A DNA stretch of 64,000 nt. It comes from Owenia fusiformis. Its lineage: Eukaryota > Annelida > Polychaeta > Sabellida > Oweniidae. Location of the stretch: positions 35,519,759 to 35,583,758 of the forward strand of contig CAIIXF020000009.1 in NCBI GenBank assembly GCA_903813345.2, in the 5' to 3' direction. Position 1 is the first letter of the stretch; each line of letters begins with the position of its first letter. Positions 1 to 64,000 of this stretch are shown here, one piece after another. The notes below the pieces were generated by a model that did not search any database, was not told the origin of the DNA, and saw only the letters and a list, made by a program, of their open reading frames with translations. A program made the translations under genes and the position numbers.

Positions 1-147
1 TAGATAATTTCACAATATGACACAAATGGTATATCACATCAGATGTACAAATATGAAGTTGCCATGTCATATTTCCATTAAAAGATTATACACTCTTATT
101 GTAGTATCAGGCCATGTCACTAGACATACCAAACGGTATCGAACAAA

Positions 148-224
148 GGCGGTGAGATTCAAACCCACGCCTCAATGAGACTGGTCCCTAAAACCAGCGC
201 CTTAGACCACTCGGCCATCCTACC
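148..224 (-). pseudogene. tRNA-Leu(UAG) pseudogene
   Basis: On the minus strand this matches the tRNA-Leu(UAG) copies of the window but is about 3 bases shorter at the 3' end. It has substitutions in the acceptor stem, D arm and T loop (TTTGAAT in place of TTCGAAT), which break the B box. A near twin lies at 30877-30953, so the damage predates a segmental duplication. Confidence 0.8.
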
Positions 225-293
225 GGATAGGTTCATTGAAAATCAGTTAAATACTACAGCATAGAAAACCAAACGGTATCGTACAAAAGGTAT

Positions 294-373
294 GGCAGCG
301 GTGGGATTCGAACCCACGCCTCAATGAGACTGGTGCCTAAAACCAGCGCCTTAGACCACCCGGCCACGCTACC
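294..373 (-). tRNA. tRNA-Leu, anticodon UAG
   Basis: The minus strand reads as an 80-base type II (long variable arm) tRNA. It has acceptor stem GGTAGCG/CGCTGCC, anticodon loop TTTAGGC (anticodon TAG), variable arm CTCATTGAG and T arm GTGGGTTCGAATCCCAC. The D arm differs slightly from the other copies (GCCGGGTGG). A T4 stretch follows on the minus strand as a Pol III terminator. There is no intron and no encoded CCA. Confidence 0.93.
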
Positions 374-1037
374 TGATAGATACAGAAAATATGAGTCCAA
401 ATGAAAGAAAAAGTGACTCCTGACCAAAATAAATGGAGTTTTCTAACGTTCAGAACTTTGGTTCATCGCGTGCATTGCATCATTGAACTTTCACATATTC
501 AAAACTCTGATTTATATCATAAGCCAAGGACCATTTTGACATTATATCCTAACATACAGTTTATACTCGGTAAAAATGATTTATTTGTACAATTGGAATC
601 CTTTTAAATGGTATTAGAACAGTATTTCAGGCCTAAAATGCAAAGTGCAAACCTTTTATCTGTAGGCTCAGTCAATTTGCTAAAGATAAAGTGATACATC
701 CCACTTACTTCCATCTTTGCATATACCTCGAATATCTAAGGTAATCAAAAAACGATAAATTACTGAATTCGAAATACTATGGCAGTTAACTTTAAATTTG
801 AGGGTTCGCATTTTTTGGTCAAGATTTTTTTTGGGGGGGGTCCTCAGAACCCCCTCTCCCTACGGCCCAACTCAAGGTGACAATTTGACTCTATAGATTG
901 AAACTTATGCTTTCGAAACATAATAACTAAAATAAAATAAAAGTAAACGGAAATGGCTACTTTGTTGGATTGCCAGCGCCAAACAGACCGACAGATGGAA
1001 TGATGTATACGCGCGCGGTAAGCTTAGTAAAACGTAT
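374..1037. other. spacer, no gene seen
   Basis: AT-rich DNA between two tRNA genes. A purine/pyrimidine-rich stretch near 825-865 looks like an eroded end of a TIR element. Positions 950-1010 resemble 15946-16000 elsewhere in the window, which marks this as part of the duplicated unit. Confidence 0.5.
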
Positions 1038-1118
1038 GGCAGCGGTGGGATTCGAACCCACGCCTCCGAAGAGACTGGTGCCTTAAACCAGCGCCTTAGA
1101 CCGCTCGGCCACGCTACC
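1038..1118 (-). tRNA. tRNA-Leu, anticodon AAG
   Basis: 81-base tRNA-Leu with anticodon loop TTAAGGC (anticodon AAG), variable arm TCTCTTCGGAG and intact T arm GTGGGTTCGAATCCCAC. Outside the anticodon stem it is almost the same as the vertebrate tRNA-Leu(AAG) consensus. A T4 run lies just downstream on the minus strand. Confidence 0.95.
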
Positions 1119-1951
1119 CGTTGATATCACAACAATTGTATGGTTATTCCAATGGTAAATTAGTGAAGAACATGTTCAAAACTATATTGTAGAAAGAAAC
1201 ACATATAAGCAATGTTACATAAATATGTTATTTCAATGATTTTATTTCTTTTGATTTCGTTTTTCGCTTTTTGGACCGCCTTTGTATGAGGCCATCTACC
1301 TGTTCACACTACCCTACCACGTGACCACATTTAAAAATGATACAGGGTACGGTTAAGTTGCAAATGGAGCGGGTATTCTCTATCTTTGTCCATTGGGCTT
1401 TTCTGGTAATAATACGTTGCAAACTGCTCAATGAATCTATACAATGTATAGTAGAACACTTAGAATATGTGTAAAATCTAGTATACATTCAGAACTATGG
1501 AAATAAACAAACGTCCTCCATTTGCAACTTCCCTGTAGCCTGTACTTCTTTTAAAGGAATACAGGATACAGTATGGGGGTATAGTAGTGTGTGTTACGAG
1601 TGCTTAATTTACGCTAGTGTTTATCATTTCAATAGAGATATGAATCATAGTGACATGATTATATTAAATAAGCATTGATTGAGAAGCTTTGCTCTTTTTA
1701 TAAATAATGTAACTCACATTACACTTTCTATTGTTATATTTTCCTTTTTTGTCTGAAATATTGTTAATTATGTAACAAAGTACAAAGTAAATTCAAAAAT
1801 TAAGACTGCATGTATTTTCATTAAGTCCATCAAGTTAATTTTGACAGCAGCATGTGATTGCTGTCGCTGTTGTTTGCATTTGTTAATAAATATACGAAAA
1901 TCATTACCATTTATCCATTTCCTGTCAAATTCACAGGCAACATGTGTTTTT
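1119..1951. other. spacer, no gene seen
   Basis: No coding or RNA signal. Positions 1630-1930 recur near 36550-36830 and 47950-48300, so this is duplicated spacer that normally follows a tRNA-Leu(UAG) copy. Confidence 0.5.
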
Positions 1952-1990
1952 GGAAGCTGTGGAATTTGAACCCATGCGTCCTAAGAGACT
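1952..1990 (-). pseudogene. tRNA-Leu relic (3' half)
   Basis: A stretch resembling the T arm and variable region of the tRNA-Leu copies, with several substitutions and no recognisable 5' half. Equivalent relics stand at the same place in other units (36835-36916, 48334-48358 with 50395-50426). Confidence 0.6.
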
Positions 1991-2919
1991 GCATGGTACG
2001 TGATTTGACGTGATCATGTGTTCGGAATGAAATGAAACATCTATCCGAACCTCATTGGAACAAAACGACATAAACACAACGTCTTTAGGTCTCTCAATAT
2101 TGTAATTGTACAAAGGAAAGTATGGTTGATTTCAAAAAGTATCTTGTTAATGAAAAAAAAGGTTTGTCTTAATTTTTTTTGTTTTAAGTTTTCGCATTCT
2201 TTTTGTAAAATCAACCAACATTTCCTTTGTATAACTATATAATATTGAGAGGTCTAAGAAAATGTTGTATATGCCATTTTGTTCAAACGAGGTTCTGAAA
2301 GACATTTTATTTCATTCTCAAGAATTGGTAGAAAGGAACAAAAAAAATTGCACTAAAAAAATGTTAACAAACACAGTTATATAAAATATATATAAATAAT
2401 GTTTGCAATAAATTGTTGCCAATCGGTCAACATTACATAAAGGACCGTGTCTTTTTACAGAATGTTTTCAATAATTGGTTTAAGAGAAAAACATTGTTGA
2501 ATTCAGTTCACCATATCGATACTTATCCTTTTAGACCTTACTCTACAACATGCAAAATGCAAAAACGTATTGAAATCGTATTAATACACTTTTTGTTAAT
2601 GCCCCCTTGGAACTTTCCAATATTCCCTGCCTTCCTTTAATTTTGAGTAGCGAAAGGTCAAGGTGTTTATTTGAAAGGCCTATTGTTCTTAATCAATTTA
2701 CAGTACAGGTAAAGTATCATAATATGTTCTTTCCAGGATGGTCACTTTGTCCACCATATTGGGATTGCTTGCATTATAACATCGATTTCTGAGTAGAAAC
2801 TCCATCAAGTCCATTATTGTAAATCTCTCGTTCATTGTGGAATCAACCCTCAGTTATATAGATCATGATCAACTACTGCAGATGATTACAATTCCCATTA
2901 TGAGCATGAAGAATTCATT
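1991..2919. other. 3' flank of the tail cassette, no gene seen
   Basis: Repeated, with small changes, downstream of the other tail cassettes (near 19640-20000, 28490-28770 and 44290-44640). Short open frames here do not persist between the copies, so I do not call them genes. Confidence 0.5.
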
Positions 2920-2925
2920 TTTATT
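2920..2925 (-). promoter_or_regulatory. AATAAA polyadenylation signal next to the stop codon
   Basis: The minus strand carries AATAAA directly after the TGA stop at 2928-2926. Its position so close to the stop suggests a very short 3' UTR, or that a later signal is used. Confidence 0.35.
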
Positions 2926-5900
2926 TCATGTTTTGATATATAGTAGCTGCAGTAGCTTTGGTTGAAATATATTGTCCTGGAACAACAAAATCAAATATTT
3001 GGAGAATATGAACATCATAAAATTCAGTTGCATATATATCCGTATGAATTTTTATATAATACGTCAATAAATCCAAATTTCTTTTAATATTTGAAGATCT
3101 TCTAAGAAATATCACTCAAAATTGTTGTAAGAAAAAGTCTGACCAGCTATACACCTTAATGACTCGCAACAGAAATCATGATCTCATAAGGATGGTATGA
3201 CTCCACCAATAACTTACGTCTTGTGATACGATTGGACATATTATGGCGCTCTGTACAATCTCCATAGCTCTGACAACATTTTCAGTAGTTTTAGTTGAAA
3301 TATCTTGTCCTGGAACAACAAAATCAAACATTTGGAGAATATGATCATCATAAATTTCAGTTGCATATATATTTGTATGAATTTTTATATAAAACAATAA
3401 CTCCCAATTTCTTTTAATTTATGAAGATCTCCTAAGAAATATCACTCAAAAAAGGTCAGACCAGCTATACACCTTAATGAATCGCAACAGAAGTCATGAT
3501 CTCATAAGGATGGTATGACTCCACCAATAACTTACGTCTTGTGATACGATTGGCCATTTTATGGCCCTCTGTAGAATCTCAATAGCTTTGTCAATCTTTT
3601 TCTGGTCAATCATTGCCTACAAGAAACAGAATTCATCACAAAAATCTGACGTATTCACGGGAAATTTCTAAGGAAACCAAAGCCATGTGACACCGTGTGG
3701 TAAATGTATTTTACATTATCATTACCCTGGTATCATCGGGGCATACCCACACGGTATGATGGCTACGCAAGGGGCTATATTATCTTGGATTCTGCCCGTT
3801 TTATAAATTTCTGCCTCCTTGTCTTATTGGTCTTTTGACTAAACTTGATGTCTGTTAGAGATTTAAAAATGGCATCTTCTGAAAATGATGATCGCCTTTT
3901 TACGATTTCTGATAGTGACAATTAGAATTCTGTACCTTTGCTAAGTAGAATGCATTTTCCTTCCATTGTGGCCATATTTCATTAGCTTTGAGGAGGTCTT
4001 CAACTCCTTCAGGGACAGTTGCTGTTGGTGGTGTCGCGAAAAATGTCGCTGCAAGTTTCCTCTGCATCCAGTTAAGGGACGCCACCTATAAAAATCAAAG
4101 CGTTCAATAAGTTACTTTTTTGCTGTTTGACTGTATTAGACACATTGATCTATATATTTCATACGAGAGCAACATTTAAAACTTCTTGTAGAGTTATGTA
4201 ACATTAAGTGGATGTTAAAGCTAGTGGGGTGAAAATATATTTATTTGACACCCTGTACAAAATAAATGAATTATATCACACCACATTAAAGCATACGATA
4301 ACGTTCATGTGAAACTATAAACACTAATAGGGAGGTAAAGCTACACGTAAGCGTTCTAAGCGAACTTAACGTGAACGTGTGATATTACGACTCATGCAAT
4401 CACCGTCCTTCTCTCAATTGAATTTTTCTTGTACCGATATACTCAATCGGGCAAATAAATACGACGAAAGGAAGAACTGAAGTCTAGAGATGCTACACTT
4501 TCAAGGCAAGTACATATGGTTGGCCTATTAGTATAAAGAATACATGCGTTGTTTACGGGTGTGTAGGCGTTAATTACGCCCGTGTAGGCGTTAATTACGC
4601 CCGTCAAAGCGTTAATTACGCCCGTTAAGAAGTGAATTCTATACGCGTTAAAACAAATACAGGCGTAAACTAACGGCGTTAAAATGTTCAATAGCGGGCG
4701 TCAAGACAGTATCTAACACCCGTTGAAAAACATCTATACGCCCGTCGAGTTCATTTTAGCGCCGTGAATTATGAACCAATCAGCATCTTGCTTACATGAT
4801 GATACGATGCATTATAGCTAAAAGTACAACTCCGAGATCCTTGTGCAAGTTAATAACATACTCATGATTGTGCCAGGAACAACTGTTGCAATTGGAGGCA
4901 TATGAAATATTATTTCTTTTCTGGGTGTCTCGGTGCACTATTTCTGCAAATGTGAAAGATGTACATCGTATATTAAATGAGTTATGTATTCCTGGAAATA
5001 ACATGTGACATATAAAGACGGCTGCATAAAGATTCCAAAAAGTACACTCCCCTCCATAAGTTTGGCAACCTTTTTTCCCCCATTGAACTACGTGTTAAAG
5101 CCTCTTTACCTTTGACTTTTTATTTACTTAACCTGCGATGAAAATACTTATACTATTGATGGAAACGTAATTTGACTTTAATTCCAATACCTCCAAATTT
5201 TCTCAATTTTTTTCCTCAATTACAGTAGGTCGAAGATTGATGATGAATTTGATAAATTTTTGAAAATCGACATTTCCATGTTAACCAATGGGAAATGGTA
5301 GGTTTGCCGCAAGTCATATGACAGAATATCCATCCATCCGAGTCCTTGCAAAAAATACGAGTTAGTCAGGTAATTTAATTTGCTTACTTTATTTAACAAA
5401 AAATTGATATGTTTCTTCAGGTTCAACAAAGTTATAGGGCTTTAAAGTCAAAATTGTTTTTCAAAAAAACTCTCCCATTGAAATAACACAGGAGGCGAAA
5501 ATTCTTTTCAAAAATGACTTTGAAGCGCTGTAACTTTAATATTCATCAAATAAACTAAACACTTAGTGTTCAAAAAAGTTAGACAATTCAATTTTCTATA
5601 TGAAAATATTTTTTGCTGAATCTTTTACTGAAAAGATATCCTGATTTCTGATTTGCCCCGAACCCTCCATTTCCCATTGGATTACATGGGAATGACGATT
5701 TTCAAAAATTCACCAAATTTATCATCAATTTTCGACCTATTGTAATTGAGGAAAAAAATTGAGAAAATTTGGAGGTATTGGAAATAAAGTCAAGTTACGT
5801 TTCCATTAATATTATAAGTTATTTCATCGCCGGTCAAGTAAATAAAAATTCAAACGTAAAGAGGCTTTAACACGTAATTCAATGGAGAAAAAAGGTTGCC

Positions 5901-8900
5901 AAACTTATGGAGGGGAGTGTACACATCTCCCTAACACCAAATTTGAACATATGTTGGCTAGGTATACTAGGTATATAGGCTCATTTGACATTTTCAGTAC
6001 GTTTTCAAAAAATGCCAGATCTGCAGGATATAGTCTAGAGTCAATTTGCAGTTGATCAGATACTATAATTCTAGTATCTGGACACATCCTTTAGAGGGAT
6101 ACACTAGCGATCTGACTGTATAATGAGACTGTAAGCTGCAATGCGTGTGAGCTTAATAAGTCCCTACCTAGCCTACCTCTGAAGCCGATGCCTAGATTGG
6201 AGAATTATCCAAAAATCATCGTATTTAGAAACCAAACATGTATACCTTCTCAAAATATTCTGCAATTTTGTCGTTTCTACAATGGGTGTTGATAACTGCC
6301 AACACAGTACATGTCTTTTCAATTTGCCTTTTAATATGATTTACTAAAAAATGAATACTTCTTTGGTTAAATCTAGTTCAATCTTGAACGAATATTATTA
6401 AGGACCTCAATGCAACACACTAAAATGTAAGCAGGCTTCTGATTGTTGTTTACTAGCGCAAGTATCTCGGAGTTGCTCTTTTAGCAAGGATGCATTAAAT
6501 CATCGTGTAAGTAAGGTTCTGATTGGTTCATAATTTACGGCGCTAAAAATAAACTCCACTGGCGTGAAGATGTTTCTCAGCGCGTGTAAAATAACAGTCT
6601 TAACGCCCGTAATTAATAATTTCAACGCCGTAAGTTCACGCCTGTAAATGTATTCTGAACGCCCGTAGAATTTACTTCTTCACGGGCGTAATTTACGCCT
6701 ACACAGGCGTAATTTTTCGTCAGCACGGGCGTAATTTTACATCTACACGAGCGTAATTAACGCCTACACACCCGTAAACTATGGTTGGCCTATTAGTATA
6801 AAGAATGCATGCGTTGTTTACGGGTGTGTAGGCGTTAATTACGCTCGTGTAGATGTAAAATTACGCCCGTGCTGACGAAAAATTACGCCTGTGTAGGCGT
6901 AAATTACGCCCGTGAAGAAGTAAATTCTACGGGCGTTCAGAATACATTTACAGGCGTGAACTTACGGCGTTAAAATTATTAATTACGGGCGTTAAGACAG
7001 TTATTTTACACGCGCTGAGAAACATCTTCACGCCCGTCGAGTTCATTTTAGCGCCGTGAATTATGAACCAATCAGCATCTTGCTTACATGATGATACGAT
7101 GCATTATAGCTAAAAGTACAACTCCAAGATCCTTGTGCAAGTTAATAACATACTCATGATTGTGCCAGGAACAACTGTTGCAATTGGAGGCATATGAAAT
7201 ATTATTTCTTTTCTGGGTATCTCGGTGCACTATTTGTGCAAATGTGAAAGATTTACATCGTATATTAAATGAGTTATGTATTCCTGGAAATAACATGTGA
7301 CATATTAAGACGGCTGCATAAAGATTCCAAAAAGTACACATCTCCCTAACACCAAATTTGAACATATGTTGGCTAGGTATATAGGCTCATTTGACATTTT
7401 CAGTACATTTTCAAAGAATGCCAGATCTGCAGGATATAGTCTAGAGTCAATTTGCAGTTGATCAGATACTATAATTCTAGTATCTGGACACATCCTTTAG
7501 AGGGATACATTAGCGATCTGACTGTATAATGAGACTGTAAGCTGCAATGCGTGTGAGCTTAATAAGTCCCTACCTAGCCTACCTCTGAAGCCGACGCCTA
7601 GATTGGAGAATTATCCAAAAATCATCGTATTTAGAAACCAAACATGTATACCTTCTCAAAATACTCTGCAATTTTGTCGTTTCTACAATGGGTGTTGATA
7701 ACTGCCAACACAGTACATGTCTCTTCAATTTGCCTTTTAATATAATTTGCTCTAAAAAATGAATACTTCTTTGGTTAAATCTAGTTCAATCTTGAACGAA
7801 TATTTAAGGACCTCAATGCAATACACTAAAATGTAAGCAGGCTTCTGATTGTTGTTTACTAGCGCAAGTATCTCAGAGTTGCTCTTTTAGCAAGGATGCA
7901 TTAAATCATCATGTAAGTAAGGTTCTGATTGGTTCATAATTTACGGCGCTAAAAATAAACTCCACGGGCGCGAAGATGTTTCTCAGCGCGTGTAAAATAA
8001 CAGTCTTAACGCCCGTAATTAATAATTTTAACGCCGTAAGTTCACTCCTGTAAATGTATTCTGAACGCCCGTAGAATTTACTTCTTCACGGGCGTAATTT
8101 ACGCCTACACAGGCGTAATTTTTCGTCAGCACGGGCGTAATTTTACATCTACACGAGCGTAATTAACGCCTACACACCCGTAAACAACGCATGCATTCTT
8201 TATACTAATAGGCCAACCATAGTAAACAACGCATGCATTCTTTATACTAATAGGCCAACCATAAGTACAATTTAAATACGTGTAGTTACAACCTCCAAAT
8301 TACCTCAAGGCACCATCGTCCTCTCAGATAATACGCCACTGGGTCATCAGGATTCAGAGAAATAGCCTTGTCAATTCGTTCCTACAAACATGAGAAACAC
8401 GTACATGAAAATGAACGAAATATAGTATTATATCTTAAAACGTTTTTTTTAAATATATTTGGATGATCATGGCTGGTCAGTGATCATATAACCCAACTAG
8501 AAAGGTATTTGAATCTTACTACTCTCTATTGTTATAGTAAAGATCGAATGAGAAAAAATACAGGGTGGGCCAAAAAAGTTCTTTTTTTTTATTTCGATAT
8601 TACTTTTTTGAAAATTCATGGATTTCAATAAAATTTTGGCAAGATATGTAGAAATCAATCTTACAATTGTTCCTGAAGTAGCATAAATCTACTATCTTGG
8701 ATATGAGTTAAACTAGAACATGTAAATAGCTCAACTGGCGGAGTCTCCACAAATGGGAGGGCATGTCACTTATTTTTGTCTTACTTCATGTTAATTTCCA
8801 ATTTATAACTCATAACTTATATCATGAGCTCTTAAGAGGAAGCCCATGACAAAATCGCATGGAATTTAAGCCATCTGAAAATGTGTGATGTAAATTTTTT

Positions 8901-11900
8901 TATTTGTCTGTGATATATTGAAAGTAATACACTTTGCATTCGTTTGACTTCACTTCTTAAAAGAAAGCTTCGTCTTCTGTAGTTAGACTGTACTGTACTA
9001 GACTCTGCACGCAGGTAAAGTAACAATGCGTTGATTACGACACGTTGAAGTAAATATGACGATTAAAAAATATTGGCAGCGGTGGGATTCGAACCCACGC
9101 CTCCGAAGAGACTGGTGCCTTAAACCAGCGCCTTAGACCGCTCGGCCACGCTACCTTCCGTACTGCGATAATTAAACACTATTATAAGTAAAGGCAAGTA
9201 AGGTAATGACAACTTTTTTGGCAAACATCTTTCGCTCACATTGTACCTTGGACATGTCAAGTCTTTGGGTATATGATTTGCAATCGTCTTATTTTAAATT
9301 AGATAAAACCTTTCAACTGGCTTTAGAACTTTGAACAAACACTACATTGAAGATTTTCATAGTTGGTTTGGGCGCTGGTTTTAGGCACCATTCCATTCTC
9401 AAAACAAGCAGCTTTTATCATATTGCATCATTATTAATTAGTTCAACAAGTTAAACCCAATACCACGGCTTTCATTTATTAATCTGAATGTTCTTGTTGC
9501 CGTGGTTGGGTTTAACTTCCGTGCTATGCTTTCATTTGTTGCAAATTCTCACAATCAGTTATGAATTAAACGCGCATGAAATTCCATGCGCTACCATAGG
9601 CCACTATTAAATTTTTTGCATCAAGGGCCGAATAGGCACGGACGTTAAACCTAGGGCGGGCCACAAGATATGTCAGATAAGAAATAAGGCCCAGACTAGG
9701 TTTAACTTGTTGAACTACATTATTAATATGCAATGATCTAAATCAACTTTATTCTCATGTGAATTTTTTGTACGAAACACTGGTTCATAGTCCTTGGATG
9801 GTAAGTGGGCAGTCAAAATGTTCAGATCAGTGAATTAGTTGATAAAAATCAATGGCAGCGGTGGGATTCGAACCCACGCCTCAATGAGACTGGTGCCTAA
9901 AACCAGCGCCTTAGACCGCTCGGCCACGCTACCCCATGACATAACGTGTATTGTTTATTCGAAACGAAAGGATGATTCATCGTGCTAATTGATAAGCACA
10001 GCGATTGATATTTGAGATACTTTACCTATACACTACCTATATTACACCCAGAGAAGTGATATCTTTTTAATTGTTATAATGTCAATTATAGCACAGCACA
10101 AAGTTTATTTGAAAAATGAAACTTATTATATTTTCATTAAATCCATGAGAACGATTCATCAAGTTAGTAATTAGTAACAGCAGGTGATTATTTTCGGCTT
10201 TGTTTGTTTGCATTTGTTAATAGATATATTAAATCATTGCCATCTATCATTGTATCAAAAAGTAACTTTCGCCATACACTTCATACACTGTCAAAGGCAT
10301 CGTGTTTTTAAATATATAAGCACTAGTGCCAAAATAAAGAAAAAGCATACTCTAAGTGCATACCAATTAAGAAAAACAAACCCCATATAGCCCAAAACCA
10401 TGATCTAACGTGAAAAGAAACAATGTCTAATACCCCCTTTCCCCCACCATTCAAGAATCAATATCACAATCCAAGACCAGAAGACCAAGGGACATTTCAT
10501 TCATACTGAAGTCATTACAATACATGTTGAAGAAAAAATTAGAAATTGATAGCCAATTGATAGCCAATACTCATAACCTCAAAAATTGTTGTAGATACAA
10601 GTACTCATACAAGATAGAGCATTCAGTCTCAAATGATGTGGGATAGATAAAATCCAGTCTCCAAGTCCATAGTCGTTTCAAAGGGTCAACATCCATTCAC
10701 AAAAGCCGTCGCCATAATCCAAGTATTTTGGCAGCTGCCGATCATTCGAACCCATGCCTCCTAAAGCATTGCCGAAAACCGGACACACTTCCTCCCATAC
10801 ATACATACCTAATATTTCTTAAAATTCGAATCATGGACAAATGATCAGTTATCTTAGCGTTTTGAACATTTAGCAATGAGAATACTTTTTGTGGTGTCGG
10901 GTAATCTTTTATTTGTATTTTGTGGGATACAAGTCCTAAATATCTAGACTTACTTATTGAAATAATTAATGATGGAATGTGTTTGAATATGAATGTTACA
11001 TAAAACATTTAATTAGATATTGCTCTAAAAAATCATAAGATGGTTTAAAATAATTGCTGCATTGTGTATTTCGATTGGTAAGAAAGCATTCAATATGCAA
11101 TTATGCATGTTTTGTTCTAGAAAGCAGCCAACGGTCAATGTGCATGTTTTGTTTCAGAAAGCAGTCAACGGTCAATGTTCATGTTTTGTTTCAGAAAGCA
11201 GTCAACGGTCAATGTTCATGTTTTGTTTCAGAAAGCAGTCAACGGTCAATGTGCATATTTTGTTCCAGAAAGCAGTCAATGGTCAATGTGCATGTTTTGT
11301 TTCAGAAAGCAGTCAACGGTCAATGTGCATGTTTTGTTTCAGAAAGCAGTCAACGGTCAATGTGCATGTTTTGTTTCAGAAAGCAGTCAACGGTCAATGT
11401 GCATGTTTTGTTCCAGAAAGCAGTCAACAGTCAATATGCATGTTTTGTTTCAGAAAGCAGTCAACGGTCAATTATGCATGTTTTGTTCCAGAAAGCAGCC
11501 AACAGTCAATATGCATGTTTTGTTTCAGAAAGCAGTCAACGGTCAATGTGCATGTTTTGTTTCAGAAAGCAGTCAACGGTCAATATGCATGTTTTGTTTC
11601 AGAAAGCAGTCATCGGTCAATATGCATGTTTTGTTCCAGAAAGCAGCCAACAGTCAATATGCATGTTTTGTTCCAGAAAGCAGTCAACAGTCAATATGCA
11701 TGTTTTGTTTCAGAAAGCAGTCAACGGTCAATTATGCATGTTTTGTTCCAGAAAGCAGCCAACAGTCAATATGCATGTTTTGTTTCAGAAAGCAGTCAAC
11801 GGTCAATTTGTGCATGTTTTGTTTCAGAAAGCAGTCAACGGTCAATATGCATGTTTTGTTTCAGAAAGCAGTCATCGGTCAATATGCATGTTTTGTTTCA

Positions 11901-14540
11901 GAAAGCAGTCAACGGTCAATGTGCATGTTTTGTTTCAGAAAGCAGTCATCGGTCAATGTGCATGTTTTGTTTCAGAAAGCAGTAAACGGTCAATATGCAT
12001 ATTAGGTTTCAGACGGCATGGCAGATGGGTGTGAAAAAAGATAATTTACAACTACTACTAGGAAAAACCACAGAACTCATCGGAGCATATGAACTAACCT
12101 TAATGACGAAACTCTTTTCTATTTTTTCCTTAATTATTCCCTTGGCTTCCGATAAAGCACACAGAATTGTGACATACCTGCAATGTTAATGAACAATCTT
12201 GGAATGAACTACCGATTCATGTAGTTTGTAAAGACGTCAATAACCTTATTCATTGTTTCGTAGCATTTCAGGAAAATAGGACACGTGATGAGTAACAGTT
12301 CAGGTGTAAAAAGGTAGGTGGTCCTATCAAATGTTGGTCCTACTCTCTATTGATTTATATGGTGACCTAATTACAATTATTTTCCTTATTATTTATACAG
12401 TCAGGGCCAGTAAGGGCCGTTAGGAAAGGGGACCATAATCCCCAGGGGACCATAATTTCTTTTACACCGGGAGTAACAGTAACAGTCACATATTCAGCAG
12501 TATTCAAAGTGTTCAGAAACGTAGTGATCTGGTCTACACAAGTAATACTTTCAACAAAAAATGTCATTCGCCTACCATTTGTTTACCCTGGCGTCTTCTG
12601 GTTTAAGTTCAAACGCTCTTTGCATCACTGCGTTAGCCTCGTCCAAAGTAGACTTGTGCTTCGACTTGTTCCTTTCTACTAAATGAACTAGAGCTACCGA
12701 ATGAATGAAACAAGCATATCTCCATAGGAAATTGGCGTCGTTCTTGTACTGAAATGTAAAAGTTACAACGTTTTAGTACCCAGAAGAATGCCCGGGCCAG
12801 AATGACCATTCAAAATGAACAATACTACTATGGCTAGGTCTAACGCGTGGCTGGATCTAATGTCTTACATTGTCTTTCTCTTTTGTCATGATGTCATAAA
12901 CATCTCGTATCTGTTGTGGCGTTCCAGCCCAGGTGATGTCGTCAAGTTTGTTTGAAGTAAGAAGGTCCTCTAAAGATGGTGGCCATTCGCCATATGACTC
13001 CCCATCCCTATAAATATACAATTGACACAAATTAAAACTACACCGACATAAAATATGATGTAAGCAGATTAGAATATGGTACCAAAAAACGTTAGGGAAT
13101 ATGGAAGAGTAGACACAGGCATGGGAAAACAGTAGCAGTCCCCGATATCCAATTAATGATCCAAATTACAAAGAAACAAGGTCTTAAGCACGTCCTAACT
13201 CCACCCAAAATCCAGGAATCGTGTTCACAATCCACAGCCACAAGACAATGATTGAGACATTTCTTTAATACATCAATTTAAGGTTCAAGAATATATTTCA
13301 TGGTCATCATTTCAATTTATTAAATTGTCTTTGAAATAATATGTTCATGACTTCAGAAGATTGTCTTAAATCCGACAATGGCTTAGCCTTTCAATACTTA
13401 CGGGATTTTTGTGAAGTTCATTACACCAATAGCATCACCGCACGTGTAACTCTGAAACAATAAAACATCACCCGTTTCAATAAAGTGTATTTAAACAAAC
13501 CATTTGGAGACTTCAAAATCAAGCATAAACGCCATTCTGATACTCATAGCATCTTTCTGTTTCTCCTGAAGGGCTGAGAAGAAATGAGATGTCATGGTTT
13601 ATCATGATGCATAAACGCTGGTATCTCCAACAGAAACACTTTAGCGTCTGGGTACCCGAATATGATGCTTCATCAAGACATATCATTCGATATTCATGCA
13701 CTTTTCCAATATTTAAATGTTTATTTTCATTTCTCATGTTATACATGTAGGCTCGTCTTATCTTCAGAGTTATATCATTTATGTTATAATATTTATTGTA
13801 CCGCTCTCAATGTGTTTGCATCTATTGGTTCTCTGATAGTTGTGCAGTCAAAATCGCCTCTTTGGCTCATCTTTAAGTTGTCACCATCGATCGAATAGAC
13901 AATCTGGAAACGTATGAGTACAAAAAGCCATTTATTTGACAGCTGAAAGTATAGTAAGTTAGTAGTATTGGTATATTTTGGTAAATGAGGATAAATATAA
14001 TATGTGTGGTCTTTATGACTTACGTGAATTTGACGACCATCAACTGTCATTTCTTCAAATTCCTTTCCAAGTTCAAATGTTGAAGTTGAACGTGTCCCAA
14101 ATTTAGACACTTCTTTGATGGTCCATTTGTTGCCATCTTGGGATATGAAGTGAGCGACTTCTGTGTCACTAAGGATGTTATTTCGGAAACCTTTTGACAA
14201 GCCTTAAAAATCACATAAAGTTATATAACAAGACTAGATAACTAAAATTGAATATAACCATTTGGATCAAAATGTTGAAAGGCTATGAAATTTGTCTTTT
14301 CATCACCATGACCGAACGCTCTACCAATGGGTCACGATACCTAAGTGCTCTATCAATGGGTAACCTGGTCGATATGTAGGCCTATACTTAAAATTTGATA
14401 GACAATAATAGAAGATAGTGTTTGATGAAAACAAGAGCATATATTGCATCTAGCCTACTCAGCTGTAACATACCTATTTTGAGGAGAAATTCCTCCATAT
14501 TATTCAGACTCACGAGCCTCCATCGTCCTTCTACAGCCAT
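2926..14540 (-). CDS. FABP-RMDN fusion gene, copy 1 (11 coding exons, 382 aa)
   Basis: Exons by hand splicing, all with GT..AG borders and matching phases: 14540-14474, 14202-14024, 13903-13802, 13451-13402, 13007-12869, 12748-12576, 12177-12099, 8381-8304, 4085-3936, 3616-3536, 2976-2926 (1149 nt with stop). E1-E4 encode a complete lipid-binding beta-barrel: it starts [10 protein letters not shown], has GNKWTIKE and GKEFEE, and ends with [11 protein letters not shown]. Exon sizes 67/179/102 and the phase 1 then 0 introns match FABP genes. Instead of a stop, E4 runs in phase into E5-E11, which resemble RMDN/FAM82 TPR proteins ([54 protein letters not shown]). The ATG at 14540 has a favourable context (AAC before it, G after). 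No signal peptide or membrane segment is seen, so a cytosolic lipid-binding protein is inferred. The E7-E8 intron holds tRNA-Leu genes, a minisatellite and a TIR element. Splicing is unproven. Confidence 0.8.
3218..3309 (-). pseudogene. chimeric exon made from E11 and E10
   Basis: Between E11 and E10 of copy 1 is a third exon-like block with an acceptor and a donor. It opens like the terminal exon ([10 protein letters not shown]) but continues into the end of E10 in another frame, and finishes at the E10 donor. Spliced after E10 it would add about 22 residues and then hit a stop at 3243-3241, giving a different C-terminus. It probably arose by partial tandem duplication of E10-E11 with an internal deletion. 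Confidence 0.6.
4517..8262. mobile_element. composite foldback element with repetitive arms
   Basis: Inserted in the E8-E9 intron of copy 1. The other three cassettes show the uninterrupted site, and AGTACA is repeated at both edges. Ends read ATGGTTGGCCTATTAGTATA inward. Two element bodies lie head to tail (about 4517-6780 and 6781-8218), followed by an extra end copy (8219-8262). The arms of about 280 bp are packed with short words such as GGCGTAATT and GCGTTAATTACG. No coding region is seen. Superfamily unknown. Confidence 0.75.
5045..5919. mobile_element. TA-flanked MITE with long inverted arms, nested in the foldback element
   Basis: 875 bp with TIR CACTCCCCTCCATAAGTTTG, flanked by TA on both sides. 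The sister body at about 7335 has the empty site. The arms, about 5045-5290 and 5690-5919, are imperfect inverted repeats. The TA duplication fits the Tc1/mariner group. No transposase frame is seen. Confidence 0.8.
8460..9074. other. intron spacer with a truncated MITE end
   Basis: Contains, near 8561, one end of the MITE that is complete at 22700-22915 (CAGGGTGGGCC followed by an A run). The rest is duplicated intron spacer also seen near 22920-23400 and 46860-47110. No gene. Confidence 0.5.
9075..9155 (-). tRNA. tRNA-Leu, anticodon AAG
   Basis: Matches the 1038-1118 copy throughout: 81 bases, anticodon loop TTAAGGC, intact A box (TGGCCGAGCGG) and B box (GGTTCGAATCC). A T6 terminator follows on the minus strand. 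It lies inside the E7-E8 intron of fusion copy 1, in the same direction as the host gene. Confidence 0.95.
9440..9716. mobile_element. small TIR element (MITE) between two tRNA genes
   Basis: Perfect 18-bp TIRs (AGTTCAACAAGTTAAACC), with ATTATTAAT repeated just outside both ends. Matching spacers near 23987, 31610 and 47690 lack it. Inside are further hairpins: one based on TTAAACCCAATACCACGG, and a right-hand one (9645-9710) that also occurs near 17483-17545. Confidence 0.75.
9854..9933 (-). tRNA. tRNA-Leu, anticodon UAG
   Basis: 80-base copy with anticodon loop TTTAGGC and all stems intact. A T5 terminator follows. It pairs with the AAG gene at 9075 in the recurring AAG-UAG order. Confidence 0.95.
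10310..10722. mobile_element. insertion in the spacer, with an inverted relative at 16.05-16.39 kb
   Basis: The copy 2 spacer (near 52795-52806) runs straight across this point, so about 410 bp were gained here. Part of it (about 10380-10570) matches 16060-16250 in inverted orientation. Ends are not sharply defined. No gene. Confidence 0.5.
10730..10782 (-). pseudogene. tRNA-Leu relic (3' half)
   Basis: T arm and variable-region remnant with many substitutions. An almost equal relic lies at 52811-52862 at the same distance from E7 of copy 2, so it predates the duplication of the two genes. Confidence 0.6.
11098..12014. repeat. 37-bp minisatellite, about 24 copies
   Basis: Tandem unit built on GCATGTTTTGTTTCAGAAAG followed by CAGTCAACGGTCAATGT. 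Because 37 is not a multiple of 3 and the unit lacks stops, all three plus-strand frames stay open for 280-330 codons. These frames are artefacts. The array starts about 85 bp past the E7 donor of copy 1. The matching place in copy 2 (about 53150-53215) has fewer than two units. Confidence 0.95.
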
Positions 14541-16572
14541 GTTCCTGTGCCTAGGGCGTACGAACTCTTACCAAATTTACGCCCTTTCACTCTATCACTG
14601 GACAAGATGTCGATCAAAAGACGATTCGATCAGCTGCTGTTACAGCACCGGGAAATTCGAAGACAACGGCGTTCAATATTATCACCTAACCACTTTCATT
14701 ATTGGCTACAGCTCTCCCTAGTAGTGGATTTTGTCGATACTACAATCCAGAAATACCAAACCAATATTGAATGTACGCTTCGTTGGACTTCGTTGGCTCG
14801 CGGTCGTTAGTTATTTATTCCCCTGGGGCGCCCTCGGGTCATTACACATTAAAATGCATGTCCTTATGCCTTTATTTATGGATCTGTCATCTGTCTAGTC
14901 ATAAAATAAAGCCGGAATTGTAGAAATGTTAAAAAAGTTTAGCCATTTTGAGATTTAATAATCTTTAAAATTGAACCCTTCAATGACTGTATCATGTTCC
15001 ACATAGGTGGGTAGGTGGGTATGAGGTAGGAGGTTTTTTATACAAAGCCTCGGAAAAGTCAAATTGGACACATCTATTGTATTCTAAAATTTGGCGCATG
15101 TAATGTTTCTGTTACAATGGAAAAAACTGAATGTAATTTTGAACAAATTAATATAACTCATCGGATGGGTGCCGAACTGAAAATCGGGGCAAATATGTCC
15201 AACAAAAAGAAGATGATTTTTCTATTAAAAAAGATGTAGCTATGAACAGACAAACTATGAATTACATTTTTCTGTCGGCATTGACACGTCCACTTGATGT
15301 TTACATTAAAACGAGTTTGGCGTGTAAAATATTCACGCTCAGGTGAATTTCACAGCTGTACCTGTGATCACCATTTGCTTTATTATGTCGCTAAACAGCA
15401 TTAAAAATTGGCCAGCATAAGATGATTGCTGATTTAACGTTGCCTTTGTTGTTGATATATCTTCCGGCATGTAAAATTGATTTCACGTCGTTCACATACC
15501 GATTTAAAGCATCCAGAACCCAAAAGTGTTACGATTTTACTCCATATTGTAGTATACCCATTGCCCACACTGTTATAAAAATATGAATACCAGTGGGTTT
15601 CCTCAGCCATATGAAATGTCAACAATGCACTATCGTGTTAGTGTCTTATATGTTTAATTTTGAAAAATGTCAAGGCTGGGGTTAACAAGTGTTGTATTAA
15701 TCGGATTTATGGTTTGTAGAAAAAAACGGGTACCGGATACTAAATCCTCCATGCTGGGTTCCGACTTGGTACCCGGTACCCGGTCGAAAAAGCCGAGTTC
15801 CCAAAAACCGGGTATACGTTTCTTTACAGTAGACTAGAACAGGAATAAAGCTTGTACTCCCTTTATTTACGTCATATTTCACTGGTGATCCGCTCGATTA
15901 CGCTTGTTACCGAAACAGTTCGTTTTGGTAACAAAATGTTGGATTTCCAGCGCCTGATAGATCGACAGATGAAATGATGTAAATTGTTCGGGATTTTCAT
16001 TTCTTTTAGGTGATTTCGTTTTTCGCTTTTTTGGACTACCTATTTTTAATGTTATGAGTATTGGCTATCAATTTTTCCATTTTTCTTCAACATGTATTGT
16101 AAATTATTATGACTTCAGTATGAATGAAATGTCCCTTGGTGTTCTGGTCCTGGATTGTGATATTGGTTCTGTATTGGAGGGGGAGGGGGATGTTAGACAT
16201 TGTTTCTTTACACGTTAGATCTTGGTTTTGGGAAATATAGGGTCTACTTTTCTTATGACAGATTTACACGTACAATTTGCTTTTCTTGTTGGGTTTCTTT
16301 AAAGTTTTTAGTCACCCTTCCCTTTTGGCATTTGCGCTTATATATTGTATTAGGCCATCTATCAAAAGTAACTTCATATACATGTACATACTTATCTATA
16401 CAGGGTGATCAAAAAATAAGGTAAAAGTATCTGACATTTTGCGAATATTGGTTTTAACATCCTGATTTGGTCAGAATATACCTAGTACATTTCTTAATTA
16501 GAACATATACATATATAACTTCTGTCATTTGATTGGTCAATATTATAGTTGCCATGGCCGAAAAGTAGGGGC
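14541..16572. other. region upstream of fusion copy 1, no gene seen
   Basis: The first 300 bp hold the presumed promoter and 5' UTR, but I see no clear TATA box. Near 15725-15825 is a palindromic GGTACC-rich patch. Positions 15880-15960 match 27041-27110 and 40620-40690, a recurring block of the duplicated unit. Positions 16060-16390 are an inverted relative of 10240-10570. Confidence 0.5.
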
Positions 16573-16694
16573 AATATTGTCGAATACACCAAGCAGGGCT
16601 AGGCACAAACGTTTTCCGTACCCCAAACGACCGAAGTGAGTGAAGGGTTCGAAAGCTTTTGTGCCTAGCCCTAAGGGGTGTATTCAACGATATT
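16573..16694. repeat. large hairpin-forming inverted repeat
   Basis: Arms of about 40 bp (left includes CGAATACACC and AGGGCTAGGCACAAA; right has their complements) enclose a loop of about 35 bp. It lies just before a second inverted pair, GAGGATTGGCTCCCAGA near 16808 and its complement near 17081, so this stretch is probably an unclassified foldback element. Confidence 0.6.
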
Positions 16695-17252
16695 ACACCT
16701 GCTCTGAGGTCTATATTACGATTCGAACATGAAAACTCACCAAAATGTTTCGAATATTCATCATGGTCCGCCATTTCTACGACCCACCGCTATAACGTCA
16801 CACCAAGGAGGATTGGCTCCCAGAGTGCAACATCGATATTCTGTCCCATATATAGGCATGTCGTGCTACAAAATTTGAATTCCAACGACCGCCATTTTGT
16901 TCACTTCAACATTTGAATCGTGAATTTTGGTCTTATTTCCTAACGAAAAATTCCAAAACTCACAGGAAATAATCAAGATTTTGGTTCAAATCTTTTGAAC
17001 TGTTTATTTTGAATTTATAATCGGTTTTAATTTCAGAAAATAACGACATTTCGGTGTTTTCATTGTTGGAAAATATCGAGTTCGATTCTGGGAGCCAATC
17101 CTCCTTGACGTCACACATTACACGTATTATCAGGGGTATTGATCACGACTATATAACGGGTGAAATGTTGACTTTGTGTACAGTTTATAGAAGGCGTTAA
17201 TACAGTCATGTTCGAATCTCTATTCTCGCCTATACGGGTTTTTGCTAACAAT

Positions 17253-19408
17253 AGAGAATTTTCGTTATAAGTTGTTTCAAAAACTTATACGTATACTTAT
17301 AGTTTAAAGGGTCTTGTCGAACTAAAATCAATTCAAATTGATTTTCATAATCTGTACCAAGTGGGGCATAACTATTCCCGATATAGTCAAGCTCCATCAT
17401 CAACTAGGGACTGCGAATACAATGTCCTTTGCTAGTGTCAATTATGAACACGATAAACTAAACGCTAGTAGTCCAAAAACATTAGACCTAGCCCGGGCCT
17501 CGTTTCTTATCTGACATGTGTTATGGCCCGGCTAGGTCTAACCTCCATGACCATTTTGCCTTTGATGCGTTAATTTAATCGTTCAGCAGGTTTCGACAAG
17601 CGGAACAAATTAAACCCTGAAAACATGGCAATATTACACAAAGAATGTGATTCAAACATGCATACATACCTTATAAACACATACACCCCGTCCCGTATCC
17701 CCCTTAGACCCTATTGATGCATAATTACGAAAATATTGGAGACAGGTTTGGAATATGACGAAAATGTCGGTCAGTTTCGGTAACATCGAAATTGCAAATC
17801 GTTTCAGGAATTAACCGTCATCACGGCACTGCATTAACGAACAGTGGGTTTGCAATAGTATAGTTTCCATATAGCTTTTGAAATCTCGCTAAATCTCGTT
17901 TTTCGTGAGATTTTAAGAGACTTGCATATTAGACCTCTTATGACTTACATTAACTTCTTTTAAATGGTATATTTGAATTCAGTGGAATGTTTTCTCCTAG
18001 AATAGCTTTGATTTACACAGTTATGTAATTTGAATAATTTTCTATGACAATTTAAAAAAAGTTGGGCCAAATGTCCATAGATGCAATGCTAAAATTCTTT
18101 AAAACCGTGGATTATTTGTATGTCAATCAACATTAGCATGTTTAATCACAACATGTTCATAAACAGGGTCATCATGTGGTATATCATTCAAGTTTTATAC
18201 AGATTCAACAAACACACTTTGATAAATCATGAAATTAAGCCACTTTTCCAAGATTTTAGCATGTAAGTGAATGGAGCTCTAGCCAGAGTTAAAAGCTGAA
18301 TAAAAGATGGCAGCACGAGATTTCATTGATTTTTCTGCTATTTAGAAACTATCCTATTAATAACTATTTTGCGTGTATACACGCGCTATATAAATTAAAC
18401 AAAGATACCCGTTATCCTCAAAATTGATCTTTTTATCCCGAGTAATCGCGATAATAATTATCAATCTATTTGACAACAATTTCGTTTCGCTGGTAGTTTA
18501 ATTTTACGATCCGGGACACTCAGACGAACAGACACAATGACGGAACATGCGGAAATGTCACTTTAGAGATTGGTAAGTGTGGCCTCATTTTACTCGTATA
18601 AATGAACATTTAACACAAAAATATTGTGTTAAATCGCTTGATGTTATGTGTTTTTATATTATTGTCAAGTATCAGTTGCACGTTATCGCGGAAAAATGGT
18701 TTCGATGTATTCAGAACTTGCATCAAAGGAAAGAATAGCAAGGAGGTTAAACTCAATAACGGCCCCAACAAAATTCCTAATAATAAAGAACGCCGTTATT
18801 GAGTTTAACGACGTTGAACTAAACGCTAGTTGACGGGTCCTTGTAGTGTACGATAAACAAGACCCTTTAAAGTGAATCACTACACGAACGAGTCGATCAT
18901 TTCAAAGTTCTCATGAAATTATAAGGTCAATTTTTAAGTTTTTACGTATAAAAGGGCCTTTATACGCAGATTATAAACTTACAGAGTTGGATCTCCGCAT
19001 AGTATATGTGTGGACCTACTGACCAGAATGGCTTATTAAAATTAATCGGCTGAATAGGCATAGTATCCAATCAAACAGCTCGATTCATTCATTAGCTGAA
19101 CTAATTCTCCCTTCGTTATTTCTACAAGGTGATTCAAAACGATCATCTACAAAAAATATATTTGAGAGTAGATAAATCTGTAAAACCCGCGTGCTATATC
19201 AGCCCTATTTGATTCTAGAAAACACATATGACACAACTTAACATGCTTTACATCAAGGGGGTACGGATGGTATGCCATTGGCCCTTTTTATTACCGTCCT
19301 AGGAGATATTTCCCGACGAATTAGGACATTATGAAACACCTTGTTTATTGGGTTTATAAGTATAAGTATACGTATAAGTTTTTAAAAAACTTATAACGAA
19401 AATTCTCT
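17253..19408. mobile_element. TIR element with 3-bp AAT duplication (copy A)
   Basis: Ends read AGAGAATTTTCGTTATAAGT inward. AAT precedes the left end and AGT (mutated AAT) follows the right end. The empty site is preserved near 28222. Without its insertion the body is about 0.8 kb and closely matches copy B at 41134-44019. No transposase frame is seen, so it is non-autonomous. Confidence 0.75.
17469..18829. mobile_element. insertion of about 1.36 kb with 13-bp target duplication
   Basis: The 13-mer AACTAAACGCTAG stands on both sides; copy B (about 43430) has it once without the insert. The insert opens with a TAGACCTAGCCCGGGCC hairpin (17483-17545) and closes with a perfect 16-bp inverted repeat (18747-18762 and 18793-18808). 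The duplication length would suit a retroelement, but I see no reverse transcriptase or A tail. Confidence 0.7.
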
Positions 19409-20001
19409 AGTATTCTACAAAGTGCTTGATGAGTTTATTTTATGTCTGGTCGAACACTAGGAATATATGTAGAATGTAGTTTGACGACGCCAGGGCTTTT
19501 ATAGAGGTTACTTTGAAATGCAACATCGCATTTATAAGAACTGAAACTGTTTCACTGGGAAAGTGAACACATCAGAGATAAACAAATTGTTGAAAAGGTA
19601 AATGTAATGTATATTGATCATCCTGTGATTCACAAAGTAATTCTATAACGTATTGAAATCGTAATACATTTTTTTGTTAACGCCCCCATGGAACTTTCCA
19701 ATATTACCTGCCTTCTTTAATTTTGAGTAGCAAAAGGTCAAGGTGTTTATTTGAAAGGCGTATTGTTCTTAATCAATTTACAGTACAGGTAAAGTATCAT
19801 AATATGTTCTTTCCAGGATCGTCACTTTGTCCACCATATTGGGATTGCTTGCATTATAACATCGATTTCTGAGTACAAACTCCATCAAGTTCATTTTTGT
19901 GAATCTCTCGTTCATTGTGGAATCAACCCTCAGTTATATATGTCAACTATTGCAGATGATTACAGCTCCCACTGGTTTTCAAGAGCATGAAGAATTCATT
20001 T
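19409..20001. other. duplicated 3' flank of a tail cassette
   Basis: Matches 28222-28772 and 44020-44643. No separate gene. Confidence 0.5.
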
Positions 20002-21547
20002 TTATTTCTTATGTTTTGATAGTAGCTGCTGTAGTTGTGGTTGAAATATCTTGTCCTGAAACAACAAAATCAAACATTTGGAGAGTATGAACATAATAAA
20101 TTTCAGTTGCATATATATCCGTATGAATTTTTATATAAAACAATAACTCCCAATTTCTTTTAATTTTGGAAGATCTCCTAAGAAATATCACTCAAAATTG
20201 TTGTAAGAAAAAGTCTGATCAGCTATACACCTTAATGACTCGCAACAGAAGTCATGAACTCATAAGGATGGTATGACTCCACCAATAACGTACGTCTTGT
20301 GATACAATTGGACATGGTATGGCCCTCTGTAGAATCTCAATACCTTTGTCAACCTTTTTCTGGTCAATCATTGCCTACTAGAAACAGAATTCATCACATA
20401 AATCTGACCTATGCACGGGGAATTTCTATGGAACCCGAAGCCATGTGATACCGTTTGGTAAATGTATTTTACATTATCATTACCCTGGCATCATCGGGGC
20501 ATACCCACACGGTATGATGGCTACGCAAGGGGCTATATTATCTTGGATTCTGCCCGTAGGTTTCTGCCTCCTTGCCTTATTGGTATTTTGACTAAACTTG
20601 ATATATGACGTGTCTGTGAGAGATTTAAAAATTGCATATCTTCTGAAAATGATGATCGCCTGTTTACGATTTCTGATAGTTACAATTAGAATTCTGTACC
20701 TTTGCTAAGTAGAATGAATTTTCCTTCCATTCTGGCCATATTTCATTAGCTTTGAGGAGGTCTCCAACTCCTTCAGGGACAGTTGCTGTTGGTGGTGTCG
20801 CGAAAAATGTCGCTGCAAGTTTCCTTTCTATCCAGCTAAGGGACGCCACCTATAAAAATCAAAGCGTTCAATAAGTTACTTTTTGCTGTTTGACTGTATT
20901 AGACACATTGATCTATATATTTCATACGAGAGCAACACCACACTACAGGGTGCCAAATAAATATGTTCTCCCCTTAATTTCAAAAGGAATAAACGTTTGT
21001 GCATAAAAGTGCATCTAGTTGAGCTAGTCATCTGAAATTCTTGTATAGTTGCTCCATGAAGCCTAGCTAGTTTAATGTACTACAGAACAATTCAGATATC
21101 ATGCAGACAGAAAAGTTATGCAACATTATGTGGATGTTAAAGCTGGTGGGGTGAGAATATATTTATTTGACACCTGTACAAAACAAATGAATTATATCAC
21201 ACCACATTAAAGCATACAATTACGTTCGTGTGAAACTATACACACTAATAGGAGGGTAAAGCTACACGTAAGCGTTCTAAGCGAACTTAACGTGAACGTG
21301 TGATATTACGACTCATGCAATCACCTTGCCTCTCTCAATTGAATTTTTCTTGTACTGTTATACTCAATCGGGCAAATAAATACGACGAAAGGAAGAACTG
21401 AAGTCTAGAGATGCTACACTTTCAAGGGAAGTACAAGTTAAATACGTGTAGTTACAACCTCCAAATTACCTCAAGGCACCATCGTCCTCTTAGATAATAC
21501 GCCACTGGGTCATCAGGATTCAGAGAAATAGCCTTGTCAATTCGTTC
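20002..21547 (-). CDS. orphan RMDN tail cassette II (E8-E11), intact
   Basis: Four exons at 21547-21470, 20849-20700, 20374-20294 and 20055-20002 repeat E8-E11 of the fusion gene, with the same lengths (78/150/81/54 nt), phases and splice borders, all open. Differences from copy 2 are few (one E-to-G change in E9; A-to-G in E10). No E1-E7 block precedes it within about 32 kb, so it is either an alternative tail for the gene starting at 55462 or a silent duplicate. It cannot be translated alone, because it begins at a phase-0 acceptor without an initiator. Confidence 0.7.
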
Positions 21548-21593
21548 CTACAAACATGAGAAACACGTACATAAAAATGAACGAAATATAGTA

Positions 21594-22569
21594 CAGGGTG
21601 ACCCAAAAAAAATGCAACCCTCCATTTCGTCAATATTTTTCTTAAATGGAGGTAAATTGCTCTGAGATTTGGCACACAAGGACTTCATTCTATGTGGGAT
21701 CCTTTGGCAAAGTTTTAATAATCATAGTCTTATATTGATAGAGTTATGGTTGTTTCAAAATATGCTCCAGATGTCGTCAATTTCGCTGAAAACAAACTTG
21801 CAATGTTCAAGGAAAACTGTGCATAACACGTATGCATTTTCCCCATGGGTATGTCTCAATTTTTTGCAGCCATTGCTTATTGGAGTTCTGCAATTGCTGT
21901 AGGGTTATTTTCATACACATTATCCTTTAAATAATCCCGTATATTGAAGTCAGGGGCATTGAGATCAAGACTGTGGGATGACCATGGGTCCTCCATCCTA
22001 GGAGAGATAATCTTCTCATAGAAATGACTAGTGAGCCAGGCTATGCTATCATTAGAAGTGTGAAGAGTAGCTCCATCCTTCTAGAACCACTGTTCTTGTC
22101 TATTGAAGCCTCTATGTCACTCTAGAATTGCCTAGAACTTCCTGGGAACGCCAATATTGTGCTGTGTGTTAACAGTAACAGTGTTGCCATTATCAACCTC
22201 AAACCAAAAGGGGCTGATGATTTCATGTTTGGAAATTGGCAGCCCAAGCTGTGCATTTAACAGAATGAAGGGGCCTGTGAAGCACGTTATCTGGAATTTG
22301 TGATCCCAGATCACATTATTTCTTGAGTTTATATCTTCAGAAAGAAGGGAATGTGATTCATCCGAAAACCTAACATTGGAAATGGACGACATTTGGAGCA
22401 TATTTTGGAACGACCTTAACTCTATCAATATAAGACTATGATTATTGAAACTTTGCCAGAGGATCCCACATTGAATGAAGTCCTTGTGTGCCAAATTTTA
22501 GAGCAATTAACCTCCATTTAGGAAAAATATTCGAGAAATGGAGGGTTGCATTTTTTTTGGGTCACCCTG
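21594..22569. mobile_element. foldback mariner-like element with transposase fragments
   Basis: 976 bp, TIR CAGGGTGACCCAAAAAAAAT, TA on both sides. The intact TA site is visible in the other cassettes (for example near 30350). Each end carries an inverted copy of the same coding piece (MAHKDFI.CGILWQSF), read inward from both sides. The right-hand, minus-strand copy (22494-22132) extends over 120 codons and has FSDES and DNGNTVTVN, typical of IS630/Tc1/mariner DDE transposases. Only one catalytic aspartate region remains, so the enzyme is dead. Confidence 0.85.
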
Positions 22570-22699
22570 TATTATATGTTAAAACGTTTTTTAAATATAT
22601 TTGGATGATCATGACTGGTCAGTGATCATAACCCAACTAGAAAAGTATTTGAATCTTTCTTCTCTCTATTGTTATATTAAAGATCGAATAAAAAAAATA

Positions 22700-22915
22700 C
22701 AGGGTGGGCCAAAAAAAACGTTCATATATTTTTATTTCGATACAACTTTTTTGAAAATTCATGGATTTCAATAAAATTTTGGCAGGATATGTAGAAATCA
22801 ATCTTACAATTGTTCCTGAAGTGGCATAAATGAATCTCTAGTTTTTTTGAGAAATACAAAAGGTAAACAGACACCAGGGGTCTATTTCAAAACGGACGTT
22901 TTTTGGTCCGCCCTT
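22700..22915. mobile_element. short mariner-like MITE
   Basis: Left end CAGGGTGGGCCAAAAAAAAC; right end is its approximate complement (GTTTTTTGGTCCGCCCT); TA at both edges. Truncated relatives occur at the same point in the other units (about 8561, 30484, 46372). Confidence 0.65.
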
Positions 22916-23022
22916 TATACAAATTTAAAGGGACAATGTTTTCGATATGATATGCTTTCGCATTGATAACGACCCGTTTATACTTATATACGCTTGAAAG
23001 TACATGACGAGAAAAAAATGTT

Positions 23023-23103
23023 AGCAGCGGTGGGATTCGAACCCACGCCTCCGAAGAGACTGGTGCCTTAAACCAGCGCCTTAGACCGCTCGGCCACGCT
23101 ACC
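23023..23103 (-). tRNA. tRNA-Leu, anticodon AAG
   Basis: 81 bases with an intact body and anticodon AAG. The last acceptor base is changed (GCTGCT in place of GCTGCC), giving a terminal G-U pair. A T7 terminator follows on the minus strand. Confidence 0.9.
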
Positions 23104-24127
23104 TGGGTGGGATATGGTGAATAAACACTATGATTTGTAAAGGCAAGTATGTTATGATAAAAAGTAGACTAACTATTTTTGGCAAACCCCCTTCACTAAC
23201 AAGAGTATAGTATCTACTGTCATGGATATGAGTTAAACTAGAACCTATAAATAGCTCAACTGGCTGGATCTCCACAAATGGGAGGGCATGTCATTTATTT
23301 TTGGCTTACTTCATGTTAATTTCCAATTTATAACTCATAACTTATATCATGAGCTCTCAAGAGGAAGCCCATGACAAAATCGCATGGAATTTAAGCCATC
23401 CGGTCGCAGATTCTAAACTTAACAAAAACCTTATAAAAATCCCTCAGAACTAAAATAATTGTGAGTTGCAATCATCTTATTTTAAAGGGGCAATAAGGAC
23501 TGTAGAGAAAATAGGAAAGTTTTTTCATTTTTTCTGAGCTATCAAGGCAACATTTGGTTTAACATCTTCTTTGACATACCTATTTTCTTAAAATGTATGG
23601 ATAAATTATCAATTTCAGCATTAAGAAGTGTAAATTCAGTTCAAAGCTTCAAAAGGGGACTTCCACTTTTATATTTTTAAGATCCACCATGTTTCAAGAG
23701 GAATATCAGCTCAAATAATGTTTATCTAGGGGATTTCTTTGTAGATAATAAAAATAGATGTTAGTCTTGATGAAATATCCAAACTTAAATATATTTTGAC
23801 ACTGGTCCATGATCGTTGAATGACCCCTCTGCACTAATTATTGCACCTTTAAATTAGATAAAACCTTTGAACTGGCTTTCGAACTTTGAACAAGCACTAC
23901 ATTGAAGATTTTCATCTCTGTGTTAGGGCGCTGGTTTTAGGCACCATTCCATTCTCAAAACAAGCAGCTTTTATCATATTGCATCATTATATATTCAATG
24001 ATCTAAATCAACTTTAATCTCATGTGAATTTTTTGTACTAAAGACTGGGTCGGAGTCCTAGGATGGTTACTGGGCAGTCAAAATGATCAGAGAGTGAATA
24101 AGTTGGATTAAAGTTGATAAAATTGTT
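23104..24127. other. spacer between paired tRNA genes
   Basis: Matches the 9156-9853 spacer, with about 350 extra bp near 23480-23850 not seen in the other units and of no recognised type. No gene. Confidence 0.5.
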
Positions 24128-24207
24128 GGCAGCGGTGGGATTCGAACCCACGCCTCAATGAGACTGGTGCCTAAAACCAGCGCCTTAGACCGCTCGGCCA
24201 CGCTACC
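24128..24207 (-). tRNA. tRNA-Leu, anticodon UAG
   Basis: 80 bases, all stems intact, anticodon UAG, T4 terminator. Confidence 0.95.
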
Positions 24208-24320
24208 TCTTATGAATGTGAAATCCTTGTGTTTAATTTTTCAATAGAGAGATGAATCATAGTGACATGATTATATTAATAAGCATTGATTGAAATGCTT
24301 TTCTGTTTTGTAAATACTGG

Positions 24321-24440
24321 CCTCCCAGACTTCCAACAACTCGAACATCAGTTCTGATACCGCGAACTACGTTCCTTGCACTCGAACCACGATTCTTACA
24401 CCGCGAACGTGAAATTTCTGACCGTGCACCACCATTTCCT
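24321..24440. mobile_element. left-end fragment of the 4.6-kb TIR element
   Basis: Corresponds to the first ~110 bp of the element at 31954-36540 (GGCCTCCCAGACTTCCAAC...), at the same spacer position. The remainder of the element is missing, which suggests internal deletion after duplication. Confidence 0.65.
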
Positions 24441-24528
24441 TGAAATTTGAATGGAAAGGATGAATCATCGTGCTAATTGCTAAGAACAGCGATTGATATT
24501 TGAGATACTTTACACTTTATAAAAATAG

Positions 24529-24947
24529 TACCGTGGGTACTGGGCTCACATGGTGTTGCTCAAAAGTAAATGATGGCTAAAATGGCAGAAAATAAAGAAA
24601 AATTGATGAAATATTTTGTCGATTTTTTGTAACAACATTATTTCATACAACTACTCTTTATAGTGACATGGATTTTACAATGCAGGACACCTGGAATTAT
24701 TTGTAAAGCTAGGAAAAGGGCCAAAGGTGAATTCTGCGATTTGAAAATAGGGGAGCTTTTGAACCAGGAGTCATGGGGGTTTTTCTATATTGATGTTGAA
24801 CAAAAATAACTTAAAACGGGAATCCTGTTGACAAGGGTTATAAAACTGGCCTATTGTTGTCAGACGGACAGACAGACGGACAGACAGACGGACAGACGGA
24901 CAGACAAGTGAGTGATTTCAATAGCTCACCATGTGAGCTAAAAAAAG
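24529..24947. mobile_element. Helentron-like non-autonomous element, short-tail copy
   Basis: Inserted in a spacer that is continuous near 52510-52525. The left part has GGGCTCACATGGTG and the right part CACCATGTGAGCT. Before the right end stands about 45 bp of mixed GACA/GACG tetranucleotides. A body plus tetranucleotide tail of this kind is known from Helentron-derived elements (mini-me of flies, pearl of bivalves). The class assignment is my inference. Confidence 0.55.
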
Positions 24948-25311
24948 TACTACCTATATAACACCCAGAGATGTGATATATTTTTATTTGTTATATAATG
25001 TTAATTATGTAGCACAGCACAAAGTTAATTTGAAAAATGAAGACTTATTATATTTTCATTAAATCCATGAGAAAGATTCATCAAGTTAGTAATTAGTAAC
25101 AGCAGGTGATTGTTGCCGGTGTGAAAGAAATTATGGTCCCCCAGGGATTATGGTCCTCCCTTTTAAAGGCCCTTCCTGGCCCTGATTGTGTATAAGATAA
25201 TGAGGGAAAGAGGTGTATTTAGGTCACCATATAAATCAATGGAGAGTAGGACCATAATTTGATAGGACCTCCTACCCTTTTACACCTGCTTTGTTTGTTT
25301 GCATTTGTTAA

Positions 25312-27033
25312 GGTATGAGGTTCCATATCCATCCGCCAAAAGGTATACAGTCCATTTAAAAACTTATGGTTTTGTTCTAAATAACGCCATAGTTGGCTTC
25401 TAGGGTACCTCGTATGCCACTATTTGGTATCAAAATAAAGAGGATGAGTTCAACTTTCATTTGAATTACGAAAATAGCGATGTAGATCAAAAATAGTCCC
25501 GACGTGAGCATGTTTACTACGCGTTTGCCAATCATATCAGAATTGAGGAAGTGGTAGCAAACGCGAGTCACAATAAATGGACGCTGATATCTCAAAAAGT
25601 AACCTGACTCCCTATAATTTGATGTAGATCAATCGAACCCCTATATGAACAGGTGCATTTTGATATATAACACTATTGGGGGTAAGCGTTTTATAGTTGG
25701 TCACGAACGCCATATGTGCAAAGTATTGTTATGAATTTTCGAATTTGGTGTTGGATTACGGTACTCATACCTTAATATGAGGCCTAAAATTGTCTGCTAG
25801 TTGGCCAGAGACCAATATTCTAGCAGATTTTGAGAACAGAATCGATTTTTTCGTTCTGCGTAGGGCAAACAATGATTTGAAATCACTTTCAACCATTCTG
25901 TGAGTATAAGAATGGTCATAAGAGGCCCGTGGAGGGTCTGGAATGAAAGAAAGCCCTCTGAAATTCCGTCAAAATTGCAGGTTATTTCTTCATTTTTTGC
26001 TAAAATTACATGATTTTCAGGGCCCATATCTCAGTGAAATTGCTACAATGTAGCGATTTTTCATTTTTACAGGCTAGATACACGTGTCAGGTCGACAGAA
26101 ACAGTAAGCATGTGTGATTTTCAAATTGCTACAATAAATAGCAATATTTATTTCAAAATACAGGTGTGAGGCAAACTGCAATGTAGTTAGATTTGGGCGA
26201 AAATGGCCAAATTTCAGTCAAAATCCTCGGGACACAGGCCCTTTGTCTTAGATTTAGTCAATGATGCAACTCTTAGTAGAAGGTGTGCCATATAGGGAAT
26301 GAAAGCTGTTTGTCAGACGTATCATTTTCTTCAATAAACTCAGAGATAGTCAGGTTAGATTTGTGACGTCACAGTGGCAAAGTTAGACCAGCATATTTAG
26401 ACGTATTTGGGGTAGGGCAAATTAACCCTTTCTAGCCTAAATGGATAAATTTTTCACATATTCAGCCAGTTCCGACGTTTTTATGCATTTTTGAACTTGA
26501 AATGATATTTTCTGCCAAAAAAAGTTGCAGAGACAAAAATCAGTGTGATGTCATAACACATTAAGGTATGAGGTTCCATATCCATCCGCCAAAATGTATG
26601 ACCCCTATATAGTCCATTTAAAAACTTATGGTTTTGTTCTAAATAACGCCATAGTTGGCTTCTTGGGTACCTAGTATGCCACTATTTGGTATCAAAATAA
26701 AGAGGCGGAGTTCAACTTTCATTTGAATTACGAAAATAGCGATGTAGATCAAAAATAGTCCCGACGTGAGCATGTTTACTACGCGTTTGCCCATCATATC
26801 AGAATTGAGGAAGTGGTAGCAAACGCGAGTCACAATAAATGGACGCTGATATCTCAAAAAGTAACCTGACTCCCTATAATTTGATGTAGATCAATCGAAC
26901 CCCTATATGAACAGGTGCATTTTGATATATAATACTATGGGGGGTAAGCGTTTTATAGTTGGTCACGAACGCCATATGTGCAAAGTATTGTTATGAATTT
27001 TCGAATTTGGTGTTGGATTACGGTAATCATACC
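25312..27033. mobile_element. TTAA-flanked composite element, 1.72 kb
   Basis: TTAA precedes and follows it; the sister spacer at 40613-40616 has a single TTAA in the same context (TTTGTTAATACACTGG). The ends are two direct copies of a sub-element (25312-25771 and 26565-27033), each with short inverted tips GGTATGA/TCATACC and its own TTAA edges. The 0.8-kb middle has no recognised coding content. TTAA duplication is typical of piggyBac-type movement. Confidence 0.8.
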
Positions 27034-27450
27034 TTAATACACTGGTGATCCACTCGATTACGCTGGTTACCAAAACGGTTCGTTTCGGTAACAAAATGTT
27101 GGAACATTGAAGCTACGATTTTTCTTTTTTCCTTATTTTACATCTTGTAGGCAGAACTCTCACGACATTTTTAATACAAACGTGTATCGGTAACATATGT
27201 TTAAGAAAATTTACACATTTGCGAACAATAAGTTCAGAAGACAACAGAATCGTCGATTTAATTCCTCACGTGCCCTTTAGTTACAGAAACAGTATTTCGA
27301 AAACAAGTTAAGATCAACGTTTCTGTAACTTAAGTGAGGCATATAACACAATGACACACATTATGAATATCAGTTATCTGGTTTTTATTTTATTTTTTTA
27401 TTTTTTATTTTTTTCTATGAATGTTCATCTCTCTGGTAGTAATGTACAAA

Positions 27451-28040
27451 GTTGTTGATTTTCTTTCTCAGAGATATTTATTTTTATTTTTGACGTTATT
27501 TTTGAGGGTCACCTTATCTTCCAATGGACAGATAGCTTCAGCCATTTTGGAACACTCTATCAATAAAGAACATGAAATAAATTGGACAAGTCTATCGGTT
27601 ATTGATAATGAAAAACACTGGTTAAAAAGAAAAATCAAAGAAGCAATCCATATTAAACTTAAAAGTCCAGAATTAAACAGGGATCAGGGTTACACACTGG
27701 ATCCCGTCTATTTTAAGATGTTATAGTTTATATATTCATATTCATAATGTCTTAGTGTCGTTTCTAGGTGGTATGTTGTGTAATACCTTAGTAACGTTTT
27801 TAATTGTATATTACATCATTGAAGCTTTCTATGGTAACGGTTGCGATTTCTCAATTAATTGTTTAATTGTAACATCAATGAAGTTTTCTATAGTAACGGT
27901 TGCTATTTGTCTCATTGTTATGTAATAATTAATTATTTCAGTTTGATTCAAATATAATTTTATTTCTGAAGAAGTAGGATGGACATCCTACGAAACGTCA
28001 AAAATAAAAATAAATATCTCTGAGAAAGAAAATCAACAAC
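27451..28040 (+). mobile_element. Penelope-like element fragment inside a 45-bp inverted repeat
   Basis: A perfect 45-bp inverted repeat (27451-27495 and 27996-28040) encloses a coding tail that ends at 27726. Its residues fit the C-terminal GIY-YIG endonuclease end of Penelope-like retroelements: EHSINKEHEINW, then KRKIKEAIHIK and LNRDQGY. Past the stop is an 18-bp palindrome GTAGGATGGACATCCTAC. The reverse transcriptase is absent, so it is a 5'-truncated relic. Confidence 0.75.
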
Positions 28041-28772
28041 TCTGGTTTTTCTTGTTTTTCTTGTTGCATATCAAGGTCAAAAAAGTAACATATTCAAAGT
28101 GAAACTTACACGCGCCTAGTGAATTAATGAATTTACTAAAAAAATCCTGTATTGCCTTTCAAATTTTTTACTTTACTGCGCCCGCTATTCTCTTCCTTCG
28201 CCTATACGGGGTTTTGATAACAATATTCTACAAAGTGCTTAATGAGTCTATTTTATGTCTGTTAGAACACTAGGAATATATGTGGAATGTAGTTTGACGA
28301 CGCCAAGGCTTATATAACATAGTTATTTTCTTTTATAGAGGTTATTTTGAAATGCCACATCGCATTTCTAAGAATTGAAACTGTTCCACTGGGATAATGA
28401 ACACGTCAGGGATAAACAAATAAACAAATTGTTGAAAATGTAAATGTACACATTTATATTGATCATCAAGTCATTCACAATGTAATTCTAAGGAGATCAA
28501 ATACGTATGGAAATCGCATTAATACACTTTTTGTTGGTGCCCTTGGAACTTTCCAATATTTCCTGCCTTCTTTAATTTGGAGTAGCGAACGGTGTTTATT
28601 TGAAAGGCGTATTGTTTGCAACCAATTCACAGGTAAAGTATCATAATATGATTTTTCCAGGATTGTCACTTTGTCCACAATATTGGGATTGCTTGCATTA
28701 CAACATCGATTTCTGAGTATAAACTCCACCAAGTTCACTTTACTGGTTTTCAAGAGCATGAAGAATTCATTT
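28041..28772. other. duplicated flank with empty site of the AAT-flanked element
   Basis: Matches 41000-41133 joined directly to 44020-44640. The join near 28222 is the unoccupied target of the elements at 17253 and 41134. No gene. Confidence 0.55.
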
Positions 28773-30307
28773 TTATTTCTTATGTTTTGATAGTAGCTGC
28801 TGTAGTTGTGGTTGAAATATCTTGTCCTGGAACAACAAAATCAAACATTTGGAGAATATGAACATCATAAATTTCAGTTGCATATATCCGTATGAATTTT
28901 TATATAAAACAATAACTCCAAATTTCCTTTAATTTTTGGAGATCTTACAAATATCACTCACAGTTGTTACACAAGAAAAAGTCTGATCAGCTATATACCT
29001 TAATGACTCGCAACAGAATTCATGAACTCATAAGGATGGTATGACTCCACCAATAACTTACATCTTGTGATACGATTGGACATGGAATGGCCCTCTGTAG
29101 AATCTCAATAGCTTTGTCAACCTTTTTCTGGTCAATCATTGCCTACAAGAAACAGAATCCATCACATAAATCTGACCTATTCACGGGGAATTTCTAAGGA
29201 ACGCAAAGCCATGTGATACCATAAATGTATTTTACATTACCATTACCCTGGCATCATCGGGGCATACCCACACGGTATGATGGCTACGCCAGGGGCTATA
29301 TTATCTTGGATTCTGCCCGTTTTATAAGTTTCTGCCTCTTTGTCTTATTGGTATTTTGACTAAACTTTATGACGTGTCTGTTTGAGATTTAAAAGTGGCA
29401 TATCTTCTGAAAATGATGATCGCCTGTTTACGATTTCCGAAAGTTACAATTAGAATTCAGTACCTTTGCTAAGTAGAATGAATTTTCCTTCCATTCTGGC
29501 CATATTCATTAGCTTTGAGGAGGTCTTCAACTCCTTCAGGGACAGTTGCTGTTGGTGGTGTCGCGAAAAATGTTGCTGCAAGTTTCCTTTCTATCCAGCT
29601 AAGGGACGCCACCTATAAAAATCAAAGCGTTCAATAAGTTACTTTTTGCTGTTTGACTTTATTAGACACATTGATCTATATATTTCATATGAGAGCAACA
29701 CCACACTACAGGGTGCCAAATAAATATGCCCCCCTTAATTTCAAAGGGATAAACGTTTGTGCATAAAATTGCATCCAGTTGAGCTAGTCATTTGAAACTT
29801 CTTGTAGAGTTGCTCCATGAAGCCTAGTTTTAATGTACTAATGAACAATTCAGATATCATGCAGATAGAAAAGTTATGCAACATTATGTGGATGTTAAAG
29901 CCAGTGGGGTGAGAATATATTTATTTGACACCCTGTACAAAACAAATGAATTATATCACACCACATTAAAGCATACAATTACGTTCGTGTGAAACTATAC
30001 ACACTAATAGGGAGGTAAAGCTACACGTACGCGTTCTAAGCGAACTTGAACGTGAACTTGTGATATTACGACTCCTGCAATCACCGTCATTCTCTCAATT
30101 GAATTTTTCTTGTACCGATATACTCAATCGGGCAAATAAATACGACGAAAGGAAGAACGGAAGTCTAGAGATGCTACACTTTCAAGGCAAGTACAAGTTA
30201 AAAATGTGTAGTTACAACCTCCAAATTACCTCAAGGCACCATCGTCCTCTCAGATAATACGCCACTGGGTCATCAGGATTCAGTGAAATAGCCTTGTCAA
30301 TTCGTTC
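28773..30307 (-). pseudogene. RMDN tail cassette III (E8-E11), frameshifted
   Basis: Exon-like blocks at 30307-30230, 29612-29464, 29142-29062 and 28826-28773 match E8-E11. The E9 block is 149 nt rather than 150: one T is missing in the run near 29504 (plus strand CATATTCATT, where the others have CATATTTCATT). This shifts frame after KAN and soon gives a stop. The other three exons and all splice borders are intact, so the damage looks recent. Confidence 0.8.
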
Positions 30308-30876
30308 CTACAAACATGAGAAACACGTATATGAAAATGAACGAAATATAGTATAATATGTTAAAACGTTTTTTAAAATATATTTGGATGATCATGACTG
30401 GTCAGTGATCATAACCAAACTAGAAAAGTATTTGAATCTTACTTCTCTCTATTGTTATATTAAAGATCGAATAAGAAAAAATACAGGGTGGGCCAAAAAA
30501 ACGTTAACATTTTTTTTATTTCGATACAACTTTTTTGAAAATTCATGGATTTCAATAAAATGTTGGCAGGATATGTAGAAATCAATCTTACAATTGTTCC
30601 TGAAGTGGCATAAATGAATCTCTAGGTTTTTTGAGAAATACAAAATCACATAACATGTGGACAAAAATATCTAGAATAAACTATATGACCTGAATCGATT
30701 GAAATTAAATAATTTCACAATATGACACAAATGGTATATCACATCAGATGTACAAATATTAAGTTGCCATGTCATATTTCCATTAAAAGATTATACACTC
30801 TTATTGTAGTATCAGGCCATGTCACTAGATGTTTTGTAAATACTACACCATACAAAACCAAACGGTATCGAACAAA

Positions 30877-30953
30877 GGCGGTGAGATTCAAACCCACGCC
30901 TCAATGAGACTGGTGCCTAAAACCAGTGCCTTAGACCACTCGGCCATCCTACC
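30877..30953 (-). pseudogene. tRNA-Leu(UAG) pseudogene
   Basis: Sister of 148-224, with the same damaged T loop and shortened 3' end. It is followed, as there, by a better tRNA-Leu copy about 70 bp away. Confidence 0.8.
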
Positions 30954-31022
30954 TGATAGGTTCATTGAAAATCAGTTAAATACTACAGCATAGAAAACCA
31001 AACGGTATCGTACAAAAGGTAT

Positions 31023-31103
31023 GGCAGCGGTGGGATTCGAACCCCCGCCTCCGAAGAGACTGGTGCCTTAAACCAGCGCCTTAGACCGCTCGGCCACGCT
31101 ACC
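31023..31103 (-). tRNA. tRNA-Leu, anticodon AAG (one T-stem mismatch)
   Basis: 81 bases with anticodon AAG. The T stem reads GGGGG against CCCAC, creating one G-A mismatch next to an intact TTCGAAT loop. A T4 terminator is present. It is probably transcribed; stability may be lowered. Confidence 0.8.
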
Positions 31104-31761
31104 TGAAAATGTTGGGTAAACACTATGATTTCTAAAGGCAAGTATGTTATGATAAATAGTAGACTAACTATTTTTGGCAAACCCCCTTCACTAACAAGAG
31201 TATTCACTGTCATGGATATGAGTTAAAGTAGAACATATAAATGCTCAACTGGCTGAATCTCCACAAATGGGAGGGCATGTCACTTATTTTTGTCTTACTT
31301 CATGTTAATTTCCAATTTATAACTCATAACTTATATCATGAGCTCTCAAGAGAAAGCCCATGAAAAATCGCATGAAATTAAAGCCACCTGGTCATAGATT
31401 CTAAACTTAACAAAATCCTTATAAAAATCGCTCAGAACTATAATAATTGTGATTTGCAATCATCTTATTTTAAATTAGATAAAACCTTTGAACTGGCTTC
31501 CGGACTTTGAACAAGTACTACATTGAAGATTTTCATCTCTGTGTTATAGGGCGCTGGTTTTAGGCACCATTCCATTCTCAAAACAAGCAGCTTTCATCAT
31601 ATTGCATCATTATATATTCAATGATCTAAATCAACTTTAATCTCATGTGAATTTTTTGTACTAAAGACTGGGTCGGAGTCCTTGGATGGTTACTAGGCAG
31701 TCAAAATGTTCAGATGAGTGAATAAATTGGATTAAAGTTGATAAAATTGATAAAAATTGAT

Positions 31762-31841
31762 GGCAGCGGTGGGATTCGAAGCCACGCCTCGATGAGACTG
31801 GTGCCTAAAATCAGCGCTTTAGACCGCTCGGCCACGCTACC
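31762..31841 (-). pseudogene. tRNA-Leu(UAG) copy with damaged stems
   Basis: 80 bases with the UAG anticodon kept. The anticodon stem (CTGAT against ACCAG) and T stem (GTGGC against CCCAC) each carry a mismatch, and the D-arm end is changed. Confidence 0.7.
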
Positions 31842-32441
31842 TCTTCGAGTCTGGCACCCTTGTGTTAAATTTTTTAATAGAGAGATGAATCATAGTGACA
31901 TGATTATATTAATAAGCATTGATTGCTTGAAATGCTTTTCTGTTTTGTAAATACAGGCCTCCTAGACTTCCAACAACGCGAACATCAGTTCTGATACCGC
32001 GAACTACGTTCGAACCACGATTCTTACACCGCGAACGTGAAATCTCTGACCGCGCACCACCATTTCCTTGTTTCCGAACATATTTCTTGAACCTCCACAG
32101 AGGGCCGTAACCGCGAACAATTTGTACATAATACATCCGGGTGTTTGGGATTCCAAGTTATATGCCAATATGTAGTGACGTGTGATAGCTGTGGTGGACC
32201 AGAAACTGTCTCCGACGTCCATTTTTGTAACGGTCAAAGATTAGACAGATAAATTACTCTTAGCCCTTACCATAATAGTGGGCAATGCATTGTTATTTTC
32301 CTGTATGTAAAATGTTAATCATACAAGCTCTAAGTGGGCGGGGGCAACATTTTAAAGTTAAGTTTCTATCTAAACCTTTTACAGGGATAGAAGCTACAGA
32401 TATAGCACAAGCATACTGGAAAATCAGGAGAATTGTACATA

Positions 32442-35400
32442 CAAGGGTAGTATCCAAAGCCCCGTCATGATTCAAAAGTCGCGAGCAAGTTCCCGCTGAA
32501 ATCACGAGCAAAGTCCTTTTTATTTAATTTATCTGGAAATATGTACCAAAAATGTAAGAATACGGATTACTGTTCCTTGATACCTTAGGGTTACTTTCAG
32601 AACAGGTATATCTACACAAACAGTGACATGTTAGATAACTATTTTTACTGACATGGAAGAAACGGGCGTTAATATGCGTGTTTGCATAATTTACTGTTAA
32701 CATATTACTTTTATCGTTAAAATAGAGATAAGAACTACGATATACATACCTCATTATGAATATTGGATCAACATTGTATGTATTGATAAGTTAGTTTAAA
32801 AAAACATCCACTGTGGGGGGTGAAATACATCGTTGAAGGTGTCCCAGTGGCCCCGCTGAAATTATGACGAAGCCCCGCTGAAAACATGAGGAGGTCCCGC
32901 TGAAACCAGGAGCAGAATTCACGAGTACCCGCTTCGATCACGAGGAAAGCTTCATTACTATCACATAAGATATTGAGGTTCTTCACATAAACGTATGCGA
33001 AGACCAAGTTAAGTATTTCTATATATACTGTTTCATTCTAGGGCCACGTTTCAAATGTTTCTATTGCAACTTCAAGTCACCAGAGATTTAGTCAGACATT
33101 TTATAGAATTGCATTCTTACCAAAATGTATGGGATAAAGATGGATATCATTTCAAGACAACTTAATGGAAGCATGGGAATGAGCCTTGTATTAAACAGAC
33201 ACCCCAAGTTGCAAGAAGATGAAATTTAGAGAGAAAGGAGAACCACAAAGTCTCCATGATAATTCAGGTTCTACTTTTATAATTTAACAATAACATTCAA
33301 GTTTTTGTTTTTAAATATTTATTTAGATAATGTTTTGTTTTCCATACCTGATAAGGTTTCAGGGACATAGCAACCGGAATATATTCCATATCCGGGCAAA
33401 AATATTTTTCGTATGTCTCGCTCAAACGAGGATCCGGGACATATAAATCGTATGTCCCGCATAAGCTGTTTTCCTGGACATATTGTTACGCGGTAAACAC
33501 GATACAAATATATGTCATATTCCAGAACAAATATATTCACCTGCGGTGCATGGCATACTCACCTGCGGTGTATGGCATATTCTGCAAATGAGTATGACAT
33601 ATTCTGCAGGTGAGCATCAGGTATTTACTGAAATCAATGTATCACATATTCAATGCGGAATATGCCGTACTCACCTGCGGGATACGCCATATACCGCAGT
33701 TGAATATGGCATATTCACCCGTATCACAAATACCACGCAACCATGAATAAATTCCATATTCCGCGTAACACGTACGATGTTACGCGGAATATGGCATACA
33801 TTCATGGTTGTGCGGTATTTGTGATACGGGTGAATATGCCATACTCACCTGCAGTATATGGCATGTTCTGCAGGTGAGTATGCGATATTCCGCAGTGAAT
33901 ATGCGATAGATACATTGATTTCAGTGAATACCTGATAGTCACTTGCGGAATTTGCCATATACTGCAGGTGAAAATGACATATAAAGCAGGTGAAAACGTG
34001 ATAGAGAAAGCGTTGATTTGATTGGTAGCGAGAAGCGACTCTACATGTAAAACTATCTTGGATTACCAATATAGTCAGTGCTTTGAGTAATTATATATAA
34101 ATCCTGGATTTATTGAGTAAGTTTATCACGTGAGATTGCTGAGTGATACTTCTGCATTAATAGTTGATGCATTGTACTGTCGTTCGTTCAATCGATGCAA
34201 TTGACAATTGCGTACTTCCGTATGACGTTCTCATTGATTAGTGGGTATGCCATATACTGCAGCTGAATCTGTCATACACCGCAAGTGAATATGGCATATT
34301 TGTTGCAGAATATGACATATATTTGTATCTTGTTTACCGCGTAACACGTGCGTTTAACAGAACCTACGATTAATTGTTAATGATGAAATTATTTGATTAT
34401 TACTATTTTGGACTTATAATCGGACAATGTATGATGCGTACTTCGAGATAATAAAATAACATCATGCATTTTTGATTTAAGAACGCTGGTACTCCTTTGT
34501 TACTAACATGTAGCAGTGGATCCATAAATTGCCTTTTTAAACGTGTGCGCCATTGCTGCTGATTCGTCTAAGGTAGTGATATACTGAATTATAAGTGTAA
34601 TGTAACTTCAGTAAAATATAAATATATATTGCGTATTGCATACAAAGAAGAACGAGTTTTTTGAAACTTGTCAAAAGTCGTGGAATGGATTTAAATCTTC
34701 TCTTGGTAAATTTCTCGATGGAGTCAGGTCGAAATACTACTAAGAAACGATTTTGTTTGAATCATGCTCGTAGCCAGCTTTTGGTAAGGGGGGGGGGGGG
34801 GTTCTCGAACCAATAATAACGATGATAATGATATATGATATACATGTGCTGTGTAGAGTATCAATAATTAATATATCTATTACGTTTGCTACAGTTGTGA
34901 CAGATTTGAAAAGTCAAATCGGTCTTAACTCCATTTTGGAGAGCCAATTGCTCCTGATTTCAGCGGGACCTCCTCATGTTTTCAGCGGGGCCTCCTCATG
35001 TTTTCAGCGCCATCTTTAGTTTATTGCTCATGGTAGAAGCGGGGCCTTGGGGAATATGGTAAAGTCGGAATATATAATTTTTTGTGAAACTTTAGGAAGT
35101 GAAACTCACAATACCTTCATTTCATATTACTATGACCATATCAACTGAAGGGCAATGACCTTCTTCAGCTATAAAATATAGAAATATATAGATAAAGATT
35201 CAAGATGATACATTCTCTCTCCAATTATCAAATAACGAAACTCAGAACATCAGCTCGTGATACTTTTTTGCAGCAGTTGCTCTTTAGTATCAATATTATG
35301 TAATAATTGAGTAAAATTAAATGAAAACGCTTTGTACAACATACAATTTAAGTAAACAAAAGATAACCCTTCTTTTCTTTTAATTGCTCGCGATTTCAGC

Positions 35401-35451
35401 GGGAACTTGCTCGCGACTTCTAAATCATAACGGGGCTTTAGATACTACCCG
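32442..35451. mobile_element. 3.0-kb TIR element with 8-bp TGTACATA duplication
   Basis: Nested in the 31954-36540 element. The two ends share GGGTAGTATC.AAAGCCCCGT and then AGTCGCGAGCAAGTTCCCGC inward, with TGTACATA on both outer edges. Sub-terminal blocks repeat CCCGCTGAAA words in both orientations (32860-32940 and 34960-35050). The 8-bp duplication suits hAT-type elements; no transposase remains. Confidence 0.8.
33485..34345. mobile_element. foldback element made of ATATGCC/CACCTGC words
   Basis: Nested inside the 32442-35451 element. Ends: GTTACGCGGTAAACA and its complement. Both arms consist of repeated short words such as GGTGAATATGCCATA and ATTCTGCAGGTGAG. A GTTACGCGG palindrome stands in the middle (about 33758-33787). 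No coding content. Confidence 0.7.
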
Positions 35452-36834
35452 TGTACATAGGATAAATCATTTATTATGATGCAATCATCAGCTCCAATGG
35501 ACAAAAATGGAAAATCTATCACTAATTTTACCATACGTGTTGTCTTTAGGATAAAATTGCGCGATCTTACATCATCTTAGTTGTTAACGTTAACCATATC
35601 GTAAGAAATGAATACGATTTGGGGAAGTGTGAACATCATAGCTTTACTAATAACGATTTTACAAATGGGGGAGGGGGCTTTTGAACCCCTTGGGAGTTCA
35701 TGTGATGTTTTACCGTGGAGAATGTCCACCAATTTTAACATTGGGTGACCATCTTTAGTAGATATAAAGGCTCAAATCATAAAAACAATGCAAATATTTA
35801 AGATCTAATGTAGTGTAATCAACCATCTCAAAATTATGATGAAATCTGGAGCATGAATCAGAAAAACAATACCATAGTTGTGATCAACTCAAAAATTCCG
35901 ACAATTTGTTTTATATAGCCATATAACTTGGTCATATTGTTACTATTTACATTAATAACGTTTAAACTCGATTATTTCTTATACATATCAATTTCTCATA
36001 CTGCAACAATTAATTGTTGTTTACATTGATCCATTTTTATACATGTACACACAATAACGTTCCTCGCAATAGTTTCATAAACTCTCCGCACTCAAAAGCC
36101 ATGTTTTTGTTTTTGTTGCTATTACCCAGCCCTTTCACTGAAAATATCAATGCGCAGGATCACTTGGTAGTTCCAATATGTTGTGTTTTCTGGAGCTTCA
36201 AAATGCTATTATCTTCAATAAGTGGATATTCATTCACATGCATGAACAACTTGGAAACTATTTCTTCCGAATTCCAAATGAAAACACTTTGTTTGAAATT
36301 TAGTTATAAATGCGTAATAATACGAATACAAAATTACGGACTTTCTTTCGACCAGGTGTGTGGTTTTTGCGGTTACGGATCTCTGAGCGCGGGTCAAGAA
36401 ATATGTTCGGAAACAAGGAAATGATGGTGCGGCGGTCAAAGATTTCACGTTTGCGGTGTAAGAATCGTGGTTAGAGTGCAAGGAACGTAGTTCGCGGAAT
36501 CAGAACTGATGTTCGCGTTGTTGGAAGTCTAGGAGGCCTGAAATAGTGTAACTCACATTACACCCAGAGGCACAAAATATATTTATATTGTTATATTTTC
36601 CTTTTTGTCTGAAATATTGTTAATTATCTAACAAAGTACAAAGTAAATTCAAAAATTAAGACTGCATGTATTTTCACATTAAATCCATCAAGTTAATTTT
36701 GACAGCAGCAGGTGATTGCTGTCGCTGTTGTTTGCATTTGTTAATAAATATACGAAAATCATTAAAATTTATCATTGTATCAAAAAGTAACTTTCATAAT
36801 ACATTTGATCAATTTCCTGTCAAATTCACTGTAC

Positions 36835-36916
36835 AGCTGTGGGATTTGAACCCATGCCTCTGAAGAGGTCGACTCTATGGTACCTCGAGACCGCTCACGA
36901 CCGCTCGGCCACGCTT
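36835..36916 (-). pseudogene. tRNA-Leu relic
   Basis: Recognisable T arm (GGGTTTGAACCC type, altered) and 5' end (GCGTGGCCGAGCGGTC), with a scrambled, expanded middle in which the GACCGCTC segment is doubled. Confidence 0.65.
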
Positions 36917-37369
36917 CTCTCGCACATACGTGAATTCTTTCAAAAAATGACTTAAAGTTGGGGACAAAAATAAATGACAGGTCGATTTTCGATCACCATT
37001 TCCTAATTATGGTGGTCTGAAAGCCCATAATTTCCAATATTGTCTAGATACATATCCCTTAAAATTTGTATATTTTACATTTTGTATAATCTCATCCACT
37101 GATTTATGGCCTCTTGTAAATTCTCTTATTTTTAACATGGGAAATCCTCACTTCAGCAAATCCACCTGTCATTTATTTATGTCCCCAACTGTACAAGGTA
37201 TTTTGATCGAACCTCTTTCTATTGTTATAACAAAAAACAATAACAAAAACACAGACATAAAAACCGGTTAAATGTGTCATATAAAAGTGTTTATTTGTCT
37301 GTGATATAGTGAAAGTAATAATGCGTTGATTACGACACGTTAAAGTAAACATGATTATTAAAAACTATT

Positions 37370-37458
37370 GGCAGCGGTGGGATTCGAACCCACGCCTCCG
37401 AAGAGACTGGTGCCTTAAACCAGCGCCTTACAGTGTTAGACCGCTCGGCCACGCTACC
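37370..37458 (-). pseudogene. tRNA-Leu(AAG) with 8-base insertion in the D arm
   Basis: Matches the intact AAG copies except for the extra bases CAGTGTTA (plus strand), which lengthen the gene to 89 bases and disrupt the D arm and A-box spacing. Anticodon loop, T arm and T5 terminator are intact. Confidence 0.8.
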
Positions 37459-38492
37459 TTGCATACTGACAATGAATAAACACTATGATTTGTAAAGGCA
37501 AGTAAGGTAGTGACAACCTATTTTTGGCAAAATCTTTCGCTCACATTCGCACCTTGGACATGTAGTCTTTGGGTAAATGATTGAGAACATATGACTGCTC
37601 AACTGGCAGGACCTCTCCTAGTGGTAGGGCATGCCACTTATTTTTGTTCCTTCCTTCATGTTAATTTCCAATTCTAATAACTTATATTGGAACAAAATCG
37701 CATGAAATCTGGTCACAGAAACTAAAGATCATGAATTCCTTAAAAAATAAAAACTTTAGAATTGGTCAGATCCTTAACTAATTGTGATTTGCAATCATCT
37801 TTTTTAAAGCCATCTGCTGGTCACAGAAACTTAAGATCATGAATTCCTTGAAAGACAAAACCTTAAGAATCGCTCAGAACTATAACTAATTGTGATTTGC
37901 AATCATCTTTTTTAGAATTTAAATAAAAAGATTAAATGTAATAATGAACTATTCTTAATAAATTAATTTTGCGATATATATTTCAAAACATAATGGCTTA
38001 AGTCTATGCCGATGCAATATCATGATATGCAATTTGTTAAACTATATCACCTATGTCACCTGTACGTTTTATTTGTATTTGTAAGATTAAACCTTTAGAA
38101 CTTTGAACAAACACTTCGTTGAAGATAACCTTTCATCTCTACGTTAGCATCCATTCTCAAAACATAAGACATCGATGTAAGAATTAAGATGAGCTTTTAT
38201 GATATTGCATCATTTTATACGCAATATTGTAAATCAAGTGTTTGACGCTCACAGAACTCGTGTAACCTCATCAAATCTCATGTGACACGTTTTGTAGTAA
38301 GGCGGAGTTAGATTATAATGTCTGGCATGTTGATACCTTGAATGGTTCATGGGCAGTTTGGTTTGTGGAAGCCAAAAGCGAAGTATCAAAATATTTAGAT
38401 GAATGCTTGTTTATCGATTCGAAATAGATGGATGAAGAGCTATTGTTATAACATATTATTTTGCAATAAAGAAAAACATGGATAAAAGTAAT

Positions 38493-38572
38493 GGCAGCGG
38501 TGGGATTCGAACCCACGCCTCAATGAGACTGGTGCCTAAAACCAGCGCCTTAGACCGCTCGGCCACGCTACC
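38493..38572 (-). tRNA. tRNA-Leu, anticodon UAG
   Basis: 80 bases, all stems intact, anticodon UAG, T4 run downstream. Confidence 0.95.
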
Positions 38573-38684
38573 TCTTGAACTCGCCACTATTCTCATGTTT
38601 ATTTGAATGCAAAGGATGAATCATCGTGCTAACTGATAAGAACAGCGATAGATATTTGTGATACTTTACTCTTTATAAAAATAG

Positions 38685-40430
<1,746 letters not shown>

Positions 40431-41169
40431 GCACTACCTATATAACACCCAGAGATGTGATATATTTTTATTTGTTATATAATGTTAATTATGTAGCACA
40501 GCACAAAGTTAATTTGAAAAATGAAGACTTATTATATTTTCATTAAATCCATGAGAAAGATTCATCAAGTTAGTAATTGGTGATTCTTGTCGGCTTTGTT
40601 TGTTTGCATTTGTTAATACACTGGTGATCCACTCGATTACGCTGGTTACCAAAACGGTTCGTTTCGGTAACAAAATGTCGGAACATTGAAGCTACGATTT
40701 TTCTTTTTTCCTTATTTCACATCTTGTAGGCAGAACTCTCACGACATTTTTAATACAAACGTGTATCAGTAACATATGTTTAAGAAAATTTACACATTTG
40801 CGAACAATTAGTGCAGAAGACAACAGAATCGTCGATTTAATTCCTCACTTTAGTTACAGAAACGGTATTTCGAAAAAAAAGTTAAGATCTACACGTTTAA
40901 CCCAAACCGTTTCTGTAACTTAAGTGAGGCATATAACACAATGACACACATTATGAATATCAGTTATCTGTTTTTTCTTCAAGGTCAAAAAAGTAACATA
41001 TTCAAAGTGAAACTTACACGCGCCTAGTGAATTAATGAATTTACTAAAAAGAATCCTGTATTGCCTTTCAAATTTTTTACTTTACTGCGCCCGCTATTCT
41101 CTTCCTTTGCCTATACGGGGTTTTGATAACAATAGAGAATTTTCGTTATAAGTTGTTTCAAAAACTTAT

Positions 41170-43256
41170 CAGTCAAGCCAAGTAACTAAGTCAACATTCG
41201 AAAATAAAAATCTCAAAAATCGTACATCTTTGATTTCCAAAATAATTTATGAGGTAGTTATTAAGATGATAATACACATTTTAAGGTATTAATTTTGAGT
41301 ACATCTCGAATCCATTCTTAACAAAGCGTTCTCAAAATAAGTATTCGAAATGTTTGAGTTCGGGATGATAAAAGTACGTTAAGATATACCGCTCCTTAAC
41401 AAATTCCCTTGGGAACAAGATATAGAATCAAATGCATATTCTTCTTATTTACTCCCTGACACATGCCAATGAATGTTACATAAGTAAATATCTCAGTTTT
41501 AAATAATTTTGTAAACGTTTTCTCTACAGGTGCGATTTCGTATAATTGAAAAACAAAATAAATTGATAATATTTCCCTTAGTGAACCCATGCCAAATAGA
41601 CAGTAACTGGGTCAATGTTTTGTGTTCAACCTTGTTTTCATGACTTTTTAACATGAGTCGGCAATTATGTAGGAAATTTCATTTCCAAATGTAAGCGTGT
41701 CAACTCCTGTTTTTGCACAATATTTAGCCTTTTATAATGATAGATCGCCAAAATCTGCATGTACCTCTCAATGAGGCGATATGTTTTTGAATTTATAGAT
41801 GTAAGCTCTAAACTCAAACAAAAATTCAAACCAACCGCTATTATTTTGATTACACAAGACGAAATTTCCACTCCCGGGGAGCACTTTTTTTACACTTTGA
41901 AGTGGGATTCTTGAAAAATCGTTCGAATTTTCACAAAAGGTTTCACTCAATTTTATTGCTTTGTTTAAGTCTCGACTAATATCATACTCAAATCCGATAC
42001 CATAATTATAAATTAAAATGAAACATTAAACTCACCAGGTTGTATGATAAACTGTTTCGAGAATTGATGATATCAGTTAACTGTGGATATTTATATAAAC
42101 TGTAAGTCGGCATATATTTGACAGTTAATGTATACACATGATGTATGCATCAACGTGTGACTTAAATATCAATTCGTGACTATCATACTTGGCTTTCAAA
42201 AATTAAGTTGGAAGTTACAGTGGTAGGAGATTAACGAAAACGTCAATCACATCCAAATATCCAAACGACGTCAAGAATTAACAATACACTTTTCGTGCAT
42301 TACGAACAAGGCAAGGTTCTGTGAGCCAGCAATGTGCATTCCGAAAGAAAAAATTCACAAATATCAACAAATTTCATTGAGTAGGATATTACATTCGAAA
42401 TCACAACTTCAAAATATTTGTTTTAACCAAGAATTGTAAGAACTTGAAACATGTTGTCAGTTTTTCAAACCGCGTATCCTCATTTACGTTCTTTAACAAG
42501 AATGAATCCATTTGAAAACATGGATTTTCTTGATTATTCTTCAAAACTACCTTTGAAATATAAGTATGTAGGATATTACAACTGTATTTTGACACGCATT
42601 TGTTTGCTCCATATCATGAATAAATAAATGCAGTACAATCTTTCAATATTTGAAAACAAAAAGTTCATTCCGTATGTAAACAAGAAAAAATACATTTATG
42701 GTTGGTTCATAATTAAAAACGACAAATAACATACATCTTTTGAAGTAGGGGTATACAGGGACACAGTGGAAAATCAGAAATTTAGGCCATTTCCCCAAGA
42801 TTGCTTCAATAATATGTAACAGAACATCAAAATTATCATTTACACGTTTGCTGATAGGTTTATTGAAAATAATTAACCAGAGGTTTACTTCAATTGTGGC
42901 ACCATTCTTAGTAAATACAGGGGCGTAGCCAGCTTTCAGTCAGGGGGGGTGCGATCGCCGAAAAATTTTCAGTTTTCGGTCAGGGGGGGGGGTGCGATTT
43001 TGCCATAAGCAACACAAAAAATAAAGATTTCTTTTGAATTTTACAAAAATTGATGCAACTTCCTTCAAAATTGAGCTAGAAGTTTCAAATAAAAAGCATT
43101 TTAAAGCTCTTTTCTACCTCTATCCAATGGTCATATTTTCAAAGGTTATGGGGGGGGGGTGCGATCGCACCCATCGCACCCCCCCCCTGGCTACGCCCAT
43201 GAAATATTGATGAACATACGAATATCGAATGTTGACTAAGTTACTTGACTTGACCG
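41170..43256. mobile_element. 2.1-kb TIR element nested in copy B, TTAT duplication
   Basis: Ends pair over at least 30 bp (AGTCAAGCCAAGTAACT on the left, near-complement on the right), with TTAT on both edges. Copy A is continuous at this point (about 17290). Several small minus-strand frames of 60-70 codons show no family resemblance. Confidence 0.75.
42918..43201. mobile_element. short TIR element with GGGGCGTAGCCAG ends
   Basis: Left end CAGGGGCGTAGCCAGC and right end the near-complement of it, flanked by AAATA. Internal G-runs (GGGGGGTGCGATCGC) are partly palindromic. Such ends are common in non-autonomous DNA transposons of invertebrates. Confidence 0.75.
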
Positions 43257-44642
43257 TTATACGTATACTTATAGTTTAAAGGGTCTTGTCGAACTAAAAT
43301 CAATTCAAATTGATTTTCATAATCTGTACCAAGTGGGGCATAACTATTCCCGATATAGTCAAGCTCCATCATCAACTAGGGACTGCGAATACAATGTCCT
43401 TTGCTAGTGTCAATTATGAACACGATAAACTAAACGCTAGTTGACGGGTCCTTGTAGTGTACCATAAACAAGACCCTTTAAAGTGAATCACTACACGAAC
43501 GAGTCGATCATTTCAAAGTTCTCATGAAATTATAAGGTCAATTTTTAAGTTTTTACGTATAAAAGGGCCTTTATACGCAGATTATAAACTTACAGAGTTG
43601 GATCTCCGCAAAGTATATGTGTGGACCTACTGACCAGAATGGCTTATTAAAATTAATCGGCTGAATAGGCATAGTATCCAATCAAACAGCTCGACTCATT
43701 CATTAGCTGAACTAATTCTCCCTTCGTTATTTCTACAAGGTGATTCAAAACGATCATCTACAAAAAATATATTTGAGAGTAGATAAATCTGTAAAAACCC
43801 GTGTGCTATATCAGCCTATTTGATTCTAGAAAACACATATGACACAACTAAACATGCTTTACATCAAGGGGGTACGGATGGTATGCCATTGGCCCTTTTT
43901 ATTACCGTCCTAGGAGATATTTCCCGACGAATTAGGAAATTATGAAACACCTTGTTTATTGGGTTTATAAGTATAAGTATATGTATAAGTTTTTAAAAAA
44001 CTTATAACGAAAATTCTCTAATATTCTACAAAGTGCTTAATGAGTCTATTTTATGTCTGTTAGAACACTAGGAATATATGTGGAATGTAGTTTGACGACG
44101 CCAAGGCTTATATAACATAGTTATTGTCTTTTATAGAGGTTATTTTGAAATGCCACATCGCATTTCTAAGAATTGAAACTGTTCCACTGGGATAATGAAC
44201 ACGTCAGAAATAAACAAATAAACAAATTGTTGAAAATGTAAATGTACACATGTATATTGATCATCGGGTCATTCACAATGTAATTCTAAGGAGATGAAAT
44301 ACGTATGGAAATAGCAATAATACACTTTTTGTTGGTGCCCTTGGAACTTTCCAATATTCCATGCCTTCTTTAATTTGGAGTAACGAATGGTGTTTATTTG
44401 AAAGGCGTATTGTTTATAACCAATTTACAGGTAAAGTATCATGATATGTTCTTTCCAGGATGGTCACTTTGTCCACCATATTGGGATTGCTTGCAATATA
44501 ACATCGATTTCTGAGAACATATTCCATCAAGTTCATTTTTGTAAATCTCTCGTTCATTTTGGAATCAACCCTCAGTTATATAGATCAACTACTGCAGATG
44601 ATTATAGCTCCCACTGGTTTTCAAGAGCATGAAGAATTCATT

Positions 44643-44648
44643 TTTATT
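44643..44648 (-). promoter_or_regulatory. AATAAA signal overlapping the stop codon of copy 2
   Basis: The minus strand reads AAG AAA TAA AAA, so the TAA stop lies within AATAAA. The same overlap occurs in cassettes II and III. Confidence 0.35.
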
Positions 44649-47600
44649 TCTTATGTTTTGATAGTAGCTGCTGTAGTTGTGGTTGAAATATCTTGTCCTG
44701 GAACAACAAAATCAAACATTTGGAGAATATGAACATCATGAATTTCAGTTGCATATATATCCGTATGAATTTTATATAAAACAATAACTCCCAATTTCTT
44801 TTAATTTTGGAAGATCTCCTAAGAAATGTCACTCAAAATTGTTGTAAGAAAAAGTCTGATCAGCTATACACCTTAATGACTCGCAACAGAAGTCATGAAC
44901 TCATAAGGATGGTATGACTCCACCAATAACTTACGTCTTGTGATACGATTGGACATGGTATGGCCCTCTGTAGAATCTCAATAGCTTTGTCAACCTTTTT
45001 CTGGTCAATCATTGCCTGCAAGAAAAAGAATTCATCACATAAATCTGACCTATGCACGGGGAATTTCTGTGGAACCAAAGCCATGTGATACCGTGTGGTA
45101 AATGTATTTTACATTATCATTACCCTGGCATCATCGGGGCATACCCACACGGTATGATGGCTACGCAAGGGGCTATATTATCTTGGATTCTGCCCGTTTT
45201 ATAGGTTTCTGCCTCCTTGTCTTATTGGTATTTTGACTAAACTTGATATATGACGTGTCTGTTAGAGATTTAAAAATGGCATCTTCTGAAAATGATGATC
45301 GCCTTTTTACGATTTCTGATAGTTACAATTAGAATTCTGTACCTTTGCTAAGTAGAATGAATTTTCCTTCCATTCTGGCCATATTTCATTAGCTTTGAGG
45401 AGGTCTTCAACTCCTTCAGGTACAGTTGCTGTTGGTGGTGTCGCGAAAAATGTCGCTGCAAGTTTCCTTTCTATCCAGCTAAGGGACGCCACCTATAAAA
45501 ATAAAAACAAAGCGTTCAATAAGTTACTTTTTGCTGTTTGACTGTATTAGACACATTGATCTATATATTTCATACGAGAGCAACACCACATTACAGGGTG
45601 CCAAATAAATATGTTCTCCCCCTTAATTTCAAAAGGAATAAACGTTTGTGCATAAAATTGCATCTAGTTGAGCTAGTCATCTGAAATCTTGTAGAGTTGC
45701 TCCATGAAGCCTAGCTAGTTTAATGTACTAAAGAACAATTCAGATATCATGCAGACAGAAAAGTTATGCAACATTATGTGGATGTTAAAGCTAGTGGGGT
45801 AATATATTTATTTGACACCCTGTACAAAACAAATGAATTATATCACACCACATTAAAGCATACAATTACGTTCGTGTGAAACTATACACACTAATAGGGA
45901 GGTAAAGATACACGTACGCGTTCTAAGCGAACTTGAACGTGAACTTGTGATATTACGACTCCCGCAATCACAGTCCTTCTCTCAATTGAATTTTTCTTGT
46001 ACCGTTATACTCAATCGGGCAAATACATACGACGAAAGGAAGAACGGAAGTCTAGAGATGCTACACTTTCAAGGCAAGTACAAGTTAAATATGTGTAGTT
46101 ACAACCTCCAAATTACCTCAAGGCACCATCGTCCCCTCAGATAATACGCCACTGGGTCATCAGGATTCAGTGAAATAGCCTTGTCAATTCGTTCCTACAA
46201 ACATGAGAAACACGTATATGAAAATGAACGAAATATAGTATAATATGTTAAAACGTTTTTTAAAATATATTTGGATGATCATGGCTGGTCAGTGATCATA
46301 ACCCCAACTAGAAAGGTATTTGAATCTTACTTCTCTCTATTGTTATATTAAAGATCGAATAAGAAAAAATACAGGATGGGCCAAAAAAACGTTCATATAA
46401 ATTCATTTCGATATAACTTTTTTGAAAATTCATGGATTTCAATAAAATTTTCGCAGGGTATGTAGAAATCAATCTTACAATTGTCCTGAAGTGGCATAAA
46501 TGAATCTCTAGGATATTGAGAAATACAAAAGGTAAAGGTAAACAGACACCAGGGGTCTATTTCAAAATGGACATTTTTATTCATATTGAAAGGGACAATG
46601 TTTTTTATATGCTTTCGCATTGATAACGACACGTTTATACTTATTCACGCTTTATACTATACACGATGAGAAAAAATTTTGGCAGCGGTGGGATTCGAGC
46701 CACGCCTCCGAAGAGACTGGTGCCTTAAACCAGCGCCTTAGACCGCTCGGCCACGCTACCTTGACACGATGGATGTAATAAACACTATGATTATTAAAGG
46801 CAAGTTTGTTATGATAAATTAACTATTTTTGGCAAACCCCCTTCACTAACAAGAGTATAGTATCTACTGTCATGGATATGAGTTAAACTAGAACCTATAA
46901 ATAGCTCAACTGGCGGAGTCTCCACAAATGGGAGGGCATGTCACTTATTTTTGTCTTACTTCATGTTAATTTCCAATTTATAACTCATAACTTATATCAT
47001 GAGCTCTTAAGAGGAAGCCCATGACAAAATCGCATGGAATTTAAGCCATCTGAAAATGTGTGATGTAATTTTTTTTATTTGTCTGTGATATATTGAAAGT
47101 AATACACTTTGCATTCGTTTGAACCCCCGCCTCCGAAGAGACTGGTGCCTTAAACCAGCGCCTTAGACCGCTCGGCCACGCTACCTGAGAGATGTTGGGT
47201 AAACACTATGATTTGTAAAGGCAAGTATGTTATGATAAAAAGTAGACTAACTATTTTTGGCAAACCCCCTTCACTAACAAGAGTATAGTATCTACTGTCA
47301 TGGATATGAGTTAAACTAGAACATGTAAATAGCTCAACTGGCGGAGTCTCCACAAATGGGAGGGCATGTCATTTATTTTTGTCTTACTTCATGTTAATTT
47401 CCAATTTATAACTCATAACTTATATCATGAGCTCTCAAGAGGAAGCCCATGAAAAATCGCATGAGATTTAAGCCATCCGGTCGCAGATTCTAAACTTAAC
47501 AAAATCCTTATAAAAATCGCTCAGAACTATTATAATTGTGATTTGCAGTCATCTTATTAAATTAGATAAAACCTTTGAACTGGCTTTAGAACTTTGAACA

Positions 47601-50600
47601 CACACTACATTGAAGATTTTCATCTCTGTGTATAGGGCACTGGTTTTAGGCACAATTCCATTCTCAAAACAAGCAGCTTTTATCATATTGCATCATTATA
47701 TATGCAATGATCTAAATCAACTTTAGTCCCATGTGAATTTTTTGTACTAAAGACTGGGTCAGAGTCCTTGGATGGTTACTAGGCAGTCAAAATGTTCAGA
47801 TGAGTGAATTAGTTGATTAAAGTAGATAAAAATTTATGGCAGCGGTGGGATTCGAACCCACGCCTCAATGAGACTGGTGCCTAAAACCAGCGCCTTAGAC
47901 CGCTCGGCCACGCTACCTGTTTAGGTATGGTTCCCGCTTGTGTTTATTTTTTCAACAGAGAGATGAATCATAGTGACATATATTATAATTATAAGCATTG
48001 ATTGAAAGCTTTTCTCTTTTATAAATAGTGTAACTAACATTACACCAAGAGGCACAAAATATATTTCTATTGTTATATTTTCCTTTTTTTGTCAGATATA
48101 TTGTTAATCATGCAGCAAAATACAAAGTAAATTCAAAAATTAAAACTGCATTTATTTTCATTAAATCCATCAATTTAATTTTGATAGCTAGCAGCAGGTG
48201 ATTGCTGTCGCTGTTGTTTGCATTTGTTAATAAATATACGAAAATCATAATCATTTATCATTGTATTAAAAAGTAACTTTCATAATACATTTGATCAATT
48301 TCCTGTCAACTTCACTGTCAACGTGTGTATTTGGAAGCTGAACCCATGCCTCCGAAGATTAAGGATATACCAGTGTAACCTCCGAAAAAATCGACCATTT
48401 TCAATCTCAACGAAACTAGGTTTTTATTATAGACCTAGATGTAGCGATTCGAAAGATTTAATAAAAAAGGTAGGTCAACGGATAAGTTTTTTCATGAGAA
48501 GCTTCTGAAAATAGGTGTGACGTTATCATCATTTGAACATTTGAGGCGCCATTGATTCTAAAGCAAAAAAACATATTTTCCTATATTTCGTCGATAAAAT
48601 GATGATTTAGGGAGCATTGACGATTTTTTTCGAGCCCAGATAAACTTCCTTTATACATAATTACATTGGTTCGAATATTGGTACACTCAGGACATTTTTT
48701 CTTATTTTTTTCACTTAAAGTGTTACCCCTACCCCAACAATATTTGTGAATTTTTGTAACGTTTTTCCAGTAAAAACATATCTTTTTCATTTTCTCATTT
48801 TGACACGTTTTGAATCGAAAATTACGCAAATTTCCAATGGATTGTGGTATTTTTTTTATTTGCTTATTCTAAAAAAGGTGTTCTCATGTTTATTTTGATA
48901 TAAAAAAAGCAAAGGGTCAACGGTCTGTATTACGCTTGAAAATGCCGTTGAAGATTGGTGTGCTTTAACAATGATACAAAAGCCATTGGTCAATTCGCGT
49001 CATAATTTAACTAAATATATGACGTCTTTCTCAAGAATTAACAAAATCGACTGCTCACAAAAACATAAACTAGCTAAGTCCACATGATAAACATCATTCC
49101 AAAATATTATAAATTATGAATAAATTGAGGGCTAGATGCCCCAGTAAGACATTCATTCAATAAACGATACTTTAAAATGGCTAATAATAGCCATATTTGA
49201 TTCGATTTCTAATATGCTAATATTTCTGTTCATTTTTCGGGAAAGGATAACGTTACACTTGAGGTTAACAATTGTGAAAACTCAACATGTCCTGTCTTAA
49301 TGAACTGCCTTCACAAGTATAACCTCACAGATCAGGCATGAATGATTTCACTCCATACGTGATATATAGCATGCGTGCTTTTTGATGATTCTCGGGTGGG
49401 GTTGTACATTCCCTGTGCATCCCTCACCCCGAGGTCCCCACTCATGTAAAGCTGTCGGATTTGAGCAAGATACGTCTACTGAATGCAGTACACGAATAAT
49501 GTGTTTTTGTGAACGGCTATACGTTTTTCGCATTGTATCCGGCATGTCCGATCATGGTCGTTAATACTCACTGGGAAAATATTTTTAACTGGTAACTATA
49601 ATTTTAAAAAATATAGAATAATAACATAAATTGAACAAGGGTTTGAATGGCTTGTTTGACATGTTTGATGGTATTTGTTTTGACAGAAAGGAAAAACGAA
49701 ACAAGGTAATGATTTCAATAGAAATACATATAAATGAATGTTCATGCACGGACTTCAAGTGTCCGTGGTTCATTTAATAAGTGTATACATGAATTATAGA
49801 AATTCCAAAATAGAATACTGTATTTTACAGTTGCCTTTTGATATAAATACCCCTGGTCAATACATATGCTATAGACTATAACTTAATGAAAACTCAGACT
49901 GTAGCGAAATAAGAAGCAAGTTACAAATTAGATTTGTCGTGTTTGTAAAACATGGGCAGTGGGCACATACACATATACTGCTGGGATAAACGAAAGAAAC
50001 GGACACGAAACTGGAATGAAACAAGAATATACAAAATATTACTGAATTATTTGGAAGAATTGATGACGTATAGTTCATTTGTTTGTTTATTTGTTGATGG
50101 GGTAATATGTCACTGACGTCACAGATAATGGTATCATATTCCGAGAACCCATTAACAAAAGTGTTATATGACGTCATGATAAAGCAACATTAAAAATGAG
50201 AATCTCTTAGTTGCTATGGATTACTATGTCGTAAAGCGTCATATATCGTCATTCTGCGTCCTTGATATTTAATAAAGAACACTTGTCAAACGTGAAGTTA
50301 ACAAACCAGCTTTTCATAGATGTGTTAATTTTCTATTTCTGTAATTTAAAAATATATCACCATTGTCGTAAGGGTTACACTGGTATATCCTTAAAGCAGT
50401 GCCCGAGACCGCTCGGCCACGCTTCTCTCGCACATACGTGATTTTTTTCAAAAAATCGAATTAGGACAATCATGATAGTTTAACGTTTAGCAACGAGAGC
50501 ATGACTTACTAACAAGGTATTTTGATCGAACCTCTTTCTATTGTTATATCAAAAAAAACACAATAACAACACACAGACATAAAAAAAAGAGGTTGAATGT

Positions 50601-53600
50601 GTCATATAAAACTGTGATATATTGAAAGTAACAATGCATTGATTACGACACGTTGGAGTAAACATGACGATTAAAAACTATTAGCAGCGGTGGGATTCGA
50701 ACACGCCTCCGAAGAGACTGGTGCATTAAACCAGCGCCTTAGACCGCTCGGCCACGCTACCTTCCATACTAACGATGAACAGACACTATGATTAGTAAAG
50801 GCACCCTATTTTTGGCAAACAACCTTCGCTCACATTCGTACCTTGAATTAGTTTATTTAAAGTTGATAAAATTGATAAAAATTAATGGCAAGTGGGATTC
50901 GAACCCATGCCTCAATGAGACTGGTGCCTAAAACCAGCGCCTTAGACCGCTCGGCCACGCTACCTGCTACGTGTGATCGCTTGTGTTTATTTTTTCAACA
51001 GATGAATCATAGTGACATGATTATATCAATACGCATTGTATTGAAAAGCTCCTTTTCATTTCTCTTTTACATATAGTGTAGCTTACATTACACCCAGAGG
51101 CACACAATATATTTCTATTGTTATATTTTCCTTTTTTGTCTGATATATTGTTCATCATGTAGCAAAATACAAAGTAAGTTCAGAAATTAAGACTGCATTT
51201 ATTTTCATTAAGTTAATTTTGAAATCGGTTAAACAGTGACATCGTACATTTAAAGGGTATAACGGTATATTTTGTCACTGCACCTTATCGATGGTTAGAC
51301 GTGTGAACATGTTGGACATGTCAAGTCTTTGTGAATACGATACGTTGAAGTAAACATGACGATTAAAAACTATTGGCAGCGGTGGGATTCGAACCCACGC
51401 CTCCGAAGAGACTGGTGCCTTAAACCAGCGCCTTAGACCGCTCGGCCACGCTACCTTCCATACTGACGATGAATAAACACTATGATTCGTAAAGGCAATA
51501 AGACAACCTATTTTTGGCAAACATCTTTCGCTCACATTCGTACCTTGGACATGTCAAGTCTTTGGGTATATGATTTAGAACAAATTACTGCTCAACTGGC
51601 AGGACCTCCCCTAGTGGTAGGGCATGTCACTTATTTTTCTTCCTTCCTTCATGTTAATTTCCAATTCTAATAACTTATATTGGTACAATATCGCATGAAA
51701 TTTAAAGCCATCTGGTCACAGAAACTAAAGATCATGAATTCCTTGAAGAACAAAAACTCAAGAATCGCTCAGAACTATAACTAATTGTGATTTGCAATCA
51801 TCTTTTTTTAGAATTTAAATAAACAGATTAAATGTATTAATAAATTAATTTTGCGATATATATTTCAAAACATAATGGTTTAAGTCTATGTCTATGTCAC
51901 CTGTACGTTTTATTTGTATTTGTAAGATTAAACCTTTAGAACTTTGAACAAACACTTCGTTGAAGATAACCTTTTCATCTCTACGTTAGTATCCATTCTC
52001 AAAACATAAGACATCGATGTAAGAATTAAGTTGAGCTTTTATGATATTGCATACGCATTATTGTAAATCAAGTGTTTGACGCTCACAGAACTCGTGTAAC
52101 CTCATCAAATCTCATGTCACATGTACATTTTGTACTAAGGCGGAGTTAGTTTATAATGTCTGGCACGTTGATACCTTGAATGGTTCATGGGCAGTTTGAT
52201 TTGAAGACTGAAGCCAAAATCGAAGTACCAAAATATTTAGATGAATGCTGCATATCGATTCGAAATAGAATGAAGAACTATTGTTGTAACATATTATCTT
52301 GCAATAAAGAAAAAACGTTGATAAAAATAATGGCAGCGGTGGGATTCGAACCCACGCCTCAATGAGACTGGTGCCTAAAACCAGCGCCTTAGACCGCTCG
52401 GCCACGCTACCTCTTGGAACGCAGAAATTCTTTTGCTTATTTGAATGAAAAGGATGAATCATCGTGCTAATTGATAAGCACAGCGATTGATATTTGAGAT
52501 ACTTTACACTTTATAAAAAATAGCACTACCTATATAACACCCAGAGAAGTGAGATATTTTTAATTGTTATATAATGTTAATGTTAAAAATATTGAAAAAT
52601 GAAGACTTATTATATTTTCATTAAATCCATGAGAAAGATTCATCAAGTCATTCATGAAGTTAGTAATTAGTAACAGCAGGTGATTGTTGTCGGCTTTGTT
52701 TATTTGCGTTAATAGATATGTTAAATCATTGCCATCTATCATTGTATCAAAAAGTAACTTTCACCATACACTTCATACACTGTCAAAGGCATCGTGTTTT
52801 TAAAGTATTTTGGCAGCTGCCGATCATTCGAACCCATGCCTCCTAAAGCATTGCCGAAAACCGGACACACTTCCTCCCATACATACATACCTAATATTTA
52901 TTAAAATTCGAATCAAGGACAAGTGATCACGTTACCTGAACGTTTTAAACATTTAGCACTTTTTGTGGTGTTGGGTAATCTATGTATTTCGTGGGATACA
53001 AGTCCTAAATATCTAGACTTACTTATTGAAATAATTAATGATGGAATGTGTTTGAATATGAATGTTATTTAAACATTTAATTAGATATTGCTTTAAAAAA
53101 TCATAAGATGGTTAAAATTAATTGCGGCATTTTGTATTTCGATTGGTAAGAAAGCAGTCAATATGCATGTTTTGTTTCGGAAAGCAGTCAACGGTCAATA
53201 TGCATATTAAGTTTCAGGCGGCATGGCAGATGGGTGTGAAAAAAGATAATTTACAACTGCTATACTAGGGAAAATCAGAGAACTCATCGAGCATATGAAC
53301 TAACCTTAATGACGAAACTCTTTTCTATTTTTTCCTTCATTCCCATGGTTTCCGATAGAGCAGATAGAATTGTGGCACACCTGCAAAGTTAATGAACAAT
53401 CTTGGAATGTACCACCGATTCATGTACTTGAGTACAGAAGTAGTTTGTATAGACGTCAATAACCTTATTCATTGTTTCGTAGCATTTCAGGAAAATAGGA
53501 CACGTGATGAGTAACAGTTCCAGTGATCTGGTCTACACAAGTAATACTTTAATCAAAAAAATGTCATTCGCCTACCATTTGTTTACCCTGGCGTCTTCTG

Positions 53601-55462
53601 GTTTAAGTTCAAACGCCCTTTGCATTACTGCGTTAGCCTCGTCCAAAGTAGACTTGTGCTTCGACTTGTTCCCTTCTACTAAATGAACTAGAGCTACCGA
53701 ATGAATGAAACAAGCATATCTCCAAAGGAAATTGGCGTCGTCCTTGTACTGAAATGTAAAAGTTACAACGTTTTAGTACCCAGTAGAATGCCCGGGCCAG
53801 AATGACCATTCAAAATGAACAATAGTTCTATGGCTAGGTCTAATGTGTGACTGGATCTAGTGTCTTACATTGTCTTTATCTTTTGTCATGATGTCATAAA
53901 CATCTTGTGTCTGTTTTGGCGTTCCAGCCCAGGTGATGTCGTCAAGTTTGTTTGAAGTAAGAAGGTCCTCTAAAGATGGTGGCCATTCGCCATATGACTC
54001 CCCATCCCTATAAATATACAATTGACATCAATTAAAACTACACCGACATAAAATATGATGTAAGCAGATAAGAATATGGTACCAGAAAACGTTAGGAAAT
54101 ATGGAAGAGTAGACACAGGCATGGGAAAACAGTAGCAGTCCCCGATATCCAATTAATGATCCAAATTACAAAGAAACAAGGTCTTAAGCACGTCTTAACT
54201 CCACCCAAAATCCAGGAATCGTGTTCACAATCCACAGCCACAAGACAATGATTGAGACATTTCTTTAATACATCAATATAAGGTTCAAGAATATATTTCA
54301 TGGTCATCATTTCAATTTATTAAATTGTCTTTGAAATAATATGTTCATGACTTCAGAAGATTGTCCATGTTGTCTTAAATCCGACAATGGCTTAGCCTTT
54401 CAATACTTACGGGATTTTTGTGAAGTTCATTACACCAATAGCATCACCACACGTGTGAGTCTGAAACAATAAAACATCACCCGTTTCAATAAAGTGTATT
54501 TAAACAAACCATTTGGAAACTTCAAAATCAAGCATAAACGCTGGTAACTCCAACACAAACACTTTATTGTCTGGGTACCCAAATATGATGCTTCATCATG
54601 AAATATCATTTGATATTCATGTACTTTTCCAATATTTAAATGTTTATTTTCATTTCTCATGTTATAGGCTCTTATCTTCAGAGTAATATCATTTATGTTA
54701 TAATATTTATTGTACCGCTCTTAATGTGTTTCCATCTATTGGTTCTCTGATAGTTGTGCAGTCAAAATCGCCTCTTTGGCTCATCTTTAAGTTGTCACCT
54801 TCAATCGAATAGACAATCTGGAAAAGTATGAGTACAAAAAGCCATTTATTTGACAGTTGAAGATATAGTAAGTTAGTAGTCTTGGTATATTTTGGTAAAT
54901 GAAGAGATATGTGGTCTTCATGACTTACGTGAATTTGACGACCATCAACTGTCGTTTCTTCGAATTCCTTTCCAAGTTGAAATGTTGAAGTTGAACGTGT
55001 CCCAAATTTAGACACTTCTTTGATGGTCCATTTGTTGCCATCTTTGGATATGAAGTGAGCGACTTCGGTGTCACTAAGGATGTTATTTCGGAAATCTTTT
55101 GACACGCCTAAAAATATATAAACGAGACTAAATAACTAAAATTGAATATAACCATTTGGATCAAAATGTTGAAAGGCTATGATGTTTGTCTTTTCATCAT
55201 CATGACCAAACGCTCTACCAACGGGTCACTATGCCCAAACCCTCTACAGTGGGTCACGATACTTAAGTGCACTACCAATGGGTAACCTGGTCGATATATA
55301 GGCCTATACTTTAAAGTTGATAGACAATAATACAAGATAATCTATGATGAAAACAAGAGCATATATTGCATCTAGCCTACTAAGCTGTTACATACCTATT
55401 TTGAGGAGAAATTCCTCCATATTATTCAGACTCACGAGCCTCCATCGTCCTTCTACAGCCAT
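44644..55462 (-). CDS. FABP-RMDN fusion gene, copy 2 (11 coding exons, 382 aa)
   Basis: Exons: 55462-55396, 55107-54929, 54817-54716, 54460-54411, 54007-53869, 53748-53576, 53380-53305, 46194-46117, 45492-45343, 45015-44935, 44697-44644 (1149 nt). All have GT..AG borders, matching phases and open frames. The FABP part keeps [18 protein letters not shown] and [13 protein letters not shown]; the RMDN part keeps [29 protein letters not shown] and [10 protein letters not shown]. Against copy 1 there are scattered replacements (for example VSKDF for LSKGF), E7 is one codon shorter, and the terminal exon is one codon longer (ends LLSKHKK). Its 7-kb E7-E8 intron carries the densest tRNA-Leu cluster and a TTAA-flanked element. 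Transcription could continue to tail cassettes III and II, offering alternative C-termini. The role is inferred: binding a fatty acid-like ligand together with an RMDN-type TPR scaffold. The model is made by eye, without transcripts. Confidence 0.8.
46681..46760 (-). pseudogene. tRNA-Leu(AAG) with 1-base loss in the T arm
   Basis: 80 bases where intact copies have 81. The T arm reads GTGGCTCGAAT rather than GTGGGTTCGAAT, which damages the B box. The rest is intact. Confidence 0.75.
47117..47185 (-). pseudogene. tRNA-Leu(AAG) truncated at its 3' end
   Basis: The 5' two thirds are intact. Inside the T arm the sequence switches to spacer that otherwise stands near 8931-8945 (TTTGCATTCGTTTGA). 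The join lies in a short TTCG/TTTGA match, pointing to a crossover between unit copies. Confidence 0.8.
47838..47917 (-). tRNA. tRNA-Leu, anticodon UAG
   Basis: 80 bases, all stems intact, anticodon UAG, T5 terminator. Confidence 0.95.
48334..48358 (-). pseudogene. tRNA-Leu relic, 3' part, split by an insertion
   Basis: T-arm remnant that continues at 50395-50426 after removal of the TTAA element between them. Confidence 0.65.
48363..50390. mobile_element. 2.03-kb TTAA-flanked TIR element inserted in a tRNA relic
   Basis: TTAA at 48359-48362 and 50391-50394. Perfect 18-bp TIRs GGATATACCAGTGTAACC. Removing it rejoins the two halves of a tRNA-Leu relic. The TTAA duplication is typical of piggyBac-like transposition. 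No transposase frame remains (the longest minus-strand frame, 50177-49869, is unlike any family I know). Confidence 0.88.
50395..50426 (-). pseudogene. tRNA-Leu relic, 5' part
   Basis: Contains the rearranged 5' end (GCGTGGCCGAGCGGTC on the minus strand); partner of 48334-48358. The flanking CTCTCGCACATACGTGA matches the flank of the 36835 relic. Confidence 0.65.
50683..50761 (-). pseudogene. tRNA-Leu-derived copy with anticodon AAT
   Basis: 79 bases, two bases missing from the T stem. The anticodon loop reads TTAATGC, so the former AAG has become AAT (an isoleucine-type anticodon). T-arm damage makes function unlikely. Confidence 0.75.
50887..50964 (-). pseudogene. tRNA-Leu(UAG) with 2-base loss at the acceptor end
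   Basis: 78 bases. The 3' acceptor strand reads CACTTGCC in place of CACCGCTGCC, so the acceptor stem cannot pair fully. One T-stem base is also changed. Anticodon UAG is kept. Confidence 0.75.
51375..51455 (-). tRNA. tRNA-Leu, anticodon AAG
   Basis: 81 bases, same as 1038 and 9075 throughout. T5 terminator. Confidence 0.95.
52332..52411 (-). tRNA. tRNA-Leu, anticodon UAG
   Basis: 80 bases, same as 9854 throughout. T5 terminator. It is the tRNA gene nearest to E7 of copy 2. Confidence 0.95.
52811..52862 (-). pseudogene. tRNA-Leu relic (3' half)
   Basis: Near copy of the 10730-10782 relic, at the same distance upstream of the minisatellite site and E7. Confidence 0.6.
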
Positions 55463-56879
55463 GTTCCTGTGCCTAGGACGTACGAACTCTTACCAGATTT
55501 ACTCCCTTTCACTCTATCACTGGACAAGCTGTCGATCAGCTGCTGTTACAGAACCGGGAAATTCGAAGACAACGGCGTTTAATATTATCACCTAACCACT
55601 TTCATTATTGGCTACAGCTCTCCCTTGTTGTGGATTTTGCCGATAGTACAATCCTGAAATACCAAAACAATATTGAATGTAGAGGATTGACGATCATCCA
55701 AGTCTTACATAGGCCAAACTTCAAGTTCAGCCTCTGTTCTTAAGATTACAACTGTATTCGTTATTTGTGTATAATATTCTATCTACAAAACACTTAACAT
55801 CCAAAACTAATCAATGGTGTACTATATGTTGTAATTCACAGAGAAAATACTACAATTTACAAAAGTCCTCATTCATTTCACTTTGGGACTATTAGTTTAT
55901 CTTATATTGTATAACTTTGTCGGTACACCCATTTTAGTTTACGTGTAAGATAAGGTCTAGGCCCGAGGACATGGAAGGCCCATGGAAATAATGTTTTTTA
56001 AACCAGGTCGAAATTCGAGAGACTTTGCATTAGTTCAGCAGACTAACGGCGAATATGTATTAATCAGTGTAGCCCTTGCGAGTACCCAGCGCGGATCGGT
56101 CCATCAAAGCAACAATTGCAAAATGAAAACCGTGGGTCATACTGAGTTTAAACTTTAAAGCCTAGAAGATGACTGTTAAGAACAAGACGGGACTATTAGA
56201 GTTTGCCCCCTCCGTGTTTTCAGAAGTTAGTCTTGCTATATTTTTCAAGTTTGCAGGGTGTCGGGTTGAAGTTCGGAACGATGAGGTCATGTTGATAAAC
56301 ATTATTGTGGTAATCGTTATCATAACCTTTGAATCATATTAACAGCTCAAACTCGTGATCGGCTACCCTTTTCATTCGTTCGACTTAACTTCTTAAAAGA
56401 GAGCTTCGTCCTTTGTATTCGTTCGATTTCGCTTCTTAAAAGAGAGCTAGTTTTTTCCTTTGCATCGTCCCGCATTAGGTTCCTGACCTGCCAACCTATC
56501 GTTTCTAGAGAACGTCCATGCCTATATTTACAAACAATGAAAATTACGTATTTGTGATAAAATTGATTTGTATTTGTAATATTGATAACTGGACAAAATA
56601 CCAGACTCTGGTCAGATAAATGTACATGAATCAAGCTTTATTATACCTAAATAGTCTACTTCAATACCCGTACGTATACTGCAGCTTCCTGTTAATTGAA
56701 TACTATGCTGACAATTTCGATTTCGATACATAGTAGAATTCTTTCTGAAGAATTTCATGCATGTTTTAGTTCCAAACGAGCTTGTTTAAAATATATATCA
56801 AAAATCTGCTATAGAACTATCAATGGCATATTACATGCTGCGGTGCTTTTACACTAAAATGGTTTCTTGCGAGTTCATG
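55463..56879. other. region upstream of fusion copy 2, no gene seen
   Basis: The first 220 bp match the upstream region of copy 1 and should include the promoter; similarity ends near 55680. Positions 56371-56455 hold a doubled motif (ATTCGTTCGA..TTCTTAAAAGAGAGCT) that also occurs once near 8938-8968. No gene. Confidence 0.5.
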
Positions 56880-56990
56880 TTTGTTCAATTCCTCAATGAG
56901 TAAAGCATTTTTCACACATTTGACACAAAATGAACACTCACCAGAATGTACCAGTACATGTTTATTCAAATTACTCTCATTATTAAAACC
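56880..56990 (-). pseudogene. C2H2 zinc-finger remnant
   Basis: The plus strand shows the reversed finger linker and CXXC words of the cluster at 60.8-62.5 kb (for example CTCACCAGAATGTACCAGTA), with stops. It is cut off by the TIR element at 56991. Confidence 0.6.
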
Positions 56991-57863
56991 ATACCTGCCA
57001 ACCTACCGTATTTTTACGGGAATATACCGTAAAATTTTCGTTTTTCCCTAAAAAATGACAAACTACCGTAAAAATTAACAATTTTTTCCGTAAAAACTAC
57101 CGTAAAAAATCTACCGTAATTTTACCGAAATCTATCGTAAAATATTTCATTATGATTCGATTTTTTCTATAAAAACGGCCGTAAAATATGCCGTAAATAT
57201 TTGGAAATCGACCGTATTTCTGCTAAAATTAACAACTATTCTTGTTCAAACTACCGTAAAATCTACCATTATAATTTGGAAATTCTGAAAAATTGTAGTC
57301 TTCCCGTATTGCCCCTGTAATATTCCATTACCAACCCGAAAATAAATAGGTGTCGGCAGGTCTTTGACAGTGGTTATTGCGTACTTATATAAGTGAGCTG
57401 GCATGTAATCAGTCAACACACTGGGGAGTATCGTGATGCAAAAGAAGTGTTTTTGCATCAACTACCACAGGTTCTACTGTAGTTATAAAAACACTGAAGT
57501 GTTCAAATTGTTAGTCTGTTAATGAAAAAGTTCCATGAATGCTGTGTTAGAAAAAAATACTTTATCCTTTATTATTAAGTGTGTCAAAATTTGCGCAAAA
57601 TAGTTTTTTAAGATCTACCGCAAAAACTACCGCATTTTTTCAAAATCTTCTGTAAAAACTATCGCATTTTATAAATCTACCGTAAAACTACCGCATTTTT
57701 AAAAATCTTCCGCAAAACTAGTTTTTTTCAAAAACCTACCGCAAAAACTACCGCATTTTTTCAAAATCTACCGTAAAACTACCGCATTTTTCAAAATCTT
57801 CCGCAAAAATACCGCAATTCACAAAAATCTACCGCAAATTTTAGGTCTTAGGTTGGCAGGTAT
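56991..57863. mobile_element. TIR element full of CTACCGTAAAA-type repeats
   Basis: Ends ATACCTGCCAACCT and AGGTTGGCAGGTAT. Between them are irregular tandem words of CTACCGTAAAAA and CTACCGCATTTTTCAAAAT. No sizeable coding frame. It interrupts a zinc-finger remnant. Confidence 0.7.
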
Positions 57864-58460
57864 CTGCCCTTACCGACCTCTTTTTACAACTCAATATCCA
57901 TCCTCTCTTTAACGATAGCACCCATATTTTTGGTCACATTCAAGTTAGCAGTGTTTCCAGGATACTGATTTTAACTAATTTTGGCCAAACACTAAATTTT
58001 GAAATGCCTGTAACTTTTTCCCATTTCTGAGTTGAACGATGATACTTGGCAAATCAATGTAACTTTGGATGGGCTTTAAAATGATATATGACACATACTA
58101 TGGGAACATTGGTGTATGTCTGCCTAGGGGGGGGGCATACTTTCGGGACACCCTGTATATGAAGTTTTTCATGCTCCTACAAGGACTTGTTCATTACATA
58201 TTTTTAACCTTAATGATTTCACTCTGGTTAGTATCAAGCTAAGGTAACGGCCGTAACCTTCGCATCTAAGATGGCGGGTCACCGGGGTGATAATTGTCGA
58301 TTTCGTTATTTTCATTTTCATTGAAATAAACCACTTTAAAGTTGACATAATGCTTTGATACTTGAACTATATCAGGCTTATATGATTTGGAAACTCTGCA
58401 GTATGATCATATGTTCATATATCATGCGTAGGCCCCACAGTTCAACGATATCTACCACCG
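57864..58460. other. no gene seen
   Basis: AT-rich DNA. One isolated MITE-like end (GGGACACCCTGTATA near 58138) has no visible partner. Confidence 0.4.
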
Positions 58461-58870
58461 CTTAATTAAAAGAGGAACTTAAGTAAAAACATTTATTAAA
58501 ACATTTCACACTTAAAATGTCTCTCTCCTCTCCAGTATGTATAAATAAGTTTATGCCTACTTGATTGACTATTTTGTTGAAAGTACCTCGCACAAATTTT
58601 ACACTGAAATATTTTCTCAATAGTGTGTATTTGTAAATATCTATTGAAACTATTAACATTTTTTAATAATTTACACTATAACGGTTTCTCACTAGTAGTA
58701 ACAAAGTAGTTACTTTTCATGCCTTTAATATTCCTACAATGAGTAAAGTATTTCTAACAATTTTTAAACTTGAATGGTTTCCAACCAAAATGTACCACGA
58801 CATCTTTATTCTTTACTCTTAAGTTCAAAACATTATAAAACATTTTCAACTTAACTAAATTGAATTTTAA
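58461..58870 (-). pseudogene. degenerate C2H2 fingers
   Basis: Resembles 60905-61110, the last fingers of the main zinc-finger pseudogene, but with stops and shifts throughout. A decayed partial duplicate. Confidence 0.6.
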
Positions 58871-60780
58871 TTGGTTCTCATTAATATTCTCACCAGTATG
58901 TACTCATGCCTCAATATCTAAACTTCACGTTTTAACTGCTTCTCATAAGTTCAATGCTTATCTAAATTACTCTTATTAATTTTCTCACCAGTATGTACTC
59001 ATGTATCAATATCTAAACTTCACATTTTAATTGCTTCTCATAAGTACAATGCTTATTTAAATTACTCTTATTAATTTCACATCTTACACTTAAATGATTT
59101 CTCACCAGTATGTACTCATGTATCAATATCTAAACTTCATATTTTAATTGCTTTTCATAAGTACAATGATTATTTAAATTACTCTTATTAATCACACATT
59201 TTACACTTAAATGATTTCTCACCAGTATGTACTCATGCTTCAATATCTAAACTTCACATTTTAATTGCTTCTCATAAGTACAATGCTTATTTAAATTACT
59301 CTTATTAATCACACATTTTACACTTAAATGATTTCTCACCAGTATGTACTCATGCTTCAATATCTTAACTTAACATTTTAATTGCTTCTCATAAGTACAA
59401 TGCTTATTTAAATTACTCTTATTAATTACACATTTTACACTTAAATGATTTCTCACCAGTATGTACTCATGCTTCAATATCTAAACTTCACATTTTAATT
59501 GCTTCTCGTAAGTACAATGCTTATTTAAATGACTCTAATCAATTTTCTCACCAGTATGTACATGTATCAATATCTAAACTTCACATCTTAATTGCTTCTC
59601 ATTAGTACAATGCTTATTTAAATTACTCTTATTAATCACACAATTTACACTTAAATGATTTCTCACCAGTATATACTCATGCTTCAATATCTAAACTTCA
59701 CATTTTAATTGCTTCTCATAATTACAATGCTTATTTAAATTACCCTTATTAATTTCACATTTTACACTTAAATGATTTCTCACCAGTATGTACTCATGTA
59801 TCAATATCTAAACTTCACATTTCAATTGCTTCTCATAAGTACAATGCTTATTTAAATTACACTTATTAATTTCACATTTTACACTTAAAGTGTCTCACAT
59901 ATTCGATCAAAAATTGCCATGCAAACATGTTAGTCTACTTTACTGGCCCCCCTTGCTGTAACAAGGAACACAAAACACATTAAAACGTAAACATAAACCA
60001 ATTAGTCACTTCACTATGCAAGTGAGGGGTGTTACGCTGTTAGCATGGACTAACACAATATCAGTGGTCATACTGTGTCAACTTAGTAACCCTTGCATAT
60101 CGTGCTCACTCAAGTATTGAATAATTTTTTATGATCTAAATGTTTGTGGTTTATAAAATAATGTGATATATTTTAGTTAGAAATACATTAATTAATATAT
60201 TCATTCTGTACTTCATGTGTACTGTTATTTTTAGTGCTGTATTTATCGATATAATTTCACGTATTAAAATCATATTTCCCAGCAATGACTTCAAATTCGG
60301 AACCACACCCATATCACATTTTCTTCAGTAACTCCAAACATGTGTAAACATTGACCATGTGCATATAAATTCAGATTTCACGAGCTCTTTCCTATTCGAG
60401 TACCTCATACACCCCTGCATGGATTTGAGTTGGATTCGCCTTTTATACGTGAGCCGACACACTCGCAAACGCTGATTGGATAAAGATTGCGAGAATCTTT
60501 AAATGATTTCTCACCAGTATGTACTCATGTATCAATATCTAAACTTCACATTTTAATTGCTTCTCATAAGTACAATGCTTATTTAAATTACTCTTGTTAA
60601 TTTCACATTTTACACTTAAATGATTTCTCACCAGTATGTACTCATGTATCAATATCTAAACTTAACATTTTAATTGCTTCTCGTAAGTACAATGCTTATT
60701 TAAATTACTCTTAGGTTCAAAATATTTATCACACATTTTAATGATTTCTCACCAGTATGCACTCCAGCATGAATATCTAA
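58871..60780 (-). repeat. tandem array of 95-118-bp units derived from zinc fingers
   Basis: About 11 units, each with CTCACCAGTATGTACTCATG, AATATCTAAACTTCACAT and TGCTTATTTAAATTACTCTT; start points advance mostly by 117-118 bp, sometimes by 95. On the minus strand a unit reads as pieces of one to two C2H2 fingers with stops in all frames. The array is split by the TTAA element at 59889-60498. Confidence 0.8.
59889..60498. mobile_element. 610-bp TTAA-flanked insertion
   Basis: TTAA at 59885-59888 and 60499-60502. Other array units show the uninterrupted CACTTAAATGATTT. Ends AGTGTCTCAC and the complement of AGATTCTCGC are only loosely inverted. No coding frame. Confidence 0.65.
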
Positions 60781-60789
60781 AGGAATATG

Positions 60790-62469
60790 TCACTTAAAAC
60801 TGCACATTTTATGCTTCTCATTCATGTCATTAGTATGAAGTTTTTCATGCTCCTTCAAGGAACACTTTTGATTGAAACATTTATCACATATTTTACACTT
60901 AAATGGTTTCTGTCCAGTATGTATAATTTTATGCCTATTTAAAGAGGAACTTTGGTTGAAATGCTTACCACATACTTTACACTTAAATGGTTTCTCTCCA
61001 GTATGTATAACTTCATGCTTCTTTAATTGACTACTTCGTGGAAAGCACATTGCACAAATTTTACTCTGAAATGTTTTCTCAAGAGTGTGCATTTGTACAT
61101 GTTTATTGAAGGTTTTACTACGATTAAAATATTTCACACAAACTTTACACTTGAATGGTTTCTCATTCTTATGTACTTGTTCATGTCTCTTTAAATTTCT
61201 ACTGTGAGTGAAGCATTTTTTCACAAAGTTTACAGTTAAATTGTTTTTCACCAGAATGTACCAGTAAATGATTATTCAAATTACTCTTATGATTAAAACA
61301 TTTTTCACAAGTTTTGCACTTAAATGGTCTCTGATCAATGTGTATTCGTTGATGCTGTTTTGAATTGCTCCTATCATTGAAATATTTTTCACAAGTTTGG
61401 CACTTGAAGAGTTCCTCACCAGTGTGTATTTGTTCATACTTGATTAAATTGCTTCTATTATTAAAAGATTTCTCATAAATTTTACACTTATATTGCATTT
61501 CACTGGTATGTACTTTTTCATGCTTTTTTAAATTCTTATGATGAGTAAAACATTTTTCACAAATTTTACACTTGAATGGGTTTTCACCAGAATGTACCAG
61601 TAAATGTTTATTCAAATTACTATCATGATTAAAACATTTTTTTACAAATTTCACACTTGTATGGTTTTTCACCAGAATGTACCAGTAGATGTTTGTTTAA
61701 ATTACTCTTATTGTTAAAACATTTTTCACAAAGTTTACACTTGAATGGTTTTTCACCAGAATGTACCAATACATGTTTATTTAAATTACTCCTATTGTTA
61801 AAACATTTTTTCACAAATTTTACACTTGAATGGTTTTTCACCAGAATGTACCAGTAAATGTTTATTTAAATTACTCTTATTGTTAAAAAAAAATTCATAA
61901 ATTTTACACTTGAATGGTTTTTCACCAAAATGTACCAGTACATGTTTATTTAATAACTCTTATTATTAAAACATTTTTCACAAATTTTACATCTACATGG
62001 CTTGTTACAAGTATGAATAAATTTTTGTCTTTTTAAATGAACAATATCAGTAAAAGAGCTCTCACAATCTTTGCACTTATATGATTTTTCTTTAGCATAA
62101 ATTCTGACACACTCGTTCAATTCACTATAGCTTACAGCTTTTTCCATTTCATCTGAATTAGGTTCAACAGCAAATACAGAGTTTCCAATTATAGTTTCCA
62201 TTTTCACTTCATTGTTATAATCAGGAGCAACTTTGGGTTGTTTATCAAAAGTGTAATATTAATTTCCTCAGGTTCATCTTTTATTGTTGGAATGGTAAAG
62301 TTTGAACCTTCTTGTTCATTTTCTGGTTCAACTTTCACCTCAACTCTTAAATCACACTTATATCCTTCATTGGCTATAATATCACTTAGTTCATTTTTAT
62401 GTTTTTGATGGAGCTTGCTTCATCAGAACTTGGTTCTTCTTTTGGATGTTGAAGACATAAAGACTCCAT
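60790..62469 (-). pseudogene. C2H2 zinc-finger gene with multiple frameshifts
   Basis: Starts MESLCLQHPKEEPSSDEASS at 62469, followed by an acidic stretch (VEVKVEPENEQ, TIKDEPEE) and then about 15 C2H2 units with HSGEKPFKC or HTGEKPFKC linkers, ending at the TAA at 60792-60790. Such proteins are nuclear DNA-binding regulators. The frame breaks at least six times: twice in the N-terminal part (about 62405 and 62256), near 61955, and at extra A bases in the repeated TGTGAAAAATGTTTT motif (about 61803, 61640, 61225). Fingers 3, 8 and 13 have lost a zinc-binding cysteine. The remaining open pieces are 62207-61950, 61841-61629, 61672-61199 and 61251-60790. Either a recent pseudogene or homopolymer errors; lost cysteines favour decay. 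Confidence 0.8.
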
Positions 62470-64000
62470 GTTTTTATCTTCCTCAAATCAAATTGATCAG
62501 AAAAAGTTTACTTTTATTAACACCGATCAATCAAAACTAGGCCTAGTTCCTGATATTGAGAGTCAATTGCAATTTCTCTAGCACAGGTGTAAAGACTGAA
62601 AATACAGAAAAGAAATGTTTGATTATCAAAAATTGAATAAGTATTATTTCATGGGGCCTTTGTTTAGTTTTTCTTATATTAATGTATAATGGTCTTTTAA
62701 TAAAACACTACATTCTAAGAATTCCAATTAGAATACCAATTTTTCCCTGTTATTCCATCAAAATGAAATTGATTGATTCCCTATCTAATCCAACTGACCT
62801 CAGAAAATATCAAACTGACAACCAGTCAATACCCTTCGGATAAAATCCATATTTTGTCCCTCTTATCAAATTACCTCTATTACTTTGGAAATAAAGTGGA
62901 GTAATTGTATTAATTGCTATTTCCTATGCACTTGATATCTAACATCCACATGCAAAGCATATATCAGGTAAAGTACTTCTAGACTGTAACCCATTCTGTA
63001 GAAGTGCTCTAGAAATGCAACCTTCCTTACATGAAAGGTTACACATTCCAACCTATTTCAAACCATCTGTATGATTATACTGGACACTTTCTGGGTAGTT
63101 GGACTTTCCATAGGGGTGGCAGACGGCCCTCAGACCAATTTATACCCCTACCCCCAAAAAACCATGGGGGTACTTTAATACCACCCAATAAAAAGAATAC
63201 TAATGTATGTCAGATATTCATTGTTTTATATTGGGTAGAGCATGTTATGGTTAATAAGTGCCAGAAATTTCCAATCTCTAACTTATATGGTTACCATAGA
63301 AACAGTATTTATATCTCGAAATATTCTCAATTTGACCCCCTCCCAAATGTGTCCTTTGTTCTTAAAGTGAAATATTTCAAAATCTGTTTGGATTTTATGG
63401 CTCCTACTTTGTCAAAATTTGTAATATTATGTCTATACATGTATTAACACTAAAACACTTAAAAGTTGATATAATGATCCTATAAATCAATAATATTTAT
63501 CAAATATAGTCACACATAGCTGCTTTCAGGGAAAAGTGGGCGTGGCACTTTTTGGTACTTGTGCGCTTGTTGCAGCATTAAATGAAAAATTCAGATTACA
63601 CTAACAATAATTGACATTTAATTCAGTGTGTTTGACTGAGAAGTCCACAACTCATACAAAATGCTGTGGTGTGTATGTGTACTTGTATGTCTATGTATAA
63701 GTGCACATAAAAGAACACAGGGCTCCTTCAAGGAGCAGTTTCTGGGTCTATATTCCAGGATTAATTATGTAAATTAGGACCGTACATATATGGGATATAC
63801 CAAAGAGGTATTGCTCACCTTCATTGGTGGTAAACAAAATAAGATAGCAATGGTGCAATTACGTTTTTGGCATAATTAGATTAAGGATTAAGTAATGTTT
63901 TCTCCATATCCATGGTTAATATTGCCAACAATCTCTTTGAAGAATCTGTATCTGTTATTGCTTTATACAAGGCACACACAAATCTACATTATCATCTTTG
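62470..64000. other. no gene supported
   Basis: Directly upstream of the zinc-finger gene start; probably its former 5' region. A plus-strand frame of 138 codons at 63031-63447 has irregular composition, no family likeness and no splice support, so it is not called. G-runs and CCCCC runs near 63110-63190 look like eroded TIR-element ends. Confidence 0.5.

What the first reader, a model, noticed from the sequence alone, without database searches (positions are those of the whole stretch)
12099..14540. A fatty-acid-binding domain fused in frame to an RMDN TPR domain
Seen: E1-E3 are 67, 179 and 102 nt with FABP-type phases; E4 carries the last FABP strand, then reads in phase into RMDN-type exons, with no stop between them. 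Both gene copies show it. Known: FABPs carry single fatty acids; the TPR domain of RMDN3/PTPIP51 has itself been shown to bind and move phospholipids at ER-mitochondria contacts. Inference: one polypeptide with two lipid-binding modules, perhaps a lipid handover protein. I know of no such architecture.
Basis: partly seen in the sequence, partly recalled or inferred. Interest (0 to 1): 0.93.

Follow-up and report, generated by a model that had tools for sequence, protein, structure and literature searches.

The report
Lipid carrier fused to contact-site protein
Two neighbouring gene copies in this animal genome appear to join a small fatty-acid carrier to the lipid-binding end of a protein known from contacts between cell compartments, by splicing straight through the carrier's own stop signal; RNA evidence is still needed.

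Summary
Two minus-strand genes (window 14540-2926 and 55462-44644) each give 382 residues when 11 exons are joined. Both domains are significant in copy 1: RMD1-3 E=1.7e-30, Lipocalin/FABP E=4.3e-9; the best solved chain is the RMDN3 TPR domain, then brain FABP over residues 6-131.

New facts: (1) The FABP stop codon is still there. Exon 4 reads ATC CC|GTAAGT, unspliced ATC-CCG-TAA, so the fusion exists only if that donor is used. (2) A canonical RMDN paralogue on contig C8 has matching exon phases and near-equal lengths from its exon 2 on; FABP exons E1-E4 stand in place of its exon 1 (membrane anchor), at the same phase-2 intron. (3) No anchor exon was found nearby; an RMDN-only start in E4 or intron 3 is possible.

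I judge a genuine exon-shuffled fusion about 0.70 likely. There is no RNA, no second species and no significant purifying selection between the copies (p=0.06), which are recent duplicates. The fused FABP lacks RxY, recalled as carboxylate ligands; lipid handover stays a hypothesis.

The parts
14474..14540 (-). Gene 1 E1, 67 nt, start codon and first FABP residues
   Evidence: Lipocalin 5-92
14024..14202 (-). Gene 1 E2, 179 nt, FABP
13802..13903 (-). Gene 1 E3, 102 nt, FABP; donor GCG|GTACAA is the weakest of the ten (4 of 9 consensus positions)
13402..13451 (-). Gene 1 E4, 50 nt, last FABP strand; phase-2 donor CCC|GTAAGT; contains an in-frame Met at 13421
13399..13401 (-). First three bases of intron 4 (GTA); with the preceding CC and the next A they make the unspliced CCG TAA stop
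13008..13401 (-). Intron 4 of gene 1 (junction intron), 98.2% identical to copy 2; AATAAA starting at 13321
12869..13007 (-). Gene 1 E5, 139 nt, phase 2 to 0, first RMDN exon; no Met in the open stretch directly upstream of it
   Evidence: corresponds to exon 2 (136 nt) of the C8 paralogue
12576..12748 (-). Gene 1 E6, 173 nt, RMDN; same length as C8 exon 3
12099..12177 (-). Gene 1 E7, 79 nt, RMDN
8304..8381 (-). Gene 1 E8, 78 nt, RMDN TPR
3936..4085 (-). Gene 1 E9, 150 nt, RMDN TPR
3536..3616 (-). Gene 1 E10, 81 nt, RMDN TPR; same length as C8 exon 6
2926..2976 (-). Gene 1 E11 with stop (a possible alternative last exon starts at about 3309)
55396..55462 (-). Gene 2 E1
54929..55107 (-). Gene 2 E2
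54716..54817 (-). Gene 2 E3
54411..54460 (-). Gene 2 E4, same CCC|GTAAGT junction
53869..54007 (-). Gene 2 E5
53576..53748 (-). Gene 2 E6
53305..53380 (-). Gene 2 E7 (one codon shorter, in frame)
46117..46194 (-). Gene 2 E8
45343..45492 (-). Gene 2 E9
44935..45015 (-). Gene 2 E10
44644..44697 (-). Gene 2 E11 with stop
29062..30307 (-). Extra E8-E10 module (c3) without E1-E7; E9 has a 1-nt deletion
20294..21547 (-). Extra E8-E10 module (c4) without E1-E7, frames open

Best explanation
A fusion gene, now in two tandem copies, made by exon shuffling. A four-exon FABP gene came to lie in front of an RMDN gene copy that lacks its first coding exon (in the paralogue: membrane anchor, coiled-coil-like stretch and acidic tract). 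The FABP stop codon is neutralised because a 5' splice site, GTAAGT, lies across it: splicing removes the TAA and leaves CC to complete a codon with the G that opens the first RMDN exon kept, in the same phase (2) as the lost exon 1. Product: about 382 residues, an FABP-type barrel followed by the RMDN TPR domain, with no membrane anchor. SHOWN: both domains, open frames, matched phases, retained stop under the donor, co-linearity with the canonical RMDN gene from its exon 2 on. INFERRED: that the message is spliced this way, and that the protein is a soluble carrier in which the barrel presents a small hydrophobic ligand next to a lipid-binding TPR superhelix instead of a membrane tether (this functional step about 0.3). 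The confidence below is for the fusion gene, not for the function.
For: Pfam RMD1-3 1.7e-30 and 2.8e-30, Lipocalin 4.3e-9 and 5.8e-10 on the two products; PDB 7cc7_A (RMDN3) 1.7e-29 over 155-377 and brain FABP 1.9e-13 over 6-131 (copy 1 only). The canonical RMDN on C8 (E=5.3e-41 to PF21033) has coding exons 347|136|173|154|153|81, phases 2,0,2,0,0,0; the fusion runs 139|173|79+78 (76+78 in gene 2, exactly 154)|150|81 with the same phases. So the junction sits at RMDN intron 1. C8 exon 1 has a hydrophobic stretch (max mean hydropathy 2.03) and no counterpart in the window or 20 kb either side (best E 1.7). The open stretch directly upstream of E5 has no Met (53 aa in copy 1, 7 aa in copy 2). 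Between the end of E3 and E5 the E4 donor is the only GT scoring at least 7 of 9 consensus positions, of 48 in copy 1 and 45 in copy 2. A stop inside GTAAGT is rare: 32 of 3456 TAA triplets in the window, both strands. In gene 1 the six introns from E1 to E7 are 120-398 nt (coordinates). The canonical FABP on C12 ends its exon 4 with an ordinary TAG at the matching place.
Against: No transcript data. The FABP stop is intact, so unspliced or early-polyadenylated message gives plain FABP; AATAAA begins 80 bases after the first base of intron 4. E4 holds an in-frame Met 20 nt before its donor in both copies, and intron 3 holds phase-2 ATG-donor pairs of score 6 of 9 (7 in copy 1, 3 in copy 2; those 3 have counterparts in copy 1), so an internal promoter could give RMDN without FABP. 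The E3 donor GTACAA is weak (4 of 9) and, unspliced, the third codon after E3 is a stop. Purifying selection between the copies is not significant (E1-E10: Sd 14 of 231.5, Nd 30 of 863.5, p=0.062; FABP alone 0.15, RMDN E5-7 0.25, E8-10 0.31); exon mismatch (31 of 789) is not significantly below intron mismatch (67 of 1318, p=0.24) and indel events do not differ (1 against 9, p=0.18). The copies are young, so two copies count nearly once. No spliced retrocopy was found. No second species could be searched.
Confidence: 0.7

Rival explanations
1. Two transcription units: a normal FABP gene ending at CCG TAA in E4, and an RMDN gene with its own promoter, starting at the Met in E4 (through the same donor) or at an exon in intron 3.
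For: E4 with its stop has the canonical FABP end; AATAAA at 13321; in-frame Met in E4 at 13421 and 54430, and intron-3 ATG-donor pairs of score 6, three of them with counterparts in both copies.
Against: The E4 Met start still needs the same donor, so a message beginning at E1 would fuse as well; intron-3 donors are weaker than E4's (6 against 7); only 394 bases of intron 4 separate the FABP part and E5; no anchor exon nearby; a stop in GTAAGT is about a 1% event.
Confidence: 0.14
2. Nested arrangement: FABP sits inside intron 1 of an RMDN gene whose own first exon lies upstream of E1 and skips the FABP exons.
For: The junction is at RMDN intron 1, phase 2, which is what a nested insertion would leave.
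Against: No match to the C8 first exon in the window or 20 kb either side; scans upstream to 21440 (copy 1) and 67000 (copy 2) for phase-2 exons of at least 20 codons and donor score 7 or more found 3 and 2 distinct donors, none with hydropathy like the C8 anchor (best 1.21 against 2.03) and none shared; the BLAST homology between the copies ends 219-235 bases above E1 (alignments of 250 bases or more).
Confidence: 0.06
3. Decaying fusion: the join was made, but the copies are now dying, non-functional duplicates (this can be true together with the fusion as such).
For: dN/dS 0.59, not significantly below 1; weak E3 donor; one extra 3' module has a frameshift; two of three FABP carboxylate-ligand residues (recalled) are replaced.
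Against: No stop or frameshift in 382 codons in either copy and all intron borders kept, although 9 indel events hit introns 1-6; the E8-E10 module of gene 2 against c4 shows constraint (Sd 5, Nd 2, p=0.008), though gene 1 against c4 does not (p=0.64).
Confidence: 0.2

Closest known systems
RMDN3/PTPIP51 (Pfam PF21033, PDB 7cc7) and the C8 paralogue in this genome
   Same: TPR domain over nearly the whole profile (3-229 of 235 in copy 1); exon phases and near-equal lengths from exon 2 on.
   Different: N-terminal anchor exon replaced by an FABP; [quoted passage not shown] I found no anchor-like stretch here and did not test for an FFAT motif.
Cytosolic FABP family (PF00061; FABP7; the C12 FABP of this genome)
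   Same: Four-exon layout and alignment to FABP7 over residues 6-131; a four-exon, three-intron layout is called canonical for oyster iLBPs (passages of PMC5399370).
   Different: Message can continue past the stop; C-terminal RxY replaced by MxF.
Exon-shuffled, phase-matched gene fusions in general (recalled)
   Same: Join at a pre-existing intron with matching phase.
   Different: Here the upstream partner's stop codon is kept and lies under the new donor.

Membership tests
FABP / cytosolic lipid-binding proteins | Profile match over curated cut-off | tested here: met
   PF00061 37.1 and 40.0 bits, cut-off 23; the best stretch covers only profile positions 2-90 and 2-93 of 145
[quoted passage not shown]
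   67/179/102/50; the C12 paralogue has 173/105/51 for exons 2-4
FABP / cytosolic lipid-binding proteins | R..RxY fatty-acid carboxylate triad (recalled) | tested here: not met
   First R kept, RxY is MxF in both copies; C12 keeps RxY. In the alignment the first R of FABP7 is shifted by one column; it aligns
FABP / cytosolic lipid-binding proteins | Binds a fatty acid or similar ligand | not testable with these tools
   needs a binding assay
RMDN family | RMD1-3 TPR profile over cut-off | tested here: met
   106.4 and 105.7 bits, cut-off 26.7
RMDN family | Shared exon phases with a canonical family member | tested here: met
RMDN family | N-terminal anchor region | tested here: not met
   no counterpart of C8 exon 1 in window or flanks; product max hydropathy 1.2 against 2.03
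Single fused transcript | mRNA joining E4 to E5 | not testable with these tools
   no RNA data; the only indirect test, a spliced retrocopy, was negative

The most novel reading that the evidence does not exclude
A stop-or-splice switch: because the FABP stop codon lies under the junction donor, one gene makes either a free FABP (intron 4 retained, or polyadenylated at the AATAAA 80 bases in) or the FABP-RMDN fusion, so the choice at one 5' splice site sets the ratio of free carrier to carrier joined to a phospholipid-binding TPR domain. Intron 4 being the best conserved of introns 1-6 between the copies (7 of 394 mismatches against 60 of 924 in the others, p=0.0002) fits this, but gene conversion would explain it too.
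Probability: 0.25. Interest if true: 0.8.

Novelty: new variant of a known kind. Interest (0 to 1): 0.6.

Why it matters
If transcribed as modelled, it links in one chain two lipid-binding families that are usually studied apart, and frees the RMDN TPR domain from the membrane. It is also a clean example of how a fusion gene can arise without losing the upstream stop codon: a splice donor laid over it is enough. Both points can be tested with one cDNA experiment and one binding assay.

Tried and rejected
Separate RMDN start: my first scans reported no good alternative first exon, but they missed E4 itself (a slicing fault; one search scanned introns 3 and 4 only). The corrected scan finds, among 23 ATG-donor pairs in copy 1 and 29 in copy 2, one with donor score 7 or more in each copy (the Met inside E4, using the same donor) and 7 and 3 with score 6 in intron 3. 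For this I lowered the fusion from 0.75 to 0.70 and raised the two-unit rival. Nested first exon upstream: nothing anchor-like. Processed retrocopy as fossil of the spliced message: none at up to 3 mismatches. More copies within 20 kb on either side: none at E up to 1. Selection tests between the copies: not significant; E11, one unmatched codon of E7 and the frameshifted module c3 were left out. A second weak RMDN candidate on C8 (E=2.31) was fetched and gave a best match to RMDN3 of E=0.003; not pursued. Genome-wide family counts are lower bounds: the PF00061 search rang once, on C12, and did not list the window's own FABP exons, and PF14651 found only the window at E=1.82. I first took C12 exon 3 for 102 nt; it is 105. 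Papers: nine searches were answered; searches listed nothing; searches listed nothing that by title or abstract start describes such a fusion (one search showed 10 of 295); two searches were on PTPIP51 lipid transfer. The source paper on PTPIP51 lipid transfer (Yeo 2021) is not held, so I used passages of PMC9239997 and PMC9473665. Of papers I saw passages of those two and of PMC5399370, and search listings of the rest. The donor consensus, FABP carboxylate residues and general exon-shuffling knowledge are recalled. The donor score is a simple count of consensus matches, not a trained model.

Full report
What is there. On the minus strand the window holds two copies of an 11-exon gene, 14540-2926 and 55462-44644. 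Each gives 382 residues with GT-AG borders and consistent phases. Exon lengths 67, 179 and 102 are as stated.

Domains. Pfam finds RMD1-3 at 148-377 (E=1.7e-30) and Lipocalin/FABP at 5-92 (E=4.3e-9) in copy 1, and similar values in copy 2. Against solved structures the best chain for copy 1 is RMDN3 7cc7_A (1.7e-29, residues 155-377), followed by FABPs, with brain FABP aligned over 6-131. So the FABP half reaches its last strand.

The hidden stop. E4 ends AAA ATC CC and the intron opens GTAAGT. Read without splicing this is AAA ATC CCG TAA: a stop at the normal FABP end. The canonical FABP on contig C12 has a TAG at the matching place. Thus 'no stop between them' depends on that one donor. It scores 7 of 9 consensus positions; 7 of the gene's ten donors score 7 or 8. 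It is the only GT of 48 between the end of E3 and E5 in copy 1, and of 45 in copy 2, to reach 7. In the window 32 of 3456 TAA triplets lie in GTAAGT.

Where the join lies. A canonical RMDN gene lies on C8 (C8:36614261 to at least 36627476, 3' end not modelled; PF21033 E=5.3e-41 for the 348 residues modelled). Its exons are 347, 136, 173, 154, 153 and 81 nt; phases after each are 2, 0, 2, 0, 0, 0. The fusion from E5 on runs 139, 173, 79+78 (76+78 in gene 2), 150, 81 with the same phases; the E7-E8 border is an intron that the C8 gene lacks. The C8 first exon is inferred by me from an open frame with a start, a hydrophobic stretch and a phase-2 donor GTGAGT; it encodes an anchor-like stretch, a coiled-coil-like stretch and an acidic tract. 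FABP E1-E4 take the place of exactly that exon. No counterpart of it was found in the window or 20 kb on either side.

Can RMDN start by itself? The frame directly upstream of E5 is open for 53 residues in copy 1 and 7 in copy 2, with no Met. My first scans for another first exon missed E4. The corrected scan shows that E4 has an in-frame Met 20 nt before its donor in both copies, and that intron 3 has ATG-donor pairs of score 6 (7 in copy 1, 3 in copy 2; the 3 have counterparts in copy 1). So an internal promoter could give an RMDN-only protein; the E4 route uses the same donor and so does not argue against fusion of E1-started messages. Upstream of E1, to 21440 in copy 1 and 67000 in copy 2, scans for exons of at least 20 codons with donor score 7 or more gave 3 and 2 distinct donors, none anchor-like or shared.

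What is not shown. There is no RNA evidence. The copies are young: over E1-E10, Sd 14 of 231.5 and Nd 30 of 863.5 (p=0.062), so purifying selection is not demonstrated. Exons do not differ significantly from introns in mismatch (31 of 789 against 67 of 1318, p=0.24) or indel events (1 against 9, p=0.18). Between gene 2 and the extra module c4, E8-E10 show constraint (Sd 5, Nd 2, p=0.008), but gene 1 against c4 does not (p=0.64). The E3 donor GTACAA is weak. A retrocopy of the spliced junction was not found.

Function. The TPR domain of PTPIP51 transfers phosphatidic acid in vitro according to a citing paper (passages of PMC9239997). Here the anchor region is missing, so a tether role is unlikely and a soluble role more likely. 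In the FABP half the R and Y of the C-terminal RxY are M and F in both copies, while the C12 FABP keeps them; that these residues hold the fatty-acid carboxylate is recalled. A ligand other than a free fatty acid, or a structural role, is therefore as likely as a fatty-acid carrier. Two-module lipid handover remains a guess of about 0.3.

Locus. The array contains two further E8-E10 modules without E1-E7 at 30307-29062 and 21547-20294, and 16 tRNA genes, all minus strand, 6 within intron 7 of gene 2 and 2 within intron 7 of gene 1. Gene 2 could in principle splice E7 to any of three downstream modules.

Verdict. A phase-matched fusion gene model with an instructive junction; probability about 0.70 (0.75 before the corrected scan). 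A new combination of known domains, not a new kind of system. Interest 0.6, limited by the lack of transcripts and of a second species.

Noticed in passing
30307-29062 and 21547-20294: Two extra E8-E10 RMDN modules between gene 2 and gene 1, one with a frameshift in E9, one open and constrained against gene 2; possibly alternative 3' ends of gene 2.
   Followed up: partly
46195-53304 and 8382-12098; array at 293-52411: 16 tRNA genes (15 Leu, 1 Ile), all minus strand; 6 lie in intron 7 of gene 2 and 2 in intron 7 of gene 1, an intron the C8 paralogue lacks.
   Followed up: partly
13008-13401: Intron 4 is the most conserved of introns 1-6 between the copies (7 of 394 mismatches against 60 of 924).
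   Followed up: partly
11102-12013: 24.5 copies of a 37-bp tandem repeat just downstream of E7 of gene 1.
   Followed up: no
39011-40390: GACA repeated 345 times, 99% matches.
   Followed up: no
60867-61991: 84-bp tandem repeats of the kind seen in C2H2 zinc-finger genes (family not tested).
   Followed up: no
L030/L031, C8:36616896-36618995: A 700-codon open frame that looks like a non-LTR retrotransposon reverse transcriptase inside intron 1 of the canonical RMDN gene (family not tested).
   Followed up: no
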